Source of the DNA: Thermodesulfovibrionales bacterium
GTDB taxonomy: Bacteria > Nitrospirota > Thermodesulfovibrionia > Thermodesulfovibrionales > Dissulfurispiraceae
DNA: 64,000 nucleotides
NCBI GenBank assembly: GCA_020062545.1
Contig: JAGUWD010000003.1
Location: 1-64,000, forward strand
Direction of reading: 5' to 3'
Positions within the stretch are counted from its first letter, which is position 1; every line of letters starts with the position of its first letter. Below the pieces are notes generated by a model. That model was not told where the DNA came from. It saw only the letters and a program-made list of their open reading frames with translations, and did no database searches. Position numbers and translations under genes: made by a program. Of this stretch, positions 1 through 64,000 are shown one piece after another.

Positions 1-3
1 ATA

Positions 4-216
4 GTGCTCAAGCATCTAATGGGAGGACCGATTGAGCCAACAGTAATAGTGAGGATGGTAGTTGCAGTGGGAATACTCCTCGGGATAGTGTGTATAGCAT
101 CGGTGAGCATAGTGGTTGGGTCTATAGCTGGAACAGCGATGGGTTATCTTGTGGAGGCTCTGACAGCGCCCAAAGAGGTTAGAGAGGCTGCTGAGGCAAC
201 TGCTAAGGCAAAATAA
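4..216 (+). CDS. Small membrane protein, unknown, possibly 5'-truncated
   Basis: A 70-residue reading frame that starts with GTG at base 4 and stays open to the window edge, so the true N-terminus may lie outside the window. The middle (about residues 13-50) is strongly hydrophobic and rich in Val, Ile, Gly and Ala, enough for one or two membrane segments. It is followed by a short charged tail rich in Ala, Glu and Lys. A clear terminator follows the stop codon, which supports this being the real 3' end of a transcription unit. I do not recognise a family. Confidence 0.5.
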   Translation: MLKHLMGGPIEPTVIVRMVVAVGILLGIVCIASVSIVVGSIAGTAMGYLVEALTAPKEVREAAEATAKAK

Positions 217-218
217 AG

Positions 219-246
219 AAAAGAGGGGGATTCCCCCCTCTTTTTT
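219..246 (+). terminator. Rho-independent terminator
   Basis: A G-run and matching C-run form a stem of about 9 bp (AAGAGGGGG / CCCCCTCTT) with a 4-base loop, followed directly by a run of T. It ends the transcript of the small membrane protein. Confidence 0.85.
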
Positions 247-289
247 GTGGTTGAGTCAATGCTTTAATTAACTCTGGGGGAGGGAAGGC

Positions 290-601
290 ATGAAGTCAAC
301 AAATAAGCATAAGTTCCTATCTTTAATGGATGAGATTATAAGTGGAGGGATGCTGGATGAGGTTTTACAGTATCCTTCTTACGACCTGATTCAAGACATA
401 TCCGAACCCAAACAGAACAGGGATTGTAATAAGAGTAGCATAGATTATGTTTTTGTGGACCTATACAAAGAACTTGTAGGAACCATTAAGGATAAACCGC
501 CATGCATTGAATGCTCTGATTTTACGATAGACAACTGTGCAAAAACATCGTGCGAATGTATAAAATTCAAACGCTATGTCTGTATTTCAAAAGCCTTATA
601 A
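290..601 (+). CDS. Small cysteine-rich protein, unknown
   Basis: A 103-residue protein with a purine-rich ribosome site (GGGGGAGGGAAGG) just before its ATG. The N-terminal two thirds are acidic and probably helical. The last 35 residues hold six Cys: a CIEC pair at about 71-74, then Cys at about 83, 88, 90 and 97. That is enough for a small zinc site or an iron-sulfur cluster, but the spacing matches no family I can name. There is no signal peptide and no membrane segment, so it is probably cytoplasmic. It sits alone between a terminator and the promoter of the cytochrome operon. Confidence 0.55.
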   Translation: MKSTNKHKFLSLMDEIISGGMLDEVLQYPSYDLIQDISEPKQNRDCNKSSIDYVFVDLYKELVGTIKDKPPCIECSDFTIDNCAKTSCECIKFKRYVCISKAL

Positions 602-616
602 TCACAAGGAGGAGTC

Positions 617-652
617 ATGAGGATATTCTTAAGAGCCTTTCTGTTCACCTAA
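617..652 (+). other. Possible 11-codon leader peptide ORF
   Basis: An ATG with a near-perfect ribosome site (AAGGAGG, 4-base spacing) opens an 11-codon frame (MRIFLRAFLFT) that ends at TAA. It precedes the cytochrome promoter, so it may instead be the 3' remnant of a decayed gene or the tail of the preceding transcript. Listed only because the ribosome site is unusually strong. Confidence 0.3.
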
Positions 653-675
653 AGTTCTAATTACTATTTTTTCTG

Positions 676-705
676 TTTTCAAAATCACCAGCATTTATGT
701 ATAAT
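676..705 (+). promoter_or_regulatory. Sigma70-type promoter of the cytochrome operon
   Basis: TTTTCA at 676-681, an 18-base spacer and a perfect TATAAT at 700-705. It lies about 50 bases before the ATG at 757. It overlaps the earlier in-frame ATG at 697, which is why that ATG is not used as the start. Confidence 0.6.
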
Positions 706-756
706 CTATTGCTATTTTTAATAGCTATATCTCTGAGAGGGTTTTTGGGAGGTCGC

Positions 757-1695
757 ATGAAAAGGGTTTTCTTGGTGGCTCTCTTATGGATTCCCCTGCT
801 CTGTTTTACTTATTCGGCAAGCGCAGAAACCTTTACCTGTCTGGCATGCCACAGCGCAATGAAGGGCAAGATCCGTACGGAAGGGGGCGTTTTAATCGAT
901 GTGAATGTAGACGGAGAGAAATACTCACAATCCGTACACGGAGGTTTTGATTGTATTATATGTCATAAACAATTCGGTTCAAATCCACACGAACCTGCAA
1001 GGATTGCGAATGTCCCGCAAGGCATTGCTTCTCTGGCGAGCAAGCTGACCCATAAGGCAAAGGTAGATCCTGTTGCCCTCGCTGCGTGCTCCGAATGCCA
1101 TGGTGATATTTATAAATCATGGCAGCAGAGCATCCACGGCAGCAACGTCATACAGAAGAAGCAGTCCGACGGTGCGTCATGCTTAGACTGTCACGGTTTG
1201 CCTCATTACATAACGCCTAAAAATACCGCTGCATCGCATATCAATAAAAAGAATATAGTTAAGACCTGCGGTGAGTGCCATGAAAACGAAGGCCTCGCCA
1301 GGAAATACGGCTTTAGTACCCATATACTCGGAAGGTACTATGAAAGCTTTCACGGTAAAAAATATGTTATCGGACATCCAAATGCCCCCACATGCGTTGA
1401 CTGCCACAAATATCATGATATCAAGAAATGGGAAGACCCCATGTCTCCTGTTGCATGGGATAACAGGACAGAGACCTGCGGCAGGTGCCATAAAGGCGCT
1501 ACAAAGAAGTTTGTCACTGCAATTACCCATAAACCATACGGGAAAGACAATCCTGTGCCCTACTATTTCGAGAAGGGATTGATAGTACTTCTGCTGTCCG
1601 TATTTGCATTTATTGTCGGTCACGTCATTCTCGAGGCGATTTCAGAGATCAGGGATAAGGTTTTAAGAAAAGGGAAGGAGGGACATCATGAATAA
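757..1695 (+). CDS. Seven-heme membrane-anchored c-type cytochrome
   Basis: A 312-residue protein. I chose ATG 757 because it has GGGAGG upstream and opens a proper signal peptide (MKRVFLVALL, cut near SASAE); an earlier ATG at 697 lies inside the -10 box. Seven CxxCH heme-binding motifs are visible (CLACH, CIICH, CSECH, CLDCH, CGECH, CVDCH, CGRCH), spread over the first 250 residues. A hydrophobic helix near residues 265-288 should anchor the protein, with a short charged tail in the cytoplasm. It is followed by an overlapping cytochrome b gene and a 9-heme lipoprotein, so it is probably the periplasmic heme subunit of a quinol-linked membrane complex. By layout it resembles the Cbc-type complexes of Geobacter, but that is inference and the physiological acceptor is unknown. 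Confidence 0.9.
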   Translation: MKRVFLVALLWIPLLCFTYSASAETFTCLACHSAMKGKIRTEGGVLIDVNVDGEKYSQSVHGGFDCIICHKQFGSNPHEPARIANVPQGIASLASKLTHKAKVDPVALAACSECHGDIYKSWQQSIHGSNVIQKKQSDGASCLDCHGLPHYITPKNTAASHINKKNIVKTCGECHENEGLARKYGFSTHILGRYYESFHGKKYVIGHPNAPTCVDCHKYHDIKKWEDPMSPVAWDNRTETCGRCHKGATKKFVTAITHKPYGKDNPVPYYFEKGLIVLLLSVFAFIVGHVILEAISEIRDKVLRKGKEGHHE

Positions 1696-2413
1696 AGAGA
1701 CTCCAAAGGAATATTTACGTTTCAATACTATAGAGAGGATTCAGCATGTAATTCTTTTTACCACATTCCTGTTGCTCTCATTCACAGGATGGGCATTGAA
1801 ATATCCGGAGCAGACCGTTGAACATTCGAGCTGGCTGGTAAGGATATGGGGTGGAGCAAAGAACGCAGGCATAGTGCATCGCATAGCAGGCATTACAATG
1901 CTTCTGGACTTTGCGTGGCATGTGCTTTATCTCGGATACATGCTTTCGACAGGCAAGATGAAGCTCCGTAAAGACACGACCATTATTCCCCTGCCAAAGG
2001 ATGTAATGGATGCCGTAAAAAACATACTGTACTTCCTCGGTCTGGGCAAAGAGAAGCCGCAGTTCGGCAGGTTCAGCTATATACATAAATTCGATTACTG
2101 GGCGGTTTTCTGGGGCATGGGAATCATCGGATTGTCCGGTCTTTTCCTTGCATTCCCTGTCCAGTCCTCATACTTCTTCCCTTTGTGGAGCGTGAACTGG
2201 ATATGGGAGGTAATCTCAATCATGCACAGCGATGAGGCCCTCCTTGCCATAGTCTTCATACTCTTCTGGCATTTCTACAACGAGCATCTGAAATGGAATA
2301 AATTCCCCATGAGCATGACATGGATCACAGGAAAAATCTCCATCGAAGATATGAAACACGAGCACCCTCTCGAGTATAAACTTGAATTCGGCGATAAAGG
2401 GGACAACAAATGA
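1688..2413 (+). CDS. Membrane cytochrome b subunit (diheme b-type)
   Basis: A 241-residue integral membrane protein whose ATG overlaps the end of the heptaheme gene by 8 bases. About four hydrophobic segments are visible, near residues 20-37, 62-84, 138-158 and 180-200. Histidines fit b-heme ligation: IQH near the start of helix 1, VHRIAG and WHVLY around helix 2, and FWHFYNEH in the last helix. This pattern is known from cytochrome b561/thiosulfate-reductase-type b subunits that pass electrons between menaquinol and a periplasmic cytochrome. Together with its neighbours it would make a three-subunit quinol:cytochrome module. Direction of electron flow cannot be read from the sequence. Confidence 0.85.
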   Translation: MNKETPKEYLRFNTIERIQHVILFTTFLLLSFTGWALKYPEQTVEHSSWLVRIWGGAKNAGIVHRIAGITMLLDFAWHVLYLGYMLSTGKMKLRKDTTIIPLPKDVMDAVKNILYFLGLGKEKPQFGRFSYIHKFDYWAVFWGMGIIGLSGLFLAFPVQSSYFFPLWSVNWIWEVISIMHSDEALLAIVFILFWHFYNEHLKWNKFPMSMTWITGKISIEDMKHEHPLEYKLEFGDKGDNK

Positions 2414-3174
2414 GATGGTTGGTAGCGATTATAACCATAAGCACATTGATATTCGGTTGTTCTCCGAAGAAGGCAGAAAAAGGAGCGACAGAAAAGGCCC
2501 CTGAAAAAATAATATCGAGGGATGAGGCAGTGGGCAGTCTGCCGTGCTTTAAATGCCACTCATACCAGAAATTCTCTGCGCCGCCACAGAAAGGCATATT
2601 CCCCCACCAGAGGCATATGGATGCAGGCTATCACTGCAACCAGTGCCACGACCCCAGAGGGCATCGGCACATGGTAGTTAACAGGAATATCTGCAGCAAC
2701 TGCCACAGCATGAAGATTATTACCTTTGACAGGACGGTTTTACCATCAAAGTTCAACCACGAGGCTCATGCAAGGCTGTTCAACTGCAAGGAGTGCCATC
2801 CCGGTATATTTCTGATGAGCGCCGGTACCGCACGTGTCACCATGAAGGACATTGATAGCGGTGCATATTGCGGTGCATGTCATGACGGCAAAAAGGCATT
2901 TGCTTCTTCCGAGTGTGTAAAATGTCATAAAATGAAGGGCTTTGAAAAGGAACTTGCATATAAGGTTGACGGTATCGGCAATGTGGTCTTCAGTCATAAG
3001 TTCCACACAACAGCATTCTCCTGCGATTCATGCCATCCGAAATTATTCGGCATGAAGAAGACGCAGGGAAAGATGAAGATGGACGACATGAACAATGGAA
3101 AGTCCTGCGGTGCATGCCATAACGGAAACATAGCTACGCCTGTTACGGACTGCGGGAAATGCCATAAAGTATAG
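2410..3174 (+). CDS. Nine-heme c-type cytochrome lipoprotein
   Basis: A 254-residue protein with an N-terminal lipoprotein signal (lipobox IFGC, Cys17), so it should be lipid-anchored on the periplasmic side of a membrane. Nine CxxCH motifs are present (CFKCH, CNQCH, CSNCH, CKECH, CGACH, CVKCH, CDSCH, CGACH, CGKCH). The last six form two copies of a three-heme unit: each has a histidine-rich lead (FNHEAH, FSHKFH), then a CxxCH, a KMKMDDMNxGxxCGACH-type segment and a terminal CxKCHK. The single triheme cytochrome at 37945 has the same unit, so the three copies are likely related by duplication. The start overlaps the cytochrome b stop (ATGA), so the genes are translationally coupled. Confidence 0.9.
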   Translation: MRWLVAIITISTLIFGCSPKKAEKGATEKAPEKIISRDEAVGSLPCFKCHSYQKFSAPPQKGIFPHQRHMDAGYHCNQCHDPRGHRHMVVNRNICSNCHSMKIITFDRTVLPSKFNHEAHARLFNCKECHPGIFLMSAGTARVTMKDIDSGAYCGACHDGKKAFASSECVKCHKMKGFEKELAYKVDGIGNVVFSHKFHTTAFSCDSCHPKLFGMKKTQGKMKMDDMNNGKSCGACHNGNIATPVTDCGKCHKV

Positions 3175-3180
3175 GCACAA

Positions 3181-3224
3181 ATACAGCTATAAGGATTGTC
3201 TCTGACTTATCCTTATAGCTGTAT
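3181..3224. terminator. Perfect 16-bp inverted repeat, likely bidirectional terminator
   Basis: ATACAGCTATAAGGAT at 3181-3196 is exactly mirrored at 3209-3224 around a 12-base loop. It sits between the converging cytochrome operon and the minus-strand regulator genes. There is no long T-run, so a terminator or transcript-stabilising role is inferred from position. Confidence 0.65.
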
Positions 3225-3235
3225 CACCTTTGCCT

Positions 3236-3523
3236 TTACCTTTCTTTTGTGAGTACCTGAAAGAGTCTTGCTATCATTACGCTGAATATCCCGCCTATGA
3301 ATGAGCCGAATGCGCCTATGATGCCAACAACTATTATTACACCCATAATCACTATGAAACTGTGCGGGGAAAGGTGTGCATTGAACATGCGGTTAAGGTC
3401 ATTGGCAACTGCCTCACTCCATCCGCCGCCGAGGCTTTTACCGAGGAGCAGGTCCATGCTGAGGGCGACTGCAACTCCCAATATCCCGCCAAATATAACG
3501 CCTATATAAAATGCCCTTCTCAC
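3236..3523 (-). CDS. Small two-helix membrane protein, unknown
   Basis: A 95-residue protein with two strongly hydrophobic segments (about 5-25 and 56-85), Gly-rich in both, separated by a polar stretch. Its ATG overlaps the stop of the upstream sigma54 regulator by 4 bases (ATGA), so it is translated together with that two-component system. I do not recognise a family. The coupling suggests an accessory membrane component of the same signalling unit, which is inference. Confidence 0.65.
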   Translation of the reverse strand: MRRAFYIGVIFGGILGVAVALSMDLLLGKSLGGGWSEAVANDLNRMFNAHLSPHSFIVIMGVIIVVGIIGAFGSFIGGIFSVMIARLFQVLTKER

Positions 3524-4869
3524 TGCTCCTCTATCCCGTATTTTTTAAACTTCCTGTATAAAGTTGCAAGGTCTATACCCAATGCCTTTGCCGTTTCTTC
3601 CTTGTCTCTATTATGGGCTTCATAAAGTTTTATGAGCAGATTTTTTTCGTAGTCGCTTAGATATGTTTTCAGAGTTGAAAGCTGCATCTCGTGTTCTGCT
3701 TTCTTTAATTTGTCCGGAAGGTTATCTGCAGTTATGTAATCGCCATCTGTGAGGACAACTGCCCTCTCTATGACATTTCCCAATTCCCTTACATTACCCG
3801 GCCATGAATATTCGAGCAATATGGACAATGCCTGCCTGTCAATGCCCTTGATATTCTTTTTATGCTCCTCAGAAAATTTATCGATGAAATGCCTTGCGAG
3901 CATCTCTATGTCATCCTTTCGCTCTCTGAGCGGAGGTATCTTTATCTCGATGACATTTAATCTCCAGTAGAGGTCTTCCCTGAACTTTCCTTCCTTGATC
4001 CTGTTTTCTATATCCACATTGGTTGCAGAGATTATCCTTACATCAACTATTTTGGGTTTTGTTTCGCCGAGGGGATAAACCTCTCCGGTCTCCAGGACTT
4101 TCAGGAGCTTAGCCTGCAGGTTAACTGGCATGTCTCCTATTTCGTCAAGAAAGAGCGTTCCCTGATGGGCGAGGGGGATAAGGCCTAATTTGTCGGACAC
4201 GGCACCTGTAAATGCGCCCTTTTTATAGCCAAAAAGCTCCGACTCCAAAAGCCCCTCTGGTATGGCCGAGCAGTTTATGGAAATGAACGGTCTGTCGCGT
4301 CTCGGGCTGTTGCAGTGCACAAGCTCTGCCAGAAGCCCCTTACCCGTGCCGCTTTCTCCAAGTATCATGATATTGCTTTTGGTGGGGATTACCTTCTCGA
4401 GGGTCTCGACAATCTTCAGCATGGATTCCGAGTTTGCTACAAAATCCCTGCAGGCCATGCGCTGGCTTATCTGCTGTTTAAGGGCAATGTTTTCATTTAT
4501 TATCTTTTTCTGTTCGATGACTTTTTTGATTGTGAGTTTTATCTCTTCGTTGAGAAAGGGCTTTACAATATAGTCAGATGCGCCTTTTTTCATTGCCTCA
4601 ACAGCAGACTCTATGGAGGCAAATGCCGTCATCATTATCACCGGCATATCATGGTTTATCTCTTTAGCCTTTTCGAGAACAGTTATTCCGTCGACCTTGC
4701 CCATTTTCAGGTCTGTAATCACGACACCAAAGCTCTCGGCCTTGAGTTTTTCTATGGCATCCTCGCCGCTGTTTGCAGAGGTTACGGAATATCCTTCCCT
4801 CTTTAGAAGGAATTCCAGTGCCTTGCATATATCAGGCTCGTCATCGACTATCAATATCTTCGGTTTCAT
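3520..4869 (-). CDS. Sigma54-dependent response regulator (NtrC/AtoC family)
   Basis: A 449-residue activator with three classic parts. The receiver domain (1-120) has the DD pair near residue 9 and the phospho-acceptor Asp53. The AAA+ domain shows Walker A GESGTGKG at 171-178 (usually GESGTGKE), the sigma54-contact loop GAFTGA at 218-223 and Walker B LFLDEIGDMP at about 239-248. A Fis-type helix-turn-helix lies at the C-terminus. It should drive sigma54 promoters when phosphorylated. The kinase gene lies directly upstream with a 10-base gap, making a cognate pair. Candidate targets are the neighbouring cytochrome genes; a sigma54-type promoter is visible before the triheme cytochrome at 37945, but a link is not proven. 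Confidence 0.93.
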   Translation of the reverse strand: MKPKILIVDDEPDICKALEFLLKREGYSVTSANSGEDAIEKLKAESFGVVITDLKMGKVDGITVLEKAKEINHDMPVIMMTAFASIESAVEAMKKGASDYIVKPFLNEEIKLTIKKVIEQKKIINENIALKQQISQRMACRDFVANSESMLKIVETLEKVIPTKSNIMILGESGTGKGLLAELVHCNSPRRDRPFISINCSAIPEGLLESELFGYKKGAFTGAVSDKLGLIPLAHQGTLFLDEIGDMPVNLQAKLLKVLETGEVYPLGETKPKIVDVRIISATNVDIENRIKEGKFREDLYWRLNVIEIKIPPLRERKDDIEMLARHFIDKFSEEHKKNIKGIDRQALSILLEYSWPGNVRELGNVIERAVVLTDGDYITADNLPDKLKKAEHEMQLSTLKTYLSDYEKNLLIKLYEAHNRDKEETAKALGIDLATLYRKFKKYGIEEQ

Positions 4870-4879
4870 CTTTTTCTTT

Positions 4880-6922
4880 TTACCTGTTGTTTGTCGGTAT
4901 TGTTATAGTAAAAATACTCCCCTTGTCAGCTTCGCTCTCAACAGTCAGGGTGCCGTTCATTTTTTTGATTATATTATAGCTTACTGCAAGTCCGAGACCC
5001 GTGCCCTTTTCCTTGGTTGTATAGAACGGGTCGAATATCTTTGGTAAATCCTCTCTTGGAATACCGGTGCCTGTATCCTCGAATTGTATGATTATGTCAC
5101 TTCCTCTCATCATGCTTCTGACAGTAAGCGTCCCTCCATCGGGCATTGCGTCTATGGCATTCAGGGTAAGGTTTACAAAGACCTGTGACAGTTGGTTGCC
5201 GTCTGCGATGACATCGGGCAGAGATGGTGAAAGCTCTTTGATGATTGATATGTTCTTTGCCTTTTTATCGTACTGAATAAGATTGATGGATGTTTCTATA
5301 ATCTCATTTATCTTGCATTCCTTCGGCTCTCCTGCAGGCATTTTTGAGAAGCCGGAAAGCTGCTTTAATATTTCCGAAATCCTGTTTATATGAAAATAAA
5401 TTGTTTCGAGACTCTCTTTTTTAAATGTATCCTCTTCCATTTCTCTGAGTATCTGGACAAAGGAGAAGATGGATGTCAGGGGATTGCCTATTTCATGAGC
5501 TATGCCTGCTGCAAGCCTTCCTATGGATGCGAGCTTTTCTGAATGAATTATCTGTTCTTCCATTTTTTTCATCTCCGTTACATCCTGTATGAGCCTTATA
5601 TATCCATGGATTTCTCCGTTTACTCCTTTCACAGGAGCAGTGGTGATCTGGAAGTGCTTATCCCTCTGTCCGAAGAGGTTAGATAGAATTACCGTGTCAA
5701 TACTATCTTTGGCTCTGGTATACTCAGATGAAACATGGCAGTCAGGACAGATATCCTCGCAAGACTTGCCGGTAACATCCATGCCGGCCATATCTTTTAT
5801 CATCTGATTTGTCCATTGAATTCTGCCGTATCTGTCGATTAATACAATTCCGCCTCCTATAGCGCTGACAATGGTATTGAGCTTTTCCTTTTCACTTACA
5901 AGCTCTGCTGTTCTTTCATTGACCCTTTCTTCGAGTTCGACAGCATATTTTTCAAGCTCTTCCTTTCTCTTTGCCATCGCTTCTGCCTTTATCCTCTTTT
6001 TGTTGAATATAATCAAAAGGGTTGAAACAACGCTCGTGGTAATGAAGATGGATATTATGAGATAGGAGTAGAGTCCCATGCTATGTCTTGTGGCCGAGGT
6101 TACTTCGGAGTAAGGGGCGGACACAGCGATTATCCATGAAAGGCTATCTATGCCAACAGTGGAAAATGCAATAATCTTGTCCTCCCCTGTGGGCGCAATG
6201 TGCCTGCCATAATTGCTTGTCTTTCCCTCGATTATGCGCTTTTCGAGATCAAAGTTCATATGACATTTAAAACAGGTGGAATCTGCCTTGTAAATGTTTC
6301 CGCCAACCATTCCTGGCTGGGTAGGATGGTAGAGGAGGGTTCCGTTTTTATCCATCATCCATGCATATCCTCTGGAGCCAGATTTTATATTGCTGACGAA
6401 CCTACCGGCTATATCATTTATTTTTATGGATAGGAATATCACCCCTATCATGCCTTCGTGGTTATATATTGGAGATATGATATAGATCAGGTGCGGGGTT
6501 TCTATAATAGTAGTATTGCCGGGGCCAATATTTTTTGTCTGTTTAAGCATATTCGCAATGAAAGGTTTAGATAGATTACTGTTGTCTTCAGAAAATACCA
6601 CTTCCCCTCTGGTATTCAAAATCCCGAGACTTGTTTCGATTATTCCCTTTTTTCTCAAGGCATCATTTGTCAGCCAGTCGAGATCCCTTTTGTTCGTTAT
6701 GCCCCTCTTGGACAGCATATTGGAGATATGGCGGACATCTTGCTTTATGAAATACAGATAGGCGCTTATGTTGTCGGCTATAGATTTGGAGAGCAGAGAC
6801 TGCTGCCTGTTAAACTGCTCTGCCATTTCCATCTGGAGGGATTGCTGGAAAAAGACATTTAACGTGATAAGGGCGGAGATTACTGCTATAAGCGTGCCGA
6901 CTATTAATAAATAACTTTTCAT
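4880..6922 (-). CDS. Sensor histidine kinase with periplasmic c-heme motif
   Basis: A 680-residue kinase, taking the ATG at 6922 as start because it begins directly with the first membrane helix; an in-frame ATG 14 codons upstream is possible. Order: helix 1 (about 2-24), a large periplasmic Cache-type domain, helix 2 (about 286-308), a coiled linker, a PAS domain, HisKA with His476 in GIAHEIGNPLT, and a HATPase_c domain (DTGTGIP, GTGLGLA). The periplasmic domain contains CFKCH at 217-221, a covalent heme-c binding motif, just before helix 2. Heme-c sensor domains are known from Geobacter chemotaxis receptors. The cytoplasmic PAS also has a Cys cluster (CEDICPDC, about 388-395). With the next gene it forms a two-component pair beside a multiheme cytochrome operon. 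Confidence 0.9.
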   Translation of the reverse strand: MKSYLLIVGTLIAVISALITLNVFFQQSLQMEMAEQFNRQQSLLSKSIADNISAYLYFIKQDVRHISNMLSKRGITNKRDLDWLTNDALRKKGIIETSLGILNTRGEVVFSEDNSNLSKPFIANMLKQTKNIGPGNTTIIETPHLIYIISPIYNHEGMIGVIFLSIKINDIAGRFVSNIKSGSRGYAWMMDKNGTLLYHPTQPGMVGGNIYKADSTCFKCHMNFDLEKRIIEGKTSNYGRHIAPTGEDKIIAFSTVGIDSLSWIIAVSAPYSEVTSATRHSMGLYSYLIISIFITTSVVSTLLIIFNKKRIKAEAMAKRKEELEKYAVELEERVNERTAELVSEKEKLNTIVSAIGGGIVLIDRYGRIQWTNQMIKDMAGMDVTGKSCEDICPDCHVSSEYTRAKDSIDTVILSNLFGQRDKHFQITTAPVKGVNGEIHGYIRLIQDVTEMKKMEEQIIHSEKLASIGRLAAGIAHEIGNPLTSIFSFVQILREMEEDTFKKESLETIYFHINRISEILKQLSGFSKMPAGEPKECKINEIIETSINLIQYDKKAKNISIIKELSPSLPDVIADGNQLSQVFVNLTLNAIDAMPDGGTLTVRSMMRGSDIIIQFEDTGTGIPREDLPKIFDPFYTTKEKGTGLGLAVSYNIIKKMNGTLTVESEADKGSIFTITIPTNNR

Positions 6923-6963
6923 CTCTCTATATGATAGCAAAAAACAGCAGTATATATAAAACA

Positions 6964-7023
6964 AGTAGCCGGTGGTCAGTAGTCAGTAACCAGATATTCT
7001 CCTTCTACTGGTGACCGGCTACT
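6964..7023. repeat. Mirrored heptamer array at the thioesterase 3' end
   Basis: Left arm AGTAGCC, GGTGGTC, AGTAGTC, AGTAACC (6964-6991); right arm TTCTACT, GGTGACC, GGCTACT (7003-7023). The arms are mostly complementary and could form a hairpin of about 19 bp. The stop codon of the thioesterase gene (7019-7021, minus strand) lies inside the right arm. Confidence 0.75.
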
Positions 7024-7417
7024 GTTTTGAGGGGATCAGTTTCGCATAAGCCTCGGCAATGATTGTGCCGTTGGATGCCTTTAAAAGACGGGACCGGGCC
7101 TCGACGAGCCTTGAACTCTTCTTGATTATTTCTGCCTCTGCAATTGTCTTTTCGTTTGCCATCAAAGGCATTTTGAACCTCACATTTATTTCAGCAGTAA
7201 CAGGCATTATCCCTTCAGCTATGGCAGCCTGTATCATGGCCTCATCAAGGACAGTGGTTATTACTCCACCATGTGTTATGTCCTTGTAGCCCTGATAAAT
7301 TTTGGAAGGTATAAACTCGGTGGTGAGCCTGCCATTTGAGTAATTGAAGGACAGTTTTAAACCGCAATGGTTGTCTCTGCCGCATGCAAAACAGTAATTG
7401 TCGTCTTCGAGTTTCAT
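7019..7417 (-). CDS. PaaI/4HBT hotdog-fold acyl-CoA thioesterase
   Basis: A 132-residue protein; ATG 7417 is preferred over the TTG one codon earlier. The hotdog-fold signature is clear: a motif ITHGGVITTVLDEAM around residues 48-62 (the HGG-x-D/E catalytic region of the PaaI group), followed by strand segments with a VNVRFKxPL-like pattern. The N-terminus carries a CFACG motif typical of one branch of these thioesterases. It probably hydrolyses an acyl-CoA of unknown identity in the cytoplasm. It starts just after the rho stop codon, so it is likely read through from rho. Its stop codon and last residue come from a heptamer repeat arm. Confidence 0.8.
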   Translation of the reverse strand: MKLEDDNYCFACGRDNHCGLKLSFNYSNGRLTTEFIPSKIYQGYKDITHGGVITTVLDEAMIQAAIAEGIMPVTAEINVRFKMPLMANEKTIAEAEIIKKSSRLVEARSRLLKASNGTIIAEAYAKLIPSKQ

Positions 7418-7420
7418 CAA

Positions 7421-8683
7421 CTATTTATTCATCATCTCCAGGAACTCTTTGTTGCTTTTTGCTCCCTTAAGTTTGCTGAGCAGGAATTCCATGCTCTCAA
7501 CAGTGCTTAAAGGATTCAGTACCTTTCTGAGTATCCACATTTTGTTCAGGACATCCGGGGCAACGAGCAATTCTTCTTTCCTTGTTCCCGATGAATTAAT
7601 GTCAATGCTCGGGAATATCCTCTTGTCAACGAGTTTACGGTCGAGGTGGAGTTCCATGTTGCCTGTTCCCTTGAATTCCTCGAATATAACATCGTCCATC
7701 CTGCTTCCTGTATCCACAAGTGCAGTTGCAAGTATGGTAAGGCTGCCGCCTTCTTCAATGCTTCTTGCTGTGCCAAAAAATCTCTTGGGTCTCTGAAGGG
7801 CATTGGCATCGAGCCCGCCTGACAGTACCTTTCCGCTTGTCGGAGTTATTGTATTATAAGCCCTTGCAAGCCTTGTTATACTGTCAAGGAGGATAACGAC
7901 ATCCCTCTTTGTCTCTACCAATCTCTTTGCCCTTTCGATAACCATTTCAGAGACCTGACAATGCCTCTGCGGAGGCTCGTCAAATGTGGAGCTTATGATC
8001 TCGGCAGTGCTTACCTGCCTTTTCCAGTCAGTTACTTCTTCGGGTCTTTCATCTATCAGGAGTATTATGAGATGTATTTCCTTGTGGTTCTTTTTAATTG
8101 CCTTTGCTATAGACTGGAGGAGCATTGTCTTTCCAGTCCTCGGTGCTGCTACTATGAGTCCACGCTGTCCCTTGCCTATGGGCGTTATAAGGTCCATAAC
8201 CCTCATAGAGTAATCCTCTGTCTGGTACTCAAGGTTTACTTTTTCTGTCGGGTAATAGGGAGTAAGGTTATCAAATAACGGACGGCTTACATTGTCTTCT
8301 GGAGATTCATTATTTATGGTTTCTACTTTTAGGAGTGCGAAATACCTTTCATTTTCCTTCGGAGGCCTTATCTGCCCTGATACAAAATCACCTGTCCTTA
8401 ATGTAAACCTTCTGATCTGAGAAGGGGATACATATATGTCATCGGGAGAGGGCAGGTAACTGTAATCCGGGGAGCGGAGAAATCCGAAACCGTCAGGGAG
8501 TATCTCCAGAACACCCGAGCCATAGACATTGCCGGCCTTCTCTGCCTGCGCCTGAAGGATGGCGAAAATAAGCTCCTGCTTTCTCATGCCTGTGGCGCCT
8601 TCTACATGAAGTTCTTTTGCAAGATGTGTTAGTGCATCGATGTTTTTTTCTTTCAATTCAGAAATTGAAATGTAGTTTTCCAT
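7421..8683 (-). CDS. rho: Transcription termination factor Rho
   Basis: A 420-residue protein. ATG 8683 is chosen because AGAGAGGT lies 9 bases upstream; an in-frame ATG 8 codons earlier lacks a site. The N-terminal Rho helical and cold-shock RNA-binding domains (about 1-125) include [21 protein letters not shown]. The ATPase core shows the P-loop APRTGKT, the segment [12 protein letters not shown], the Walker B region [14 protein letters not shown] and the R-loop [11 protein letters not shown]. These match Rho closely along the whole length. It acts as a hexameric helicase that ends transcription. It is preceded by a sigma70-type promoter and a leader of about 225 bases. Confidence 0.97.
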
Positions 8684-8909
8684 ATGTTTTTTACCTCTCT
8701 GGGGCATTATGATAATTAGTTATTGAGCAAATTGGTTTTAAATAATCGCTTTTTTAATATATTAATTCTCGATGATTTATTGGCTTAATGATTTTTCAAC
8801 CAAAGATGAATTGCTTAGTTTTTGAGTTTTGCCTTTTGATCTTTGCATCTGTTTCTACGAATTATCCCTAACTCTGGACTTAATTCAGGAGGGGATAATC
8901 AGAATGACT
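8684..8909 (-). promoter_or_regulatory. Long rho leader
   Basis: About 225 bases between the predicted transcription start and the rho ATG, with no credible ORF. It contains an 8-bp stem (ATTATCCC 8861-8868 / GGGATAAT 8892-8899) and an A-rich stretch of loosely octameric units (about 8822-8853). Rho genes in other bacteria are controlled through leader termination by Rho itself; the leader length fits that, but the mechanism here is inference. Confidence 0.45.
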
Positions 8910-8915
8910 ATATTT

Positions 8916-8944
8916 AGAATACAAAATGTTTATATCTTTGTCAA
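8916..8944 (-). promoter_or_regulatory. Sigma70-type promoter of rho
   Basis: Read on the minus strand: TTGACA (8939-8944), a 17-base spacer and TATTCT (8916-8921). This is a near-consensus promoter pointing at rho, just downstream of the response regulator gene. Confidence 0.75.
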
Positions 8945-8968
8945 TACTTGTTCCTGTGAAAACGGGAA

Positions 8969-9526
8969 TCAAATAAACTCCTTTTCACACTGGGCTACAA
9001 TTTGCGCTATCTCATCTTCCGACATATCGGGCACTATAATCCTGCCGTCTTTATCTCTGTCGAGTTTCGAGATGCCAGGGAACTGCCTTTCCAGCAATTT
9101 AATGTTCAATGCCTGCTGCCTGACAATTTCGAGGAGTCTTCTGTTTTCTTCTTCCAAATTATATTTATCGATTGCAGCCCTCACTGCGAATTTTATATCC
9201 ATGTCATCCCACGGTTTTGTGAGAAACCTGTATATCTCGCCTTCATTTATTGCCTTTATTGCAGCCTCTATGCTTGCATAGCCTGTTAATATGATTCGAA
9301 TTATATAAGGGAATTGTTCACGCACCATGGAAAGGAATTCCAAGCCGGAGATTTCCGGCATTTTCTCATCAGATATAACAACCTTTACGGAATATTCTTT
9401 CAATATCTCCATGGCCTCCAGTGCACTGTTGGCTGAATATATCTGATAAGGTTCATCAATGAATACCCTCGTAAGCGAAGAGATTACATTCGGCTCGTCA
9501 TCAACTATCAGGATGTTGTCTTCCAT
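8969..9526 (-). CDS. Receiver-domain response regulator with short C-terminal tail
   Basis: A 185-residue protein. Residues 1-120 are a receiver domain with the acidic pair IVDDE, the acceptor Asp in VVISDEKMPEISG (about residue 53) and the conserved Lys in FLTKPWDD. The KPW[ND]D form is shared with four other receivers in this operon and is typical of the receivers of HD-GYP regulators. The remaining 65 residues form a coiled helix and a short tail with a DRDKDGRI turn; no DNA-binding domain is seen. It is the last gene of the nine-gene signalling operon, 1 base after the receiver-ATPase gene, so it may be an output adaptor or a phosphate sink. Confidence 0.85.
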   Translation of the reverse strand: MEDNILIVDDEPNVISSLTRVFIDEPYQIYSANSALEAMEILKEYSVKVVISDEKMPEISGLEFLSMVREQFPYIIRIILTGYASIEAAIKAINEGEIYRFLTKPWDDMDIKFAVRAAIDKYNLEEENRRLLEIVRQQALNIKLLERQFPGISKLDRDKDGRIIVPDMSEDEIAQIVAQCEKEFI

Positions 9527-9527
9527 T

Positions 9528-11957
9528 CTAAACCTCCTTTATCGTCTGCTTTTTCGTCCCGCAGAACGGGCATGTAAGCCATTCCTCCTCAAGTGGCATT
9601 TTGCAGTTATGGCATATGTTATGCCTGAACATTCCGCAGTATGGGCAGAATAAAAATTTTATATCGATCATGTTGCCGCAGTTCTCGCACTGGCGCTCAT
9701 ACTTTGTGGGAGGGCCTATTACCCTCAATAGCTCCTCCAGCGTCGTAATGCCGAGCCTTACCTTCTCTATCCCATCCTCTATTAATGTCCTCATTCCTCC
9801 TGCCTTTGCGAGGTTCATGATTTCCGACTCTTTATAATCGCTGCTTATGAGCTGCCTGAACTCATCGTTCATTACAAACAACTCGAAAATACCTGTCCTT
9901 CCAAGATAGCCTGTATTATTGCATTTGCTGCATCCCTTGCCAATGGTCACTTCCTTGAAAGTGTTCTCCGGTATCTTGAGGAGCTTCATTCCCTCTGCAT
10001 CAGGACTGGTTGTTGTCTTACAGTAGTGACATACTTTTCTTACAAGCCTCTGTGCTATTATCCCTTCAATAGCCGATGCAATAAGATATGGTTTGACGCC
10101 GATATCGATAAGACGGGTGATAGATGCCACTGTGTTGTTTGTGTGGAGGCTTGTTAAAACCATGTGGCCCGTGAGCGCTGCCTTGAATGCCACATCCGCT
10201 GTTTCATAATCTCTGATTTCTCCAACCAGTATTACATCAGGGTCCTGTCTCAGGGTTGCCCTCAATACAGATGCAAAGGACAATCCTATGCGCTCCCTCA
10301 CGTAAACCTGACTCGCATCTTCGAGGAAGTACTCGACAGGGTCTTCGATTGTCTCGAAGTTTTTTGTGGATTGGAGCATCTCGTAAAGAATGGAGTAAAG
10401 CATTGTGGTCTTGCCGCTTCCTGTGGGACCGGTCGATATTAGTATGCCTTGCGGTTTTTTTATGACTACCTCCAATCTCTGTAGGTCGTCCTGCAGCATT
10501 CCAAGCTCTGCAATCTTTTTGATGGAGGCGCCTTTATCCAGTATCCTCATGACAATCTTTTCGCCGTTTATAGTAGGCATGCTCGAGACCCTTACATCCA
10601 CGATCCTTGTGCCTGTCTTCATGGTAATCCTTCCGTCCTGAGGCTTGCGACGCTCTGAAATGTCCATCTTTGCAAGGATCTTCACCCTCGATATAACAGC
10701 AGGATGGAGATGTGAAGGTATTTTTATCTTTGTGTGGAGCATGCCGTCAATTCTGTATCTGATAATTGTATATTTGGTCTTTGGCTCTATGTGTATATCG
10801 CTTGCCTGATAACGGAGTGCCTCCATGATGATTGCATTCACGATTCTTACAATCGGTGGAATGCCAGATGTGCTTATCAGTTCCTGGACATTTATGTCAG
10901 TTTCATCTTCTTCTATGACAACATCTATCTCCTCTATGGGCTCAAACTCCAGTGTTTCTCCGATTTCCTGAATTGTTCCTGCCTCTTCTGTTTCGCCGTA
11001 AATCTTCTTAATCTGGCTGATAATATCGGAGGATTTTGCAACTACAGGAATTACCTTAAATCCCGTAAGCATGGAGATATTGTCTGTTTTCATAATGTCC
11101 GATGGGTCTGCCATAGCAATTGTCAGATTTTTTCCATCAAGTTTTATAGGAATCAATCTATTTCTCTCGCATAGCTCCCTTGGAAGAAACTTTGCTACAT
11201 TGGGGTTTACATAGATCTCTTTCAGATCCATATAATCCAAGTTCTGGTGCTTCTGAATCGCCTGAACTATTTTCGATTCTGTCGTGAATCCAAGTCGGAC
11301 TATGGCATCGCTTATGAATTCGTCCCTGTCTTTTTCTTTTAATGCCCTGCTGAGCTGCTCATTGGTGATGATGCCCGATTTTACGAGTATGCTGCCTAAA
11401 ATCCCCCTGTATTCGTCAAAGAGATTGGAGTAGGTTTTTATCTTTATCTGCTGCTCCTTTGCCAGCTCTTTTAGTTTTCTGTTTTCCTGAATAAGTACGT
11501 ATTGCTGAAGTGCAAGGCTTACGGTCAAACGCAGATCTTCGTCGTTCCATGGTTTTGTTATGAATTTATAGACAGCGCCCTCATTCACCGCGCCCATAAT
11601 CGCCTGAATATCAGCGTGGCCAGTGAGCATGATCCTTATTGTCTCGGGCCATCTGTTCTTGATCTCTCTGAGGAGTTCCGAGCCGATCATGCCAGGCATC
11701 CTGTGGTCAGAAATTACGAGGTGCACAATAGTGCTTTCCATAATCTTCAGCGCATCTACCCCAGATGTTGCAGTCAGGATTTCGTAGTTCTCATCGAGGA
11801 ATATGCGCCTGAGCGCCTGGAGCACATTTTCCTCATCATCAACAAAAAGCAGAGTGAACCTTTTCTGTTCGGGAACGGTTATTTCCCCGGAACCGATTAT
11901 CTTGTCTCCGGAGTCCTCTTTCTTTACTGCCTTGAATAATTCAGCGTATTTTGCCAT
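9528..11957 (-). CDS. Receiver domain fused to a GspE/PilB-type secretion ATPase with zinc ribbons
   Basis: An 809-residue fusion. Residues 33-150 are a receiver (FVDDEENV, Asp84 in VISDHRMPG, KPWND). A helical linker leads to a GspE/PilB N-terminal domain (about 190-330) and a hexameric ATPase domain: Walker A GPTGSGKTT near residue 506, the Asp box around FETIEDPVEY, Walker B GEIRDYETADVAF and His box region GHMVLTSLHTNN. A CxxC...CxxC zinc site typical of GspE follows (CHYC, CSKC). The end has two more zinc-ribbon knuckles (CENC/CPYC, CHNC/CPFC). Such ATPases power type IV pilus extension or type II secretion, so this one seems directly gated by phosphorylation. The ribosome site is AAAAGGA before ATG 11957; the start overlaps the upstream kinase by 17 bases. 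Confidence 0.9.
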   Translation of the reverse strand: MAKYAELFKAVKKEDSGDKIIGSGEITVPEQKRFTLLFVDDEENVLQALRRIFLDENYEILTATSGVDALKIMESTIVHLVISDHRMPGMIGSELLREIKNRWPETIRIMLTGHADIQAIMGAVNEGAVYKFITKPWNDEDLRLTVSLALQQYVLIQENRKLKELAKEQQIKIKTYSNLFDEYRGILGSILVKSGIITNEQLSRALKEKDRDEFISDAIVRLGFTTESKIVQAIQKHQNLDYMDLKEIYVNPNVAKFLPRELCERNRLIPIKLDGKNLTIAMADPSDIMKTDNISMLTGFKVIPVVAKSSDIISQIKKIYGETEEAGTIQEIGETLEFEPIEEIDVVIEEDETDINVQELISTSGIPPIVRIVNAIIMEALRYQASDIHIEPKTKYTIIRYRIDGMLHTKIKIPSHLHPAVISRVKILAKMDISERRKPQDGRITMKTGTRIVDVRVSSMPTINGEKIVMRILDKGASIKKIAELGMLQDDLQRLEVVIKKPQGILISTGPTGSGKTTMLYSILYEMLQSTKNFETIEDPVEYFLEDASQVYVRERIGLSFASVLRATLRQDPDVILVGEIRDYETADVAFKAALTGHMVLTSLHTNNTVASITRLIDIGVKPYLIASAIEGIIAQRLVRKVCHYCKTTTSPDAEGMKLLKIPENTFKEVTIGKGCSKCNNTGYLGRTGIFELFVMNDEFRQLISSDYKESEIMNLAKAGGMRTLIEDGIEKVRLGITTLEELLRVIGPPTKYERQCENCGNMIDIKFLFCPYCGMFRHNICHNCKMPLEEEWLTCPFCGTKKQTIKEV

Positions 11958-13320
11958 TTAGTTTTCCTTTTAGAGGTAATGTGATTATGAAATTTGAGCC
12001 TTTTCCCACCTCGCTCTTAACTTCAATATTTCCTCCGTATTGGGATATGATGTCATAGGCCACTGTCAGACCCATCCCTGTGCCTTTGCCAACATCCTTT
12101 GTGGTAAAGAATGGCTCAAATATGCGGCTCTGTATCTCCTGGGGGATGCCCTTACCGTTGTCAGCAATGGAAATAACTGCATTGTTACCCTGCTGTTCTG
12201 TTTTAATCGTTACTATAATGTTATCGTCCTTTGAATAGAGGGCGTTTAACAGGATATTCAGAAATGCCTGGCATATAAGGCCGGGATTGCCGAAGAAATC
12301 AGCAGCCTGACCATAATGTCTTATGATCTTTGCCGACCTGTTTTTTATCTCATTTGAAAGCACGCTGATGGTATTATCCAGTTCTGCATTAATACTCATT
12401 TCCCTGTCTGCAGACTCATCTATGTGTGAAAAGCCCTTCAAATTGGCTACTATGTTTTTTATACGCTCGGCTCCATCAACGCTTTGTTTAATGAGATCAT
12501 TGATGTCTGACATTATAAAGTCGATCTTCAGCTTTTTGTATAATTCATCCGCTTCTTGCCTATTGTCTATCGCCTCTTGCCTTTTATAGAATTCGAGCAT
12601 CTCTGTAAAATTTTTAACATATTTTTCCAAGGTGTTGAGATTACTGTATATGAAGCCTATTGGATTGTTGATCTCATGGGCAACGCCTGCTGCGAGCTGC
12701 CCGATGGATGCCATCTTCTCCTGCTGGAGCAGTCTTGTGTATGCCCTTTTCAATTCCTCTGTCCTTTTTAGCACCTTCTGCTCAAGGGTTTCTGACAGTT
12801 CTTTATATTTCTTTTCCGAGGCTGTCAGGTTTTTGTTGATTTCAAGAAGCTCTTCATAAGACCTTTTTACAACAGTTGTATGCAGTTCTGTAGTGAATAC
12901 CCGTTTTACGATATTCCTTATTATGATATTGAGCCCTGTGAAAGCGGTCTCCATAAGACTTGAGAGCATCTGTCCGTTCAGCGTGCCGGATGAGGATACG
13001 AAGAAGAAGCCAATGGTCTCTGCCTCATACCGGATGGCAGCGAGCCTCCAAATAATACCTTCCTGACTTGCCCCCTCAAGTATTGTTTTTTTGCTATCTA
13101 CTTCTGCTATCGCCTTCATTGCCTGAAGTGGCAATTCTTTTGCATCAGGAATATTGCCTTCCGACCATAGGAATTTGCCCTTGTTGTCTGTAACAGCCGC
13201 AAGGTCTGCGCCTGCCCCTGCTATTACCTTTAACAGGGGGATCACATCAGGAGCGCTTAGTATGTCTTTAAGCCCCATCTCGGCCCCGAGTGAAAAATCT
13301 ATCCTGTCCGTTTGTTCCAT
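11941..13320 (-). CDS. Soluble histidine kinase
   Basis: A 459-residue kinase without membrane helices. The N-terminal 160 residues are a sensor-like domain of GAF/roadblock size that I cannot name. A coiled coil (about 160-210) leads to HisKA (GVAHEINNPIGF) and HATPase_c (NGKGIP, GKGTGMGLT). It has no receiver of its own, unlike the two kinases upstream, so it may phosphorylate the stand-alone receivers in the operon. The loop between the two HisKA helices holds an insertion (about residues 246-258) encoded by five heptamer repeats at 12549-12583. Packed between the GTPase gene (1-base gap) and the ATPase fusion (17-base overlap). Confidence 0.88.
   Translation of the reverse strand: MEQTDRIDFSLGAEMGLKDILSAPDVIPLLKVIAGAGADLAAVTDNKGKFLWSEGNIPDAKELPLQAMKAIAEVDSKKTILEGASQEGIIWRLAAIRYEAETIGFFFVSSSGTLNGQMLSSLMETAFTGLNIIIRNIVKRVFTTELHTTVVKRSYEELLEINKNLTASEKKYKELSETLEQKVLKRTEELKRAYTRLLQQEKMASIGQLAAGVAHEINNPIGFIYSNLNTLEKYVKNFTEMLEFYKRQEAIDNRQEADELYKKLKIDFIMSDINDLIKQSVDGAERIKNIVANLKGFSHIDESADREMSINAELDNTISVLSNEIKNRSAKIIRHYGQAADFFGNPGLICQAFLNILLNALYSKDDNIIVTIKTEQQGNNAVISIADNGKGIPQEIQSRIFEPFFTTKDVGKGTGMGLTVAYDIISQYGGNIEVKSEVGKGSNFIITLPLKGKLNGKIR
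12549..12583. repeat. Five tandem heptamers inside a histidine kinase gene
   Basis: CCGCTTC, TTGCCTA, TTGTCTA, TCGCCTC, TTGCCTT in perfect 7-base register on the plus strand. They encode part of the loop between the two dimerization helices of the kinase; the frame is kept. Confidence 0.7.
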
Positions 13321-13321
13321 A

Positions 13322-13990
13322 CTATTGTCCTGCCAATTCAGTGTTCACCTTTGTAAGATTTCCCGCAAACATCTCTTTTGAGAGCATATGTTTTTCTTTC
13401 AGGCTGTAGCGGGTATCGATATAATCATATGTTAGCTCCACAAGACGCTTGAATGTTTCGATCACACCCTGCCCGTATAATGCAGATGCCATGAAAACGG
13501 GTATGCCTGTGGGCTCCCATGTCCTGTGAATTTCATCTTCTGAAACAATATCCTTCAAGTCTCTTTTGTTAAATTGTATAACGAGGGGTATCTTCTCTAT
13601 ATTGATTCCCACAAGGGCGAGATTCTTTTCGAGGTTCTCGAAGCTTTCAACATTGTTCGCAGATTCTGAAATCTGGGAGTCCGCAATAAATGCAATACCG
13701 TCAGCCCTTGTCAATACTGCCTTTCTTGTTGCATCGTGGCGCACCTGTCCGGGAACTGTATAGACCTTGACCTTTATCTTCAATCCGCTTGGTGCGGTAA
13801 AAAAGAAAGGAAGCAGGTCGAAGAATATTGTTCGGTCATCCTTTGTGTCGAGGGTCATCAAATCGCCTCTGCCTTCTATATTGAGGATATCGTGGAGCCT
13901 CAAGAGATTGGTGGTTTTTCCGGACATGGCAGGCCCATAATATACGAGCTTTAAAACCATCTTATTTTCTATTTCATCATATTCAATCAT
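13322..13990 (-). CDS. MglA-like Ras-family GTPase
   Basis: A 222-residue GTPase. ATG 13990 is chosen: AAAGGAAA precedes it and the family motif starts nearby; a start 26 codons upstream would overlap the previous gene. The P-loop GPAMSGKTTNL (about 19-29), the MglA-type segment TLDTKDDRTIFFDLLPF, the G3-like VPGQV and the base-binding NKRD are all visible. MglA proteins set cell polarity and place type IV pili or gliding motors in Myxococcus and relatives, and are switched by MglB. No MglB gene is present here. Its place next to a receiver-PilB ATPase fits a polarity or pilus-control role, which is inference. Confidence 0.88.
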   Translation of the reverse strand: MIEYDEIENKMVLKLVYYGPAMSGKTTNLLRLHDILNIEGRGDLMTLDTKDDRTIFFDLLPFFFTAPSGLKIKVKVYTVPGQVRHDATRKAVLTRADGIAFIADSQISESANNVESFENLEKNLALVGINIEKIPLVIQFNKRDLKDIVSEDEIHRTWEPTGIPVFMASALYGQGVIETFKRLVELTYDYIDTRYSLKEKHMLSKEMFAGNLTKVNTELAGQ

Positions 13991-14009
13991 GCTGTTTCCT
14001 TTTCCCTGG

Positions 14010-15317
14010 TCATGTTTTTCTACCCCAAACGAATATTCCACTCTTTGATGGGTCGAGATGGTATCCACGCTTTAATGTCTCTATGTTCTTTTCATTGAGG
14101 GTTGTTCCCTTCCTTAAGAGCAGGAGTCCTGTACCGCTCCTGACATCCCTTGATAAAACAATGCCCGGAACAAGGTCATTGGGTTTCAGTTCAACCTCTA
14201 CATTTTCTGTTTCAGGGATGGCGGCTATAGTCCCTTCATGCACCGCTTTGCTGAGGAATTGATACAGGTCTGGATCCAATTGGGTGCCGAGAATGGCCTT
14301 TATTTTTTGTAATGCGCTTTCTATATTCAGAGAGTCCCTGCCGATATTTGTCAACCTGTCGAATTTATCGGCCATTGCGATGACCCGTGAGCCAAGCGGT
14401 ATCTTTTCATACCTTAACCTGTCAGGGAATCCGTTGCCGTTATACCATTCGTGATGATGTCTTATAAGCACCCCGGCATCTCTCAGCCCCTCCACAGAAT
14501 CGATGACAGCCTGTCCTATTACAGGGTGCTTTATATATTCTTCTTTTTCTTCTGCGGAGAATTCGGTAAAATTCTTTATCAGCATGGCATCCGGGATACC
14601 TATTTTGCCGATGTCATGCAGTTGTGCAGCCACGACTGTATTTTCTGATTCCTCATAGGAAAGCCCCATCTTATGCACCATTTCAGAGACAATGGTTGCT
14701 ACATTATTCGAGTGGATATAAATGATCTTATTGCGCAGTTCAAGAAGGTTGTAAAAGGCAGAGATGAAGTCCCTGAAATTTTTCCTCAATTTTTCGTTGA
14801 GCGTTGTTAACTGTTTATTCTGTTTCGTCAGGTCCACTGTTTGCTGCTGGACATAAAATTCGAGCTCCGAGCTCCATTTTTTCAATTCTTCATTCTGTTT
14901 CCTTGTGAGCTCTGTAAGGCGCTTATTTTCCTTTTTCAGATTGTATGTTTCTACCGAATTCAGTACGGTCAGCATCAAGTCGTTGTCGTTCCATGGCTTT
15001 GTTATATACTTTGATGCGCCGCCCTTATTTACTGCATCCATTGCCGCATTGATATCGGCATAGCCTGTCAGTACAATTCTTACGGATTCGGGCTGCATCC
15101 TTCTTGCCTTTTCGAGGAATTCTGCACCGCTCATTTCAGGCATCTTCTGGTCGGAGACTATGACGGCAACCTCGTTGTTCTTCAGCATTCCGAGGCCTTC
15201 CTTGCCTGACGGGGCTGTGAGGATATTTATGCTGTCCACATCCATGAACAGTCGCTTCATGGAGCGGAGGACATTCTCCTCATCGTCCACAAAGAGGACA
15301 TTGACCTTTTCGTCCAT
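14010..15317 (-). CDS. Response regulator with HD-GYP phosphodiesterase domain (first copy)
   Basis: A 435-residue protein: receiver (1-125, Asp in VIVSDQKMPEMSG, KPWND), a long coiled coil (about 130-195), then an HD-GYP domain with HDIGKIGIPD near 237-246 and HHHEWYNGNGFP near 287-298. The GYP triplet is degenerate (NGF in place of GYP), as in many active and inactive members. HD-GYP domains hydrolyse cyclic di-GMP or cGAMP. A C-terminal segment of about 70 residues follows (LVPGIVLSRDV, LLLRKGTTLN), common in this subfamily. It precedes the MglA-like gene by 19 bases. Confidence 0.88.
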   Translation of the reverse strand: MDEKVNVLFVDDEENVLRSMKRLFMDVDSINILTAPSGKEGLGMLKNNEVAVIVSDQKMPEMSGAEFLEKARRMQPESVRIVLTGYADINAAMDAVNKGGASKYITKPWNDNDLMLTVLNSVETYNLKKENKRLTELTRKQNEELKKWSSELEFYVQQQTVDLTKQNKQLTTLNEKLRKNFRDFISAFYNLLELRNKIIYIHSNNVATIVSEMVHKMGLSYEESENTVVAAQLHDIGKIGIPDAMLIKNFTEFSAEEKEEYIKHPVIGQAVIDSVEGLRDAGVLIRHHHEWYNGNGFPDRLRYEKIPLGSRVIAMADKFDRLTNIGRDSLNIESALQKIKAILGTQLDPDLYQFLSKAVHEGTIAAIPETENVEVELKPNDLVPGIVLSRDVRSGTGLLLLRKGTTLNEKNIETLKRGYHLDPSKSGIFVWGRKT

Positions 15318-15335
15318 TTCTACCCCCTTAATATT

Positions 15336-16295
15336 CTATGAAGCCTCAAAATGTTTTTCTTCCAGGAGCTTTAAAAAAATATCCACGATTTCAGGGTCAA
15401 AGAACTGGCCCTTGAACGTTTTTAAAAACTCTATTGCCTTTTTATTGTCAACCTTATCCCTGTATGGTCTATCCGATGTCAGGGCATCATAGGTGTCGGC
15501 AACTGTTACTATCCTTGCCTCGATTGGAATATCATTGCCTTTCAATCCAAGAGGATAACCTTTCCCGTCGTATCTCTCATGGTGATAGAGTATGATGTTT
15601 ATGACAGCCTCTGGCAGTTGAGCCAGCCGCGCAACATCGGCACCCCATCTGCTGTGGTTTCTTACTACCTCCATTTGTTCTGGAGATAAAGGGCCGTTCT
15701 GGTTGAGGATGGCCTCCGGAACCCCTATCTTGCCGCAATCATGAAGCCAGCTTCCGTATCTGATATTTTTTTGCCACTCTCTGGATAAGCCTAAAGCCTC
15801 AGCTATTCTGACTGCATAATTTGCTACCCTGTCGCAGTGTCCTCTTGTATATGGGTCTTTCAATTCGACGGTCTGGGCTAAAGAGAGCAGGGTGGCCTCA
15901 TCAGCCCTTCTGAAAGATTTAATTACATCGTATCTGTGGAGTGCATTAAAAACAATCTCCTTGAAATCGTGGTCATTCCATGGTTTTGTTATGAACTTGT
16001 ACACTTCTCCTTCATTGATGGCGTCTATTGCAGATTTCATATCCGCGTATGCGGTTATCAGGATTCTTACGCTGTCGGGAGATACCTCTTTTGCAGTTTG
16101 CAGGAGTTCGATCCCTGTCATTCCAGGCATGCGGTTGTCAGAGACAATGACAGAGATGTTGTTGTTCTTTAAGATATCCATGGCCTCAGAGGCATTCATG
16201 GCAGTCATGATCTTGATATTGCTGTCAATGAAAAGCCTCTTCAGGGAGTTCAGGACATTGGCTTCGTCATCCACAAACAAAACCGAATCATTCAT
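15336..16295 (-). CDS. Response regulator with HD-GYP phosphodiesterase domain (RpfG type)
   Basis: A 319-residue protein with the standard RpfG layout: receiver (1-120, Asp in VIVSDNRMPGMTG, KPWND) directly joined to a complete HD-GYP domain. The metal and substrate motifs are intact: HDCGKIGVPE near 183-192 and HHERYDGKGYP near 237-247, with the canonical GYP. It should cleave cyclic di-GMP when switched by phosphorylation. Its start overlaps the stop of the receiver-PAS gene by 4 bases. With the more divergent HD-GYP protein next to it, it gives the operon two possible c-di-GMP outputs. Confidence 0.92.
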   Translation of the reverse strand: MNDSVLFVDDEANVLNSLKRLFIDSNIKIMTAMNASEAMDILKNNNISVIVSDNRMPGMTGIELLQTAKEVSPDSVRILITAYADMKSAIDAINEGEVYKFITKPWNDHDFKEIVFNALHRYDVIKSFRRADEATLLSLAQTVELKDPYTRGHCDRVANYAVRIAEALGLSREWQKNIRYGSWLHDCGKIGVPEAILNQNGPLSPEQMEVVRNHSRWGADVARLAQLPEAVINIILYHHERYDGKGYPLGLKGNDIPIEARIVTVADTYDALTSDRPYRDKVDNKKAIEFLKTFKGQFFDPEIVDIFLKLLEEKHFEAS

Positions 16296-17101
16296 AAAAT
16301 ATCATCCTCCCTGCTGAAAACAAGGATTATGCCCTTCTGATCATCGCTATAATCCATTATAGTACCGGAAAGCCTGCCGTAAATACCGTTTATTTTTACT
16401 TTTTTTATTGTTTTGTCTTTGTTCTTGACTTCCTCAATAAAATCTTTTATGTCCTCCGGCAGTCCGTCTGAGACAGCCCTAATATTTTGGCCCAATAACT
16501 GCCAGTTGGTATTTGTAATATTGATCCATGTTGAATTGCATAAAACTATTGTGTTGTTGAAGTCGATCCCTATAATTCCCACAGGCATTGCATCGAGGAT
16601 GTTCTGCTGTATGGACAATGCCTTGCTTCTGAATTCGAGATGGGATTTTAGCTCTTTGTTGAGCCTTGTTAGTTCATCATTTTTTCTCTGGAGCTCTTCT
16701 GTGAGTTCCTTATTTTTCTTAAAAAGATGATACCGTTCAATTGCATTTGAAATGGTAACCTTTAATTCTTCATCATTCCATGGTTTGGGAACGAATTTAT
16801 ATATCTGTCCTTCATTTATGGCCGAGACGATAGCTGCGGTATCGGCATAACCTGAAAGCACGATCCTGACGGTATCAGGCCATTTTTTCCGTGCCTCTTT
16901 GAGGAAATCTACCCCGTTCATGCCGGGCATACGGTAGTCGGATATGATTATCTGAACCCCCTCTCTTTTGAGAATTTTCAGCCCGTCTTCTCCTGATGCT
17001 GCTGTGAGGATTGTATACTCCTCGTCAAGAAAGAGCCTCTTCAGGGCATTCAGGACATTCTGTTCATCGTCTACACATAATATTTTGATTTCTTCATTCA
17101 T
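16292..17101 (-). CDS. Response regulator with PAS domain
   Basis: A 269-residue protein; ATG 17101 has GGAG 7 bases upstream and starts 1 base after the previous stop codon. The receiver (1-120) has LCVDDEQNV, the acceptor Asp in IIISDYRMPGMNG and KPWND. After a coiled coil (about 125-165) comes a PAS-like domain (about 170-260) with ILDAMPVGIIGIDFNNTIVLCN. There is no kinase, cyclase or DNA-binding domain. It may be an adaptor that combines a phosphorylation signal with a ligand or redox signal. Confidence 0.85.
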   Translation of the reverse strand: MNEEIKILCVDDEQNVLNALKRLFLDEEYTILTAASGEDGLKILKREGVQIIISDYRMPGMNGVDFLKEARKKWPDTVRIVLSGYADTAAIVSAINEGQIYKFVPKPWNDEELKVTISNAIERYHLFKKNKELTEELQRKNDELTRLNKELKSHLEFRSKALSIQQNILDAMPVGIIGIDFNNTIVLCNSTWINITNTNWQLLGQNIRAVSDGLPEDIKDFIEEVKNKDKTIKKVKINGIYGRLSGTIMDYSDDQKGIILVFSREDDIL

Positions 17102-17102
17102 T

Positions 17103-18662
17103 TTATTTCTCCACAACCGGTATTTTTACCGTAAATGTCGTTCCTCTGCCAACTTCGCTTTCTACCATTATATCTCCATTATGTTTTTTCACAATATCGT
17201 ATGCTATGCTCAAGCCAAGTCCTGTTCCCTTTCCAACCTCTTTTGTACTGAAAAACGGCTCGAATATCCTGTGTATCTTATCCTCTGGAATTCCACAGCC
17301 TGTGTCGGAAATTGAAATATAAATATAACCGCTGTCATGCCATGTCTTTACTGTAATCTCTCCCTGCTTCTCTATGGCATGTGCTGCATTGACAAGCATA
17401 TTCATGAACACCTGATTGAGCTGTCCGGGATTGCATTTTGTCAGGGGTATGTCTCCGTATTCCTTCTTCACTGTTGCCTTATATTTCAGCTCATTCCACA
17501 CGATGTTTATAGTGCTCTCTATTCCTGCATTAATGTCAGCCATCTTCCATTCGGCCTCGTCGATATGAGAAAAGCTTTTGAGGTTCTGAACTATCCTTTT
17601 CACGCGCTCCGCGCCGTCGAGAGACTCCTTGAGCAGGCTGTCCGTGTCTTCGATAATATAGTCGAGTTTCAAGTGTTTTTTTATTTGCTCGATAGATTCA
17701 TTGTTACCCGCAGCCATTATAATTTTAGTCTGGGCTTGAATAAATTCTTTGAACCTGTTGACGTATTTCCCGAGTGTGCCGAGATTGCTGATGATAAAAC
17801 CCATGGGATTGTTTATCTCATGGGCTACGCCCGCTGCGAGCTGGCCGATAGAGGCCATTTTTTCTGATTGCAGCAACTGAGACTGGGTTGCCTTCAGTTC
17901 TGCATACGCATTTTCGAGTTCCCTGTGCTGGGATTCGAGGATGTCCATCATTTTATTAAAGAGTTCGGCTACCTTGAGGACATGTCCTGAGACGATTGTA
18001 TCAGGCATGGTAAATCTGACACCGAAATCTTTATTGTCAGCGACCTGCTTTAAAAGGTATGAAATATCATCCAGTGCGAACTGGAGTTCCATTCTTTCTT
18101 TATCTATTGCCAAATTTATTATTTCGAGGGATTCTGTAATATCTTTCAATTCTTCGTTTTTCTTAAGCAGTTCTTTCTGGCTCGCCTTCAACTCTTCTTC
18201 TATATTTTGTACTGCCTCTATCGTCTGTATCTTTTCTGTAAGTATCTTATTCCTGTCCTCGAATTCCTTCAGTTGTAAAAGGTTCCTGACTCTTACTATA
18301 AGCTCTGCATTATCCACAGGCTTTACGAGGAAATCGCTTGCGCCTGCCTCAAGGCATTTAAGTCTCGTTTCTTTGTCGCCGAGGGAGGTAAGGACAATAA
18401 CCGGTATGTGCCTGCTGTCAGGGTATTCTTTAAGCCTTTTGCAGGTCTCTATCCCGTTCATTACAGGCATTAAGACATCAAGCAGGATAAGATCGGGTTG
18501 TATCTTCTTTGTCTTTTCCATTGCCTCTAAACCATTCCCCGCTGTCTCAAAATGGTATCCATAGCAGCTTACGAGGGCAGACAGGAGTTTAAGGTTTGCC
18601 TGTTCATCATCTACGATAAGTATTGTGTATTTATTTTTTTGGTTTTCTGTCTGTGAATTCAT
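17103..18662 (-). CDS. Receiver-histidine kinase hybrid
   Basis: A 519-residue protein with an N-terminal receiver (ILIVDDEQANL, LILLDVLMPVMNG, FLVKPVD), a coiled coil (about 125-185), a linker domain and a C-terminal HisKA (GVAHEINNPMGF) plus HATPase_c (DTGCGIP, GKGTGLGLS). It lacks membrane helices. Its last 90 or so residues before the ATP lid are identical to those of the next kinase gene, and the DNA there differs only at silent positions (17305-17587 against 18901-19183). Unlike its two relatives in the operon it has no heptamer insertion in the HisKA hairpin loop. Confidence 0.9.
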   Translation of the reverse strand: MNSQTENQKNKYTILIVDDEQANLKLLSALVSCYGYHFETAGNGLEAMEKTKKIQPDLILLDVLMPVMNGIETCKRLKEYPDSRHIPVIVLTSLGDKETRLKCLEAGASDFLVKPVDNAELIVRVRNLLQLKEFEDRNKILTEKIQTIEAVQNIEEELKASQKELLKKNEELKDITESLEIINLAIDKERMELQFALDDISYLLKQVADNKDFGVRFTMPDTIVSGHVLKVAELFNKMMDILESQHRELENAYAELKATQSQLLQSEKMASIGQLAAGVAHEINNPMGFIISNLGTLGKYVNRFKEFIQAQTKIIMAAGNNESIEQIKKHLKLDYIIEDTDSLLKESLDGAERVKRIVQNLKSFSHIDEAEWKMADINAGIESTINIVWNELKYKATVKKEYGDIPLTKCNPGQLNQVFMNMLVNAAHAIEKQGEITVKTWHDSGYIYISISDTGCGIPEDKIHRIFEPFFSTKEVGKGTGLGLSIAYDIVKKHNGDIMVESEVGRGTTFTVKIPVVEK

Positions 18663-18698
18663 ATGGTAATTATATAACTATTTTTATTTCTGATTATT

Positions 18699-20810
18699 TT
18701 ATTTTTCCACAACAGGGATTTTTACAGTAAATGTTGTGCCTTTTCCCACTGCACTATCGACAATTATATCACCATTATGTTTTCTCACAATATCATAAGC
18801 TATGCTTAAACCGAGCCCTGTTCCCTTTCCGACCTCTTTTGTGGTGAAAAACGGCTCGAATATCCTGCTTATATTTTCTTTAGGTATTCCACATCCTGTA
18901 TCGGAAATTGAAATATAAATATAACCGCTGTCATGCCATGTCTTTACTGTGATCTCTCCCTGCTTCTCTATGGCATGTGCTGCATTGACAAGCATGTTCA
19001 TGAACACCTGATTGAGCTGTCCGGGATTGCATTTTGTCAAGGGTATGTCTCCATATTCCTTCTTCACCGTTGCTTTATATTTCAGTTCATTCCACACGAT
19101 GTTTATAGTGCTCTCTATTCCTGCATTAATGTCAGCCATCTTCCATTCGGCCTCGTCGATATGAGAAAAGCTCTTGAGGTCCTGCACTATCTTTTTTATC
19201 CTCTCTGCACCGTCAAGGGATTCCCTGATAAGGTTGCCTAAGTCATCTATTATGTAATCGATCTTCATGGATTTTTTTAATGCATCCACTTTTTTCAATG
19301 TCTCTCCAAACTCCGAACTCTTAACTCCTAACTCCCCGATTGCCTCTGTCTGTGCCTTTATGAACTCCGAGAGCTTACCAGCATACTTCTGAAGTGAGCC
19401 GAGATTGCTCATTATAAACCCCACTGGATTGTTGATTTCATGGGCGATGCCTGCTGCAAGCTGGCCTATGGATGCCATTTTTTCGGACTGTATTATCTGA
19501 GATTGTGCTGACTTGAGTTCGGTATAGGCAGTTGCAAGCGATTCTTCTGCCTGTTTCCGTATGATGATACCAGCAAGGGTATTGGCAGCCGATGTTAAAA
19601 ATGTTTCCTCTTTCTGGGTATATTTATGTTTTTCCTTCAGGTATATATTTATTACTCCGAGTATTCTGTCTCCGAACATTATGGGCACACAATAATGACC
19701 GTGAGGATATATTCCGCTGTATATTATTTCGTGGCGTTCATTTATATGGCTGGCGAATTCTATCTTTCGAGATAGTGCTGCCTTTCCACAGAGACATCTG
19801 CCGAACGGGATTCGAGCGCATGATTTTTGTATCGGCTCTGAGAGCCCTTTCTGTGCTTTCATTACCAGTACTTCTGGATCATCTTCGACAAGAAATATAC
19901 ACCCCCTTGATTCAAATGCAAGCCATGGAATTGTAAGGAGGGTCTCAAGGGTATGGTTTAGGATTTCGATAAGGGGCATGTCTTTAAGCGAGATATTCAA
20001 AATAGAGTTCAGAGCCTGTTGTATGTCATGGGCCTGCTTTATCTCTTCTTCTACATATTTGCGGGTTGTTATATCCCGGAGTGTTAGTATGTTGGCAATT
20101 ATGCCCATATTTTTTACAGCGTAGATGTTGAAATTGAAAAATCTTCCGTTTGTATGGGAATATTCTATGTCGCCTGAATCGCTGTTTTTATAGCTGAATC
20201 CACTCTCTTTAAAGACATCCTGCCATTTACGACCCAATAGTTCGGGATAGGATTTTCCGGTTAAGGTAGTTAGTATCTTATTGCATCTTAGAATATTATC
20301 CTTTGAATCGATCAACAGGACAATGTCACTTATACAATCAAGGGTCTGTTCCCACTCCCTCTTGGCATTCTCAATGGCCTTAATTGTTTCTGTCAGGATT
20401 TCGTTATTTTTCTTGATTTCTTCAAGATTTTTAAATTGTAGGAAATTTTTGATTCTTGCAATAAGTTCTGTACTGTCCACAGGTTTTGAAAGGAAGTCGT
20501 TAGCGCCTGCATTCAGGCATTCGATCTTTATCTCTTTATCCCCGAACGCAGTAAACACTATGATAGGAATATGTTTGGTCCCGGGGTCTTCTTTCAGCCT
20601 TTTACATGCCTCGATCCCGTTCATTTCCGGCATTAAGATATCCATTAGTATGACATCCGGGTCGGTTGCCTTCGTCTTTTCTATGGCTTCCACGCCGTTC
20701 TGTGCGATTTCGAAATCGTATCCGTAATAAGCTATCAGCGTGGTCAGAAATTTCAGGTCTGTAGGGTCATCGTCGACCACGAGGATTCTGGGCTTTTTAT
20801 CTTCGGGCAT
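18699..20810 (-). CDS. Receiver-PAS-GAF histidine kinase
   Basis: A 703-residue soluble kinase and first gene of the operon. Domains in order: receiver (1-125, VILMDILMPEMNG, FLSKPVD), PAS (about 155-265), GAF (about 280-420, with a RIPFGRCLCGKAA segment and several Cys), HisKA (GIAHEINNPVGF) and HATPase_c. The GAF domain's CLCG and the preceding Cys could bind a ligand or sense redox state, but no known pattern fits. A heptamer array (19309-19336) adds about 10 residues in the HisKA hairpin loop. The ribosome site AGGAAG lies about 10 bases before the ATG. Confidence 0.9.
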   Translation of the reverse strand: MPEDKKPRILVVDDDPTDLKFLTTLIAYYGYDFEIAQNGVEAIEKTKATDPDVILMDILMPEMNGIEACKRLKEDPGTKHIPIIVFTAFGDKEIKIECLNAGANDFLSKPVDSTELIARIKNFLQFKNLEEIKKNNEILTETIKAIENAKREWEQTLDCISDIVLLIDSKDNILRCNKILTTLTGKSYPELLGRKWQDVFKESGFSYKNSDSGDIEYSHTNGRFFNFNIYAVKNMGIIANILTLRDITTRKYVEEEIKQAHDIQQALNSILNISLKDMPLIEILNHTLETLLTIPWLAFESRGCIFLVEDDPEVLVMKAQKGLSEPIQKSCARIPFGRCLCGKAALSRKIEFASHINERHEIIYSGIYPHGHYCVPIMFGDRILGVINIYLKEKHKYTQKEETFLTSAANTLAGIIIRKQAEESLATAYTELKSAQSQIIQSEKMASIGQLAAGIAHEINNPVGFIMSNLGSLQKYAGKLSEFIKAQTEAIGELGVKSSEFGETLKKVDALKKSMKIDYIIDDLGNLIRESLDGAERIKKIVQDLKSFSHIDEAEWKMADINAGIESTINIVWNELKYKATVKKEYGDIPLTKCNPGQLNQVFMNMLVNAAHAIEKQGEITVKTWHDSGYIYISISDTGCGIPKENISRIFEPFFTTKEVGKGTGLGLSIAYDIVRKHNGDIIVDSAVGKGTTFTVKIPVVEK
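19309..19336. repeat. Four tandem heptamers inside a histidine kinase gene
   Basis: AACTCCG, AACTCTT, AACTCCT, AACTCCC in perfect register. They encode a GELGVKSSEFGE-like insertion in the same HisKA loop as the unrelated heptamer array at 12549-12583. Confidence 0.75.
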
Positions 20811-20871
20811 AAAAAGATTCTTCCTATGATTTTTATTGCTTCTTTTGATATTAGTTTAATAATAATATAAA

Positions 20872-20901
20872 TTGCATGGATGGTAAAGTAAAAAGTATAA
20901 T
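20872..20901 (+). promoter_or_regulatory. Sigma70-type promoter of selD
   Basis: TTGCAT (20872-20877), an 18-base spacer and a perfect TATAAT (20896-20901). The -10 box ends 5 bases before the selD ATG, so the mRNA would have almost no leader; no ribosome site is visible. Confidence 0.65.
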
Positions 20902-20906
20902 AACAC

Positions 20907-21917
20907 ATGAACTACAAACTTACAGAAAAGGTGAGGGCTGCCGGCTGAGCAGCAAAGATGGGTCCGTCGGACCTTGAGGAAATAATCGGCGATATTCAAC
21001 CTTGCGAAAGTGCGTCGGTACTTGTCGGGCCTGGTGACGATGCAGGAATTCATATAATTGACGGCACTGCAATAGTCGAGACAGTGGATGTTATAACGCC
21101 TGTGGTGAATGACCCCTTTACCTTCGGCGCCATAAGTGCCAATAACTCATTGAGCGATGTTTATGCCATGGGAGGCAGGCCTGTTTCTGCCCTTGCCATT
21201 GCAGGTTTTTCCTCGTGTGATTATGAGCCTGTTGTCTTTAAGGAGATTTTAAGGGGTGCTGTGCATTCTCTGAAGAGGGCAGGTGCTATTCTTATCGGGG
21301 GGCACAGTTTTGAGGATGCAGAACTAAAATTCGGCCTGTCTGTAACAGGCATTATTGATAAAAATAAAATACTGAAGATCTCCGGCGCAGAGGAAGGGGA
21401 CGTCATTGTCATTACAAAACCCATAGGCATAGGCATCCTTACCACTTCACTTAAGGCCGGGAAATTAACGGATGATGATATAAAAACTGCTGTTGGCTGG
21501 ATGCTCTCATTGAATGATAAGGCATCGGAGCTGGCTCTAAAGGCCGATGCTACTGCATGCACCGATATAACAGGTTTTGGCCTCCTGGGACATGCCTGCA
21601 ATATGGTTAAGGATGCAGGTATTGATTTTGAGATAGAAAGTGACAGCATCCCTGTATTGGAGCATGTGCATGAAATGATTAGCTCTGGCATGGTTCCGGA
21701 GGGCGCATACAACAATCTCAGGTTCCTCGATGGAAAGGTTGAATTTCCTTCTCATATTGCCGAGGAAGAGAGGCTCTTGCTTTCAGACCCCCAGACATCC
21801 GGAGGTCTCTTGATAACCCTGAAGGAAGAAAACATCAAGGTCTTTGAGGAATCAGGCATATTCTTCTCTGTTATCGGCAGGGTTATAAAAGGGTCCGGCA
21901 GAATTATAGTAAAGTGA
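20907..21917 (+). CDS. selD: Selenide, water dikinase SelD, itself a selenoprotein (in-frame UGA)
   Basis: A conventional ORF starts only at 20958, lacking the active site. Reading from ATG 20907 gives MNYKLTEKVRAAG, then TGA at 20946-20948, then AAKMGPSDL in the same frame. The TGA falls exactly where SelD carries its catalytic Cys or selenocysteine (E. coli Cys17, followed by Lys20; here Sec14 and Lys17). The rest matches SelD throughout: GPGDDAG, SLSDVYAMGG, GGHSFED, TDITGFGLLGHA, DPQTSGGLL. The full product is 336 residues, the normal length. SelD makes selenophosphate from selenide and ATP for selenocysteine and selenouridine synthesis. A stem-loop right after the UGA fits a bacterial SECIS element. 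It overlaps the GH57 gene by 4 bases (GTGA). Confidence 0.95.
20946..20974 (+). promoter_or_regulatory. Selenocysteine UGA and bacterial SECIS hairpin
   Basis: UGA at 20946-20948 is followed after 12 bases by GGTCC (20961-20965), loop GTC (20966-20968) and GGACC (20969-20973), with a further G-U pair outside. A short stem with a G in its apical loop 17 bases after the UGA is within the range described for bacterial SECIS elements recognised by SelB. Confidence 0.75.
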
Positions 21918-23539
21918 ATGGTCATCTCATACTTCTCCTCCATGCCCACCTTCCATATGTAAGACACCCAGAGCATGAATATTCCCTTGAAGAAAACTGG
22001 CTCTTTGAGGCATTAAGGGAAACATATATTCCGTTGCTCAATGTCCTTGAAGGAATGGTCAATGATGGAATAAGCCCTCACCTTACATTGTCCATAAGTC
22101 CGCCCCTCATAGAGATGCTGAATGATGAACTTCTCAGAAAGAGGTTTGTCAGATATATGGACAATCTCATAGAGCTTTCAGAAGCAGAGAAGATGAGGAC
22201 GAAGAAATCTGCCTTTGAGCCTATGGCATTTCTTTATAACAATGAGTTTAAAAGAACAAAACGATTGTATTGTGAAAGGTATAAGCAGGATATTGTTTCT
22301 GCATTCAGGAAACTTCAGGACAAAGGACATATCGAGATTATCGCATCTGCTGCAACCCATGCATTTTTGCCTGCGTTTGAACATTATCCAGATGCAGTTA
22401 AAGCCCAGATAGAGATCGGCGTTAAAAGTTATGTCCACAACTTTGGCAGGCAGCCTTCGGGTTTCTGGCTTCCTGAGTGCGGATATTTTAAAGGGCTTGA
22501 TCTGCTTTTGAAGGATGCAGGCATACGATATTTTTTTGTCGAGTCCCATGGCGTCATTCACGGAAGGCCGAGGCCGGCATTCAGCATCTATAAACCTGTC
22601 ATGTCCCCTGCAGGCCTTATGGTCTTTGGCAGGGATTTTAAATCCGCACGACAGGTATGGTGTGCATCGAAAGGGTATCCGGGAGATTTTTCATACAGGG
22701 ATTTTTACCGTGACATCGGTTTTGATCTGCCCCTCGAGTATATAAGCAGATTTACACATCTGAACATGAGGACATTTACAGGAATAAAATATCACAGAGT
22801 TACTGGCAATACTGAATATAAACTGCCTTATAGTAGAGTGAAGGCTATGGAGATGGCTTTAGAGCATGCAAAACACTTTGTTGAAAGCAGAGAGTCTGAA
22901 ATCAAGCGTCTGACGGAATTCAATTTCTGCCCTGTGATATTCTCGGCCTTTGATGCAGAACTCTTTGGACACTGGTGGTTTGAGGGTATTGAGTGGTTGA
23001 ATATCATGCTCAGGAGTATATCTGAAGGCTGGAGGTCTTTTGATATTATTACTCCCAAAAGATATCTTAATGAATATGTCAATTCCAACACCATGCAATC
23101 TATACATATCTCATCCTCAAGCTGGGGAGAGGAAGGATACAACTCCATGTGGATAGGGGAAAGAAATCACTGGCTCTACAGGCATCTGCATAAAATGGCA
23201 GAAAGGATGGAGATGATAAATAAGTCAAGAGTCATGAGCCAGGAGTCAGGAGACCGCCGCACTGTCGCACTGCCGCACAGCCGCTCACTAATACAGAGGG
23301 CAATAAATCAGGCAATGAGGGAAATGCTCCTTGCACAGGCAAGTGATTGGCCATTTTTAATGCAGAAGGGAAGGGCGCAGGAGTATGCAGAAGATAGGGT
23401 GAAGGGGCATATAGAGAGGTTCAATATGCTTTTTGATATGATTGAAAACGGGAATGTGGAAGAGTCTATATTGAGGTCTATGGAAGAATCCAACAGGATT
23501 TTCTATTACACCTTGCCTTCCGACAGCAGATTATCATAA
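21914..23539 (+). CDS. GH57-family glycoside hydrolase, probable 1,4-alpha-glucan branching enzyme
   Basis: A 541-residue protein starting with GTG that overlaps the selD stop. GH57 motifs are present in order: HAHLPYVRHP (10-19), GFWLPECGY with the likely nucleophile Glu188, WCASKGYPGDFSYRDFYRD (249-267) and FSAFDAELFGHWW with the likely acid/base Asp347. Spacing fits the thermophilic GH57 branching enzymes (Glu184 and Asp353 in Thermus). It would add alpha-1,6 branches to glycogen. Residues about 436-459 are an insertion encoded by two repeat arrays (23224-23288), which could affect the C-terminal helical domain. There is no obvious functional link to selD beyond the shared transcript. The last 34 bases overlap the convergent LysR gene. 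Confidence 0.85.
   Translation: MNGHLILLLHAHLPYVRHPEHEYSLEENWLFEALRETYIPLLNVLEGMVNDGISPHLTLSISPPLIEMLNDELLRKRFVRYMDNLIELSEAEKMRTKKSAFEPMAFLYNNEFKRTKRLYCERYKQDIVSAFRKLQDKGHIEIIASAATHAFLPAFEHYPDAVKAQIEIGVKSYVHNFGRQPSGFWLPECGYFKGLDLLLKDAGIRYFFVESHGVIHGRPRPAFSIYKPVMSPAGLMVFGRDFKSARQVWCASKGYPGDFSYRDFYRDIGFDLPLEYISRFTHLNMRTFTGIKYHRVTGNTEYKLPYSRVKAMEMALEHAKHFVESRESEIKRLTEFNFCPVIFSAFDAELFGHWWFEGIEWLNIMLRSISEGWRSFDIITPKRYLNEYVNSNTMQSIHISSSSWGEEGYNSMWIGERNHWLYRHLHKMAERMEMINKSRVMSQESGDRRTVALPHSRSLIQRAINQAMREMLLAQASDWPFLMQKGRAQEYAEDRVKGHIERFNMLFDMIENGNVEESILRSMEESNRIFYYTLPSDSRLS
23224..23288. repeat. Heptamer and octamer arrays inside the GH57 gene
   Basis: Four heptamers (GTCAAGA, GTCATGA, GCCAGGA, GTCAGGA; 23224-23251) and, 5 bases on, four octamers (CCGCACTG, TCGCACTG, CCGCACAG, CCGCTCAC; 23257-23288). 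Both are in register and the reading frame stays open. Confidence 0.8.
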
Positions 23540-24432
23540 GGATATGACTTCAGATAGGCGAGGAACTCGTCAACTGCATGGGATAGAACCGCACTCTTCT
23601 GCATGATGAGGGAGAAATTCCTGAGTATCTTCTCTTCTTTTGGTGTGATGAGTTTGAGGCTTCCGTATTTGACCTCTTTTCGGGCTGCCCATTTTGAGAC
23701 GATGGATATGCCCATGCCGCTCTCAACAGCCTCTTTTATGGACTCTGTGCTGCCCAGCACCAGTGCTATGCGCATGTCGCCTGTATTTATTCCATGCGAT
23801 GAGAGGTATTTCTCTATCATCTGCCTTGTGCCGGAGCCTTCCTCCCTTAAGATGAATGGCTCTTTTGTGACCTCTAAAATGGAGACCACTTTTTTCTTTG
23901 CCCATGGATGGAATGGAGGTATGATAAATGCAAGCTCGTCTGTGATTATTGGCTCTGTCTTCATCTTGTGTTTTGAGGTCTCTCCTTCCACGAGCCCGAT
24001 GTCAACGCCTCCTGAGTTTAAAAGATCTACAATCCTTTTTGTATTCCCTATAAAGGCATTTATCTTGATTTTCGGATGGGTCTTTTTAAAATCTGCTATC
24101 ACAGTCGGCAGTACATAGTTGCCTATGGTGGTGCTTGCGCCTATTGTTATGCTGCCCTTTATCAGCCCTGTTATCTTTCCTATCTCCTTTTCTGCCTCGG
24201 CATAGAGGTTGAGGATATCCTTTGAGTATTTATAAAGGATCTCTCCGGCAGGAGTCAGATTAATAAAGCTGCTCGACCTGTCGAACAGCTTTGTTTCATA
24301 TATCTCTTCAAGTGCCTGTATCTGCAGGCTCACTGCGGGCTGCGTTAGATGGATAATCTCGGAAGTTTTGGAGAAGCTCTTTGTTTCTGCGACTGTGCAA
24401 AAGACTTTTAATTTGTGGTCTTCCATTCCCAT
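23506..24432 (-). CDS. LysR-family regulator, likely the selenium-metabolism-associated type
   Basis: A 308-residue protein with an N-terminal winged helix-turn-helix (LKVFCTVAETKSFSKTSE, TQPAVSLQIQALE, residues 8-45) and a LysR substrate-binding domain (about 92-300). A LysR subgroup is known to travel with selenium genes, and this gene converges on the selD-GH57 unit with a 34-base 3' overlap; the association here rests on context, not on a search. The effector is unknown. The promoter has its -10 box ending 8 bases before the start codon. Confidence 0.88.
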   Translation of the reverse strand: MGMEDHKLKVFCTVAETKSFSKTSEIIHLTQPAVSLQIQALEEIYETKLFDRSSSFINLTPAGEILYKYSKDILNLYAEAEKEIGKITGLIKGSITIGASTTIGNYVLPTVIADFKKTHPKIKINAFIGNTKRIVDLLNSGGVDIGLVEGETSKHKMKTEPIITDELAFIIPPFHPWAKKKVVSILEVTKEPFILREEGSGTRQMIEKYLSSHGINTGDMRIALVLGSTESIKEAVESGMGISIVSKWAARKEVKYGSLKLITPKEEKILRNFSLIMQKSAVLSHAVDEFLAYLKSYPYDNLLSEGKV

Positions 24433-24440
24433 AGCAATCT

Positions 24441-24470
24441 ACTATACCATAAAATTTATTTATATGTAAA
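24441..24470 (-). promoter_or_regulatory. Promoter of the LysR gene
   Basis: On the minus strand: TTTACA (24465-24470), 18-base spacer, TATAGT (24441-24446). Only 8 bases separate the -10 box from the ATG at 24432, leaving no room for a ribosome site. Confidence 0.6.
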
Positions 24471-24476
24471 TAATCG

Positions 24477-24595
24477 ATAGCCAGCGGCCAGTAGCCAAGG
24501 GGTTAATAGTGCAACAGAGCGATTGTCTAAAAAAAAAATAAAGATAAAGTGAAAGTAAAAAGACTATCGCGCTACCGCGCTATCGCACTATCACT
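24477..24595. repeat. Pair of short-unit arrays between the LysR and zinc-ribbon genes
   Basis: Heptamers ATAGCCA, GCGGCCA, GTAGCCA (24477-24497) and octamers CTATCGCG, CTACCGCG, CTATCGCA, CTATCACT (24564-24595). The stop codon of the zinc-ribbon gene (24572-24574, minus strand) is the CTA of the second octamer. GGCTG-containing copies continue to about 24620 inside that gene's 3' end. Confidence 0.75.
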
Positions 24596-25336
24596 GGCTG
24601 TCTTCTGGCTGCCGACTTCCTGATGCTGTTCAGGTTTCAGATAATAGAGTATTCTTCTGCACTGGGGGCAGTGAATGATCTTGTCGCCTGTCTTTATCTC
24701 TACAAATATCTGGGGAGGGATATGCATGTTACACCCCTGACATGCTTCGTCCTTTGCCTCAACTACAGCAAGGCCGCGGTGTGCTTTCATAATGGTCATA
24801 TATTCGTTGTAAATATCGGTGTCTATTTTGTCGATTAACTTTTTTCTGTCCCCTTTTAACCGCTTTAACTCTTCCCCGCATCTGATGACCTCTTTTTCGA
24901 GCTCTTTTTTCATCGATTCGATTTTTGCCTTTTCTTCGGTTATGCGGCCCTTTTCTATCTCTATAACCTTTGAAGCTCCTTCGAGGGAGTCCATAATGGA
25001 CAGCATCTCGTCTTCTGCGGACTTCAGTCCTTTTTCTGCCTTTTCTATTTCTTTCAAATGAGCCTGATATTCTTTATTTGTCTTAATCTCCGAGGTCCTC
25101 TGTTTAAGTTTCTGTGTTTTTTCTTTTATGTCTTCAATGTCCCGTTCTTTATCCTTCTTTTTTTTCTCGAGGGAGGCAAGCTGCTGCTTTGCGTTTTCGT
25201 ATGCTGCCTCGGCATTTTTCAAAGATTCTTCGTTAGACGAGATCCTGGCTGGTATTGCGTCCATTGTGAGGCGGGTGGAGAGCATAATTGAATCGAGTTT
25301 TTGCAGGTCTATTAAAAGTCTAAGTTGTTCGTTCAC
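24572..25336 (-). CDS. Coiled-coil protein with C4 zinc ribbon (CdsZ/DUF164 type)
   Basis: A 254-residue protein. Start GTG 25336 is chosen because AGGAG lies just upstream and the family begins near this point; ATG 25348 is the alternative. Residues 1-180 form a long charged antiparallel coiled coil. The C-terminal part has a zinc ribbon with CQGC and CPQC pairs and the typical HIPPQIFVEIKTGDKI segment between them. Homologues are widespread; the Chlamydia member CdsZ is a regulator that binds nucleic acid, but the role here is unknown. The last 15 or so residues (QEVGSQKTASDSAIAR) come from a repeat array and are probably not conserved. Confidence 0.85.
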   Translation of the reverse strand: MNEQLRLLIDLQKLDSIMLSTRLTMDAIPARISSNEESLKNAEAAYENAKQQLASLEKKKKDKERDIEDIKEKTQKLKQRTSEIKTNKEYQAHLKEIEKAEKGLKSAEDEMLSIMDSLEGASKVIEIEKGRITEEKAKIESMKKELEKEVIRCGEELKRLKGDRKKLIDKIDTDIYNEYMTIMKAHRGLAVVEAKDEACQGCNMHIPPQIFVEIKTGDKIIHCPQCRRILYYLKPEQHQEVGSQKTASDSAIAR

Positions 25337-25357
25337 ACTTCTCCTCATGTTTAAGAA

Positions 25358-25431
25358 TGGGCCCTCCAGGACTCGAACCTGGGACCAACCGGTTATGAGC
25401 CGGTAGCTCTAACCAACTGAGCTAAGGGCCC
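25358..25431 (-). tRNA. tRNA with CAT anticodon, probably tRNA-Ile2 (lysidine type)
   Basis: A full cloverleaf on the minus strand: acceptor GGGCCC(T), D-arm AGCTCAGTTGGTTAGAGCT, anticodon stem ACCGG/CCGGT with loop CTCATAA, T-arm CCAGGTTCGAGTCCTGG. CCA is not encoded. The GG.CC acceptor, the TTAGCTCAG start of the D-arm and the TTGGTC variable region match tRNA-Ile2, whose CAT anticodon is modified to lysidine by TilS, better than elongator tRNA-Met. The assignment between the two is not certain. Confidence 0.9.
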
Positions 25432-25477
25432 TGCCTGAATCAGAGACTATAACTTTACCTTTTGGGATGCTTTTAAG

Positions 25478-27019
25478 TCAAGACTTGCCGAGAAAATCCC
25501 TGAGCCACTTGCTTCTGGCAGGATGTTTCAGTTTTCTGATAGCCTTTACCTCTATCTGCCTTATACGTTCTCTTGTGACATCGAACTCCTGTCCCACCTC
25601 TTCGAGGGTATGGGGGCTGTCCTCTCCTATTCCGAATCTCTTTCTTATAACCATCTCTTCCTTTGGTGACAGGGTGCACAGAATCCTGTCGATATGGGCC
25701 TTTAAGTCCTCGTGGATAACTGCATCCAGTGGAGACAGGTTCCCCTTGTCCTCTATGAAATCCTTGAGCATGGTGTCCGATTCCTCGCCGATAGGGGTTT
25801 CTATGGATATCGGCTCCTTTGATATCTTTAATATGTTCTTGACCTTATCAAGGGGTATCTTCGACCGGTTTGCTATCTCCTCCGGGCCTGGCTCGACTCC
25901 CAGTTCCTGTACTAATTCCTTCGTAACTCTGTTTATCTTGTTTATATTCTCTATCATATGGACAGGTATCCTTATTGTCCTTGACTGGTCTGCTATTGCC
26001 CTGCTTATTGCCTGCCTTATCCACCATGTGGCATAGGTGCTGAACTTATACCCACGCCTGTATTCGAATTTGTCCACAGCACGCATAAGGCCTATGTTTC
26101 CCTCCTGTATCAGGTCCCCAAGACTCAGCCCTTTTCCGATGTACCTCTTGGCAATGCTTATGACCAGTCTGAGGTTCGATTCGACCAGTTGACCCTTTGC
26201 ATTGTTCACCTCGATTTCTGCTTTTTCTAGTTCGTGTACAATCTTTTTTATTTCCGATGCCCTCAGTCCGATTGTGGACTCAATGGATTTTATCTCCGTT
26301 GTTATATTCTTGATTTTTGATGAATTGTTTTTTGTCTTTTTTGCCCTGCGAAGGCTCTCATACATGGACTGGACCTGCCTGTTCATCTTTTTCAACTCTT
26401 CAGAAAATGCGTTTATAACATCGTCCCTAAGATCCAACTCCTTGACCTTCTGGAGTATCTGGTTTTTGTTTTCCAGCAGCAGCTTGCATACGGGTGCATC
26501 CCATTTTGCAGGCAAAGCCTTGCTCTCAACGCAGAAACCGCCTTCCTTCAGGAGTTTTTTCCTTTTTGTAAAAAGGGAGTTTATGGACTCGGTAATCTTC
26601 GAGAATTTTTCCTTCTCTTCCAGAATATCATCCTCGGACAGATCCTCTCCATCCTGGATGAGTTCCACAAGAGGGGCCTCGCCTTTTTCTACAAGCCTGC
26701 CCAGCGTTATCAGCTTGTTCAGGACAAAAGGGATTGTGAATATTGCACCGCATGTCTTCAATTTGCTCTCTTCTATTTTTTGTGCAATCTCTATCTCTCC
26801 GTCCTTGGTAAGGAGTGGTATGGAGCTTATCCCTTTTAAGTAAGCCCTTAGTGGGTCGTATTCCTGCTCAATAGCGCCCTTTATGGCCTCTTCTGAATAA
26901 ATGGGTTCTGTCTCCTCTAAGAACTTCTCTTCAGAAAGATTTTTATGACCTGTTTCTGCATCATGGTCGTCAAAACTATTTTCGTAGACATTAAACGGAT
27001 TATCATCAATTCTTGGCAA
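25478..27019 (-). CDS. rpoD: Primary RNA polymerase sigma factor RpoD
   Basis: A 513-residue sigma70. Region 1.2 ([21 protein letters not shown]), a non-conserved insert (about 90-230), region 2 ([22 protein letters not shown], then the -10-reading [15 protein letters not shown]), region 3 ([14 protein letters not shown]) and region 4 ([28 protein letters not shown]) are all intact. It overlaps dnaG by 14 bases, the classic macromolecular-synthesis arrangement. The N-terminal region 1.1 is short or absent, as in many non-proteobacterial sigma factors. Confidence 0.97.
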
Positions 27020-28757
27020 GGTTGCCCCCTTTTAGCAATAATTTTGATTTTTGCGACAGGCTTTTCTTTTCAAAGAGCAGGGAGTTCAGAAGTTTTACAT
27101 CTCCGGCTTCGCCTGCTGATTTAATCTGCCTTTCGAGCTTTCTCAGGGCTATTGCTTTCAGGCAGCCCTCTGTAATTTCTTCAACATTGGCCTCAACATA
27201 CTCTTCATCGATTTCTGTATTTATAGAGAGCATCGTTATCAGTCTTTGTTCCTCCTCATCGCACACTGACAACAATTTTTCCATGGAAAGTCCTTTTTTT
27301 ATTTTTTCAAAGATCCCCCTGATGACAGGGTCTTCTATAATCATTGGATCGATCTTATTTGCTATGGGTGCTGCCCTGTCTGGGAATGAGAGGGCGATGG
27401 TTAAGAGCATCTGCTCCTCTCTATATATACATGGGTTTAAAATGTCTGACTTCTGATTTCTGCCCCGCTCTTGAATTTTGGCTCTTGAACCTTGATTTTT
27501 TTTGATGGCATTCAATTCTTCTCTCAATGTCAGCTCGTTTATTTTCGATCTGTCCGAAAGCTCACGGATGGTCTCATCCCTCTGGAGGGAGTCGGGGCAG
27601 GTGGCTATGATCTGCAGCATATATCGCACGGCGTCGAGTTTGCTTCTGCCCGAAACCTTCAGCAAAAACTCCACAGGCGAGATAGCCCTGCCCATATATT
27701 TCCTGAAATTCTCCTCGCCATGTTTTCTCAGGAAGGTATCCGGATCTTCGCCCTTGGGAAGTAGCAGGATCTTTACAATCATGCCTTCGGCATAACAGAG
27801 CTCAATGGATCTCTTTGTTGCGGATATTCCGGCGGAATCGCCGTCAAAAACAAGCAGTACTTTACTGGAAAACCTTTTGAGCCTTTTCAGTTGCCCTGGA
27901 GTCAATGCAGTTCCGAGAGGGGCAACTGCATTGGTAAAACCGTACTGATGGCATGAGATTACATCGAGGTAGCCCTCCACAATAATCGAATATCCCTTCT
28001 GGGTTATGGAATTTTTAGCGATGTTAAGCCCGTAGCTTGATTCGCCTTTTTTGAATATGATGCTGTCAGGAGAATTTATATATTTCGGTGCATTTTTCGA
28101 GCTGGACAGTATTCTGCCGCCAAAGGCAATTGCCCTTCCCTGGAGGTCGAATATTGGGAACATCAGCCTGTCCCTGAAAAAGTCATAGGTGCCGTGTTCA
28201 CCGAAGTTTACGAGGCCGGATGCCTTTATGTGCTCTGTGGCAAATCCTTTGACCCTCAGGTGATTGAAAAGCGCATCATTTCCATCATATTTGGCATTCT
28301 TAGTATAACCGATGGAGAACTTCTCTATGGTTTCGCTGTTGAGCCCTCTTTCATTCAGATATGAGATAGCCTGTTTAGAAATCTTTAAATTATTCTGAAA
28401 AAAAATAAGCGCCTCTTTCTGAATTGCAAATAAATTTTCCTTAAATCCGCTTTTGACTTCTAAATTCCGGCTTTTATTTTCTAATTTTATCCCTGCCTTT
28501 TGAGAAAGATAGGACAATGCCTCATGAAATGTCATGTTTTCGTAATTCATAACAAATGCAAAGATATCTCCTCCCTTGTGGCAGCCGAAACAGTGAAATA
28601 TCTGTTTCGAAGGGTTTACCATGAAAGAAGGGGTTTTCTCTGAATGGAACGGACACAGACCTTTATAATTCTGGCCTGCCCGTTTGAGTTCCACATGCTC
28701 GGCTATCAGGTCGATTATATCGATTCTTGCCTTTATATCTTCGACTATAGAGTTCAT
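27006..28757 (-). CDS. dnaG: DNA primase DnaG
   Basis: A 583-residue primase. The zinc-binding domain is at the N-terminus ([11 protein letters not shown] ... [12 protein letters not shown]). The catalytic core contains SYGLNIAK, the acidic TOPRIM motif [10 protein letters not shown] and [10 protein letters not shown]. The C-terminal helicase-binding domain follows. Two linkers look repeat-derived: residues about 420-440 (array at 27445-27495) and, less clearly, residues about 92-108. DnaG lays the RNA primers for replication. Upstream lies the NIF3 gene, downstream rpoD. The first codon lies just inside a large array of TTGAGTTA units, so the promoter or ribosome site is repeat-modified. Confidence 0.97.
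27445..27495. repeat. Short-unit array inside dnaG
   Basis: Heptamers TCTGACT, TCTGATT, TCTGCCC (27445-27465), then CTCTTGAA twice (27468-27475, 27482-27489) with related filler. It lies in the linker between the primase core and the helicase-binding domain. Confidence 0.6.
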
Positions 28758-28764
28758 TAGTTTC

Positions 28765-28850
28765 TTGAGTTATTGAGTTTCTTGAGTTATTGAGTTATTG
28801 AGTTAAAACCCAATAAACTCAATAAACACAACACAATAAACTCTATAAAC
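28765..28850. repeat. Mirrored octamer/nonamer array between the NIF3 and dnaG genes
   Basis: Five TTGAGTTA-type units on the left (28765-28805, one lengthened to TTGAGTTTC), then AATAAACTC, AATAAACAC and relatives on the right (28812-28850). The arms are reverse complements and could form a hairpin. The NIF3 stop codon (28843-28845, minus strand) lies in the right arm. Confidence 0.8.
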
Positions 28851-29799
28851 GTTTTATCCTTCTAAAGCCCGAGCAATCGAGGATTTCTAATTTCTCATCC
28901 CTGGTTATATTGTCAAGGAGGAGGTTCAATCCCAGATTGTCACTGGCTATATGCCCGGCTATCACTACATTGACATGGTTCTTTTCTGCCTCTTTTCTGT
29001 GTTCTTCGCTGAGATGCATGGCAACGATGGTATTTATACCGCTTAGAGAAAGGCTCTGGAATATCTCTTTTGATCCCTCCGTGCCTCCTGTCATATCCAC
29101 AAATATCTTTCCTGCCTTTCTGTTCTTTGCCCCCAACAGTATCTTCGGCCCTGCATTGTTCTTTTCCGCCTCTTTGTATTCGGGTATTTCCCGCAAAAGG
29201 TCGATCACATCATCAACCGTGTAGGGCTTTTTGTCGTCAAATTTCTTCTGTAAATATGAGGCCACCATATTATCCGCAGGTGTGTGCAGACAGACAAATG
29301 GTATATTCAGGAGCTTTGCAGCATCAACGGCCCGCGTATGGTTTACCGGCATCAGTTTACGCTCCACCTCTTTTATTCTTTCCTCCATAAGGCCTTCTGC
29401 GATATTTATGGGAACGCCGAACCTGTTCAGTATGTCCGACTGCATATACATGACGGCATAGAGGTTTGCATATGCCCTGCCTTCCGGATGGTGGGAAACC
29501 AGGAGGTCAACCGGGATATTTCTGTTTTTCAATGTCTCTGAGAGGAGCACCTCGCCCACCTCTATGTCTATTCCAACAAGTATGGTTTTGACATCTTCGT
29601 TGCCGGTGCCGTAAAGTATCCTCGAATCAGGGTATGGATTCTCAAGCCCCTCCATATCGAAGGTCTCTTTTTCCTTAGGCTTGAGGTTTTCGTAATCCTT
29701 TTTCCTGCGCTCCAATTCCTTTAGTACAAAGTCTTTTCCTCTCGGATCATTGTCGATGCCTGTGGATATCGCCTTTTTGTAAAATTCGGACAGTTTCAT
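28843..29799 (-). CDS. NIF3/DUF34-family protein
   Basis: A 318-residue protein resembling the NIF3 (NGG1p-interacting factor) family of metal-binding proteins. Visible metal-site candidates are LVSHHPEG (about 103-110), CLHTPADN (about 169-176), and the late AGHIASDN (about 281-288). A GGTEGSKE segment fits the fold. The N-terminal 60 residues are an added helical region. The biochemical role of NIF3 proteins is not settled. It sits inside the rpsU-yqeY-dnaG-rpoD cluster, where NIF3-like genes often occur. The last codon and stop come from a repeat arm. Confidence 0.7.
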   Translation of the reverse strand: MKLSEFYKKAISTGIDNDPRGKDFVLKELERRKKDYENLKPKEKETFDMEGLENPYPDSRILYGTGNEDVKTILVGIDIEVGEVLLSETLKNRNIPVDLLVSHHPEGRAYANLYAVMYMQSDILNRFGVPINIAEGLMEERIKEVERKLMPVNHTRAVDAAKLLNIPFVCLHTPADNMVASYLQKKFDDKKPYTVDDVIDLLREIPEYKEAEKNNAGPKILLGAKNRKAGKIFVDMTGGTEGSKEIFQSLSLSGINTIVAMHLSEEHRKEAEKNHVNVVIAGHIASDNLGLNLLLDNITRDEKLEILDCSGFRRIKRL

Positions 29800-29808
29800 G
29801 ATTTTACC

Positions 29809-30282
29809 TCATTTACTACTCAAAAGTTCCCTGACCCTCTCACTGACGACCCTTCCGTCAGCTGCCCCTTTTGTTTTAGGTGTGACTATCTTCATGACCT
29901 TTCCCATATCGCTCGGCGATGATGCATTGCATTCCTTTATAGCCGAACGTATTATTTCGTCTATCTCTTGTAACGAGAGCTGTTTGGGGAGGTATGATTG
30001 GACAATCTCCAGCTCTTTTTTCTCCTTTTCGGCAAGGTCTGTTCTGCCTGCTGATGCAAACTGCTCTATGGATTCTCTTCTCTGCTTTGCCATGGATGAC
30101 AGGACAGAAAGGATATCACTGTCTGTCAGGGTTCCCATTTTTTCTATGGATTTATTTTTTAAAGAGGCCTTGATCATGCGGATGACCGATACCTTCAGTT
30201 CATCCCTTGACTTCAAGGCCTCCTTGAGTTCTGCATCGAGTTTCTCGATGGTACTGGCGGTAGTGCTGACAGGGACGGACAT
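29809..30282 (-). CDS. yqeY: GatB/YqeY-domain protein
   Basis: A 157-residue protein; ATG 30282 is chosen because GGCGAGGT lies 4 bases upstream and the family starts here (a longer frame would run through rpsU). It is helical, with the YqeY signature YLPKQLSLQEIDEIIRSAI and the C-terminal MGKVMKIVTPKTKGAADGRVVSE. YqeY resembles the tail domain of GatB, which binds tRNA, and is usually encoded beside rpsU and dnaG, as here. Its exact function is not known. It begins 2 bases after the rpsU stop. Confidence 0.92.
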   Translation of the reverse strand: MSVPVSTTASTIEKLDAELKEALKSRDELKVSVIRMIKASLKNKSIEKMGTLTDSDILSVLSSMAKQRRESIEQFASAGRTDLAEKEKKELEIVQSYLPKQLSLQEIDEIIRSAIKECNASSPSDMGKVMKIVTPKTKGAADGRVVSERVRELLSSK

Positions 30283-30284
30283 TT

Positions 30285-30491
30285 TTACCTCGCCGGCCTT
30301 GCTGAGAATGTTCTTCTTTTCGCAGCCTTTTTGCGGGCAGCTATGATCTTCTTCTTTTTCTTGACGCTCGGCTTGTCGTAATGCTCTCTCTTTTTGATCT
30401 CCGAGAGTATGCCTTCTCTCTCGCACTGTTTCTTGAAGTGCTTGAGAGCAGACTCAAAAGATTCTGTATCTCTTACTTTTACTGAGGGCAC
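30285..30491 (-). CDS. rpsU: Ribosomal protein S21
   Basis: A 68-residue basic protein starting with GTG, with AGAGGGGTG as ribosome site. The sequence fits bS21 ([18 protein letters not shown], then a Lys/Arg-rich tail with [17 protein letters not shown]). It is part of the small ribosomal subunit near the mRNA exit platform. As the first gene of the macromolecular synthesis cluster it ties ribosome, primase and sigma factor supply together. Confidence 0.96.
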
Positions 30492-30571
30492 TTATAAATC
30501 ACCCCTCTCTATATTGGAATTTTTGCAGATAATTTAACAATTTGGCGAATTTCCTGTCAAGAAAATAACAG

Positions 30572-30649
30572 GTGGCGCGCCCAGGAGGATTCGAACCCCC
30601 GACCTGCGGATTCGTAGTCCGACGCTCTATCCAGCTGAGCTATGGGCGC
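30572..30649 (-). tRNA. tRNA-Arg (ACG)
   Basis: A complete cloverleaf on the minus strand with acceptor GCGCCCA/TGGGCGC, D-arm AGCTCAGCTGGATAGAGC, anticodon loop CTACGAA (anticodon ACG, A34 expected to be deaminated to inosine), T-arm with GGTTCGAATCC, and encoded CCA end. Confidence 0.95.
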
Positions 30650-30753
30650 ACATTTGGATTCTATCAGTAATTCAAAGGTTTTATCAACTTACTAAATTTA
30701 CATGATATTTACAGAAAATATTCTTAAACTATTTTATACCTAATTTGAGCGAC

Positions 30754-30922
30754 TCTGTAAGACAGGCACTGCTGCAAGACTTTAAGAAGTGCTGGTTCAA
30801 GTGCAGTTGATAGATAATAGATGCATTACCCATAAAGTATCCACTAATGGGTGATGACGGTACAAGATAGAAGTTTTACAAGTGCGGAGTTTCAAGTCTT
30901 TCCGCAGCACCTGTCTTACAGA
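30754..30922. repeat. 169-bp palindromic element with 29-bp arms
   Basis: The 29-base arm at 30754-30782 (starting TCTGTAAGACAGG) matches the reverse complement of 30894-30922 at 25 of 29 positions. Inside are ATTACCCAT/ATGGGTGAT (30825-30833, 30847-30855) and TGCGGA/TCCGCA stems. No ORF. It fills the 329-bp gap before the hybrid kinase gene; the rest of that gap is AT-rich and shows only a possible -10 box. Confidence 0.7.
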
Positions 30923-30961
30923 ATGTACTGATTATGAGCATAAGAATTGTTCAATTTGGGT

Positions 30962-30967
30962 TATAAT
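30962..30967 (+). promoter_or_regulatory. Possible -10 box of the hybrid kinase gene
   Basis: A perfect TATAAT, 11 bases before the ATG at 30979, without a clear -35 box and without a ribosome site. Confidence 0.35.
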
Positions 30968-30978
30968 TAACTGCCATT

Positions 30979-33330
30979 ATGTATCAAATGATGGATTTCA
31001 TATACCGGTGGTTTCAAAATAACATGGATATCGTGTTTTTTATCTACGGCATGGCCTTTTTTGTGATGGGGATCAGCATTTTGATCCAGCCGAAAAAGGG
31101 GAGTGCATTCAGGATTGCGGATATTTTATGGCTCTTATCAGGGGTTGGTCTTATACACGGGATAAATGAATGGCTGGATATGTGGGTCATAATCAAAGGC
31201 AGGAGCGAATTGCTCGATTTAATCAGGTGGTTCTGCCTCGTTGCTTCCTTTATTTTCCTGTTCGAATTTGGCAGGAGGCTTTTTATAACAAATATTTATG
31301 CAGGTTCTCCAAAATGGAAAAAAGAGATTGCAAGGTATATCGGCTGGTGGCTGTTGCTGTGTATAGGGATTTTAGTCTTTATCTTCGGCATTATATCGCA
31401 TGACTTCTGGAAAGTGGGGAGTATCTGGGCACGATACCTTTTTGGTTTTTCTGGCGCGCTTTTAACAGGATTCGGTTTTTTAGCTTATTACCGTCATGAG
31501 AGAGACTCATTGAAACCGCTTGGTGTAGAAAGGTATTTTATGTGGGCTGGTTTATCCTTTCTCATGTATGGTTTTTTAAGCGGATTGATTGTTCCCAGAG
31601 GCGACTTTTTCCCTTCGAACTTGCTTAATGTAGATTCCTTTTTTTCAGCAGTGCATATCCCTGTTCAGGTTTTCAGGGCCGGCATGGCATTGGTAGCTGC
31701 TTTTTCCATTTGGGGGATGTTGGGGATATTTACATGGGAGACAAAAAACAAACTCCTCAATGCATTAGAAAAGGAGATGGAATCGAAAAGGATACTTTCG
31801 AAGACAAACGAACTATTCGAAAAGGTTTTTTCCTCAATGCATCTCATGATCACTTACATGGACAGGGACTTCAACTTCATACGCGTAAATCAGGCTTATG
31901 CAGATGCTGACAAACGAACTCCTGATTTTTTTGTTGGCAAGAATCACTTTGATTTGTATCCAAACGAGGAGAACAAGGCTATTTTCCGTGAAGTAGTGGA
32001 AACAGGCAAACCATACTTTGCTTATGAGAAGCCTTTTGAATATGCCGGGCATCCCGAGCGTGGAATAACATATTGGGATTGGAGTCTGCAGCCTGTAAAG
32101 GAAACTGACGGGACCGTAAGTGGTCTGATATTGATACTGCTTGATGTAACCGACAGAAAACAGGCAGAAGATGAGAGTGCCATTCTCAAGGCTCAGCTCG
32201 GTCAGGCACAGAAGATGGAGGCAATCGGCCGGCTTGCCGGCGGCATTGCCCATGACTTCAACAATCTCCTCACAGCAATAATAGGATACGGAAGCCTTTT
32301 AAAGATAAATATGGCTAAAGATGATCCGATGGTGGCTTATGTCGAACAGATACTCTCTTCATCTGAAAAAGCAGCCAATCTCACCCGGCAACTCCTTGCG
32401 TTCAGCAGAAAACAGATAATCAGCCCAAGGCCTGTAAATTTAAACGAAGTTATAAAGGGGGCAGAAAAGCTTCTGTTAAGACTCATTGGAGAGGATATAG
32501 AATTTAAGACCATACTTGCCGATAAAGACCTTACAGTAATGGCAGACAGCGGCCAGATAGAACAGGTATTGATGAACCTCGCAACTAATGCAAGGGACGC
32601 CATGCCTCGTGGTGGACTTTTGACCATCGAAACTGAGCTTGTGGAATTGGATAAGGAATACATGAAGACACATGCTGTCGAGGCTCCGGGCATATATGCC
32701 AGAATCTCGGTTACCGATACAGGCATAGGAATGGATGAAAAGACAAGGGAAAGAATATTTGAGCCCTTCTTTACGACAAAGGAAATGGGGAGAGGCACGG
32801 GACTCGGACTCGCAATAGTATACGGAATAATCAAACAGCATAATGGATACATAAATGTCTACAGCGAACCAGGCAAAGGCACTACATTCAGGATATATAT
32901 TCCTTTAATAAAGCCTGAATTTAAAGAAGCCGAGTCGATAGTTCTTCCTGCACCAAAGGGAGGTACAGAGACTATACTGACTGCGGAAGATGACGCAGAG
33001 GTCAGAAGGCTCACAAAAGAAGTGCTCGAGAATTTTGGTTACAAGATCATCGAGGCAGTGAATGGAGCGGATGCAATAAATAAATTCATAGAGAATAAAG
33101 ACAGGATTCAACTCCTTCTGTTCGACCTGATAATGCCCAAGAAGAACGGCAAGGAGGCATATGAAGAAATAAGAAAGGTAATGCCCGATATTAAAGTGCT
33201 TTTTACAAGCGGTTATACGGCGGATATCATCCATGAAAAGGGTATTTTAGAGGAAGGAATAAACTTCATACCAAAGCCTGTTTCACCGGATGACCTTTTA
33301 AGAAAGATAAGGGAAGTGCTGGACAATTAA
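30979..33330 (+). CDS. Membrane-bound hybrid histidine kinase
   Basis: A 783-residue protein. The N-terminal 265 residues hold about seven hydrophobic segments and no extracytoplasmic domain, suggesting a membrane-embedded sensor. A PAS domain follows (about 285-395, MHLMITYMDRDFNFIRVN), then HisKA of the HDFNNLL type (GGIAHDFNNLLTAIIG), HATPase_c (DTGIGMD, GTGLGLA) and a C-terminal receiver (EDDAEVRRL, LLLFDLIMPKKNG, IPKPVSPDD). There is no HPt domain or DNA-binding regulator beside it. The nitroreductase gene follows 15 bases later and may share the transcript. Confidence 0.92.
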   Translation: MYQMMDFIYRWFQNNMDIVFFIYGMAFFVMGISILIQPKKGSAFRIADILWLLSGVGLIHGINEWLDMWVIIKGRSELLDLIRWFCLVASFIFLFEFGRRLFITNIYAGSPKWKKEIARYIGWWLLLCIGILVFIFGIISHDFWKVGSIWARYLFGFSGALLTGFGFLAYYRHERDSLKPLGVERYFMWAGLSFLMYGFLSGLIVPRGDFFPSNLLNVDSFFSAVHIPVQVFRAGMALVAAFSIWGMLGIFTWETKNKLLNALEKEMESKRILSKTNELFEKVFSSMHLMITYMDRDFNFIRVNQAYADADKRTPDFFVGKNHFDLYPNEENKAIFREVVETGKPYFAYEKPFEYAGHPERGITYWDWSLQPVKETDGTVSGLILILLDVTDRKQAEDESAILKAQLGQAQKMEAIGRLAGGIAHDFNNLLTAIIGYGSLLKINMAKDDPMVAYVEQILSSSEKAANLTRQLLAFSRKQIISPRPVNLNEVIKGAEKLLLRLIGEDIEFKTILADKDLTVMADSGQIEQVLMNLATNARDAMPRGGLLTIETELVELDKEYMKTHAVEAPGIYARISVTDTGIGMDEKTRERIFEPFFTTKEMGRGTGLGLAIVYGIIKQHNGYINVYSEPGKGTTFRIYIPLIKPEFKEAESIVLPAPKGGTETILTAEDDAEVRRLTKEVLENFGYKIIEAVNGADAINKFIENKDRIQLLLFDLIMPKKNGKEAYEEIRKVMPDIKVLFTSGYTADIIHEKGILEEGINFIPKPVSPDDLLRKIREVLDN

Positions 33331-33345
33331 AATGCAGGAGGTGTT

Positions 33346-33861
33346 ATGGACACTGTATTGAAAATCATAAAAGAGAGGCGCAGCATCAGGAACTTTCAGA
33401 AAAAGGATGTCCCCGAGGAAATAATCAAAAAATTGATAGATGCACTCATATGGGCGCCCAGCGCGGGAAATCTTCAGTCGAGAAAGTTCTATTTTGTCAG
33501 AGATGAAAAGACAAAGCATGATATTGCTGTTGCTGCACTCAACCAGAATTTCATTGCAGAAGCGCCGCTCGTTGTTATTGGATGCACTGACAGGAGGATC
33601 GAGAATCGGTACGGAGATAGGGGGGTCCATCTTTACTCGATTCAGGATGTGGCATGCAGTATCATGAATATGATGCTCACTGTATGGGAAAACGGGCTCG
33701 GCAGTGTATGGGTCGGTGCATTCAAAGAGAGCGATGTGTTTGAGATACTTGATATGCCGAATAATTTAAGGCCTGTTGCAATTGTTCCTGTAGGCTATCC
33801 TTTGAGGATACCTTCTGCACCGCCGAGGGTATCTGCAAAAGAGGCAGTGGAGTTTAAGTGA
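33346..33861 (+). CDS. Nitroreductase-family flavoprotein
   Basis: A 171-residue protein with an AGGAGGTG ribosome site. The FMN-binding start IIKERRSIRNFQ, the segment APSAGNLQSRKFYFV and the later SIQDVACSIMNMMLTVWENGLGSVWVGAF are hallmarks of the short nitroreductase family. It should use NAD(P)H and FMN to reduce an unknown substrate. It follows the hybrid kinase closely. Its last 67 bases overlap the convergent rluD gene, a long coding overlap. Confidence 0.9.
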   Translation: MDTVLKIIKERRSIRNFQKKDVPEEIIKKLIDALIWAPSAGNLQSRKFYFVRDEKTKHDIAVAALNQNFIAEAPLVVIGCTDRRIENRYGDRGVHLYSIQDVACSIMNMMLTVWENGLGSVWVGAFKESDVFEILDMPNNLRPVAIVPVGYPLRIPSAPPRVSAKEAVEFK

Positions 33862-34793
33862 CGGATACACTCCTCCATATCCTCCGGTATAGGGCTTGAA
33901 AACTCAATGTATTCTTTTTTAACAGGATGGATGAATCCGAGTGTCTCTGCATGGAGCATCTGTCGGGGAAAGACAATTTTTTTTCTATTTATCTCAATTG
34001 TTGTCTTTTTGCCATAGGTTTTATCCCCGAGCACAGGATGTCCTATTGCTGAGAAATGAACCCTTATCTGATGGGTCCTTCCTGTGCCGAGTTTTGCCTC
34101 AATGAGTGTTGCAGCGCCGAATCTCTCTATTACCTTCCATCTGGTAACAGCCTCTTTCCCTTTCTTTGTTCTTGTTGACATCTTTTTTCTGTCAGAGATA
34201 GCACGACCTATATCCATTGCAATTTCTCCAGAATCCTCTTTCATATTTCCGTAAACGAGCGCTATATATTTTCTATTGATTGTCCTTTTTTTGAACTGCT
34301 CTACGAGGTCGTAATATGCCTTATCATCGAGGGCGACAACCATTACTCCTGACGTATCCTTATCAAGTCTGTGAACTATACCCGGACGCAGAGGACTTCC
34401 GACAGTTGCCAGCTTCTTGCAATGATAGGCAAGTGCATTAACTAAAGTGCCTCTGTTATGCCCTGCTGCGGGATATACGACCATGCCTGGTGGTTTGTCG
34501 ACTACAATGAGATATTCGTCCATGTAAAGTATTTTGATCGGAATATGTTCGGGTATAAGGACTTCTTTTTCTTCTTCAGGTTTGTGGATTGTAATTACAT
34601 CGTTTGTCTTTACTTTGTAGTTTTGACTTTCTATTTTGTTATTCACAAGGACGAGGCCTTCTTTTATGAGCCTTTGAACCTGTGAACGGGTAATGCCTGT
34701 TTTCTCGGATACAAAGACATCGAGCCTTTTTGGAATGTCTGATTGCAGGACAATAGTCAGTTTGTGTTCTGTCTTCTGTGTTTTGTCTGTCAT
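33795..34793 (-). CDS. rluD: RluD-family 23S rRNA pseudouridine synthase
   Basis: A 332-residue protein with an S4 RNA-binding domain (about 18-80, [24 protein letters not shown]) and a catalytic RluA/RluD domain with [16 protein letters not shown] (catalytic Asp) and the later GRTHQIRVH. It should make pseudouridines in helix 69 of 23S rRNA. The first 12 residues ([12 protein letters not shown]) come from heptamer units at 34760-34794 and probably replaced the original N-terminus. The start codon itself lies in the last unit. Confidence 0.92.
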
Positions 34794-34794
34794 T
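34760..34794. repeat. Five heptamers at the rluD start
   Basis: GTTTGTG, TTCTGTC, TTCTGTG, TTTTGTC, TGTCATT in register on the plus strand; the rluD start codon (34791-34793, minus strand) is inside the last unit. Confidence 0.7.
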
Positions 34795-34857
34795 GCCTTG
34801 CAAATATTATATCAGAGTGTGATAGAATTACCAGTTAGCAATATTGGGAGGAACACC

Positions 34858-36324
34858 TTGAAGCTCAATGAATTAACTATTTCTGAACTAAGAAGGTTTC
34901 TTGATAACAGGGAAATAAAGCCCCGGGAAGTCCTTGACGATATTCATGGCCGTATCGATGCAGTAGAGGATAAAGTAAAATCTTATATTACAATAACAAA
35001 AGATGCTGCCTATGAAATGGCTAAGGATGCAGAGCAGGCAATCCTTGACAATAAGGCATCCCTTCTGACAGGAATACCTGTTGCAGTGAAAGACAACATG
35101 TGCACAAAGGATATACTGACCACATGTGCATCAAAGATACTCCATAATTTCAAGCCTCCCTATGAAAGCACAGTAACAACAAGATTGAAAGAACAGGGAT
35201 ATATCCTCACAGGAAAGACGAATCTCGATGAGTTTGCAATGGGGTCTTCTACTGAGAACTCCGGGTTTCATACAACAAGAAATCCGTGGGATCTGGAGCG
35301 TGTTCCGGGCGGAAGCAGCGGAGGCTCTGCAGCATCAGTTGCTGCTGATGAATGTATTGCAGCACTCGGCTCTGATACAGGAGGTTCAATAAGGCAGCCT
35401 GCTTCACTCTGCGGAGTTGTCGGTTTGAAGCCAACTTATGGCAGGGTTTCGAGATTCGGGCTTGTCGCCTTTGCATCATCTCTTGACCAGATAGGGCCTA
35501 TTACAAAGAATGTTACTGACGCTGCAATAATGCTCAATGCCATAGCAGGACATGATCCAAAAGACTCGACATCCGCACCAATTGATGTCCCAGACTTTAC
35601 AGAGGTGCTCGGTCAGGAAATAAAAGGGTTAAAAATTGGTATTCCAAAGGAATACTTTATCGAAGGAATGGATAAAGATGTCGAAGACTCTGTGCGTTCT
35701 GCAATAAAGAAACTCGAATCCCTTGGTGCAATTCCTGTTGAAATCTCTCTGCCGCATACAGGATATGCAGTTGCCACTTACTATATACTCGCCACATCAG
35801 AGGCATCCTCAAACCTTGCGAGATACGATGGCGTTAAATATGGGTTCAGGTCATCCAGCCAATCAGGCAAAGAAGACCTGCTCGAAATGTACATGAATAC
35901 AAGGTCTCAGGGATTTGGCACAGAGGTAAAGAGAAGGATAATGCTCGGCACATATGCTTTATCTGCTGGCTATTATGAGGCTTATTATAAGAAGGGGCAG
36001 CAGGTGAGGACATTGATAAAGCAGGATTTTGACAATGCATTCAAAGATGTGGATGTGATTGTTACGCCTACTTCGCCTTCTGCTGCATTCAAGATTGGCG
36101 AGAAGGCAACAGATCCTCTCCAGATGTATCTTTCGGACATATTTACCATATCGGTGAACCTCGCAGGCGTGCCTGCCATTTCCATTCCATGCGGTTTTAC
36201 AAAGGACAACCTGCCGGTTGGTTTGCAGATTATAGGCAGACATTTTGACGAAGAATCAATATTCAAGCTTGCCTATGCCTATGAGCAGAGCACAGAATGG
36301 CATTTGAGGAGACCGTCTCTATGA
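34858..36324 (+). CDS. gatA: Glu/Asp-tRNA amidotransferase subunit A
   Basis: A 488-residue amidase. TTG 34858 is chosen: GGGAGG lies 6 bases upstream and the product then begins [14 protein letters not shown], the usual GatA start; a longer frame from 34693 would be unusual. The amidase signature is complete: catalytic Lys in [10 protein letters not shown] and the Ser-rich [14 protein letters not shown] with [12 protein letters not shown]. It supplies ammonia from glutamine to GatB for amidating Glu-tRNA(Gln) or Asp-tRNA(Asn). gatB overlaps its stop. gatC is not in the window. Confidence 0.96.
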
Positions 36325-37763
36325 AGTCAGGAATTGGAAAATACGAGGCAGTTATCGGTCTTGAAGTCCATGCCCAGATGCTGACGGATACAAAGATGTT
36401 CTGCGGCTGCTCAACCAGATTCGGCTCCGAGCCAAATACACAGACATGCCCTGTGTGTATAGGTATGCCGGGTGTCCTTCCGGTTATGAACAAAAAGGCC
36501 CTTGAATTCACCATCAAAACAGGACTTGCCATGAATTGTAAAATATCCCCTTACAGCAGGTTTTCGAGAAAGAATTATTTCTATCCAGATTTGCCAAAAG
36601 GCTACCAGATAAGCCAGTATGAGCTTCCAATATGCGAGGGTGGATACATAGAGGTTGTGGTTGACGGAGAGGTGAAGAGAATCGGCATCACAAGAATTCA
36701 TATGGAAGAAGACGCAGGCAAGAATATCCATGAAGGCGGGGGCAATTACAGCTTTGTCGATCTAAACCGCGCAGGCATTCCATTGATGGAGATAGTCTCA
36801 GAGCCGGACATAAGAAGCCCTAAAGAGGCTGCCGAATATATGAAGAAGCTGAGAACCATTCTGAGATACCTTGGCGTATGCGACGGCAACATGGAACAGG
36901 GCTCTCTGAGGTGCGATGCCAATGTCTCGATAAGGCCTGTCGGACAGAAGGAATTCGGGACAAGGGCAGAGGTAAAGAATATCAACTCGTTTAAGTTCGT
37001 TGAAAAGGCATTGGAATACGAGATTAAAAGACAGATAAAGGTTGTTGAAGAAGGTGGAAGGGTAATACAGGAGACAAGGCTCTGGGATTCAAATAAGGGG
37101 ATAACAGAGTCCATGCGGGGGAAGGAAGAGGCCCATGACTATCGGTATTTCCCTGAGCCAGACCTCGTGCCTATAACTGCAGGTCAGGAGTGGATTGATG
37201 AAATCAGGATTAAACTCCCTGAACTGCCTGATGCAAAGAGGAAGAGATTTGTTTCTGGATACGAAATACCCGAATATGATGCAGATTTGCTCACATCTGA
37301 AAAAGCTGTTGCTGAATGGTTTGAAGAAGCTGTAAGGCTCGGTGGAAGCCCCAAAGCTGTTTCTAACTGGATGATGGGCGATCTCATGAGGCTTCTCAAT
37401 GAAGAAAATAAAGGGATTGAGGAGTGTCCTTTAAAACCAATACAGCTTGTGGATATGCTTAAGCTCATAGACAACGGAACGATCAGCGGAAAGATAGCAA
37501 AGACAGTTTTTGAGGAGATGTATAAGAGCGGAAAGGAGGCCGGGCAGATAGTAAAAGAAAAGGGACTTGTACAGATAAGCGATGCAGGAGAGATAGAGAA
37601 GGCGATAGACGAGATTCTCACAAAGAGCCAGAGAGAGGTTGAGCGTTATAAGGCCGGAGATGAAAAGCTGATGGGGTTCTTTGTCGGGCAGGTTATGAAG
37701 GCTACAAAGGGCAAGGCAAACCCCCAGATGGTGAACGAGCTGCTGAAGAAGAAATTAGGCTAA
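36321..37763 (+). CDS. gatB: Glu/Asp-tRNA amidotransferase subunit B
   Basis: A 480-residue protein. ATG 36321 overlaps the gatA stop (ATGA) and has GAGGAG upstream. The conserved kinase-like core is clear ([12 protein letters not shown], the zinc Cys in FCGCST and [23 protein letters not shown]), followed by the helical tail and the YqeY-like C-terminus. It phosphorylates and amidates misacylated tRNA using ammonia from GatA. Presence of gatAB implies that Gln-tRNA or Asn-tRNA is made indirectly. Confidence 0.97.
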
Positions 37764-37882
37764 AATACTTGAAAAATTTTATTGGCTAATATATATTAAT
37801 GCCCAGTTAAAAGTTTCTTAAAGGGGAAAGGAAATCCTCAAATTGGAAAACAGCAGGTATCCGGGTTTATGAAAATAAGGCT

Positions 37883-37901
37883 TAACATGCATGGCATGTT
37901 A
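37883..37901. promoter_or_regulatory. Dyad overlapping the triheme cytochrome promoter
   Basis: TAACATGC (37883-37890) and GCATGTTA (37894-37901) form a perfect 8-bp dyad with a 3-base centre. Its right half is part of the sigma54 -24 element, so a protein bound there could block the polymerase. Confidence 0.5.
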
Positions 37902-37908
37902 GTTGCTT
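37892..37908 (+). promoter_or_regulatory. Sigma54-type (-24/-12) promoter of the triheme cytochrome
   Basis: TGGCATG, four bases, TTGCTT. The GG and GC doublets have the required spacing (10 bases between them), and only one base differs from the consensus TGGCACG-N4-TTGCT. The predicted start is near 37918, giving a 27-base leader with a good ribosome site before ATG 37945. Confidence 0.75.
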
Positions 37909-37944
37909 AATTTATACAGTGAATAAAAGAAAGGGGGTGAACAT

Positions 37945-38262
37945 ATGAAAATTTTAACAGCAGTACTGGCAATCCTGATAGCAGTTGTTTTTGTCGGCAG
38001 CGCAATGGCGGTCCCGGCAGGCAAGACTATTGAATTTGCAGGCGGTCCAATGGGAAAGGTCGTATTTGACGGTAAGATACATGCAGACAAAGGACTAAAA
38101 TGCAATGACTGCCACACAAAGATATTCCAGATGAAGAAGGGCGCTGTCAAGATAACCATGGCAGACATGAATGCAGGAAAGAACTGTGGTACCTGCCACA
38201 ATGGCACAAAGGCATTTAAGTCAAGCGATGCAGCAAACTGTGCAAAATGCCATAAGAAATAA
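37945..38262 (+). CDS. Periplasmic triheme cytochrome c7
   Basis: A 105-residue protein with a signal peptide (MKILTAVLAILIAVVFVGSA, cut after AMA) and a mature part of about 82 residues. Three CxxCH motifs (CNDCH, CGTCH, CAKCH) and a FDGKIHADKGLKCNDCH lead give the c7 three-heme pattern, similar to PpcA-type cytochromes that shuttle electrons through the periplasm. The same unit appears twice in the 9-heme lipoprotein at 2410. The ribosome site is AAAGGGGGTG. It stands alone between a sigma54-type promoter and a strong terminator, so it can be induced strongly by itself. Confidence 0.93.
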   Translation: MKILTAVLAILIAVVFVGSAMAVPAGKTIEFAGGPMGKVVFDGKIHADKGLKCNDCHTKIFQMKKGAVKITMADMNAGKNCGTCHNGTKAFKSSDAANCAKCHKK

Positions 38263-38276
38263 TTTAATTTTGGAAG

Positions 38277-38330
38277 GCAAATAAAAAAGGCGACCTGTCA
38301 AGATAATTTTGGGTCGCCTTTTTTATTTGC
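38277..38330. terminator. Bidirectional terminator
   Basis: A perfect 19-bp inverted repeat (38277-38295 and 38312-38330) with a GC core (GGCGACC/GGTCGCC) and flanking A-run and T-run. It works for both the triheme cytochrome gene and the convergent ilvE. Confidence 0.92.
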
Positions 38331-38341
38331 AATATTATTGA

Positions 38342-39259
38342 TTACCTAACATAGGTAAGCCATGAATTGTATTTCTTGTTCCTGCCTTTGACTATGTCAA
38401 AGAAGATGGACTGTAATTTTTGGGTGATCTTGCCCCTTTTGCCATCCCCAATCACTCTGCCGTCCAGTTCTCTGATGGGTGTAACCTCTGCTGCTGTCCC
38501 TGTGAAGAATGCCTCATCAGCTATATAGACCTCATCTCTTGTGAATCTCTCTTCCCTGACCTCCATCTTGAGATCCTTTGCTATTTTAATAATGCTGTCC
38601 CTTGTTATGCCTTCCAGTATTGAGGTAAGAGGAGTTGTCTTTAATACTCCGTTTCTTACGATGAAAATGTTTTCGCCGCTGCCTTCTGAAATATATCCCT
38701 CTGTATCGAGCAAAAGAGCTTCGTCATAACCAGTTGATACAGCTTCTTTCTTTGCAATCTGTGAATTGACATAGTAGCCGCTTACCTTGCCTCTGGACAT
38801 GTTTGAGTTCACATGGTTCCTTATAAAAGAGGATACCTTGACCCTTATTCCCTTCTCGATGCCTTCTTCTCCCAGATATGCACCCCACGGCCATGCAGCA
38901 ATAGTAACATTTATTGGATTGCCCTTTGGATAAAGACCCATGGCTCCGTACCCGATATATACCAGCGGTCTGATATAGCACTCCTTTAGTTTGTTTGTTT
39001 TGACCGTGTCAATGATAGCTTTTTTAATCTCATTTTCGGTAAAGGGTATGCTTAGAAGAAATATATGCGCTGTCTGGAAGAGCCTTTTGACATGTTCATC
39101 GAGTTTGAATATTGCAGGCCCCTTCGGTGTGTTGTAGCAGCGTATTCCTTCAAATGCACCGAGTCCGTAATGCAATGTATGCGTCATGATGTGGATCTTC
39201 GCATCATCCCAGTTGACAAACTTACCGTCCATCCATATCTTTTCTGTTTTATCGAGCAT
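38342..39259 (-). CDS. ilvE: Branched-chain amino acid aminotransferase
   Basis: A 305-residue class IV PLP aminotransferase. Typical features are the start [28 protein letters not shown], the PLP-lysine region [24 protein letters not shown] and the late [13 protein letters not shown]. It should transfer amino groups to make Leu, Ile and Val. Single gene in this region, convergent with the triheme cytochrome and separated from it by a shared terminator. Confidence 0.94.
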
Positions 39260-39328
39260 AAGTTATTATTTATAACAGTAGTATATTGACCGTGTCAATC
39301 GAAAATTAGATATATTAAAAACATTTAT

Positions 39329-40672
39329 ATGAAAGAACTGATAGCTATAGGCGGTGGTCTTGCTGGCTGCGAGGCTGCATGGCAGGCTGCAACACAGGGT
39401 GTTAATGTCCTTCTTCTTGAGATGAGGCCTGAGAGGATGACAGAGGCCCATAAGACCTCTTCGCTGTCGGAGCTTGTCTGTTCCAATTCATTGAGGTCAA
39501 AAGAGATTATTACAGGCCCGGGTCTGCTGAAGATGGAGATGGAAATCGCAGATTCCCTGATAATGAAGGCAGCAAAGGAATCGGAGGTATCGGCTGGCTC
39601 TGCACTCGCAGTTGACAGGAATATCTTCTCGGAATTTATAACCATGGCTGTAGAGAGCCATCCAAATATAAGAGTCGTCAGGAAAGAGATCACGGAACTC
39701 CCTGACACTATAGCCATTATAGCCACAGGCCCTCTTACATCCAATGCAATGGCTGATTCCATAAAGTCTGTTATTGGGGAGGGGCATCTCCATTTTTACG
39801 ATGCAATAGCGCCTATAATCGATGCCGGGAGTATTGATCACTCAAAGGTTTATTTCTCGTCACGATATGGAAAGGGCGGGGACGATTATGTGAACTGTCC
39901 GATGACAAGAGACGAATACAATCAATTTTATGATGCATTAATGGAAGCTGATACTGTTTCTGCAAGGGATTTTGAGGATATAAAGGTATTCGAAGGCTGC
40001 ATGCCTGTAGAGGTCATGGGAAAAAGAGGAAGAAATACCCTTGTTTTTGGTCCTTTAAAACCTGTGGGACTTCCTGATCCTCGGACAGGAAAGATACCAT
40101 ATGCCGTTGTTCAGTTGAGGCCCGAAAACAAGGAAAAGACAGCATATAATATGGTCGGCTTCCAGACAAGGCTTAAATGGCCTGAACAGAAAAGGGTATT
40201 CAGGATGATACCCGGTCTTGAGAATGCAGAATTTATGAGATTCGGGAGCATTCACCGTAATACATTCATAAATTCACCAAGGCATTTGAATGCAGACCTT
40301 ACATTAAAAGAAAAAAACAATATTTATCTTGCCGGACAGATCACAGGCGTTGAGGGATACATAGAGTCAACGGCAATTGGTCTGATAGCGGGAATAAACG
40401 CAGCAAGGAGGATATTGGGAAAAGAGATTGTTTATCCGCCGAGGGAATCTGCTCATGGCTCTCTGATTGCTCATATAACAGAGTCCGACCCGGAACATTT
40501 CCAGCCGAGCAATATAAATTTCGGTCTGATGCAGGTTAATGAAGATATTTTAAAAATGAGGGATAAAAGGCTCAGAAGGCAGAGGCTTGCGGAGATTGCA
40601 TTAAAGGAATGGACGGAGTATATTAATAAAATTAAAGGCGAGGCTAAGGATTTATGTCAGACGAAGGATTAG
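39329..40672 (+). CDS. trmFO: Methylenetetrahydrofolate-tRNA uracil-54 methyltransferase
   Basis: A 447-residue flavoprotein. The FAD-binding GGGLAGCEAAWQAA motif, LLEMRPERMTEAHKT, LVCSNSLRS and the late GQITGVEGYIES are characteristic of TrmFO, which methylates U54 of tRNA using folate and FADH2. It forms a cluster with xerC, hslV and hslU as in Bacillus and many other bacteria. No clear ribosome site precedes the ATG. xerC overlaps its end by 19 bases. Confidence 0.96.
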   Translation: MKELIAIGGGLAGCEAAWQAATQGVNVLLLEMRPERMTEAHKTSSLSELVCSNSLRSKEIITGPGLLKMEMEIADSLIMKAAKESEVSAGSALAVDRNIFSEFITMAVESHPNIRVVRKEITELPDTIAIIATGPLTSNAMADSIKSVIGEGHLHFYDAIAPIIDAGSIDHSKVYFSSRYGKGGDDYVNCPMTRDEYNQFYDALMEADTVSARDFEDIKVFEGCMPVEVMGKRGRNTLVFGPLKPVGLPDPRTGKIPYAVVQLRPENKEKTAYNMVGFQTRLKWPEQKRVFRMIPGLENAEFMRFGSIHRNTFINSPRHLNADLTLKEKNNIYLAGQITGVEGYIESTAIGLIAGINAARRILGKEIVYPPRESAHGSLIAHITESDPEHFQPSNINFGLMQVNEDILKMRDKRLRRQRLAEIALKEWTEYINKIKGEAKDLCQTKD

Positions 40673-41568
40673 ATATATATATTAAAAAATTTTTGAAATA
40701 CCTTGAGATAGAGAGAAATGTCTCTGTACATACACTCAGGGCATACGAGAGGGATTTAAAGGACTTCTCCGAATACTGCCATGCGCGGCCGGAAGATATA
40801 GATATGATAGATATAAGGGGCTTTATTTCTGAACAGATAAATTCGGGCAAATCAAAAACCACTGTTTCAAGAAAGCTTGCAACATTGAGGTCATTCTTCA
40901 GTTACCTCTATCAGGAAGGTTATGTAAAGATTAATCAGGCCAAGCTTGTCCCTGCTCCAAAGACACCGAAGCATTTGCCGAACTTCCTGTCTGTGGATGA
41001 TGCGTTCAATCTTGTTCAGACCCCCGGAGGAATAGGGCTTCTCCCGGTGCGTGACAGGGCAATTCTTGAATTGCTTTATTCCAGCGGTTTGCGGGTAAGC
41101 GAAGTTGCAGGTCTTAACATCGATGACCTGAATATTAGGGAAGGGATGGTAAAGGCTAAAGGAAAAGGTAAAAAGGAGAGGATTGTCCCTGTCGGCAACA
41201 AGGCCATGGATGCATTGAGATCTTATTTGATCGAAAGGAAGCTTTACAAGAAGAAGAAATCGATTTCTGACGGTGATAACGCTCTTTTTTTGAATAGGAA
41301 TGGTGAAAGGCTGACAGACAGACAGATAAGAAGGATTGTGGTTAAATATGCCCGCGCAATCGGTATTGATGGGCAGATAGGCCCGCATACATTAAGACAT
41401 ACATTTGCAACCCATCTCTTGTCCGGGGGTGCGGATTTGAGGGTGATTCAGGAGCTTCTGGGGCACTCATCACTTTCGACAACACAGAAGTACACACATC
41501 TCGATATAGGGCATTTGATAGATGTTTATGATAAGGCACATCCGTTGGCGGATAAAGATAGCTCGTAG
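40654..41568 (+). CDS. xerC: Tyrosine recombinase XerC
   Basis: A 304-residue recombinase with the N-terminal SAM-like core-binding domain (about 5-90) and a catalytic domain. Active-site residues are visible: Arg in SSGLRVSEV, Lys in KGKGKKERI, HTLRHTFATH, His in LLGHSSLSTTQ and Tyr in KYTHLD. It should resolve chromosome dimers at dif with XerD. Its place between trmFO and hslVU favours XerC over XerD or a phage integrase. The last two codons and the stop are part of the repeat at 41559-41628. Confidence 0.93.
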   Translation: MSDEGLDIYIKKFLKYLEIERNVSVHTLRAYERDLKDFSEYCHARPEDIDMIDIRGFISEQINSGKSKTTVSRKLATLRSFFSYLYQEGYVKINQAKLVPAPKTPKHLPNFLSVDDAFNLVQTPGGIGLLPVRDRAILELLYSSGLRVSEVAGLNIDDLNIREGMVKAKGKGKKERIVPVGNKAMDALRSYLIERKLYKKKKSISDGDNALFLNRNGERLTDRQIRRIVVKYARAIGIDGQIGPHTLRHTFATHLLSGGADLRVIQELLGHSSLSTTQKYTHLDIGHLIDVYDKAHPLADKDSS

Positions 41569-41628
41569 CTCATGGCTGATAGCTTATAGCAAAAATACTA
41601 TGAGCCATGAACTATGAACTATGAGCTA
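41559..41628. repeat. Mirrored heptamer array between xerC and hslV
   Basis: Left arm TAGCTCG, TAGCTCA, TGGCTGA, TAGCTTA (41559-41586), 14-base centre, right arm TGAGCCA, TGAACTA, TGAACTA, TGAGCTA (41601-41628). Right-arm units are reverse complements of left-arm units, giving a large hairpin. It supplies the xerC stop codon. Confidence 0.85.
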
Positions 41629-41644
41629 AATTTAAGGAGGATTT

Positions 41645-42178
41645 ATGTTTCACGGGACAACGATTTTATGCGTAAGGCGTAACGGAAAGGTTGCCATTGC
41701 CAGTGACGGGCAGGTGACTATGGGAAACACAGTATTAAAGCATAATGCCAAAAAGATACGGAAGATGTATAATGATAAAATACTCGCAGGCTTTGCCGGA
41801 GCCACTGCAGACGCCTTTACGCTCTTCGAGAAATTCGAGGGAAAACTCGAGTCATACAGGGGAAATATTACGAGGGCCGCTGTGGAGCTTGCAAAGGACT
41901 GGAGGACAGATAAGATTCTAAGGAGACTCGAAGCACTGCTCATTGTTGCTGATAATGAACATACACTTATACTTTCGGGGACAGGCGATGTCATCGAGCC
42001 TGAAGACGGTGTTGCAGCTATCGGTTCCGGCGGTCCCTATGCACAGGCAGCAGCAAGGGCATTGTACGAAACTACAGACCTTAATGTAACGGAGATAGTG
42101 AAAAAGGCTATGGATATAGCAGCGGATATATGCATTTACACGAATAAAAATATAACATTAGAGGAGTTAAATGGATAA
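41645..42178 (+). CDS. hslV: ATP-dependent protease proteolytic subunit HslV
   Basis: A 177-residue peptidase with AAGGAGG upstream. The start [27 protein letters not shown] is typical: the catalytic Thr becomes N-terminal after removal of the short MFHG propeptide. [14 protein letters not shown] and the late [18 protein letters not shown] complete the family pattern. It forms the proteolytic double ring of the HslUV protease. hslU starts 8 bases before its end. Confidence 0.97.
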
Positions 42179-43514
42179 CTTTACACCTAAAAAGATAGTA
42201 GGAGAACTCGATAAGTATATTATCGGACAGAATAATGCGAAGAGGGCGGTTGCTATCGCATTAAGAAACAGATGGAGAAGGCAGAGATTATCTTCTGACC
42301 TGAAAGATGAAGTCCTGCCTAAAAACATTATCATGATAGGCCCGACAGGCGTCGGTAAGACCGAGATTGCGAGAAGGCTTGCGCGGCTTGCCAATGCGCC
42401 TTTCCTGAAAATAGAGGCATCGAAATTTACGGAAGTAGGCTATGTGGGCAGGGATGTGGAGTCAATGATAAGGGACCTCACCGAAATTGCCATGAACATG
42501 GTTAAGACAGAGCATATGGAAAAAGTGCAGGAGAAGGCAAAAACCCTCGCAGAAGACAGGGTTCTCGACCTTTTATTACCGCCTCCGAAACCTGTTAGAG
42601 GGGTTGCTGCTTCAGAGGAGGGAGAAAAGGAAAGCTACAAAGATACAAGAGAGCGGTTGAGGATGCAACTGAGGGAAGGAAAACTTGATTCCAGATATGT
42701 GGATATCGAGGTCAGAGAAAAGATGATGCCATTTGGCGTTATATCCAATGTGGGTCTTGAGGAGCTGGAGATTAATCTGAAAGAGATGCTCGGAAGTTTC
42801 ATGCCCGAGAAATCGAAGAGGAAGAAGGTTAAGGTCCCTGAGGCATTGACCATGCTCACACAGGAGGAGGCAAACAAACTTATAGATATGGAGAAGGTTA
42901 CAAAGGAGGCAATAGAAAGGGTAGAGCAGGCAGGGATTGTTTTTATAGATGAGATAGACAAGGTTGCGAGCAGGGGGCATGGCCACGGTCCTGATGTGTC
43001 GAGAGAGGGAGTTCAGAGAGACCTGCTACCAATCGTGGAGGGATCGACAGTTGCCACAAAACATGGTCCTGTCAGGACGGAGCATATACTGTTTATCGCT
43101 GCCGGTGCTTTCCATATAGCCAAGCCGTCTGACCTCATTCCTGAGCTTCAGGGAAGGTTTCCCATAAGGGTTGAACTTGAATCCCTTGGCAAAGATGATT
43201 TTGTAAGAATACTCACAGAGCCGCATAATGCGCTGATAAAACAATACACAGCACTTCTTGAGACAGAGGATGTAAAACTCGAATTTACAGAAGATGCCAT
43301 TGATGAAATAGCAGACATTGCGGTTACAGTGAATGAAAAAACAGAGAATATCGGAGCACGAAGGCTTCACACAGTGATCGAGAGGCTTCTTGAGGACATA
43401 TCCTTTGATGCGCCTGAAATGAAGGATGCGAAGATTGTCATAGACAGACAATATGTAAGAAAGAAACTTTCAGATGTGGTGAAGGATGAAGACCTCAGCA
43501 GGTATATACTCTAA
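42171..43514 (+). CDS. hslU: ATP-dependent protease ATPase subunit HslU
   Basis: A 447-residue AAA+ unfoldase. Walker [14 protein letters not shown], pore motif GYVGRDVES, Walker [10 protein letters not shown], sensor regions and the C-terminal [14 protein letters not shown] are all present, as is the helical I-domain (about 110-230). It feeds substrates to HslV. The stop codon (43512-43514) abuts a heptamer array that continues into rlpA. Confidence 0.97.
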
Positions 43515-44283
43515 AGACAAAGGGCAGAGGGCAAAGGGCAAAAGGCGAAGGGTGGCAAATCTTGCCTATTGCCTATTGCCTATCGCTTTTTACCTTTCTT
43601 CCTGCACTGCTGCACGATATGAGACAGTCCCTGTAACGCCATCGGCCACGCCTCCTGAAAAGAAGGTCGAAAAAGAACAAGAGACGCAGGGATTTGAGGC
43701 GTTCAAAGGTGACAGGAAAAAGGTTGTTGCATCATGGTATGGACCTGATTTTCATGGCAGACCCACATCATCGGGGGAATTGTTCAATATGTATGCTTTA
43801 ACCTGTGCCCACAGGGAGTATCCCTTTGGGACAAAGCTCAAGGTTGTTAACCTTCAGAACAACAAGGATGTAGAATGTGTCGTGAATGACAGAGGTCCTT
43901 TTATTCCCGGCCGTGACCTTGACCTCTCTTATGCAGCGGCAAAAAAGATAGATCTTGTGGGGCCGGGCACGGGTGCCGTGATGGTAGAGCCTTTGGGAAG
44001 GGATTTGCGATATGTTAAGTATGTCAGATACGGGGTATCCAGCGGCACTTTGACGATTCAGGTCGGCTCTTTTAAAGACGAGTCAAATGCAAAGAGGCTT
44101 AAGTCAGCCCTGGAGTTAAATCATAAAAATGTTTATATAATGGAAGCTAATGTGGCCGGCGCCAAATATTACAGGGTAAGGATTGGGAAGTTTAATAACA
44201 AAGTAGATGCACAGAAAATAGGAAATGCCCTTGCCAATGAGGGCTATAATGTTTTGATAACCAAGTTCGAGCAGCAGATATAA
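43486..44283 (+). CDS. rlpA: RlpA-like septal lipoprotein (DPBB and SPOR domains)
   Basis: A 265-residue protein as read from ATG 43486, which overlaps hslU by 29 bases; GTG 43552 is an alternative start giving 243 residues. A lipoprotein signal ends at LSSC (Cys40). Next comes a linker, the double-psi beta-barrel of RlpA ([44 protein letters not shown], about 80-170) and a SPOR domain ([15 protein letters not shown], about 185-262) that binds denuded septal peptidoglycan. RlpA is a lytic transglycosylase in Pseudomonas. The signal's hydrophobic part ([15 protein letters not shown]) is encoded entirely by repeat units at 43562-43603. Confidence 0.9.
43513..43603. repeat. Mirrored heptamer array spanning the hslU stop and rlpA signal peptide
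   Basis: Left arm of six units AAAGACA, AAGGGCA, GAGGGCA, AAGGGCA, AAAGGCG, AAGGGTG (43513-43554); right arm TTGCCTA three times, then TCGCTTT, TTACCTT, TCTTCCT (43562-43603). The arms are roughly complementary (GGCA against TGCC). Perfect 7-base register through both arms. Confidence 0.9.
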
Positions 44284-44287
44284 GATT

Positions 44288-44872
44288 ATGAAAACTTTCG
44301 ATGATGTCGTAAAATTTCACGGTCATAGCTGCCCCGGCCTCGCCTTTGGCTACAGGGTTGCAGTTGCAGCAGTAAAAGAACTGAATATGGAAAATATCTC
44401 CGAGGACGAGGAAGTAGTGGCAATAGTGGAAAACGATTTATGCGCTGTGGATGCCATTCAGGTGCTGACAGGCTGTACCTTTGGAAAAGGTAATCTCATA
44501 TTCAAGGATTATGGCAAGCAGGTTTACACATTCATGAAAAGGCCATCGGGAGACGCGATAAGAATCTCTATAGACTTCACTTTGCCTGAAGAAACAGAGG
44601 AAGAAAAGGAAATGTGGAAGAGGTATTCTGAAGGTGACCGTTCTGAAGATGTATTAAAGGCTGTTCATAATAGAAAGGCAAAAAAGATGAAGGCGATACT
44701 TGATGCATCCGATTCGGAGCTGCTGAAAATAACGAGATTTAGAATATCCCTTCCTCCCGAGGCGAGGATATACCCGAGCATCAGATGTGAGATGTGCGGC
44801 GAAAAAATGGCCGAGCCAAAGGCAAGGGTGAAGGATGGAAGGATTGTGTGTATACCGTGTTTTGAATCGTAA
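44288..44872 (+). CDS. FmdE-family protein with C-terminal zinc ribbon
   Basis: A 194-residue protein. The N-terminal FmdE domain has the motif FHGHSCPGLAFGYRVA (11-26) and the later ENDLCAVDAIQVLTGCTFGKGNL (residues 54-76), with Cys and His positioned for a metal site. The end has a zinc ribbon (CEMC ... CIPC). Named after subunit E of archaeal formylmethanofuran dehydrogenase, these stand-alone bacterial proteins are found near molybdenum or tungsten enzymes but their role is unclear. It follows rlpA by 4 bases. Confidence 0.85.
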   Translation: MKTFDDVVKFHGHSCPGLAFGYRVAVAAVKELNMENISEDEEVVAIVENDLCAVDAIQVLTGCTFGKGNLIFKDYGKQVYTFMKRPSGDAIRISIDFTLPEETEEEKEMWKRYSEGDRSEDVLKAVHNRKAKKMKAILDASDSELLKITRFRISLPPEARIYPSIRCEMCGEKMAEPKARVKDGRIVCIPCFES

Positions 44873-44888
44873 TTTTCTGTGATATAAT
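44861..44888 (+). promoter_or_regulatory. Promoter of the hicBA locus
   Basis: TTTGAA (44861-44866), 16-base spacer and TATAAT (44883-44888), partly inside the end of the FmdE-like gene; 24 bases before the hicB ATG. Confidence 0.5.
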
Positions 44889-44912
44889 TGAGTCATAAAT
44901 CAGGGGGTAACG

Positions 44913-45176
44913 ATGAATATAAACTTAAAAATCGAGGTATTTAAAGAAGATGATGTGTATGTCGCATTAGCTCCCGAATTAAGTGTCTCAAGTTTCGGTG
45001 ACACGATAGAGGACGCAAAAAAATCTTTAAAAGAAGCGATAGAGGCATTTATCGAAGAGTGCGAGCACATGGGGTCATTGGACGAGGTGCTGGAAGAGTC
45101 CGGCTTTCAGAAAATAAATGATGTCTGGACTTTTAAGAAACCTGCTGCTGAAGAAGAGTTTGCTCTTGCCATATAA
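44913..45176 (+). CDS. HicB-family antitoxin
   Basis: An 87-residue protein with the HicB partial-RNase-H fold pattern: LKIEVFKEDDVYVALAPELSVSSFGDTIEDAKKSLKEAIEAF. It ends with a short tail and no helix-turn-helix, so DNA autoregulation is uncertain. The ribosome site is CAGGGGGT. It precedes the hicA toxin gene by 2 bases, giving a hicBA order (antitoxin first), as seen in many type II toxin-antitoxin loci. Confidence 0.8.
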   Translation: MNINLKIEVFKEDDVYVALAPELSVSSFGDTIEDAKKSLKEAIEAFIEECEHMGSLDEVLEESGFQKINDVWTFKKPAAEEEFALAI

Positions 45177-45178
45177 GC

Positions 45179-45420
45179 ATGCCTGATAGAAAAATTGTCC
45201 CCATCCATTATGAGATTCTAATTAAGATTTTTGAGCTTGATGGTTTTGTTGTCCAGAGAAAAAAGGGAGACCATATCATAATGACAAAGCAGGGGATTAA
45301 AAGACCCCTCGTAATAAAAACCAGCCCAAGATTAGTTCCTGTTACAACATTCGTACCAATATGACAACCGCTGGAATTAGCAGAGATAGGTTTTTCGAGT
45401 TATTGGAGAGAATAAAATGA
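45179..45420 (+). pseudogene. HicA-family toxin split by a -1 frameshift
   Basis: The first frame (45179-45364) encodes a HicA/YcfA start: HYEILIKIFELDGFVVQRKKGDHIIMT, then KQGIKRPLVIKT, including the catalytic His of the GDH motif. It ends early at TGA 45362-45364. The missing C-terminus lies in the -1 frame at 45361-45420 (MTTAGISRDRFFELLERIK), which is how HicA proteins normally end. Joining the frames near 45345-45352 gives about 80 residues, the usual family length. It could be a real inactivating mutation, a sequencing error or recoding. The next gene overlaps the end of the second frame by 4 bases (ATGA). Confidence 0.75.
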
Positions 45421-45614
45421 ATAGTTTCTTGTTGGGGCAGGAGGAAGGTAGAGTAATGTTTATACTTATTGCATTTTCGGCTTATGTTGGACAGGAGTTG
45501 GTGAATATAAATGAACGGCAAGCAATTTACAAGGAGTTGCAATATTTGATAGAAGATAGATTGAACGATGAAAAACAGCCGCCCATTAATGAACCTAATT
45601 TAATAAATAATTGA
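45417..45614 (+). CDS. Small hypothetical protein after hicA
   Basis: A 65-residue protein with a short hydrophobic patch near the start (VMFILIAFSAYVG) and a charged, Asn-rich end. Its ATG overlaps the hicA C-terminal frame (ATGA), suggesting coupled translation. argB follows 9 bases later. No family recognised; it could be a chance ORF. Confidence 0.4.
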   Translation: MNSFLLGQEEGRVMFILIAFSAYVGQELVNINERQAIYKELQYLIEDRLNDEKQPPINEPNLINN

Positions 45615-45623
45615 GGAGCAGTC

Positions 45624-46502
45624 ATGAAGAAACTTATTGAAAAGGCGAATATTCTTATTGAGTCATTGCCGTATATCCGTAATTTTTATGGGAAGACATT
45701 TGTGATAAAATATGGAGGGGCTGCGCAGATTGAAGATGATTTGAAGGATTCGTTTGCACAGGATGTGGTTCTTTTGAACTTCATCGGCATCAAGCCTGTT
45801 ATTGTTCACGGCGGAGGCCCTAAAATCAGCGCAACCATGAAGAAGATGGGCAAGGAGCCTACATTCATTCATGGCCAGCGCGTGACTGATAAAGAGACGA
45901 TGGATATTGTTGAGATGGTGCTTGGAGGGCTTATAAATAAAGAGATAGTTGCATTGATAAACAGTCATGGCGGCAAGGCAGCGGGATTGAGCGGTAAAGA
46001 CGGAGGTCTTATAAAGGCGAAGAAGAAAGTCATAAAGAAAGCTACCGATACAGGAGACGAAGAGATAATCGACATTGGATTGGTTGGCGAGGTTGAATCA
46101 GTTGACCCTGAGATACTGAATTCCCTCGAACGGGACGGTTTCATACCTGTTATCTCACCTATCGGCGTCGGGAGTAAAGGCGAGGCATTTAACATTAATG
46201 CCGATTATGTTGCATCTGCCATCGCCTCTGCCTTAAAGGCCGAAAAGCTTATACTGCTTACAGATGTGCCGGGAATAAAGGACAAAAATGACAATGTAAT
46301 ATCGTCTGTTAATAAAAAAGGCATTAAGAAACTCATCGATGACGGCACTGTTTCGGGAGGCATGCTTCCAAAGGTTCAGGCATGTACCCGCGCTATCGAT
46401 GCAGGAGTGAAAAAGACACATATCGTTGACGGCAGGATTCCGCACTGCCTGCTTTTGGAGATATTCACAAAAGAGGGAATAGGGACAGAGATAATTGGAT
46501 AA
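45624..46502 (+). CDS. argB: Acetylglutamate kinase
   Basis: A 292-residue amino acid kinase. It has the phosphate-binding motif [44 protein letters not shown] and [13 protein letters not shown]-type end segments (here [13 protein letters not shown]), all typical of ArgB. It phosphorylates N-acetylglutamate in arginine synthesis. No other arg gene lies nearby. GAGGAG precedes the ATG. A 165-bp palindromic element follows its stop codon. Confidence 0.96.
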
Positions 46503-46519
46503 TTCTCAGATAGTTATAG

Positions 46520-46684
46520 CGCGAAGCAGGTATGGCTGAAAAGCCTTTAACAGCGATACCTTAGCGCCGAACCCTCCCGCCGTTTGAAGGCAACTTCAGC
46601 ATAGCCTCTGCATTAAACAGTATAAACAGGCATCTAATAATTTTATCGCATTGTGAAAGGCTTTGAAGCCGTGCCTGCTTCGCG
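46520..46684. repeat. 165-bp palindromic element with 29-bp arms
   Basis: Arm 46520-46548 (starting CGCGAAGCAGG) matches the reverse complement of 46656-46684 at 25 of 29 positions. Each arm carries a small internal hairpin (GGCTgaaaAGCC and GGCTttgaAGCC). Further in, GCGATA (46553-46558) pairs with TATCGC (46644-46649). It fills the space between the convergent argB and nfo genes and has no ORF. Confidence 0.75.
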
Positions 46685-46685
46685 A

Positions 46686-47543
46686 TTAGAACAAATCTCT
46701 TGCAATCTTTAAATTTCTCGGATCATCCTCTTCGCTCTTTTTAGGGGTTTCGAGTATTAATGGAATATTTTTAAATGCAGGATGGTTTATAAATCTTCTC
46801 AATCCCTCTTTGCCAATGCCACCCTTCCCTATATGCTCATGCCTGTCAACATGAGAACCATGTCCTTTCTTTGAGTCGTTGAGATGTATCAGTTTTACGC
46901 TTTCAATTCCGAGATAGCGCCTTATTTCATCCGCAAGTACCTCCATGCCCTTTTCGCTTGTTATGTCATATCCTGCTGCAAAGGCATGGCAGGTATCTAT
47001 ACAGATCCCGCCGATTAGAGTGCTGTTTGTCTTATCAATAATCTCTGCAAGGTCTTTCATGTGCGAGGATATGTCGCCTCTCTCTCCGGCAGTATTTTCA
47101 AGAAGGAGTTTAGCTTTCCAATATTTCTCCCTTGCCACCCTTTTTAGTGCCTCTATAGCCCTTTTACGTCCAATTTCTTCTGAATCCCGAGATGCGCTTC
47201 CTGTATGGAGTACCACATAATCGGCATTGAGCAAGTCTGCGATATCCATTTCCTGAATCAGCATCTCTATTGATTTTTCAAGTATGCCGTTATCCGAAGT
47301 AGCAAGATTTATAAGATATGATGTGTGGATGAAAACCGGATTTATATCATAGGACTTTCGCAAATTCTTAAATTGCAGAATTGAATCCGATGGCATTTTC
47401 CTGACCAGCCACTGCCTTGGATTATGGGAGAATATCTGGACGGTGTTGCATCCCAACTCTTTTGCCCTCTCAATGGACAGATGCATACCGCCTGCTATGG
47501 ATGTATGAACGCCGAGCCTTCGTTCTTTTATTATTCTTGGCAT
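46686..47543 (-). CDS. nfo: Endonuclease IV (apurinic/apyrimidinic endonuclease)
   Basis: A 285-residue TIM-barrel nuclease (ATG 47543 or two codons upstream). Zinc-site motifs: GVHTSIAGG, VQIFSHNPRQW, VVLHTGSA, LLENTAGERGD, GICIDTCHAFAAG, HLNDSKKGHGSHVDRHEHIGKG and ILETPKK. All nine expected metal ligands appear to be present. It cuts DNA at abasic sites in base excision repair. Its stop codon abuts the 165-bp palindrome. Confidence 0.96.
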   Translation of the reverse strand: MPRIIKERRLGVHTSIAGGMHLSIERAKELGCNTVQIFSHNPRQWLVRKMPSDSILQFKNLRKSYDINPVFIHTSYLINLATSDNGILEKSIEMLIQEMDIADLLNADYVVLHTGSASRDSEEIGRKRAIEALKRVAREKYWKAKLLLENTAGERGDISSHMKDLAEIIDKTNSTLIGGICIDTCHAFAAGYDITSEKGMEVLADEIRRYLGIESVKLIHLNDSKKGHGSHVDRHEHIGKGGIGKEGLRRFINHPAFKNIPLILETPKKSEEDDPRNLKIARDLF

Positions 47544-47581
47544 TGCCACCTGTAATTATAGCACCCTGAGCCCATTTCTGA

Positions 47582-47587
47582 TACAAT
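47582..47587 (+). promoter_or_regulatory. Possible -10 box of the V-ATPase operon
   Basis: TACAAT, 6 bases before ATG 47594; no convincing -35 box. No ribosome site is seen either. Confidence 0.35.
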
Positions 47588-47593
47588 TTGGCT

Positions 47594-47932
47594 ATGGAAA
47601 GGGACATGCTCAATGAAGTGATAGAAGTTGAAAGAGAGATCCATGGAAGGCTTTTGATGGAAAAAAGAAAGGCAGAGGAGTGGGTCAATGAGGTCAAGGA
47701 AAAAGCAGAAAAAGATATTCTTTCAGAAGAGGGAAGAATAAAAAATTTATTCGAGCAGGCAATAAAAGATGCGAGGCTCGATGCTGAAAAAAAGGCATAC
47801 GGGATAATTGCCGATGCTAATGCAAAGGCGGAGAGGCTTGCTGCAATCAGCGATGAATTCCTGATAAAAACAATCAAGAAACATATTGTCAGGATATTAC
47901 AAGGATATGATAGTCAGAATGTCAAAGGTTGA
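47594..47932 (+). CDS. V-type ATP synthase coiled-coil stalk subunit (G/H-like)
   Basis: A 112-residue, highly charged, continuous helix (Glu, Lys, Arg, Ala rich), with ATG 47594 taken as start. Length and heptad pattern fit the peripheral-stalk G/H subunit of V/A-type ATPases, which pairs with subunit E. Stalk subunits are too variable to identify by sequence alone, so its place as first gene of the operon is the main evidence. It overlaps the start of the subunit I gene. Confidence 0.7.
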   Translation: MERDMLNEVIEVEREIHGRLLMEKRKAEEWVNEVKEKAEKDILSEEGRIKNLFEQAIKDARLDAEKKAYGIIADANAKAERLAAISDEFLIKTIKKHIVRILQGYDSQNVKG

Positions 47933-49784
47933 GATAGCCGGGCCAAAGGGGCTTTTGCAGGATGTGCTTTCCATGCTGCAGGAATCAGGTATATTCCAGA
48001 TAGAGCCCACAACACTTGGCTTTGTCGAGAAGGTGGAAGAAGGATATATAAGGCCTTTTCTGCCGGATGAAAGGTCTTTGTCAGAGAGGCTTTTTCTTGA
48101 AGACCTCAAGAATAGGATTGGCGAACTGTTCTCCTATTTGCCGCAGGTTTCTGTAAGAAAAAGCTATATCGAGCCTCGTTCCATTATCGATAGCATCGCT
48201 GAAAATGTTAAGAGACATTTAGAGACCTGTAAAAGGCTTTCACAAAAGAAAGATGCATTGCAGAAAGAAGCCAATGAAATAAACAGGTATAAGATATTTC
48301 TTGATGCAATCGAATCCATTCTTAAAGGCATAGAGAAGGCGCCTGATATTGACTTTATAGGGCTTACCATAAGGGATGCTGGCGCAGTAGAAGACTTAAA
48401 GTTGTTGCTGTCAAGGCTGTTGGAAGACAGGTTTGAGTTGCTGACAGCCACGGCATCTGACGGTTCTCTCATCGGTCTGATAATATCGGAAAAGGGGTTG
48501 TCTGAAAAAATCAGGGGCATGCTCAGTGATGAACGCATCCCTGAATTCACCTTTCCGCCTTATCTCGGCAGTCTGACCTTCCCCGAGAAGATTGTTTTTC
48601 TAAAAGAAAAGATTGAAGGTCTTAACTCTGAGATCAATGCCTTAAATAATGAACTGGAGAGATTTGCAATAAGATGGATGCCTATCTACAAAAGGGTTGT
48701 AGAATGGATAGACGAGAGGCTCTCACTTCTAAGGGCAACGGCATCTGTATTTGAGACAAGGATGTGTTTTTTTATATACGGATGGATGCCGTCCGGCGAT
48801 GTAACCAAGATCAGAAGACAATTGATGGATGCCTTTGAGGGGAAGGTGGTGATCGAGGAAAAGGAGATGCGCGAAGATGACCTTGAAAGGGTGCCGATTT
48901 TTATCAAAAACCCGGCATATTTTCGGCCATTCGAACTATTTGTAAGGCTGCTTCCGCTGCCGAGATATGCATCTTATGACCCAACGCCGTTTATAGGCGT
49001 ATTCTTTCCTTTATTTTTCGGGATGATTTTAGGCGATGCAGGATACGGAATCATACTGGCAATGTTTGCCTTGTTTTTGGCGAAAAGGTTTAAAAAAAGG
49101 AAAAATATTCAGGATGCCTCAAGGATACTCCTTATATCCTCAATATATACGATTTTTTTCGGAATCCTTTATGGCGAGTTTTTCGGTGAACTCCCCAAAA
49201 TACTTTTTGGTATCGAGCCCATCTGTATTGAAAGACGGACATCGGTTATGCCTGTCCTGTATTTTGCAGTGACTGTAGGAGTCGTTCATATAATTTTAGG
49301 CATGTTTTTAGGGGTGATCACTGCATTTAAGAAAAAGACAAAGAGGGAGGCGATGTACAGACTCTTGAATATTATTGTGATACTTTGCATAATGGCTTTG
49401 ATTGCAGTTCTTTTCGACATTTTCCCTGACTTGCTCACAAAACCTGTTATTATAGCGATACTGATTCTCACACCGCTTCTGTTTTTTACAGGTGGTCTGC
49501 TCGCCCCCTTTGAACTCCTTAAGAACATCGGCAATATAATCTCGTATGCGAGGATAATGGCCATTGGACTCACGTCTGTACTTCTTGCATTTGTGGCAAA
49601 TAGTTTTACCGGGATGGCAGGAAATATTGTTGTCGGAGTTGTGGTGGCAGGACTCCTTCATATCATAAATATAATCCTCGGGGTCTTTTCTCCAACGATT
49701 CATGCATTGAGGCTTCATTATGTGGAATTTTTCAGCAAGTTTATTGAACCAGGCGGCAGGAGGTTCGAACCGCTTAAAAAGTAA
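47907..49784 (+). CDS. V-type ATP synthase subunit I
   Basis: About 625 residues; ATG 47907 is preferred (an upstream TTG at 47886 and ATG 47919 are alternatives). The N-terminal half is soluble with coiled coils (about 85-115, 230-265). The C-terminal half (from about 360) has seven or eight membrane helices, including the conserved GMILGDAGYG region and the NIISYARIMAIGLTSVLLAFVAN segment holding the essential membrane Arg. This subunit forms the ion half-channels next to the K ring. The ribosome region (AAGGAT) overlaps the end of the preceding gene. Confidence 0.92.
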   Translation: MIVRMSKVEIAGPKGLLQDVLSMLQESGIFQIEPTTLGFVEKVEEGYIRPFLPDERSLSERLFLEDLKNRIGELFSYLPQVSVRKSYIEPRSIIDSIAENVKRHLETCKRLSQKKDALQKEANEINRYKIFLDAIESILKGIEKAPDIDFIGLTIRDAGAVEDLKLLLSRLLEDRFELLTATASDGSLIGLIISEKGLSEKIRGMLSDERIPEFTFPPYLGSLTFPEKIVFLKEKIEGLNSEINALNNELERFAIRWMPIYKRVVEWIDERLSLLRATASVFETRMCFFIYGWMPSGDVTKIRRQLMDAFEGKVVIEEKEMREDDLERVPIFIKNPAYFRPFELFVRLLPLPRYASYDPTPFIGVFFPLFFGMILGDAGYGIILAMFALFLAKRFKKRKNIQDASRILLISSIYTIFFGILYGEFFGELPKILFGIEPICIERRTSVMPVLYFAVTVGVVHIILGMFLGVITAFKKKTKREAMYRLLNIIVILCIMALIAVLFDIFPDLLTKPVIIAILILTPLLFFTGGLLAPFELLKNIGNIISYARIMAIGLTSVLLAFVANSFTGMAGNIVVGVVVAGLLHIINIILGVFSPTIHALRLHYVEFFSKFIEPGGRRFEPLKK

Positions 49785-49798
49785 AAGGAGGATACATT

Positions 49799-50017
49799 AT
49801 GGAAAAGGTATTGATAGCTTTAGCAGCAGCACTCGCAATAGGTCTCACCGCAATTGCGACTGCATGGGCTCAGTCAAGGATCGGTTCTGCAGGCGCGGGC
49901 ACGCTTGCAGAAAAACCGGAACTCAGCGGCACGATTATTATTCTTCTTGCTATTCCGGAGACGATGGTTATTTTGGGCTTTGTAGTGGCCACGATGATAT
50001 TGCTGATGATTAAGTAA
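49799..50017 (+). CDS. V-type ATP synthase subunit K (rotor proteolipid)
   Basis: A 72-residue hairpin of two hydrophobic helices, with AAAGGAGG before the ATG. The ion-binding carboxylate is Glu54 in AIPETMVILG. Gln25 in the first helix and Thr55 next to the Glu align with Gln32, Glu65 and Ser66 of the sodium-binding c-subunits of Ilyobacter and Propionigenium. This suggests that the ring may bind sodium, which is inference. It is half the size of eukaryotic or enterococcal K subunits. Confidence 0.92.
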   Translation: MEKVLIALAAALAIGLTAIATAWAQSRIGSAGAGTLAEKPELSGTIIILLAIPETMVILGFVVATMILLMIK

Positions 50018-50018
50018 T

Positions 50019-50582
50019 ATGGGTTATAAGGAATTGATAGAAGCCCTTCGAAAAGAAGGAGAACAAAAGGTACAAGCGATATGGCAGGAGGCTGAGGCAG
50101 AGGCCGGAAAGATAAGGGCGAATGCTGACGAAAGGATTAAAAAAATTCAAGAGGAATACAGCCTGATGCAGACATCCACGATTAAGGATCAGATAGAGCC
50201 TATTCTTTCAGAGGCGAAACAAAAGGCAGATGCTGTCAGGCTTGCGGCAGAAAAGGACATGTCTGTGCGTTTTTACCGTCTTGCATTATCTGTTCTCAGC
50301 GATTTAAGGGATGAAGGATATTCGGATGTATTTCATTCGCTGGTCAAGGAACTGCCTTCTTACAAATGGGAAATAGTAAAGGTTAATCCGGAGGATGAAA
50401 GGATTGCAAGGGAATATTTTCCGGATGCAGAGATAATAACAGACAGCAGCATTACCGGAGGTCTGGAAGTACAGGCAAAAGCCGGGAAAATTCGAATTTC
50501 AAACACATTTGAAAAAAGGCTTGAGAGGGCATGGATGGAGATATTGCCGGAATTGATAAGGGATATTTATGGAAATCTTTGA
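50019..50582 (+). CDS. V-type ATP synthase subunit E
   Basis: A 187-residue protein with a long charged N-terminal helix (about 5-95; EALRKEGEQKVQAIWQEAEAEAGKIRANAD) and a C-terminal globular domain ending LERAWMEILPELIRDIYG, the typical E-subunit layout. It forms the peripheral stalk with the G/H-like subunit. It starts 1 base after the K gene and overlaps subunit C by 14 bases. Confidence 0.88.
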   Translation: MGYKELIEALRKEGEQKVQAIWQEAEAEAGKIRANADERIKKIQEEYSLMQTSTIKDQIEPILSEAKQKADAVRLAAEKDMSVRFYRLALSVLSDLRDEGYSDVFHSLVKELPSYKWEIVKVNPEDERIAREYFPDAEIITDSSITGGLEVQAKAGKIRISNTFEKRLERAWMEILPELIRDIYGNL

Positions 50583-51405
50583 GAGGATTGAAGACAGGGG
50601 CTATCCAACAGATTACCTCCTTTCAAGGGTGAGGAGCAGAAGGATGCTTTATAGAAATTTCATAGCCGGTGAATCACCCGTTGAGATATGGAGACGCCTC
50701 TTGAAGGAATATAGATGGATATACATCCAGATGAACGAAACATTAAGAAATATATTCCAGCGGTTTTTTATTTATTTTGAACTCAGGACTATTTTTATGT
50801 GTCTCAGATATAAAAAAGGAGAATATGAAAAAATCGAAGAACTCTTATACTTCAGTCTCCTTTCCGATGATCTAAAGGAATTATTGATGGGTTCGGATAT
50901 TATGACTGCAATCGGAGGTGTAGGAGACGCCTTTTTATCCATTTCCGATAGATTCGTAGGGCTTAAGGAGACGTTCATAAAAGATGGACTCAGAGGTCTT
51001 GAGCAGGAATTGACGAATGTCTATCTTGAGAATACAATCGACTCGAAACTCCATCATACTATAAAGGATTTTTTCAGATATATCATCGACTCAAGAAATA
51101 TTATAGCTGTTTATAAACATATCAGATGGCAGATGCATGATTATCCATCATTCGTCAATGGGGGTAGTGTCAGAGAGGCAAGGCTCAGAAGGATATTCGA
51201 GAGACGGGATATTTCAGGAATCACAACACTTGTTCAAAAACTGACAGGAATAATGACAGATGCCGGAAATATAGAGAATTCCCTGCTTAAAAGGACAACA
51301 CGTTTTTTAAGGAAAGCTGCAAGAGACCCTTTGTGCATAGGGGTTATACTTGATCATCTCTGGAAGTGTTATGTGGAAACAATTGAAGCGGAGATGATAC
51401 ATTGA
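50569..51405 (+). CDS. V-type ATP synthase subunit C (d-like)
   Basis: A 278-residue, mostly helical protein. Features of the AC39/C family include the N-terminal GYPTDYLLSRVRSRRMLYRNF, the middle IDSRNIIAVYKHIRWQM (matching the family's D-x-x-N-I pattern) and the C-terminal REPLCIGVILDHLW-like segment (here RDPLCIGVILDHLW). It caps the rotor ring and connects it to the central stalk. Confidence 0.85.
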   Translation: MEIFERIEDRGYPTDYLLSRVRSRRMLYRNFIAGESPVEIWRRLLKEYRWIYIQMNETLRNIFQRFFIYFELRTIFMCLRYKKGEYEKIEELLYFSLLSDDLKELLMGSDIMTAIGGVGDAFLSISDRFVGLKETFIKDGLRGLEQELTNVYLENTIDSKLHHTIKDFFRYIIDSRNIIAVYKHIRWQMHDYPSFVNGGSVREARLRRIFERRDISGITTLVQKLTGIMTDAGNIENSLLKRTTRFLRKAARDPLCIGVILDHLWKCYVETIEAEMIH

Positions 51406-51722
51406 AAAAAATAGTCTTCATAACACCGAAGGATGCAGAATACGGGTTCAGCCTTGCAGGTGTAACGCAGTATGCTGTTTCACAAGGAGATGCAGAGGAT
51501 ACACTAAGAAAGGCATTGGCAGAACCTGATGCAGGGGTTGTTGTGATTGACGAACGGTTGACTAAAGGTATTAACGAGGAGAGAATGAGAGAGATGGAGG
51601 ATAAGTGGTATGGAGTCCTCCTTGTTCTCCCTGCGCCTGAAAAGGCGGTTGTGGAAATGGAGGATTATGCCTTAAGGCTCATAAGAAGGGCAATAGGCTA
51701 TCATGTGAGGCTGAGATTATGA
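51402..51722 (+). CDS. V-type ATP synthase subunit F
   Basis: A 106-residue protein starting with TTG at 51402, overlapping the subunit C stop. The Rossmann-like F-subunit pattern is present: KKIVFITPKDAEYGFSLAG, GVVVIDERL, VLLVLPAP and a C-terminal helix YALRLIRRAIGY. It sits in the central stalk with D. It overlaps subunit A by 4 bases. Confidence 0.9.
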   Translation: MKKIVFITPKDAEYGFSLAGVTQYAVSQGDAEDTLRKALAEPDAGVVVIDERLTKGINEERMREMEDKWYGVLLVLPAPEKAVVEMEDYALRLIRRAIGYHVRLRL

Positions 51723-53335
51723 CAGGAAAGATAAAAGGCATATCAGGCCCGACAGTGAGTGTTGAGATGTCAGGACTTAAACTCTATGACAGGGTTTATG
51801 TTGGCCATGCCATGCTGACTGCTGAAGTTGTTAGGCTTGAGAAGGACATGGCAGTTGTTCAGGTGTATGAAGATACAAGAGGTCTTGGCATTGGCGAACC
51901 TGTTAAAGGAGCAGGCATGCCTTTTACCGTGCGGTTAGGCCCCGGACTTCTTTCAGGAATGTTTGACGGACTTCAGAGACCTTTAAAGCGATTGAGAGAT
52001 GACATGGGGTTGTTTATCACAGGAGGCAAGGAGATATACGCCATAGACTATATGAAAAATTGGAGATTCCATCCCCTTAAGAGGAGAGGCGAAGATATAA
52101 AAACCGGAGAGATACTCGGATACATTGAAGAGGGCGCATTCAAGCATTTTATACACTCAAACCAAAGCGGAAGGATTAAATGGATAGCAGACGGCGATTG
52201 CAGTCTGAATGAAGCAATCGGAGAAATGGAAAGCGGCAGCATGCTTTTCGGATGCCATGAATGGCCTGTGAGGATACCGAGGCAATATAAGAGAAAACTC
52301 TCTCCTTCAGAACCACTGATAACAGGCCAGCGATGTATTGATTTCCTCTTCCCCATTGCAAGGGGAGGGACTGTTATCATGCCGGGTGGATTCGGCACCG
52401 GCAAAACAATACTTGAGCAGTCCATCGCAAAGTTTGCAGATGTGGATATAGTTGTCTATGTTGGATGCGGCGAGAGAGGAAACGAGATGGCGGAACTGAT
52501 AGATGATTTTTCAAACCTCACAGATCCGTGGACAGGAAGGGGTTTGATGGAGAGGACAATCCTTGTTGTGAACACATCCAATATGCCTGTGGCAGCAAGG
52601 GAGGCATCCATTTATACTGCTGTTACAATGGCAGAGTATTACAGGGATATGGGCTATCATGTGCTGCTCCTTGCAGACAGCCTTTCGAGATGGGCAGAGG
52701 CATCGAGGGAGATATCCTCATCCCTTGAAGAAATGCCAGGAGAAGAAGGCTATCCGACCTATCTTGCTTCGAGACTTTCAGGTTTTTTTGAAAGGGCAGG
52801 CGTTGTTGAAACATTAAGCGGCAAGGTCGGCTCTCTCAGTATGGTGCTTTCTGTATCCCCTCCTGGCGGCGACTTCACAGAGCCTGTCACACAGGCGTGT
52901 TTGAGGACAGCAGGGGCATTCTTAATGCTCGATACATCTCTCGCACACAGGAGGCACTTTCCTGCAATCAATTGGTTTCAGAGCTATTCCCTCTATGCAA
53001 AAGAGATAATCCCGAATTTCAAAGAACGGGTATCTTCGCAATGGGAGGAATTAATGCATCGATGCAGGGAGATGCTCCAGAGAGAAGAGGCATTGAGGGA
53101 AGTGGCCGAGATTGTGGGGATCGAAGGGCTTCAGGATGCAGACAGGCTTCTGATGAAGGCTTCAGAGATGATAAGACTGGAATTCCTCTGCCAGAACGCA
53201 TACACAGACGATGCATTTTCACCGCCTGAAAAAACGGTTTCAAAGATTGCGGATATTATTGCATTTTACGATAAAGCCGAAGAAAGACTTAAAGAGGGAG
53301 TATCCCTCGATGAAATATGGAGGGCTAATCTATAG
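51719..53335 (+). CDS. V-type ATP synthase catalytic subunit A
   Basis: A 538-residue catalytic subunit, about 40 residues shorter than usual, mainly at the C-terminus. N-terminal barrel (GKIKGISGPTVSVE), the bulge domain (about 110-195) and the nucleotide domain are present. Walker A reads GGFGTGKT at about residues 223-230, where most A subunits have GPFGSGKT. VGCGERGNEMAELIDDF, the DSLSRWAEASREIS Walker B region and GYPTYLASRLSGFFERAG are conserved. Its 3' end is followed by a 130-bp palindromic element, whereas the other genes of the operon from subunit K onward are tightly packed. Confidence 0.95.
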   Translation: MTGKIKGISGPTVSVEMSGLKLYDRVYVGHAMLTAEVVRLEKDMAVVQVYEDTRGLGIGEPVKGAGMPFTVRLGPGLLSGMFDGLQRPLKRLRDDMGLFITGGKEIYAIDYMKNWRFHPLKRRGEDIKTGEILGYIEEGAFKHFIHSNQSGRIKWIADGDCSLNEAIGEMESGSMLFGCHEWPVRIPRQYKRKLSPSEPLITGQRCIDFLFPIARGGTVIMPGGFGTGKTILEQSIAKFADVDIVVYVGCGERGNEMAELIDDFSNLTDPWTGRGLMERTILVVNTSNMPVAAREASIYTAVTMAEYYRDMGYHVLLLADSLSRWAEASREISSSLEEMPGEEGYPTYLASRLSGFFERAGVVETLSGKVGSLSMVLSVSPPGGDFTEPVTQACLRTAGAFLMLDTSLAHRRHFPAINWFQSYSLYAKEIIPNFKERVSSQWEELMHRCREMLQREEALREVAEIVGIEGLQDADRLLMKASEMIRLEFLCQNAYTDDAFSPPEKTVSKIADIIAFYDKAEERLKEGVSLDEIWRANL

Positions 53336-53357
53336 ATAATTTATAAATGTTAGTTAT

Positions 53358-53487
53358 GATAGGAGATAGAGTATTTCCGCTTCATTCTCGAATGGCATCC
53401 AGCCATTCTCCGAAGCAAAGACAGCCTGCTTAGGCATCCATGCCACGCTTGGGCTGTCCAAGTCGCTTCAATACTCTACCTCCTATC
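53358..53487. repeat. 130-bp palindromic element between V-ATPase subunits A and B
   Basis: Outer stem of 18 bases (53358-53375 with 53470-53487, one mismatch; GATAGGAG start). Inside are two hairpins: GCTTC..GAATGGC/GCCATTC..GAAGC and GACAGCC..GGCAT/ATGCC..GGCTGTC. Both apical parts contain GGCATCCA. No ORF. The ribosome site of subunit B (AAAGAGGTG) lies just after it. Confidence 0.8.
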
Positions 53488-53507
53488 TTTAAAGAGGTGT
53501 TGAAATC

Positions 53508-54836
53508 ATGAGGCTTTCAGATCACATATACAGGACTATTTCATCCATCAGGGGACCGCTTTTGCTTGTAGAAAATGTGTTCAGTGCAAGGATGGGCGAG
53601 GCGGTAAAAATCCTGTCTCCAGATGGCGGGGAAATGGATGGAGAGGTTTTAAAGATAGAAGGAGATGCAGTGCTCATACAGGTTTATGAAGAAACAAGGG
53701 GACTCGACATTGAAAACTCCTCTGTTGTTTTTACAGACTCAATTAAAAAGGCGCCTCTATCACTCGATATTATCGGCCGTATATTTAACGGCTCCTGTGT
53801 GCCGATAGACGGATTGCCCATGTTTATACCTGAAAAATTAGCGCCTGTAACAGGATTTCCAATGAATCCGTCTGCAAGGGCAAGACCAGAGGAGTTTATA
53901 GAGACAGGGTTTTCTTGTATTGATGGACTCAATACACTCGTGAAGGGGCAGAAACTTCCAATATTCTCATGTGCAGGGCTGCCATCAAAGGAACTGGCAG
54001 CAGGGATTCTAAAAAATGCAGCACTGAAAGGTGAGAAAGAGAAATTCGTTGTTGTATTTGTTGCCATTGGTCTTACTTATCATGAGTATTCTTTTTACAG
54101 GAATATCCTTGAAGAAATGAGGATGAAATTTGTTGCCTTTGTGAATATGGCTGATGAGCCTGTGATGGAAAGGCTTCTTGCGCCGAGGTTCGGACTTACC
54201 GTTGCAGAATACCTCGCCTTTGAAAAGGGATTCGATGTCCTTGCTGTGATAACGGATATGACCAATTACTGCGATGCACTGAGGGAAATTTCAACTGCGA
54301 GGGAGGAATTACCTGGAAGGAGGGGCTATCCGGGCTATATGTATTCTGACCTTGCATCTATTTATGAGCGGGCAGGGAGGATTAAGAATATGAAAGGCTC
54401 TGTGACCATACTGCCTGTGGTGACAATGCCTGAAGATGACATTACCCATCCAATCCCTGACCTTACAGGCTATATCACAGAAGGCCAGATTGTTTTAAGC
54501 AGGGAGCTTCACCAGAAGGGAATTTTTCCGCCTGTGGATGTGCTTCCGAGTCTATCAAGGCTCATGCAGAGAGGGATCGGCGAAGGACATACACGTGAAG
54601 ACCACAGAAAGATTGCAAACCTCCTCTACAAATACTATGCAAAGGGTCGTGACCTGCGAAGGCTTGAGGCGATAGTGGGAATGGAAGGGATGACAGAAGA
54701 TGACAGAAGGATGCTGAATTTTGCGGATGCATTTGAAAGGGAATTTGTGCATCAGGGGATGATAAGAAGGAGTATAAATGAAACCCTCGATGCAGGCATA
54801 AATCTTTTGAAGAGGTTTTCCCTTGAATTGAGATGA
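53508..54836 (+). CDS. V-type ATP synthase regulatory subunit B
   Basis: A 442-residue non-catalytic nucleotide-binding subunit. It lacks a P-loop ([13 protein letters not shown] takes that place) but keeps the subunit B pattern: [75 protein letters not shown] and [23 protein letters not shown]. It alternates with A in the head. The gene overlaps subunit D by 4 bases. Confidence 0.95.
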
Positions 54837-55453
54837 TACAGCACACAAGAACAAATCTCCTGCTCCTTAAAGAGAAGTCCCGGTCTGTTGAAGACAGCAT
54901 GGGGATTCTTAAAGCTCGGAGGCAGGCATTGATACAGGAGTTTCTTAATACCGCGATGCCGTTTATCAGGTCGAGGGATGAAATCAGAAACATCTATGGA
55001 AAGGCTATCGAGGAACTTTCACTTAGCCTCGGATACGAGGGGAAGGACAATATAGAGTCCATCACTTTTGCAGCGAAAAGGGATATGAGCGTTGAGATAA
55101 CAGAAAGGAGCATTTGGGGCTTGAGATACAGGGATGTAGTAACACACGAGACAGCAGTGAGAATGCCTGATGAGAGGGGATATGATTATTTCTCTACAAC
55201 GCCTCATCTTGAGGAGTGCATTAATGGCTTTGAAAGGATTTTAGAGTCAATGCTTGAGCTTGCAGCCTTTGAAAGCAAATTAAAAAGACTCGGGGATGAG
55301 ATTTTAAAGACAACAAGAAAGATAAGGGTACTTGAGGAGCGGGTTTTGCCCGATCTGAAAAACAAGATTAAGGCCATATCGCAATACCTCGGCGAAAGAG
55401 AAAGGGAATCGTATTACCGCCTGAAGGTCTTTAAAAACAGGAATTCGGGTTGA
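54833..55453 (+). CDS. V-type ATP synthase subunit D
   Basis: A 206-residue helical protein starting with the D-subunit pattern [33 protein letters not shown] (in the family: LKxxLxxAxxGxxLLKxKRDAL) and ending with a long coiled coil (about 150-200, [21 protein letters not shown]). It is the rotating shaft inside the A/B head. Last gene of the operon; the ileS promoter starts inside its stop codon. Confidence 0.92.
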
Positions 55454-55479
55454 CAATAAAAACCCTTTAGTGGTAATTT
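55450..55479 (+). promoter_or_regulatory. Promoter of ileS
   Basis: TTGACA (55450-55455), 18-base spacer, TAATTT (55474-55479) with an upstream TG at 55471-55472 as in extended -10 boxes. It ends 7 bases before the ileS ATG, so a leaderless mRNA is likely. No ribosome site. Confidence 0.6.
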
Positions 55480-55486
55480 TCCTGTT

Positions 55487-58264
55487 ATGCCAATTGATTA
55501 CAAGGATACCCTTAATTTGCCACAAACAGACTTCCCCATGAAGGCAAACCTCAATCAGAGGGAGCCAGAGATGTTGAAGTTATGGGAAGAAAAATCTATC
55601 TATATAAGGCTTCAGGAAAAGAATAAGGGCAATAAGAGCTTTATTCTTCATGACGGGCCGCCTTATGCAAACGGCAATATTCATATAGGCCATGCATTGA
55701 ACAAGATTCTCAAAGACATAATCATCAAATACAAATCTATGCAGGGATATTATTCTCCCTATGTCCCTGGATGGGACTGCCACGGCCTTCCCATAGAGCT
55801 TCAGGTGGATAAGAATCTTGGCGACAAAAAGGAGAGTGTTGATGTCTTACAAAAGAGGCAGCTCTGCAGGGAATATGCTGATAAGTTTGTAAATATTCAG
55901 AGGGATGAGTTTAAGAGGCTCGGCGTATTTGGAGACTGGCAGAGGCCATATCTTACCATGTCTTATGATTATGAGGCATCCATTGTAAGGGAGTTTTTCA
56001 GATTTGTAAAGAACGGCTCTGTCTATAAAGGCAAGAAACCTGTGCACTGGTGTTCTTCATGCGTTACTGCCCTTGCAGAGGCAGAGGTTGAGTATGCAGA
56101 AAAGGAATCTCCTTCTATATTTGTAAGATTTCAGGTCGTAGAAGATGACATTTCAAAGTACCTTCCACAACTGTCAGGCAAAAAGACATATATCGTTATC
56201 TGGACAACTACTCCATGGACGCTTCCTGCAAACCTTGCGCTTGCAGTGCATCCAGAGCTTATTTATGCTGCTGTTGAAGATAATGGAGTAATACATATAG
56301 TTGCAGAGGATAATCTTGAAGGACTGAAAGAAAAGGGTGTGATTAAAGGAAATGTCATGCTTAAGGTTTCAGGTGACAAACTCGAAGGCATGAGGGCAAG
56401 ACATCCTTTTATAGACAGGGAATCAAAGATTATTCTTGGAGATTTTGTTACTGTTGGCGAAGGTTCTGGCATTGTTCATATTGCACCAGGCCATGGCGAA
56501 GACGACTACGAGGCAGGCCTTAAATACGGACTTGATATATATGCACCTGTTGATGACAGAGGCAAATTTACAAAACATGTCCCTGAATTCGAGGGTCAGT
56601 TTGTCTTTAAGGCAAATGAAGGAATCATAGAAACACTGAAACAAAAGAGTGCCCTTTTAGGAGTTGATAAAATCAGGCATTCATATCCTCACTGCTGGAG
56701 ATGCAAAAAGCCCGTCATATTCAGGGCAACTGCCCAGTGGTTCATATCTATGGAAAAGAGGAATCTCAGGCAGAAATGCCTGAAGGAGATAGAGAGGGTT
56801 GAATGGATTCCATCATGGGGCAGGGAGAGAATATACGGAATGGTCTCAAACAGGCCGGACTGGTGTATTTCGAGGCAGAGGTCATGGGGAGTGCCCATAA
56901 CACTTATCACATGCGAAGACTGCGGAGCATTTCTCGATGATGAAGAATTGTTCAACAAAATAGTGAAACTTACAGAGCAGGGAGGTGCTGATATCTGGTT
57001 TAAGGCTGATGTCAAAGACCTGCTGAAAGACGGCTATAAATGCAGATGCGGCAGTACATCTTTTAAGAAGGAAATGGATATTTTAGATGTATGGTTCGAT
57101 TCAGGCGTTAGCCATGCAGCGGTTCTGGAAAGGGATGAAAGGCTCTCATGGCCTGCTGAAATGTATCTTGAAGGAAGCGACCAGCACAGGGGATGGTTTC
57201 AGAGTTCGCTTCTTGCATCTGTTGGCACAAGGGAAAAGGCACCTTACAACATAGTCCTTACACATGGATTTACTGTTGACGGCCAGGGAAAGAAGATGTC
57301 AAAGTCTCTCGGGAATGTTATAGCGCCGCAGGAGGTTATAAAAGCCAATGGCGCAGATATTCTCAGATTATGGGTCTCTGCAGAGGATTACCGTGACGAT
57401 GTAAGGCTTTCAAAGGAGATAATAAACAGGCTTACAGAGGCATACAGGAAGATAAGGAATACAGGGAGATTCCTCTTAGGCAATATCTATGATTATGATG
57501 GAAAGGATTACAGCAATGACCTTCTTGAAATAGACAAATGGGCGATGTCGAGGCTCCAGGGTCTTATAAAAAAAGTTACGGGGGCATACGAAGATTTCAA
57601 TTTTCACGAGGCATTTCATTCCATTTACAACTTCTGCATTGTTGATATGAGTTCCTTCTATCTTGATATACTGAAAGACCGTCTTTACACGTTCAGAAAA
57701 GATTCTAAAGAGAGGCGTGCAGCCCAGTGGGTCATGCATCGGATATTGACGGACATGACAAGGCTTATGGCGCCTGTTCTATCATTTACAGCAGAAGAGA
57801 TATGGGGTTATATCCCTGATAAAAAAGAGGAGAGCGTTTTTTTGGCAGGATTTCCGGAATCGAATGAACAATTTTCAGATGAGGCTCTCGAAAAGAGATG
57901 GGAGAAACTTATCACGATAAGAGACGAGGCCAATAAAGCGCTTGAGATAAAGAGAAAGGACAAATTTATCGGCAATGCCCTTGAGGCAAAACTCGTATTC
58001 TATCTGCCTGATGAAGAGTTTAATCTCTTACAGGCCTATAAAAACTTTCTGCCTGCACTTTTCATTGTCTCGGCAGTTGAGATATATCCAGCCAGCCAGA
58101 AGACAGGTGAGGTTTATGAAAGCACGGAGATTAAAAACATGTTCATAAAAGTCGAAAAGGCATCCGGGCAGAAGTGCGAAAGGTGCTGGAACTGGAGCGA
58201 ATCCGTTGGTAAATTCGAAGCTCATCCTCAGATCTGCGAGAGATGCTATAATGCAATTAAATGA
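55487..58264 (+). CDS. ileS: Isoleucyl-tRNA synthetase
   Basis: A 925-residue class I synthetase. HIGH-type motif GNIHIGHALNKILKDI, the editing domain (about 200-400; TTPWTLPANLALAVHPEL), the KMSKS motif GKKMSKSLGN near residue 605 and a C-terminal zinc finger (CERCWNW and CERCYNAI) are all present. It is the bacterial type with the C-terminal zinc site. lspA overlaps its stop (ATGA). Confidence 0.98.
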   Translation: MPIDYKDTLNLPQTDFPMKANLNQREPEMLKLWEEKSIYIRLQEKNKGNKSFILHDGPPYANGNIHIGHALNKILKDIIIKYKSMQGYYSPYVPGWDCHGLPIELQVDKNLGDKKESVDVLQKRQLCREYADKFVNIQRDEFKRLGVFGDWQRPYLTMSYDYEASIVREFFRFVKNGSVYKGKKPVHWCSSCVTALAEAEVEYAEKESPSIFVRFQVVEDDISKYLPQLSGKKTYIVIWTTTPWTLPANLALAVHPELIYAAVEDNGVIHIVAEDNLEGLKEKGVIKGNVMLKVSGDKLEGMRARHPFIDRESKIILGDFVTVGEGSGIVHIAPGHGEDDYEAGLKYGLDIYAPVDDRGKFTKHVPEFEGQFVFKANEGIIETLKQKSALLGVDKIRHSYPHCWRCKKPVIFRATAQWFISMEKRNLRQKCLKEIERVEWIPSWGRERIYGMVSNRPDWCISRQRSWGVPITLITCEDCGAFLDDEELFNKIVKLTEQGGADIWFKADVKDLLKDGYKCRCGSTSFKKEMDILDVWFDSGVSHAAVLERDERLSWPAEMYLEGSDQHRGWFQSSLLASVGTREKAPYNIVLTHGFTVDGQGKKMSKSLGNVIAPQEVIKANGADILRLWVSAEDYRDDVRLSKEIINRLTEAYRKIRNTGRFLLGNIYDYDGKDYSNDLLEIDKWAMSRLQGLIKKVTGAYEDFNFHEAFHSIYNFCIVDMSSFYLDILKDRLYTFRKDSKERRAAQWVMHRILTDMTRLMAPVLSFTAEEIWGYIPDKKEESVFLAGFPESNEQFSDEALEKRWEKLITIRDEANKALEIKRKDKFIGNALEAKLVFYLPDEEFNLLQAYKNFLPALFIVSAVEIYPASQKTGEVYESTEIKNMFIKVEKASGQKCERCWNWSESVGKFEAHPQICERCYNAIK

Positions 58265-58740
58265 CGAAACTCCGTTACTCCATTACTCCACAATATGCTT
58301 TTCTTATTGCTCTTATTATCTTTATCCTCGACCAAACTACTAAATACCTTATAAAGAGCTATGTTAGTCCGTATGAGATTATAAGAGTATTGCCTTTTTT
58401 CAATATCGTCTATGTAGAGAATATCGGCTCTGCATTTGGAATGTTTAAAAGCCTCGGCAATGTTTTCTTTATAATAGTTGCAGCACTGGCTATGGTTTTC
58501 GTATCAATCCTTATCATCAAAGATAAAGACAACAGGTTAAGCTTTTCCCTCATACTCGGCGGTGCTGCAGGAAATCTTACGGACAGGATTATCCGCGGCT
58601 ATGTCATAGACTTTCTCGATATGTATGTGGGCAGATACCACTGGCCTGCATTCAACGTGGCTGATTCAGCACTGACAATAGGGATATTCCTGATTGCTCT
58701 CGGATTATTTTTTGAATATAAAAAAACTGAAGAAAAATAG
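58261..58740 (+). CDS. lspA: Lipoprotein signal peptidase (signal peptidase II)
   Basis: A 159-residue membrane peptidase with four helices. It has the conserved LDQTTKYLI, the FNIVYVENIGSAFGM region, GGAAGNLTDRIIRGYVIDFLDMY with the first catalytic Asp, and FNVADSALTIGIF with the second. It removes signal peptides from lipoproteins such as the 9-heme cytochrome and RlpA in this window. The first ten residues (TKLRYSITPQ) come from three octamers at 58269-58292. Confidence 0.96.
   Translation: MTKLRYSITPQYAFLIALIIFILDQTTKYLIKSYVSPYEIIRVLPFFNIVYVENIGSAFGMFKSLGNVFFIIVAALAMVFVSILIIKDKDNRLSFSLILGGAAGNLTDRIIRGYVIDFLDMYVGRYHWPAFNVADSALTIGIFLIALGLFFEYKKTEEK
58269..58292. repeat. Three octamers at the lspA start
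   Basis: ACTCCGTT, ACTCCATT, ACTCCACA in perfect register, just after the lspA start codon. Confidence 0.65.
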
Positions 58741-58748
58741 TGCAATAT

Positions 58749-58777
58749 TTGACTGTAAATTTTCTCCATGATATTCT
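58749..58777 (+). promoter_or_regulatory. Promoter of pdhA
   Basis: TTGACT (58749-58754), exactly 17 bases, TATTCT (58772-58777). It ends 7 bases before ATG 58785; no ribosome site, so probably leaderless. Confidence 0.7.
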
Positions 58778-58784
58778 TTAATTG

Positions 58785-59840
58785 ATGCCTGAAAGAATAA
58801 TAGAATCATTCAATATAAAGCGACTCGATATCCTCGATGATAATGGAAATGCGGATGAATCCCTCACGCCTTCCCTGTCAGACTCTGAAATAAAGAGAAT
58901 CTATGAACTGCTCACCCTCTCGCGAACCTTTGACCATCACGCATTAAGCCTCCAGAGGGAGGGACGCATGGGCACATATGCATCCATTTTGGGTCAGGAG
59001 GCATCACAGATCGGAAGCGCCTTTGCCATAAAAAAATCTGATTGGATATTTCCGTCATTCAGGGAGATGGGTGTTTATATAACTATGGGCTATCCAGTTC
59101 ATATGCTCTTTCAGTACTGGTCAGGAGACGAGAGGGGAATGAAATGCCCGGATGATCTTAATATATTTCCATTGGCTGTCCCTGTTGGCACGCAGGTGCC
59201 TCATGCTGTCGGCGCTGCAATGGCTGCAAAATACAAAAAGGACAAAGTAGCAGTAGTCTGTTATTTCGGAGACGGAGGCACATCAAAAGGTGATTTCCAT
59301 GAAGGCTTCAATATGGCAGGAGTATTCAAATTGCCTGTGGTTTTCATCTGCCAGAACAACCAGTGGGCAATATCGGTGCCGAGGGAAAAACAGACCGCAT
59401 CAAAGACCCTTGCACAAAAGGCATTTGCTTATGGTTTTGAAGGCATTCAGGTTGACGGCAATGATGTATTAGCTGTTTATAAGGCAACAAAGGAGGCATT
59501 GGATAAGGCAAGGAATGGCGGAGGCCCCACATTCATAGAATGTTTTACATATAGAATGGGAGACCATACAACAGCGGATGATGCATCGAGGTATCGTTCA
59601 AAGGAAGAGGTCGAGGCATGGAAGGCCAAAGACCCAATTTTGAGACTGAAATTATTTATGGAGAGAAATGGATTATGGACAGAGCAATATCAAAAAGAGG
59701 TTGAGGAAAAATCAAGGGATATGATTGATGAGGCTGTTAAAAAAGAGGAGGCAATAGAGCGGCCACATCCAGAAGATATGTTTGCATATACTTATGAAAG
59801 TCTTACACAAAGGCAGATAAGAGAGATGAGGGATTTCTAA
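58785..59840 (+). CDS. pdhA: Pyruvate dehydrogenase E1 component, alpha subunit
   Basis: A 351-residue thiamine-diphosphate enzyme subunit (ATG 58785; a TTG directly before it is possible). It shows the E1-alpha pattern: YASILGQEASQIGSAFAI, FPSFREMGVYITMGYP, the cofactor motif GDGGTSKGDFHEGFNMAGV ending in the QNNQWAISVPR segment, and TYRMGDHTTADD. With PdhB it decarboxylates pyruvate (a branched-chain 2-oxo acid is a less likely substrate). pdhB follows after 1 base. Confidence 0.93.
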   Translation: MPERIIESFNIKRLDILDDNGNADESLTPSLSDSEIKRIYELLTLSRTFDHHALSLQREGRMGTYASILGQEASQIGSAFAIKKSDWIFPSFREMGVYITMGYPVHMLFQYWSGDERGMKCPDDLNIFPLAVPVGTQVPHAVGAAMAAKYKKDKVAVVCYFGDGGTSKGDFHEGFNMAGVFKLPVVFICQNNQWAISVPREKQTASKTLAQKAFAYGFEGIQVDGNDVLAVYKATKEALDKARNGGGPTFIECFTYRMGDHTTADDASRYRSKEEVEAWKAKDPILRLKLFMERNGLWTEQYQKEVEEKSRDMIDEAVKKEEAIERPHPEDMFAYTYESLTQRQIREMRDF

Positions 59841-59841
59841 T

Positions 59842-60816
59842 ATGCCCCAGAACTCAAAAAAATTAAATATGGTTCAGGCAATAAACCTTGCATTGAAAGA
59901 GGAGATGCAGAGGGACAGCAGTGTTGTCATCCTCGGCGAGGATGTGGGCAGGTATGGAGGCGTTTTTAGAATTACAGAAGGATTACTGGAATTATTTGGA
60001 GAAGAAAGGGTTATAGATACCCCACTTGCTGAATCTGTTATTGTGGGCGCTGCCATAGGAATGGCTGCATATGGATTAAAGCCTGTTGCAGAGATTCAGT
60101 TTATGGGGTTTATCTATCCTGCAATTGACCAGATATTTTCCCATGCATCGCGGATTCGCAATAGAACAAGGGGAAGGTTCACATGCCCGATGGTGGTCAG
60201 GACTCCTTATGGCGCAGGAATAAAGGCTCCAGACCTTCATTCAGAAAGCACAGAGGCATTGTTTTGCCATATGCCTGGGGTGAAGGTTGTTGTGCCATCA
60301 TCGCCTTATAATGCAAAGGGGTTGCTTATTTCATCCATCAGAGACCCTGACCCTGTGATTTTTCTTGAATCAACGAGGCTTTATCGCCTCATAAAAGAAG
60401 ATGTCCCCGAAGGAGAATATACTGTCCCGCTCGGCAGGGCAAGGATCGTTCAAGAAGGGAAGGATGTTACGGTTATTGCATGGGGGAGCATGCTCCACAG
60501 GGTGCTTCAGGCAGTGGAGGAGTTTAATGCAGAGGTAATAGATTTAATGACCCTCAACCCGCTCGATGAAGAGACAATATTCAAATCAGTGAAAAAGACA
60601 GGAAGGGTTGTCATTGTTCACGAAGCGCCAAAAACCTGCGGATTTGGCGCAGAGCTTTCAGCGACCATTGCAGAGGATGCAATGCTATATTTAAAAGCTC
60701 CGATCATAAGGGTTACGGGATATGATGTTGTTATGCCACTTCCAAAACTCGAGGACTATTACATACCCACGGTAGAGAGGATAAAAAAGGGGATTGAAGA
60801 GGTAATGAGGTATTAG
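59842..60816 (+). CDS. pdhB: Pyruvate dehydrogenase E1 component, beta subunit
   Basis: A 324-residue transketolase-like subunit. GEDVGRYGGVFRITEGL, DTPLAESVIVGAAIGMAAYG, AEIQFMGFIYPAIDQI and the C-terminal HEAPKTCGFGAELSATI region are typical of E1-beta. It forms the heterotetramer with PdhA. The ribosome site GAGGGA lies in the pdhA end. Its 3' end overlaps the convergent TraB/GumN gene by 4 bases. Confidence 0.95.
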   Translation: MPQNSKKLNMVQAINLALKEEMQRDSSVVILGEDVGRYGGVFRITEGLLELFGEERVIDTPLAESVIVGAAIGMAAYGLKPVAEIQFMGFIYPAIDQIFSHASRIRNRTRGRFTCPMVVRTPYGAGIKAPDLHSESTEALFCHMPGVKVVVPSSPYNAKGLLISSIRDPDPVIFLESTRLYRLIKEDVPEGEYTVPLGRARIVQEGKDVTVIAWGSMLHRVLQAVEEFNAEVIDLMTLNPLDEETIFKSVKKTGRVVIVHEAPKTCGFGAELSATIAEDAMLYLKAPIIRVTGYDVVMPLPKLEDYYIPTVERIKKGIEEVMRY

Positions 60817-61709
60817 TTTTGCTCAACAGAATACCCTTTGTCCATAAGCGCCCTGACGATTCCCCTGTCTCCGATAAGATGTGCCGCACCCACAACCACG
60901 AAATAGGTTTCCCCTGTTCTCAGAAATTCTTCTATACGCGATATCATGCGTCTGTTTCTTTCATAGATCAATTTTTCGTAAATCGGAGCCAATTGCGCAT
61001 CGCCGGAGTTCCCCTTCGATATTAATAACTCCATGCCCTTTGTGTCTCCGGATTTCCATGTATGCAGTAATTGTTCCATTTCCTGACGGATAGTTTTTAT
61101 GTCCTTTAACGTATAAAGCAGAAACAGTTCCTGTTCTCTGTCGGAAAAAGAAGAAAGAAGCCTTATCTGATAATCAACGCTCTCAAGCTCTATTATTCTC
61201 TTCCCTCCAGCCCTTGAAAGAAAGTGCATGTCTATGCCGTCAGCGGGAGTAAACCCAAGTTTTAAGAGTTCTAAGGATGATAATGTTAACGAAATGATCC
61301 ATGTCTTCTGTTTATTGATCATCTGGATGGGGATGCCGAGCCTTTCTGTCTCTTTTTTTATGAGATCATAGGTCTCTCTTGAAACATGTCTGTCAAGCGT
61401 ATCGCTGCCGGGATAATAGGCATTGGCCATGAGCCTCTGGATATCTGCCTTTGCAGCATCATTGATATTTGCCTCTACCACAAGGATATTCGATTTCTTG
61501 AATGCATCCTCGATTTTGCTGTCCAGAGGATAGATGTCCTTTCTCATAAAGTGTACAGATCCCAATAAATAAACAGTAGCTGTGTTTGATTGAACCTTCC
61601 AGAGAAAGTTCTTTTTGTCCTGAGAAACAGCATCCTGGACATGGACGAACAGATTGAGGAGAAGAAGAATTAAAACTATATGCAAAGATCTGTTTGCAAG
61701 TTTTTTCAT
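60813..61709 (-). CDS. TraB/GumN-family protein
   Basis: A 298-residue protein; ATG 61709 has AAAGGAG 9 bases upstream. An N-terminal signal or anchor helix (about 8-24) is followed by the TraB/GumN domain with its two conserved GxxH-type motifs, VYLLGSVHF near the start and VVVGAAHLIGDRGIV near the end, plus conserved Glu residues between them. The family resembles Tiki metalloproteases, so a periplasmic protease role is possible but unproven. It is read against the pdh genes and separates pdhB from pdhC. Confidence 0.85.
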   Translation of the reverse strand: MKKLANRSLHIVLILLLLNLFVHVQDAVSQDKKNFLWKVQSNTATVYLLGSVHFMRKDIYPLDSKIEDAFKKSNILVVEANINDAAKADIQRLMANAYYPGSDTLDRHVSRETYDLIKKETERLGIPIQMINKQKTWIISLTLSSLELLKLGFTPADGIDMHFLSRAGGKRIIELESVDYQIRLLSSFSDREQELFLLYTLKDIKTIRQEMEQLLHTWKSGDTKGMELLISKGNSGDAQLAPIYEKLIYERNRRMISRIEEFLRTGETYFVVVGAAHLIGDRGIVRALMDKGYSVEQN

Positions 61710-61848
61710 GGTTATAACTCCTTTCACGCTTTAGAACAGTATAACATACCATGCCTGCTTTGCTTCCGTGGATGCCTGGTTACAATATTGACTGTACCCA
61801 TCGTGCATGTTATTCTTTTTATCAAGAAATAAATAAAAGGGAGATATT

Positions 61849-63021
61849 ATGCCGTTTGACTTTGTATTGCCGGATCTTGGCGAAGGTATAACAGAGGGTG
61901 AGGTAAGAAAATGGCTTGTAAAGGAAGGAGATGCTATAGAAGAGCACCAGACTATTCTCGAAATAGAGACCGACAAGGCAATTGTTGAAGTGCCTTCTCC
62001 AAAAAAGGGGAGGGTATTGAAAATTAATAAAGACATCGGCGATACGGCAAAGGTCGGAGAGGTATTAATGACCATTGCAGAAGAAGGCGAGGCTGTTGAA
62101 GAAAAAACAAAGGCCGAAGAAAGGCCAAAGTCCGTTTCTGTTGTTGGTGTCCTTCCTGAAGAGGAGGAGATACTTGCAACCCCGGCAGTAAGGGCGATGG
62201 CTAAAGAGCTTGGGGTTAAAATTGAAACCATTAAAGGCTCTGGTCCTGGCGGAAGCATTACAAAAGAGGATGTCATCGAGGCATCTGAAAAGGCAAAAAA
62301 GGCAGAAGACCAGTATGGAGTTATAGAAAGAATACCTGTTAGGGGATTGCGAAGGACGATAGCAAAAAATTTAATTGCTTCACAAAAAACTACTGCTTTC
62401 GTAACAGGAATGGATGAGGCAGATATTACAGAATTATGGAACTTGCGTGAGCGTGAAAAGAAAGCTATGATCGACAAGGGCATTCATCTGACCTTCTTGC
62501 CGTTTTTCATAAAGGCTGTGCATCATGCCCTTGCCGAACATCCATTGCTCAATGCCTCTGTAGATGAGGAAAAAGAGGAGATCATCATTAAGAAATATTA
62601 CAATATCGGTATTGCAGTTGATACGCCTGACGGCCTCATGGTTCCTGTAATAAAAGATGCCGATAAAAAGACGATTCTTGAGCTTGCAAAGGAAATACAG
62701 GATTTGAGCCAGAAGGCAAGGGATAGGAAGATAAAACTTGAGGAGATGAAGGGAAGCACATTTACTATAACGAATTACGGACACTTCGGAGGTACTTTCG
62801 CAACGCCTATCATTAATTATCCTGATGTTGCAATCCTTGGCACAGGGAAAATTTCAGAAAAGCCATGGGTAAAGGATGGACAAATTGCTATAAGAAAAAT
62901 TCTTCCACTTTCTCTGACATTTGACCACAGGGTAACTGACGGAGTTGATTCAGCAAAGTTTTTGTCAAAGGTGATTCAATACCTCGAAGATCCGGCATTG
63001 CTGTTTATAGAGAGCGCATAA
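61849..63021 (+). CDS. pdhC: Dihydrolipoamide acetyltransferase (E2 of the pyruvate dehydrogenase complex)
   Basis: A 390-residue protein with AAGGGAG before the ATG. One lipoyl domain (1-80) with the lipoyl Lys in IETDKAIVEV (about residue 44), a flexible linker, a peripheral-subunit-binding domain (ATPAVRAMAKELGVK, about 107-145) and the catalytic acyltransferase domain ending in the LTFDHRVTDGVDSAKFL active-site motif. It transfers the acetyl group made by PdhAB to CoA. The E3 gene is not in the window. Confidence 0.94.
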   Translation: MPFDFVLPDLGEGITEGEVRKWLVKEGDAIEEHQTILEIETDKAIVEVPSPKKGRVLKINKDIGDTAKVGEVLMTIAEEGEAVEEKTKAEERPKSVSVVGVLPEEEEILATPAVRAMAKELGVKIETIKGSGPGGSITKEDVIEASEKAKKAEDQYGVIERIPVRGLRRTIAKNLIASQKTTAFVTGMDEADITELWNLREREKKAMIDKGIHLTFLPFFIKAVHHALAEHPLLNASVDEEKEEIIIKKYYNIGIAVDTPDGLMVPVIKDADKKTILELAKEIQDLSQKARDRKIKLEEMKGSTFTITNYGHFGGTFATPIINYPDVAILGTGKISEKPWVKDGQIAIRKILPLSLTFDHRVTDGVDSAKFLSKVIQYLEDPALLFIESA

Positions 63022-63045
63022 GATGAGGCAGGATATAGTGAAAAT

Positions 63046-64000
63046 ATGAGCCTCGATTATCTTTTCAGCCCCAAATCCATCGCCCTTATCGGTGCTGCGC
63101 ATAGCGAAGAAAAGCTGGGCGGTGTTATTCTCAAGAACCTGCTTAAATTCAGGGGCAGGGTTTATCCTGTCAACCCGAATTATACAGAACTCATGGGCTT
63201 AAAGACTTATTCTTCTGCTATGGATATTCCTGAGTCTGTTGATCTGACAATAATCATGAGGCCTGCATCTGAAGTCCCTGAAATACTCAGGGGACTTCAA
63301 GATAAAACTAAGTGCGTAATAATTGCCAGCTCGGGCTTTGCAGAGATAGGTCAGAACGAACTTCAGGATGAGGTAAAAAAGATAGGAAAAGAAATCGGCG
63401 TGAGGATATTAGGGCCGAACTGCATGGGATTATACAATCCATATCAGAGACTCGATACATTTTTTCTCCCGTATGAGAGGCTGAAGAGACCTAAAAAAGG
63501 CAATGTTGCTGTTGTATCCCAGAGCGGTGCAATTTTGAGCTGTCTTCTCGGCGCTGTTAGAGAGGCAAATACAGGCATATCAAAGGCTATAGGTTACGGC
63601 AACGCCATAGATATAGATGAGTCTGACTTATACGAATATCTTGCAGAAGATGAGGAGACACAGGTTGTAATCTCCTATATTGAATCAGTGGGTAATGGGA
63701 GAAAATTCATAGAAAAGGCAAAAATATTATCCGAGAAAAAACCATTCATTATACTCAAGGCAGGGAAGGGCCTGAGCGGGCAGGCAGCAGCATTTTCTCA
63801 TACAGGAAGGCTTGCTGGTAAATACGAGGTCTTTCATTCGATCATCAAACAATTCGGTATAAACGAGGCAGGGAACTTCGATGAGTTAATTGATGCAACA
63901 AAGGCATTATCTTATCAGAGACCATTAAAAGGCAATAAAGTCTGCATCATTACAAACGGTGGCGGCTCAGGCGTGCTGGCTGCTGATGAGTGCATGAAAC
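63046..64000 (+). CDS. ADP-forming acetyl-CoA synthetase (acyl-CoA synthetase), partial
   Basis: The first 318 residues of a gene cut by the window edge. The N-terminal CoA-binding Rossmann domain starts MSLDYLFSPKSIALIGA; next come ILGPNCMGLYNP and VAVVSQSGAI of the succinyl-CoA-synthetase-like alpha domain, and the phosphohistidine site in AAFSHTGRLAG (about residue 244). The NDP-forming acetyl-CoA synthetases of archaea and some bacteria turn acetyl-CoA, ADP and phosphate into acetate, CoA and ATP. Following pdhC by 24 bases, it completes a pyruvate-to-acetate route that yields ATP. A fused beta domain may follow beyond the edge. Confidence 0.9.
   Translation, partial: MSLDYLFSPKSIALIGAAHSEEKLGGVILKNLLKFRGRVYPVNPNYTELMGLKTYSSAMDIPESVDLTIIMRPASEVPEILRGLQDKTKCVIIASSGFAEIGQNELQDEVKKIGKEIGVRILGPNCMGLYNPYQRLDTFFLPYERLKRPKKGNVAVVSQSGAILSCLLGAVREANTGISKAIGYGNAIDIDESDLYEYLAEDEETQVVISYIESVGNGRKFIEKAKILSEKKPFIILKAGKGLSGQAAAFSHTGRLAGKYEVFHSIIKQFGINEAGNFDELIDATKALSYQRPLKGNKVCIITNGGGSGVLAADECMK

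Follow-up and report, generated by a model that had tools for sequence, protein, structure and literature searches.

Nine genes on the minus strand at 8969-20810 of the window (the whole stretch of DNA that was analysed, 64,000 nucleotides) form an operon whose order recurs across several phyla. We put the probability at about 0.5 that this operon is a conserved signalling module controlling a type IV pilus-like machine whose genes lie in other parts of the genome. Domain content and gene order lead us to infer a possible coupling of c-di-GMP and polarity to motor output, and the operon may represent an undescribed way of switching surface pili on and off. The open-access papers searched contain no description of it.

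Operon layout and gene starts

The nine open reading frames have the coordinates given in the preliminary description, and Pfam reproduces its inventory: seven Response_reg domains, three HATPase_c/HisKA kinases, two HD_5 (HD-GYP) proteins, one small GTPase and one REC-MshEN-T2SSE-zinc-ribbon ATPase. The widest intergenic gap is 36 bp (18663-18698), again as described. Transcription runs from gene 1 to gene 9, with the REC-PAS-GAF-kinase first and the lone receiver last; all gene coordinates below are on the minus strand.

Two of the gene starts were revised. Orthologues of the GTPase gene 6 begin at M27 of the GTG-initiated reading frame (14068), which corresponds to the ATG at 13990; the GTG start is thus wrong, the apparent 59-bp overlap disappears, and the corrected protein has 222 aa (13322..13990). 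The start of gene 3 is probably the ATG at 17101 rather than the TTG at 17116, because the alignment with orthologues begins at residue 6 of the TTG reading frame.

Conservation of gene order

A close MglA orthologue is present in 21 of 176 genomes of the same order, host included. The MglAs of the 20 relatives are 67-90% identical to that of the host, sharply set off from other MglAs, which reach at most 47%. Around them the same block is repeated: kinase(s), REC-PAS, one or two REC-HD-GYP, MglA, kinase, REC-ATPase, lone receiver. Departures from it amount to minor losses or insertions and a single rearrangement, whereas the genes on either side vary from family to family.

A scan of named genomes yielded 80 loci, a set that shares some contigs with the 20 relatives. 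These include Desulfuromonadia/Geobacteraceae, Desulfobacteria, Myxococcota-labelled MAGs and one Deferribacterota-labelled MAG; more divergent forms (MglA identity 55-61%) occur in Beta- and Gammaproteobacteria. MglA is followed immediately by a kinase in 70 of 78 loci, and the ATPase comes within three genes in 67 of 74. A REC-HD protein lies upstream in 59 of 69 loci, and 60 of 69 have a plain REC or REC-PAS protein. MglA, kinase and REC-ATPase make up the constant core. Conservation of the order, proposed earlier as a check, therefore holds in the 20 relatives and across phyla. A tblastn search of plasmids found no operon-like relative.

The operon MglAs group in a single clade that excludes nine further MglAs of the order (support 100) and within which rows labelled Nitrospirota, Thermodesulfobacteriota and Myxococcota are partly interleaved. 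Together with the patchy distribution, this interleaving suggests that the operon has spread by transfer or been repeatedly lost.

Receivers and kinases

The seven receivers carry the signatures first reported for them, KPW[ND]D in five and KPVD in the two that are kinase-linked, and all retain the acidic pair, the phospho-acceptor Asp and the Lys. Identities of 44-56% among the five, 60% between the two and 27-34% across the classes bear out a division into two classes. The KPVD class comprises the receivers of gene 1, a 703-aa REC-PAS-GAF-histidine kinase (18699..20810; Pfam, receiver class), and gene 2, a 519-aa REC-histidine kinase (17103..18662; Pfam). The KPW class comprises those of genes 3, 4, 5, 8 and 9, a paralogous set in which the phospho-site is kept in each member. 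Gene 3 encodes a REC(KPWND)-PAS protein of ~269 aa from its probable ATG (16292..17101; Pfam, orthologue starts), and gene 9 a lone receiver (KPWDD) of 185 aa with a conserved C-terminal tail (8969..9526; Pfam, conservation).

The two classes had been read as input and output. This part of the proposal is weak because the KPVD receivers are not conserved: many orthologous operons include receiver-less kinases. In the closest relatives, an extra REC-PAS paralogue, 47-48% identical to gene 3, lies between the two REC-HD-GYP genes (L041 1570-2379; L042 12470-13261).

HD-GYP proteins

The full catalytic signature is kept in just one of the two HD-GYP families. In the family of gene 4 (319 aa, 15336..16295; Pfam), HDxGK is present in 39, HHE in 40 and GYP in 39 of 41 members, the signature of an HD-GYP phosphodiesterase. 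In the family of gene 5 (435 aa, 14010..15317), HDxGK is retained in 33 of 55 members and GFP replaces GYP in 46 of 55. Gene 5 also matches the curated NosR family of c-di-GMP phosphodiesterases (NCBIfam NF053512) end to end, with 460.9 bits against a cut-off of 400. It differs from that family in sitting inside an MglA operon and in the GFP variant of most members; no NO sensor for it was identified here.

The MglA-type GTPase

Group 1 MglAs are defined by an Arg beside the G2 threonine, TVPGQ in G3 and NKxD in G4 (PMC4316618). Gene 6 has R53-T54, TVPGQ and NKRD; in an alignment of 20 MglAs, R53, T54, N141, K142 and D144 are invariant and Q82 nearly so. The arginine finger, Mg ligands, catalytic Gln and MglB-contact strand residues have been mapped in M. 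xanthus MglA (PMC6785124), and R53, T54, F56, F57, D58 and Q82 of gene 6 correspond to its catalytic and MglB-contact residues.

The host genome (Nitrospirota, 2.6 Mb in 47 contigs) encodes a single MglA and gives no match to Robl_LC7/MglB anywhere (E 0.001), so that an MglA/MglB GTPase-GAP pair is absent from it. Most same-family operon carriers likewise have no Robl_LC7 protein. MglBs are present in other carriers, several of them beside a second MglA.

A candidate GTPase partner fused to kinase 7

Gene 7 encodes a cytoplasmic histidine kinase of 459 aa adjoining MglA (11941..13320; Pfam HisKA/HATPase_c, gene order). The preliminary description listed it as a kinase and overlooked its N-terminal domain. 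The first ~140 residues have no consistent Pfam family match, although the domain is conserved from Nitrospirota to Gammaproteobacteria, with a probability of 99.9% between the profiles of two versions (hhalign). An AlphaFold2 model of residues 1-165 (12826..13320) has a pLDDT of 89.6 and an a-b-b-a-b-b-b-a topology. In VIA-align, M. xanthus MglB is the best match to this model (Z 14.3, 2.4 Å over 113 residues) and T. thermophilus MglB the second; the top 24 rows are all of the roadblock fold, and GAF-like IclR comes next at Z 12.8. The earlier statement that MglB is lacking thus stands for annotated MglB and for Robl_LC7, but the predicted fold of the kinase 7 N-domain is closest to MglB.

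One reading of this domain is that kinase 7 is a roadblock-type GTPase partner fused to a histidine kinase, through which a Ras-like GTPase would directly gate a phosphorelay to a receiver-fused pilus motor, in one operon and in several phyla. We hold this tentatively, at odds short of even. The same module may instead contain an ordinary GAF/Cache-like ligand sensor in kinase 7 and an MglA without a roadblock partner, a serious possibility, short of even odds, to which several observations point. The CodY GAF domain tops the Foldseek matches, and a model of a reduced version of the domain does not tell the two folds apart, GAF and roadblock both scoring Z 5-7. The sole profile match among solved structures, other hits being chance matches, is the PhoR sensor domain, a weak one (E 2e-4 over 68 positions). 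Against the MglB/Robl_LC7 profile, hhalign gives a probability of 0.2%, that is, no similarity; among MglB, PAS, GAF, Cache, REC and MglA profiles the domain matched its own distant version alone, and no Robl_LC7 Pfam match occurs in 60 kinase 7 family members scanned. Most kinase 7 orthologues lack an equivalent of the helix by which MglB binds MglA. If the domain is a ligand sensor, MglA could rely on its intrinsic arginine finger and directly contact the ATPase or a receiver. The roadblock-only composition of the top 24 VIA-align rows for the host version, the kinase-MglA adjacency in 70 of 78 loci and the retention of the MglB-contact strand in MglA argue against a simple ligand sensor. 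Given the lack of MglB profile similarity, the PhoR match and the frequent loss of the MglA-binding helix, the modelled domain is here labelled roadblock/GAF-like, and it may bind MglA.

Elsewhere in the order, a 410-aa protein (L141 616-1848) combines a receiver-like N-terminal part with a C-terminal Robl_LC7 domain, a further roadblock fusion.

The receiver-fused ATPase

Gene 8 encodes an 809-aa REC-MshEN-GspE/PilB-type ATPase with a C-terminal double zinc ribbon (9528..11957; Pfam T2SSE 1.2e-127, alignment). Its receiver (residues 37-145, 11523..11849; Pfam) has a conserved phospho-acceptor Asp, and the phospho-site is kept in aligned orthologues. Every one of the 65 ATPases that were scored end to end has a receiver; the five ATPase pieces that scored without a receiver belong to split genes at four loci. 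Gene 8 has MshEN and T2SSE in common with PilB/MshE-type extension ATPases and differs from them in the N-terminal receiver, the zinc ribbons and the MshEN region (residues 184-325, 10983..11408; Pfam), where the Arg of both c-di-GMP motifs (two RLGxx... motifs) is absent in every aligned orthologue. Loss of both arginines has probably weakened canonical c-di-GMP control. Weak binding may nevertheless persist, because single charged-residue changes in MshE reduce affinity at most fivefold (PMC5013675). Taken with the conserved receiver, the alignment raises the prospect that phosphorylation may have replaced c-di-GMP as the switch of this ATPase. Gene 8 scores 559 bits with TIGR02538 (PilB equivalog), below the cut-off of 675.65. 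A 2024 review of PilB control does not contain the term "receiver domain" and mentions a REC domain for FimX only.

The Walker and other T2SSE motifs are invariant in orthologues across phyla. This argues against a reading in which the REC-ATPase is a signalling ATPase that is no longer a motor, and in which the operon governs c-di-GMP, biofilm matrix or transcription instead of pilus extension. Such a role, which we consider unlikely, would fit the absence of a platform gene near 100 loci and the six ATPases for two platforms in the host genome; the abstract of PMC5544727 also reports that Myxococcus PilB has a part in exopolysaccharide signalling.

Two loci carry the ATPase in two reading frames. 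At L044 10198-13451 the frames overlap in coverage (residues 1-563 and 296-804), perhaps through partial duplication, and at L059 14839-17268 the protein is broken at residue 653 by a frameshift or an assembly error.

Pilus genes of the host

The operon itself contains no pilin gene, as first noted, and no relative has pilus genes inside it; T4aP genes, the search for which had been suggested, are present on other contigs of the host. Contig 45 carries a pilin with a kinase and sigma-54 regulator pair (PilS/PilR-like) next to it, and PilC; PilB and PilT are adjacent on contig 17. The preliminary description would have been undermined by an order conserved in no relative and a genome without type IV pili or type II secretion; with the order conserved and T4aP genes present, this is clearly not the case.

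The genome encodes six GspE/PilB-type ATPases and two PilC/GspF proteins, so the operon ATPase has no platform of its own. With both host PilC/GspF proteins as queries (E 1e-10), no homologue was found in 100 loci; the ATPase must therefore either work with a machine whose genes lie outside the operon or serve as a signalling protein. The operon had been called self-contained, which is apt in part and fails for the motor, there being neither a platform nor a pilin gene in it. PilT-family matches occur in all 175 genomes of the order searched; co-occurrence of the operon with T4P is thus uninformative, and its presence in 21 of 176 genomes makes it dispensable for T4P.

A second secretin-ATPase-GspF-pilin cluster, on contig 15, raises the alternative that the output is a T2SS/MSHA-like pseudopilus and not a T4aP. 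As this cluster has an ATPase of its own (L188 5404-7050), we judge this improbable.

Proposed mechanism

If the operon does control a type IV pilus-like machine, kinases 1, 2 and 7 would phosphorylate the five KPW receivers. The main output would be the GspE/PilB-type ATPase, whose own receiver would replace or supplement c-di-GMP binding as the switch; once phosphorylated, it could dock on or power a PilC-type platform, the presumed pilus output. In parallel, the receiver-HD-GYP proteins would lower c-di-GMP, and the REC-PAS protein and the lone receiver might serve to buffer phosphoryl groups or to direct them. The MglA-type GTPase would set the place or time of these events. Its partner is probably kinase 7, by a putative contact in which the N-terminal domain would read the nucleotide state of MglA or stimulate hydrolysis. 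The view that paralogous two-component genes have merely accumulated at this site, loosely and without a shared function, might draw on the patchy distribution in the order; an order conserved across phyla amid unrelated flanks already contradicts it, and it has next to no probability.

Relation to known systems

In M. xanthus, the response regulators RomR, FrzS and AglZ work with MglA (PMC4316618), and the abstract of PMC9481161 states that MglA-GTP stimulates T4P assembly. The operon resembles the MglA/MglB/RomR module in its Group 1 catalytic and contact residues and in having response regulators alongside MglA. It differs in being one operon rather than scattered genes, in lacking MglB, and in including kinases, HD-GYP proteins and a receiver-fused ATPase. 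Actinobacterial conservons (CvnA-D) also join a histidine kinase and an MglA-family GTPase in an operon. Their roadblock is a separate protein, whereas here a roadblock-like domain is perhaps fused to the kinase; they contain a Group 2 GTPase and CvnC, without receivers, ATPase or HD-GYP (PMC4316618), as compared to the Group 1 motifs here and the absence of Robl_LC7 from the host genome. The operon is set apart from both because MglB is missing, the GTPase group differs from that of conservons, and neither system, as described, has an equivalent of the receiver-fused ATPase or the HD-GYP proteins. The Geobacter Esn electrode-sensing network was considered and rejected as a match, being a different MCP/CheW/CheA/diguanylate cyclase system.

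The operon bears on how MglB-less MglA GTPases are controlled and by what route their state reaches the pilus motor; the Myxococcus parts are scattered over the genome. Here one conserved operon unites kinases, GTPase, phosphodiesterases and a receiver-bearing ATPase. If the ATPase is indeed switched by its own receiver, this would add a mode of control beside c-di-GMP binding and accessory proteins. The operon occurs in the named isolates Geomonas, Geotalea, Trichlorobacter and Janthinobacterium, and its core genes in Noviherbaspirillum, making phosphotransfer, GTPase binding and single-gene deletions directly testable.

Local variation

Downstream of the operon on the same strand (3520-8707) lie rho, a 4HBT thioesterase and a dCache-PAS kinase/NtrC-like regulator pair. 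Three relatives (G011, G026, G027) share this flank, and the position is thus inherited within part of the family. The tail of gene 9 (8972-9088) is partly conserved, reads DRDKDGRII here and faintly resembles a calcium-loop motif. In Candidatus Magnetomicrobium (L048 7242-16079, the same place as L064), the REC-ATPase gene precedes the sensor kinase instead of coming after kinase 7. In Trichlorobacter thiogenes, kinase 7 is followed by several more kinases, and the stretch concerned (L101 10001-20642) does not contain the ATPase. The divergent, mostly proteobacterial operons contain a protein of ~280-310 aa that looks, by eye, like an HDOD protein (L126 3525-4379; L129 5780-6625; L130 3450-4304; L134 979-1830; L140 3315-4247).
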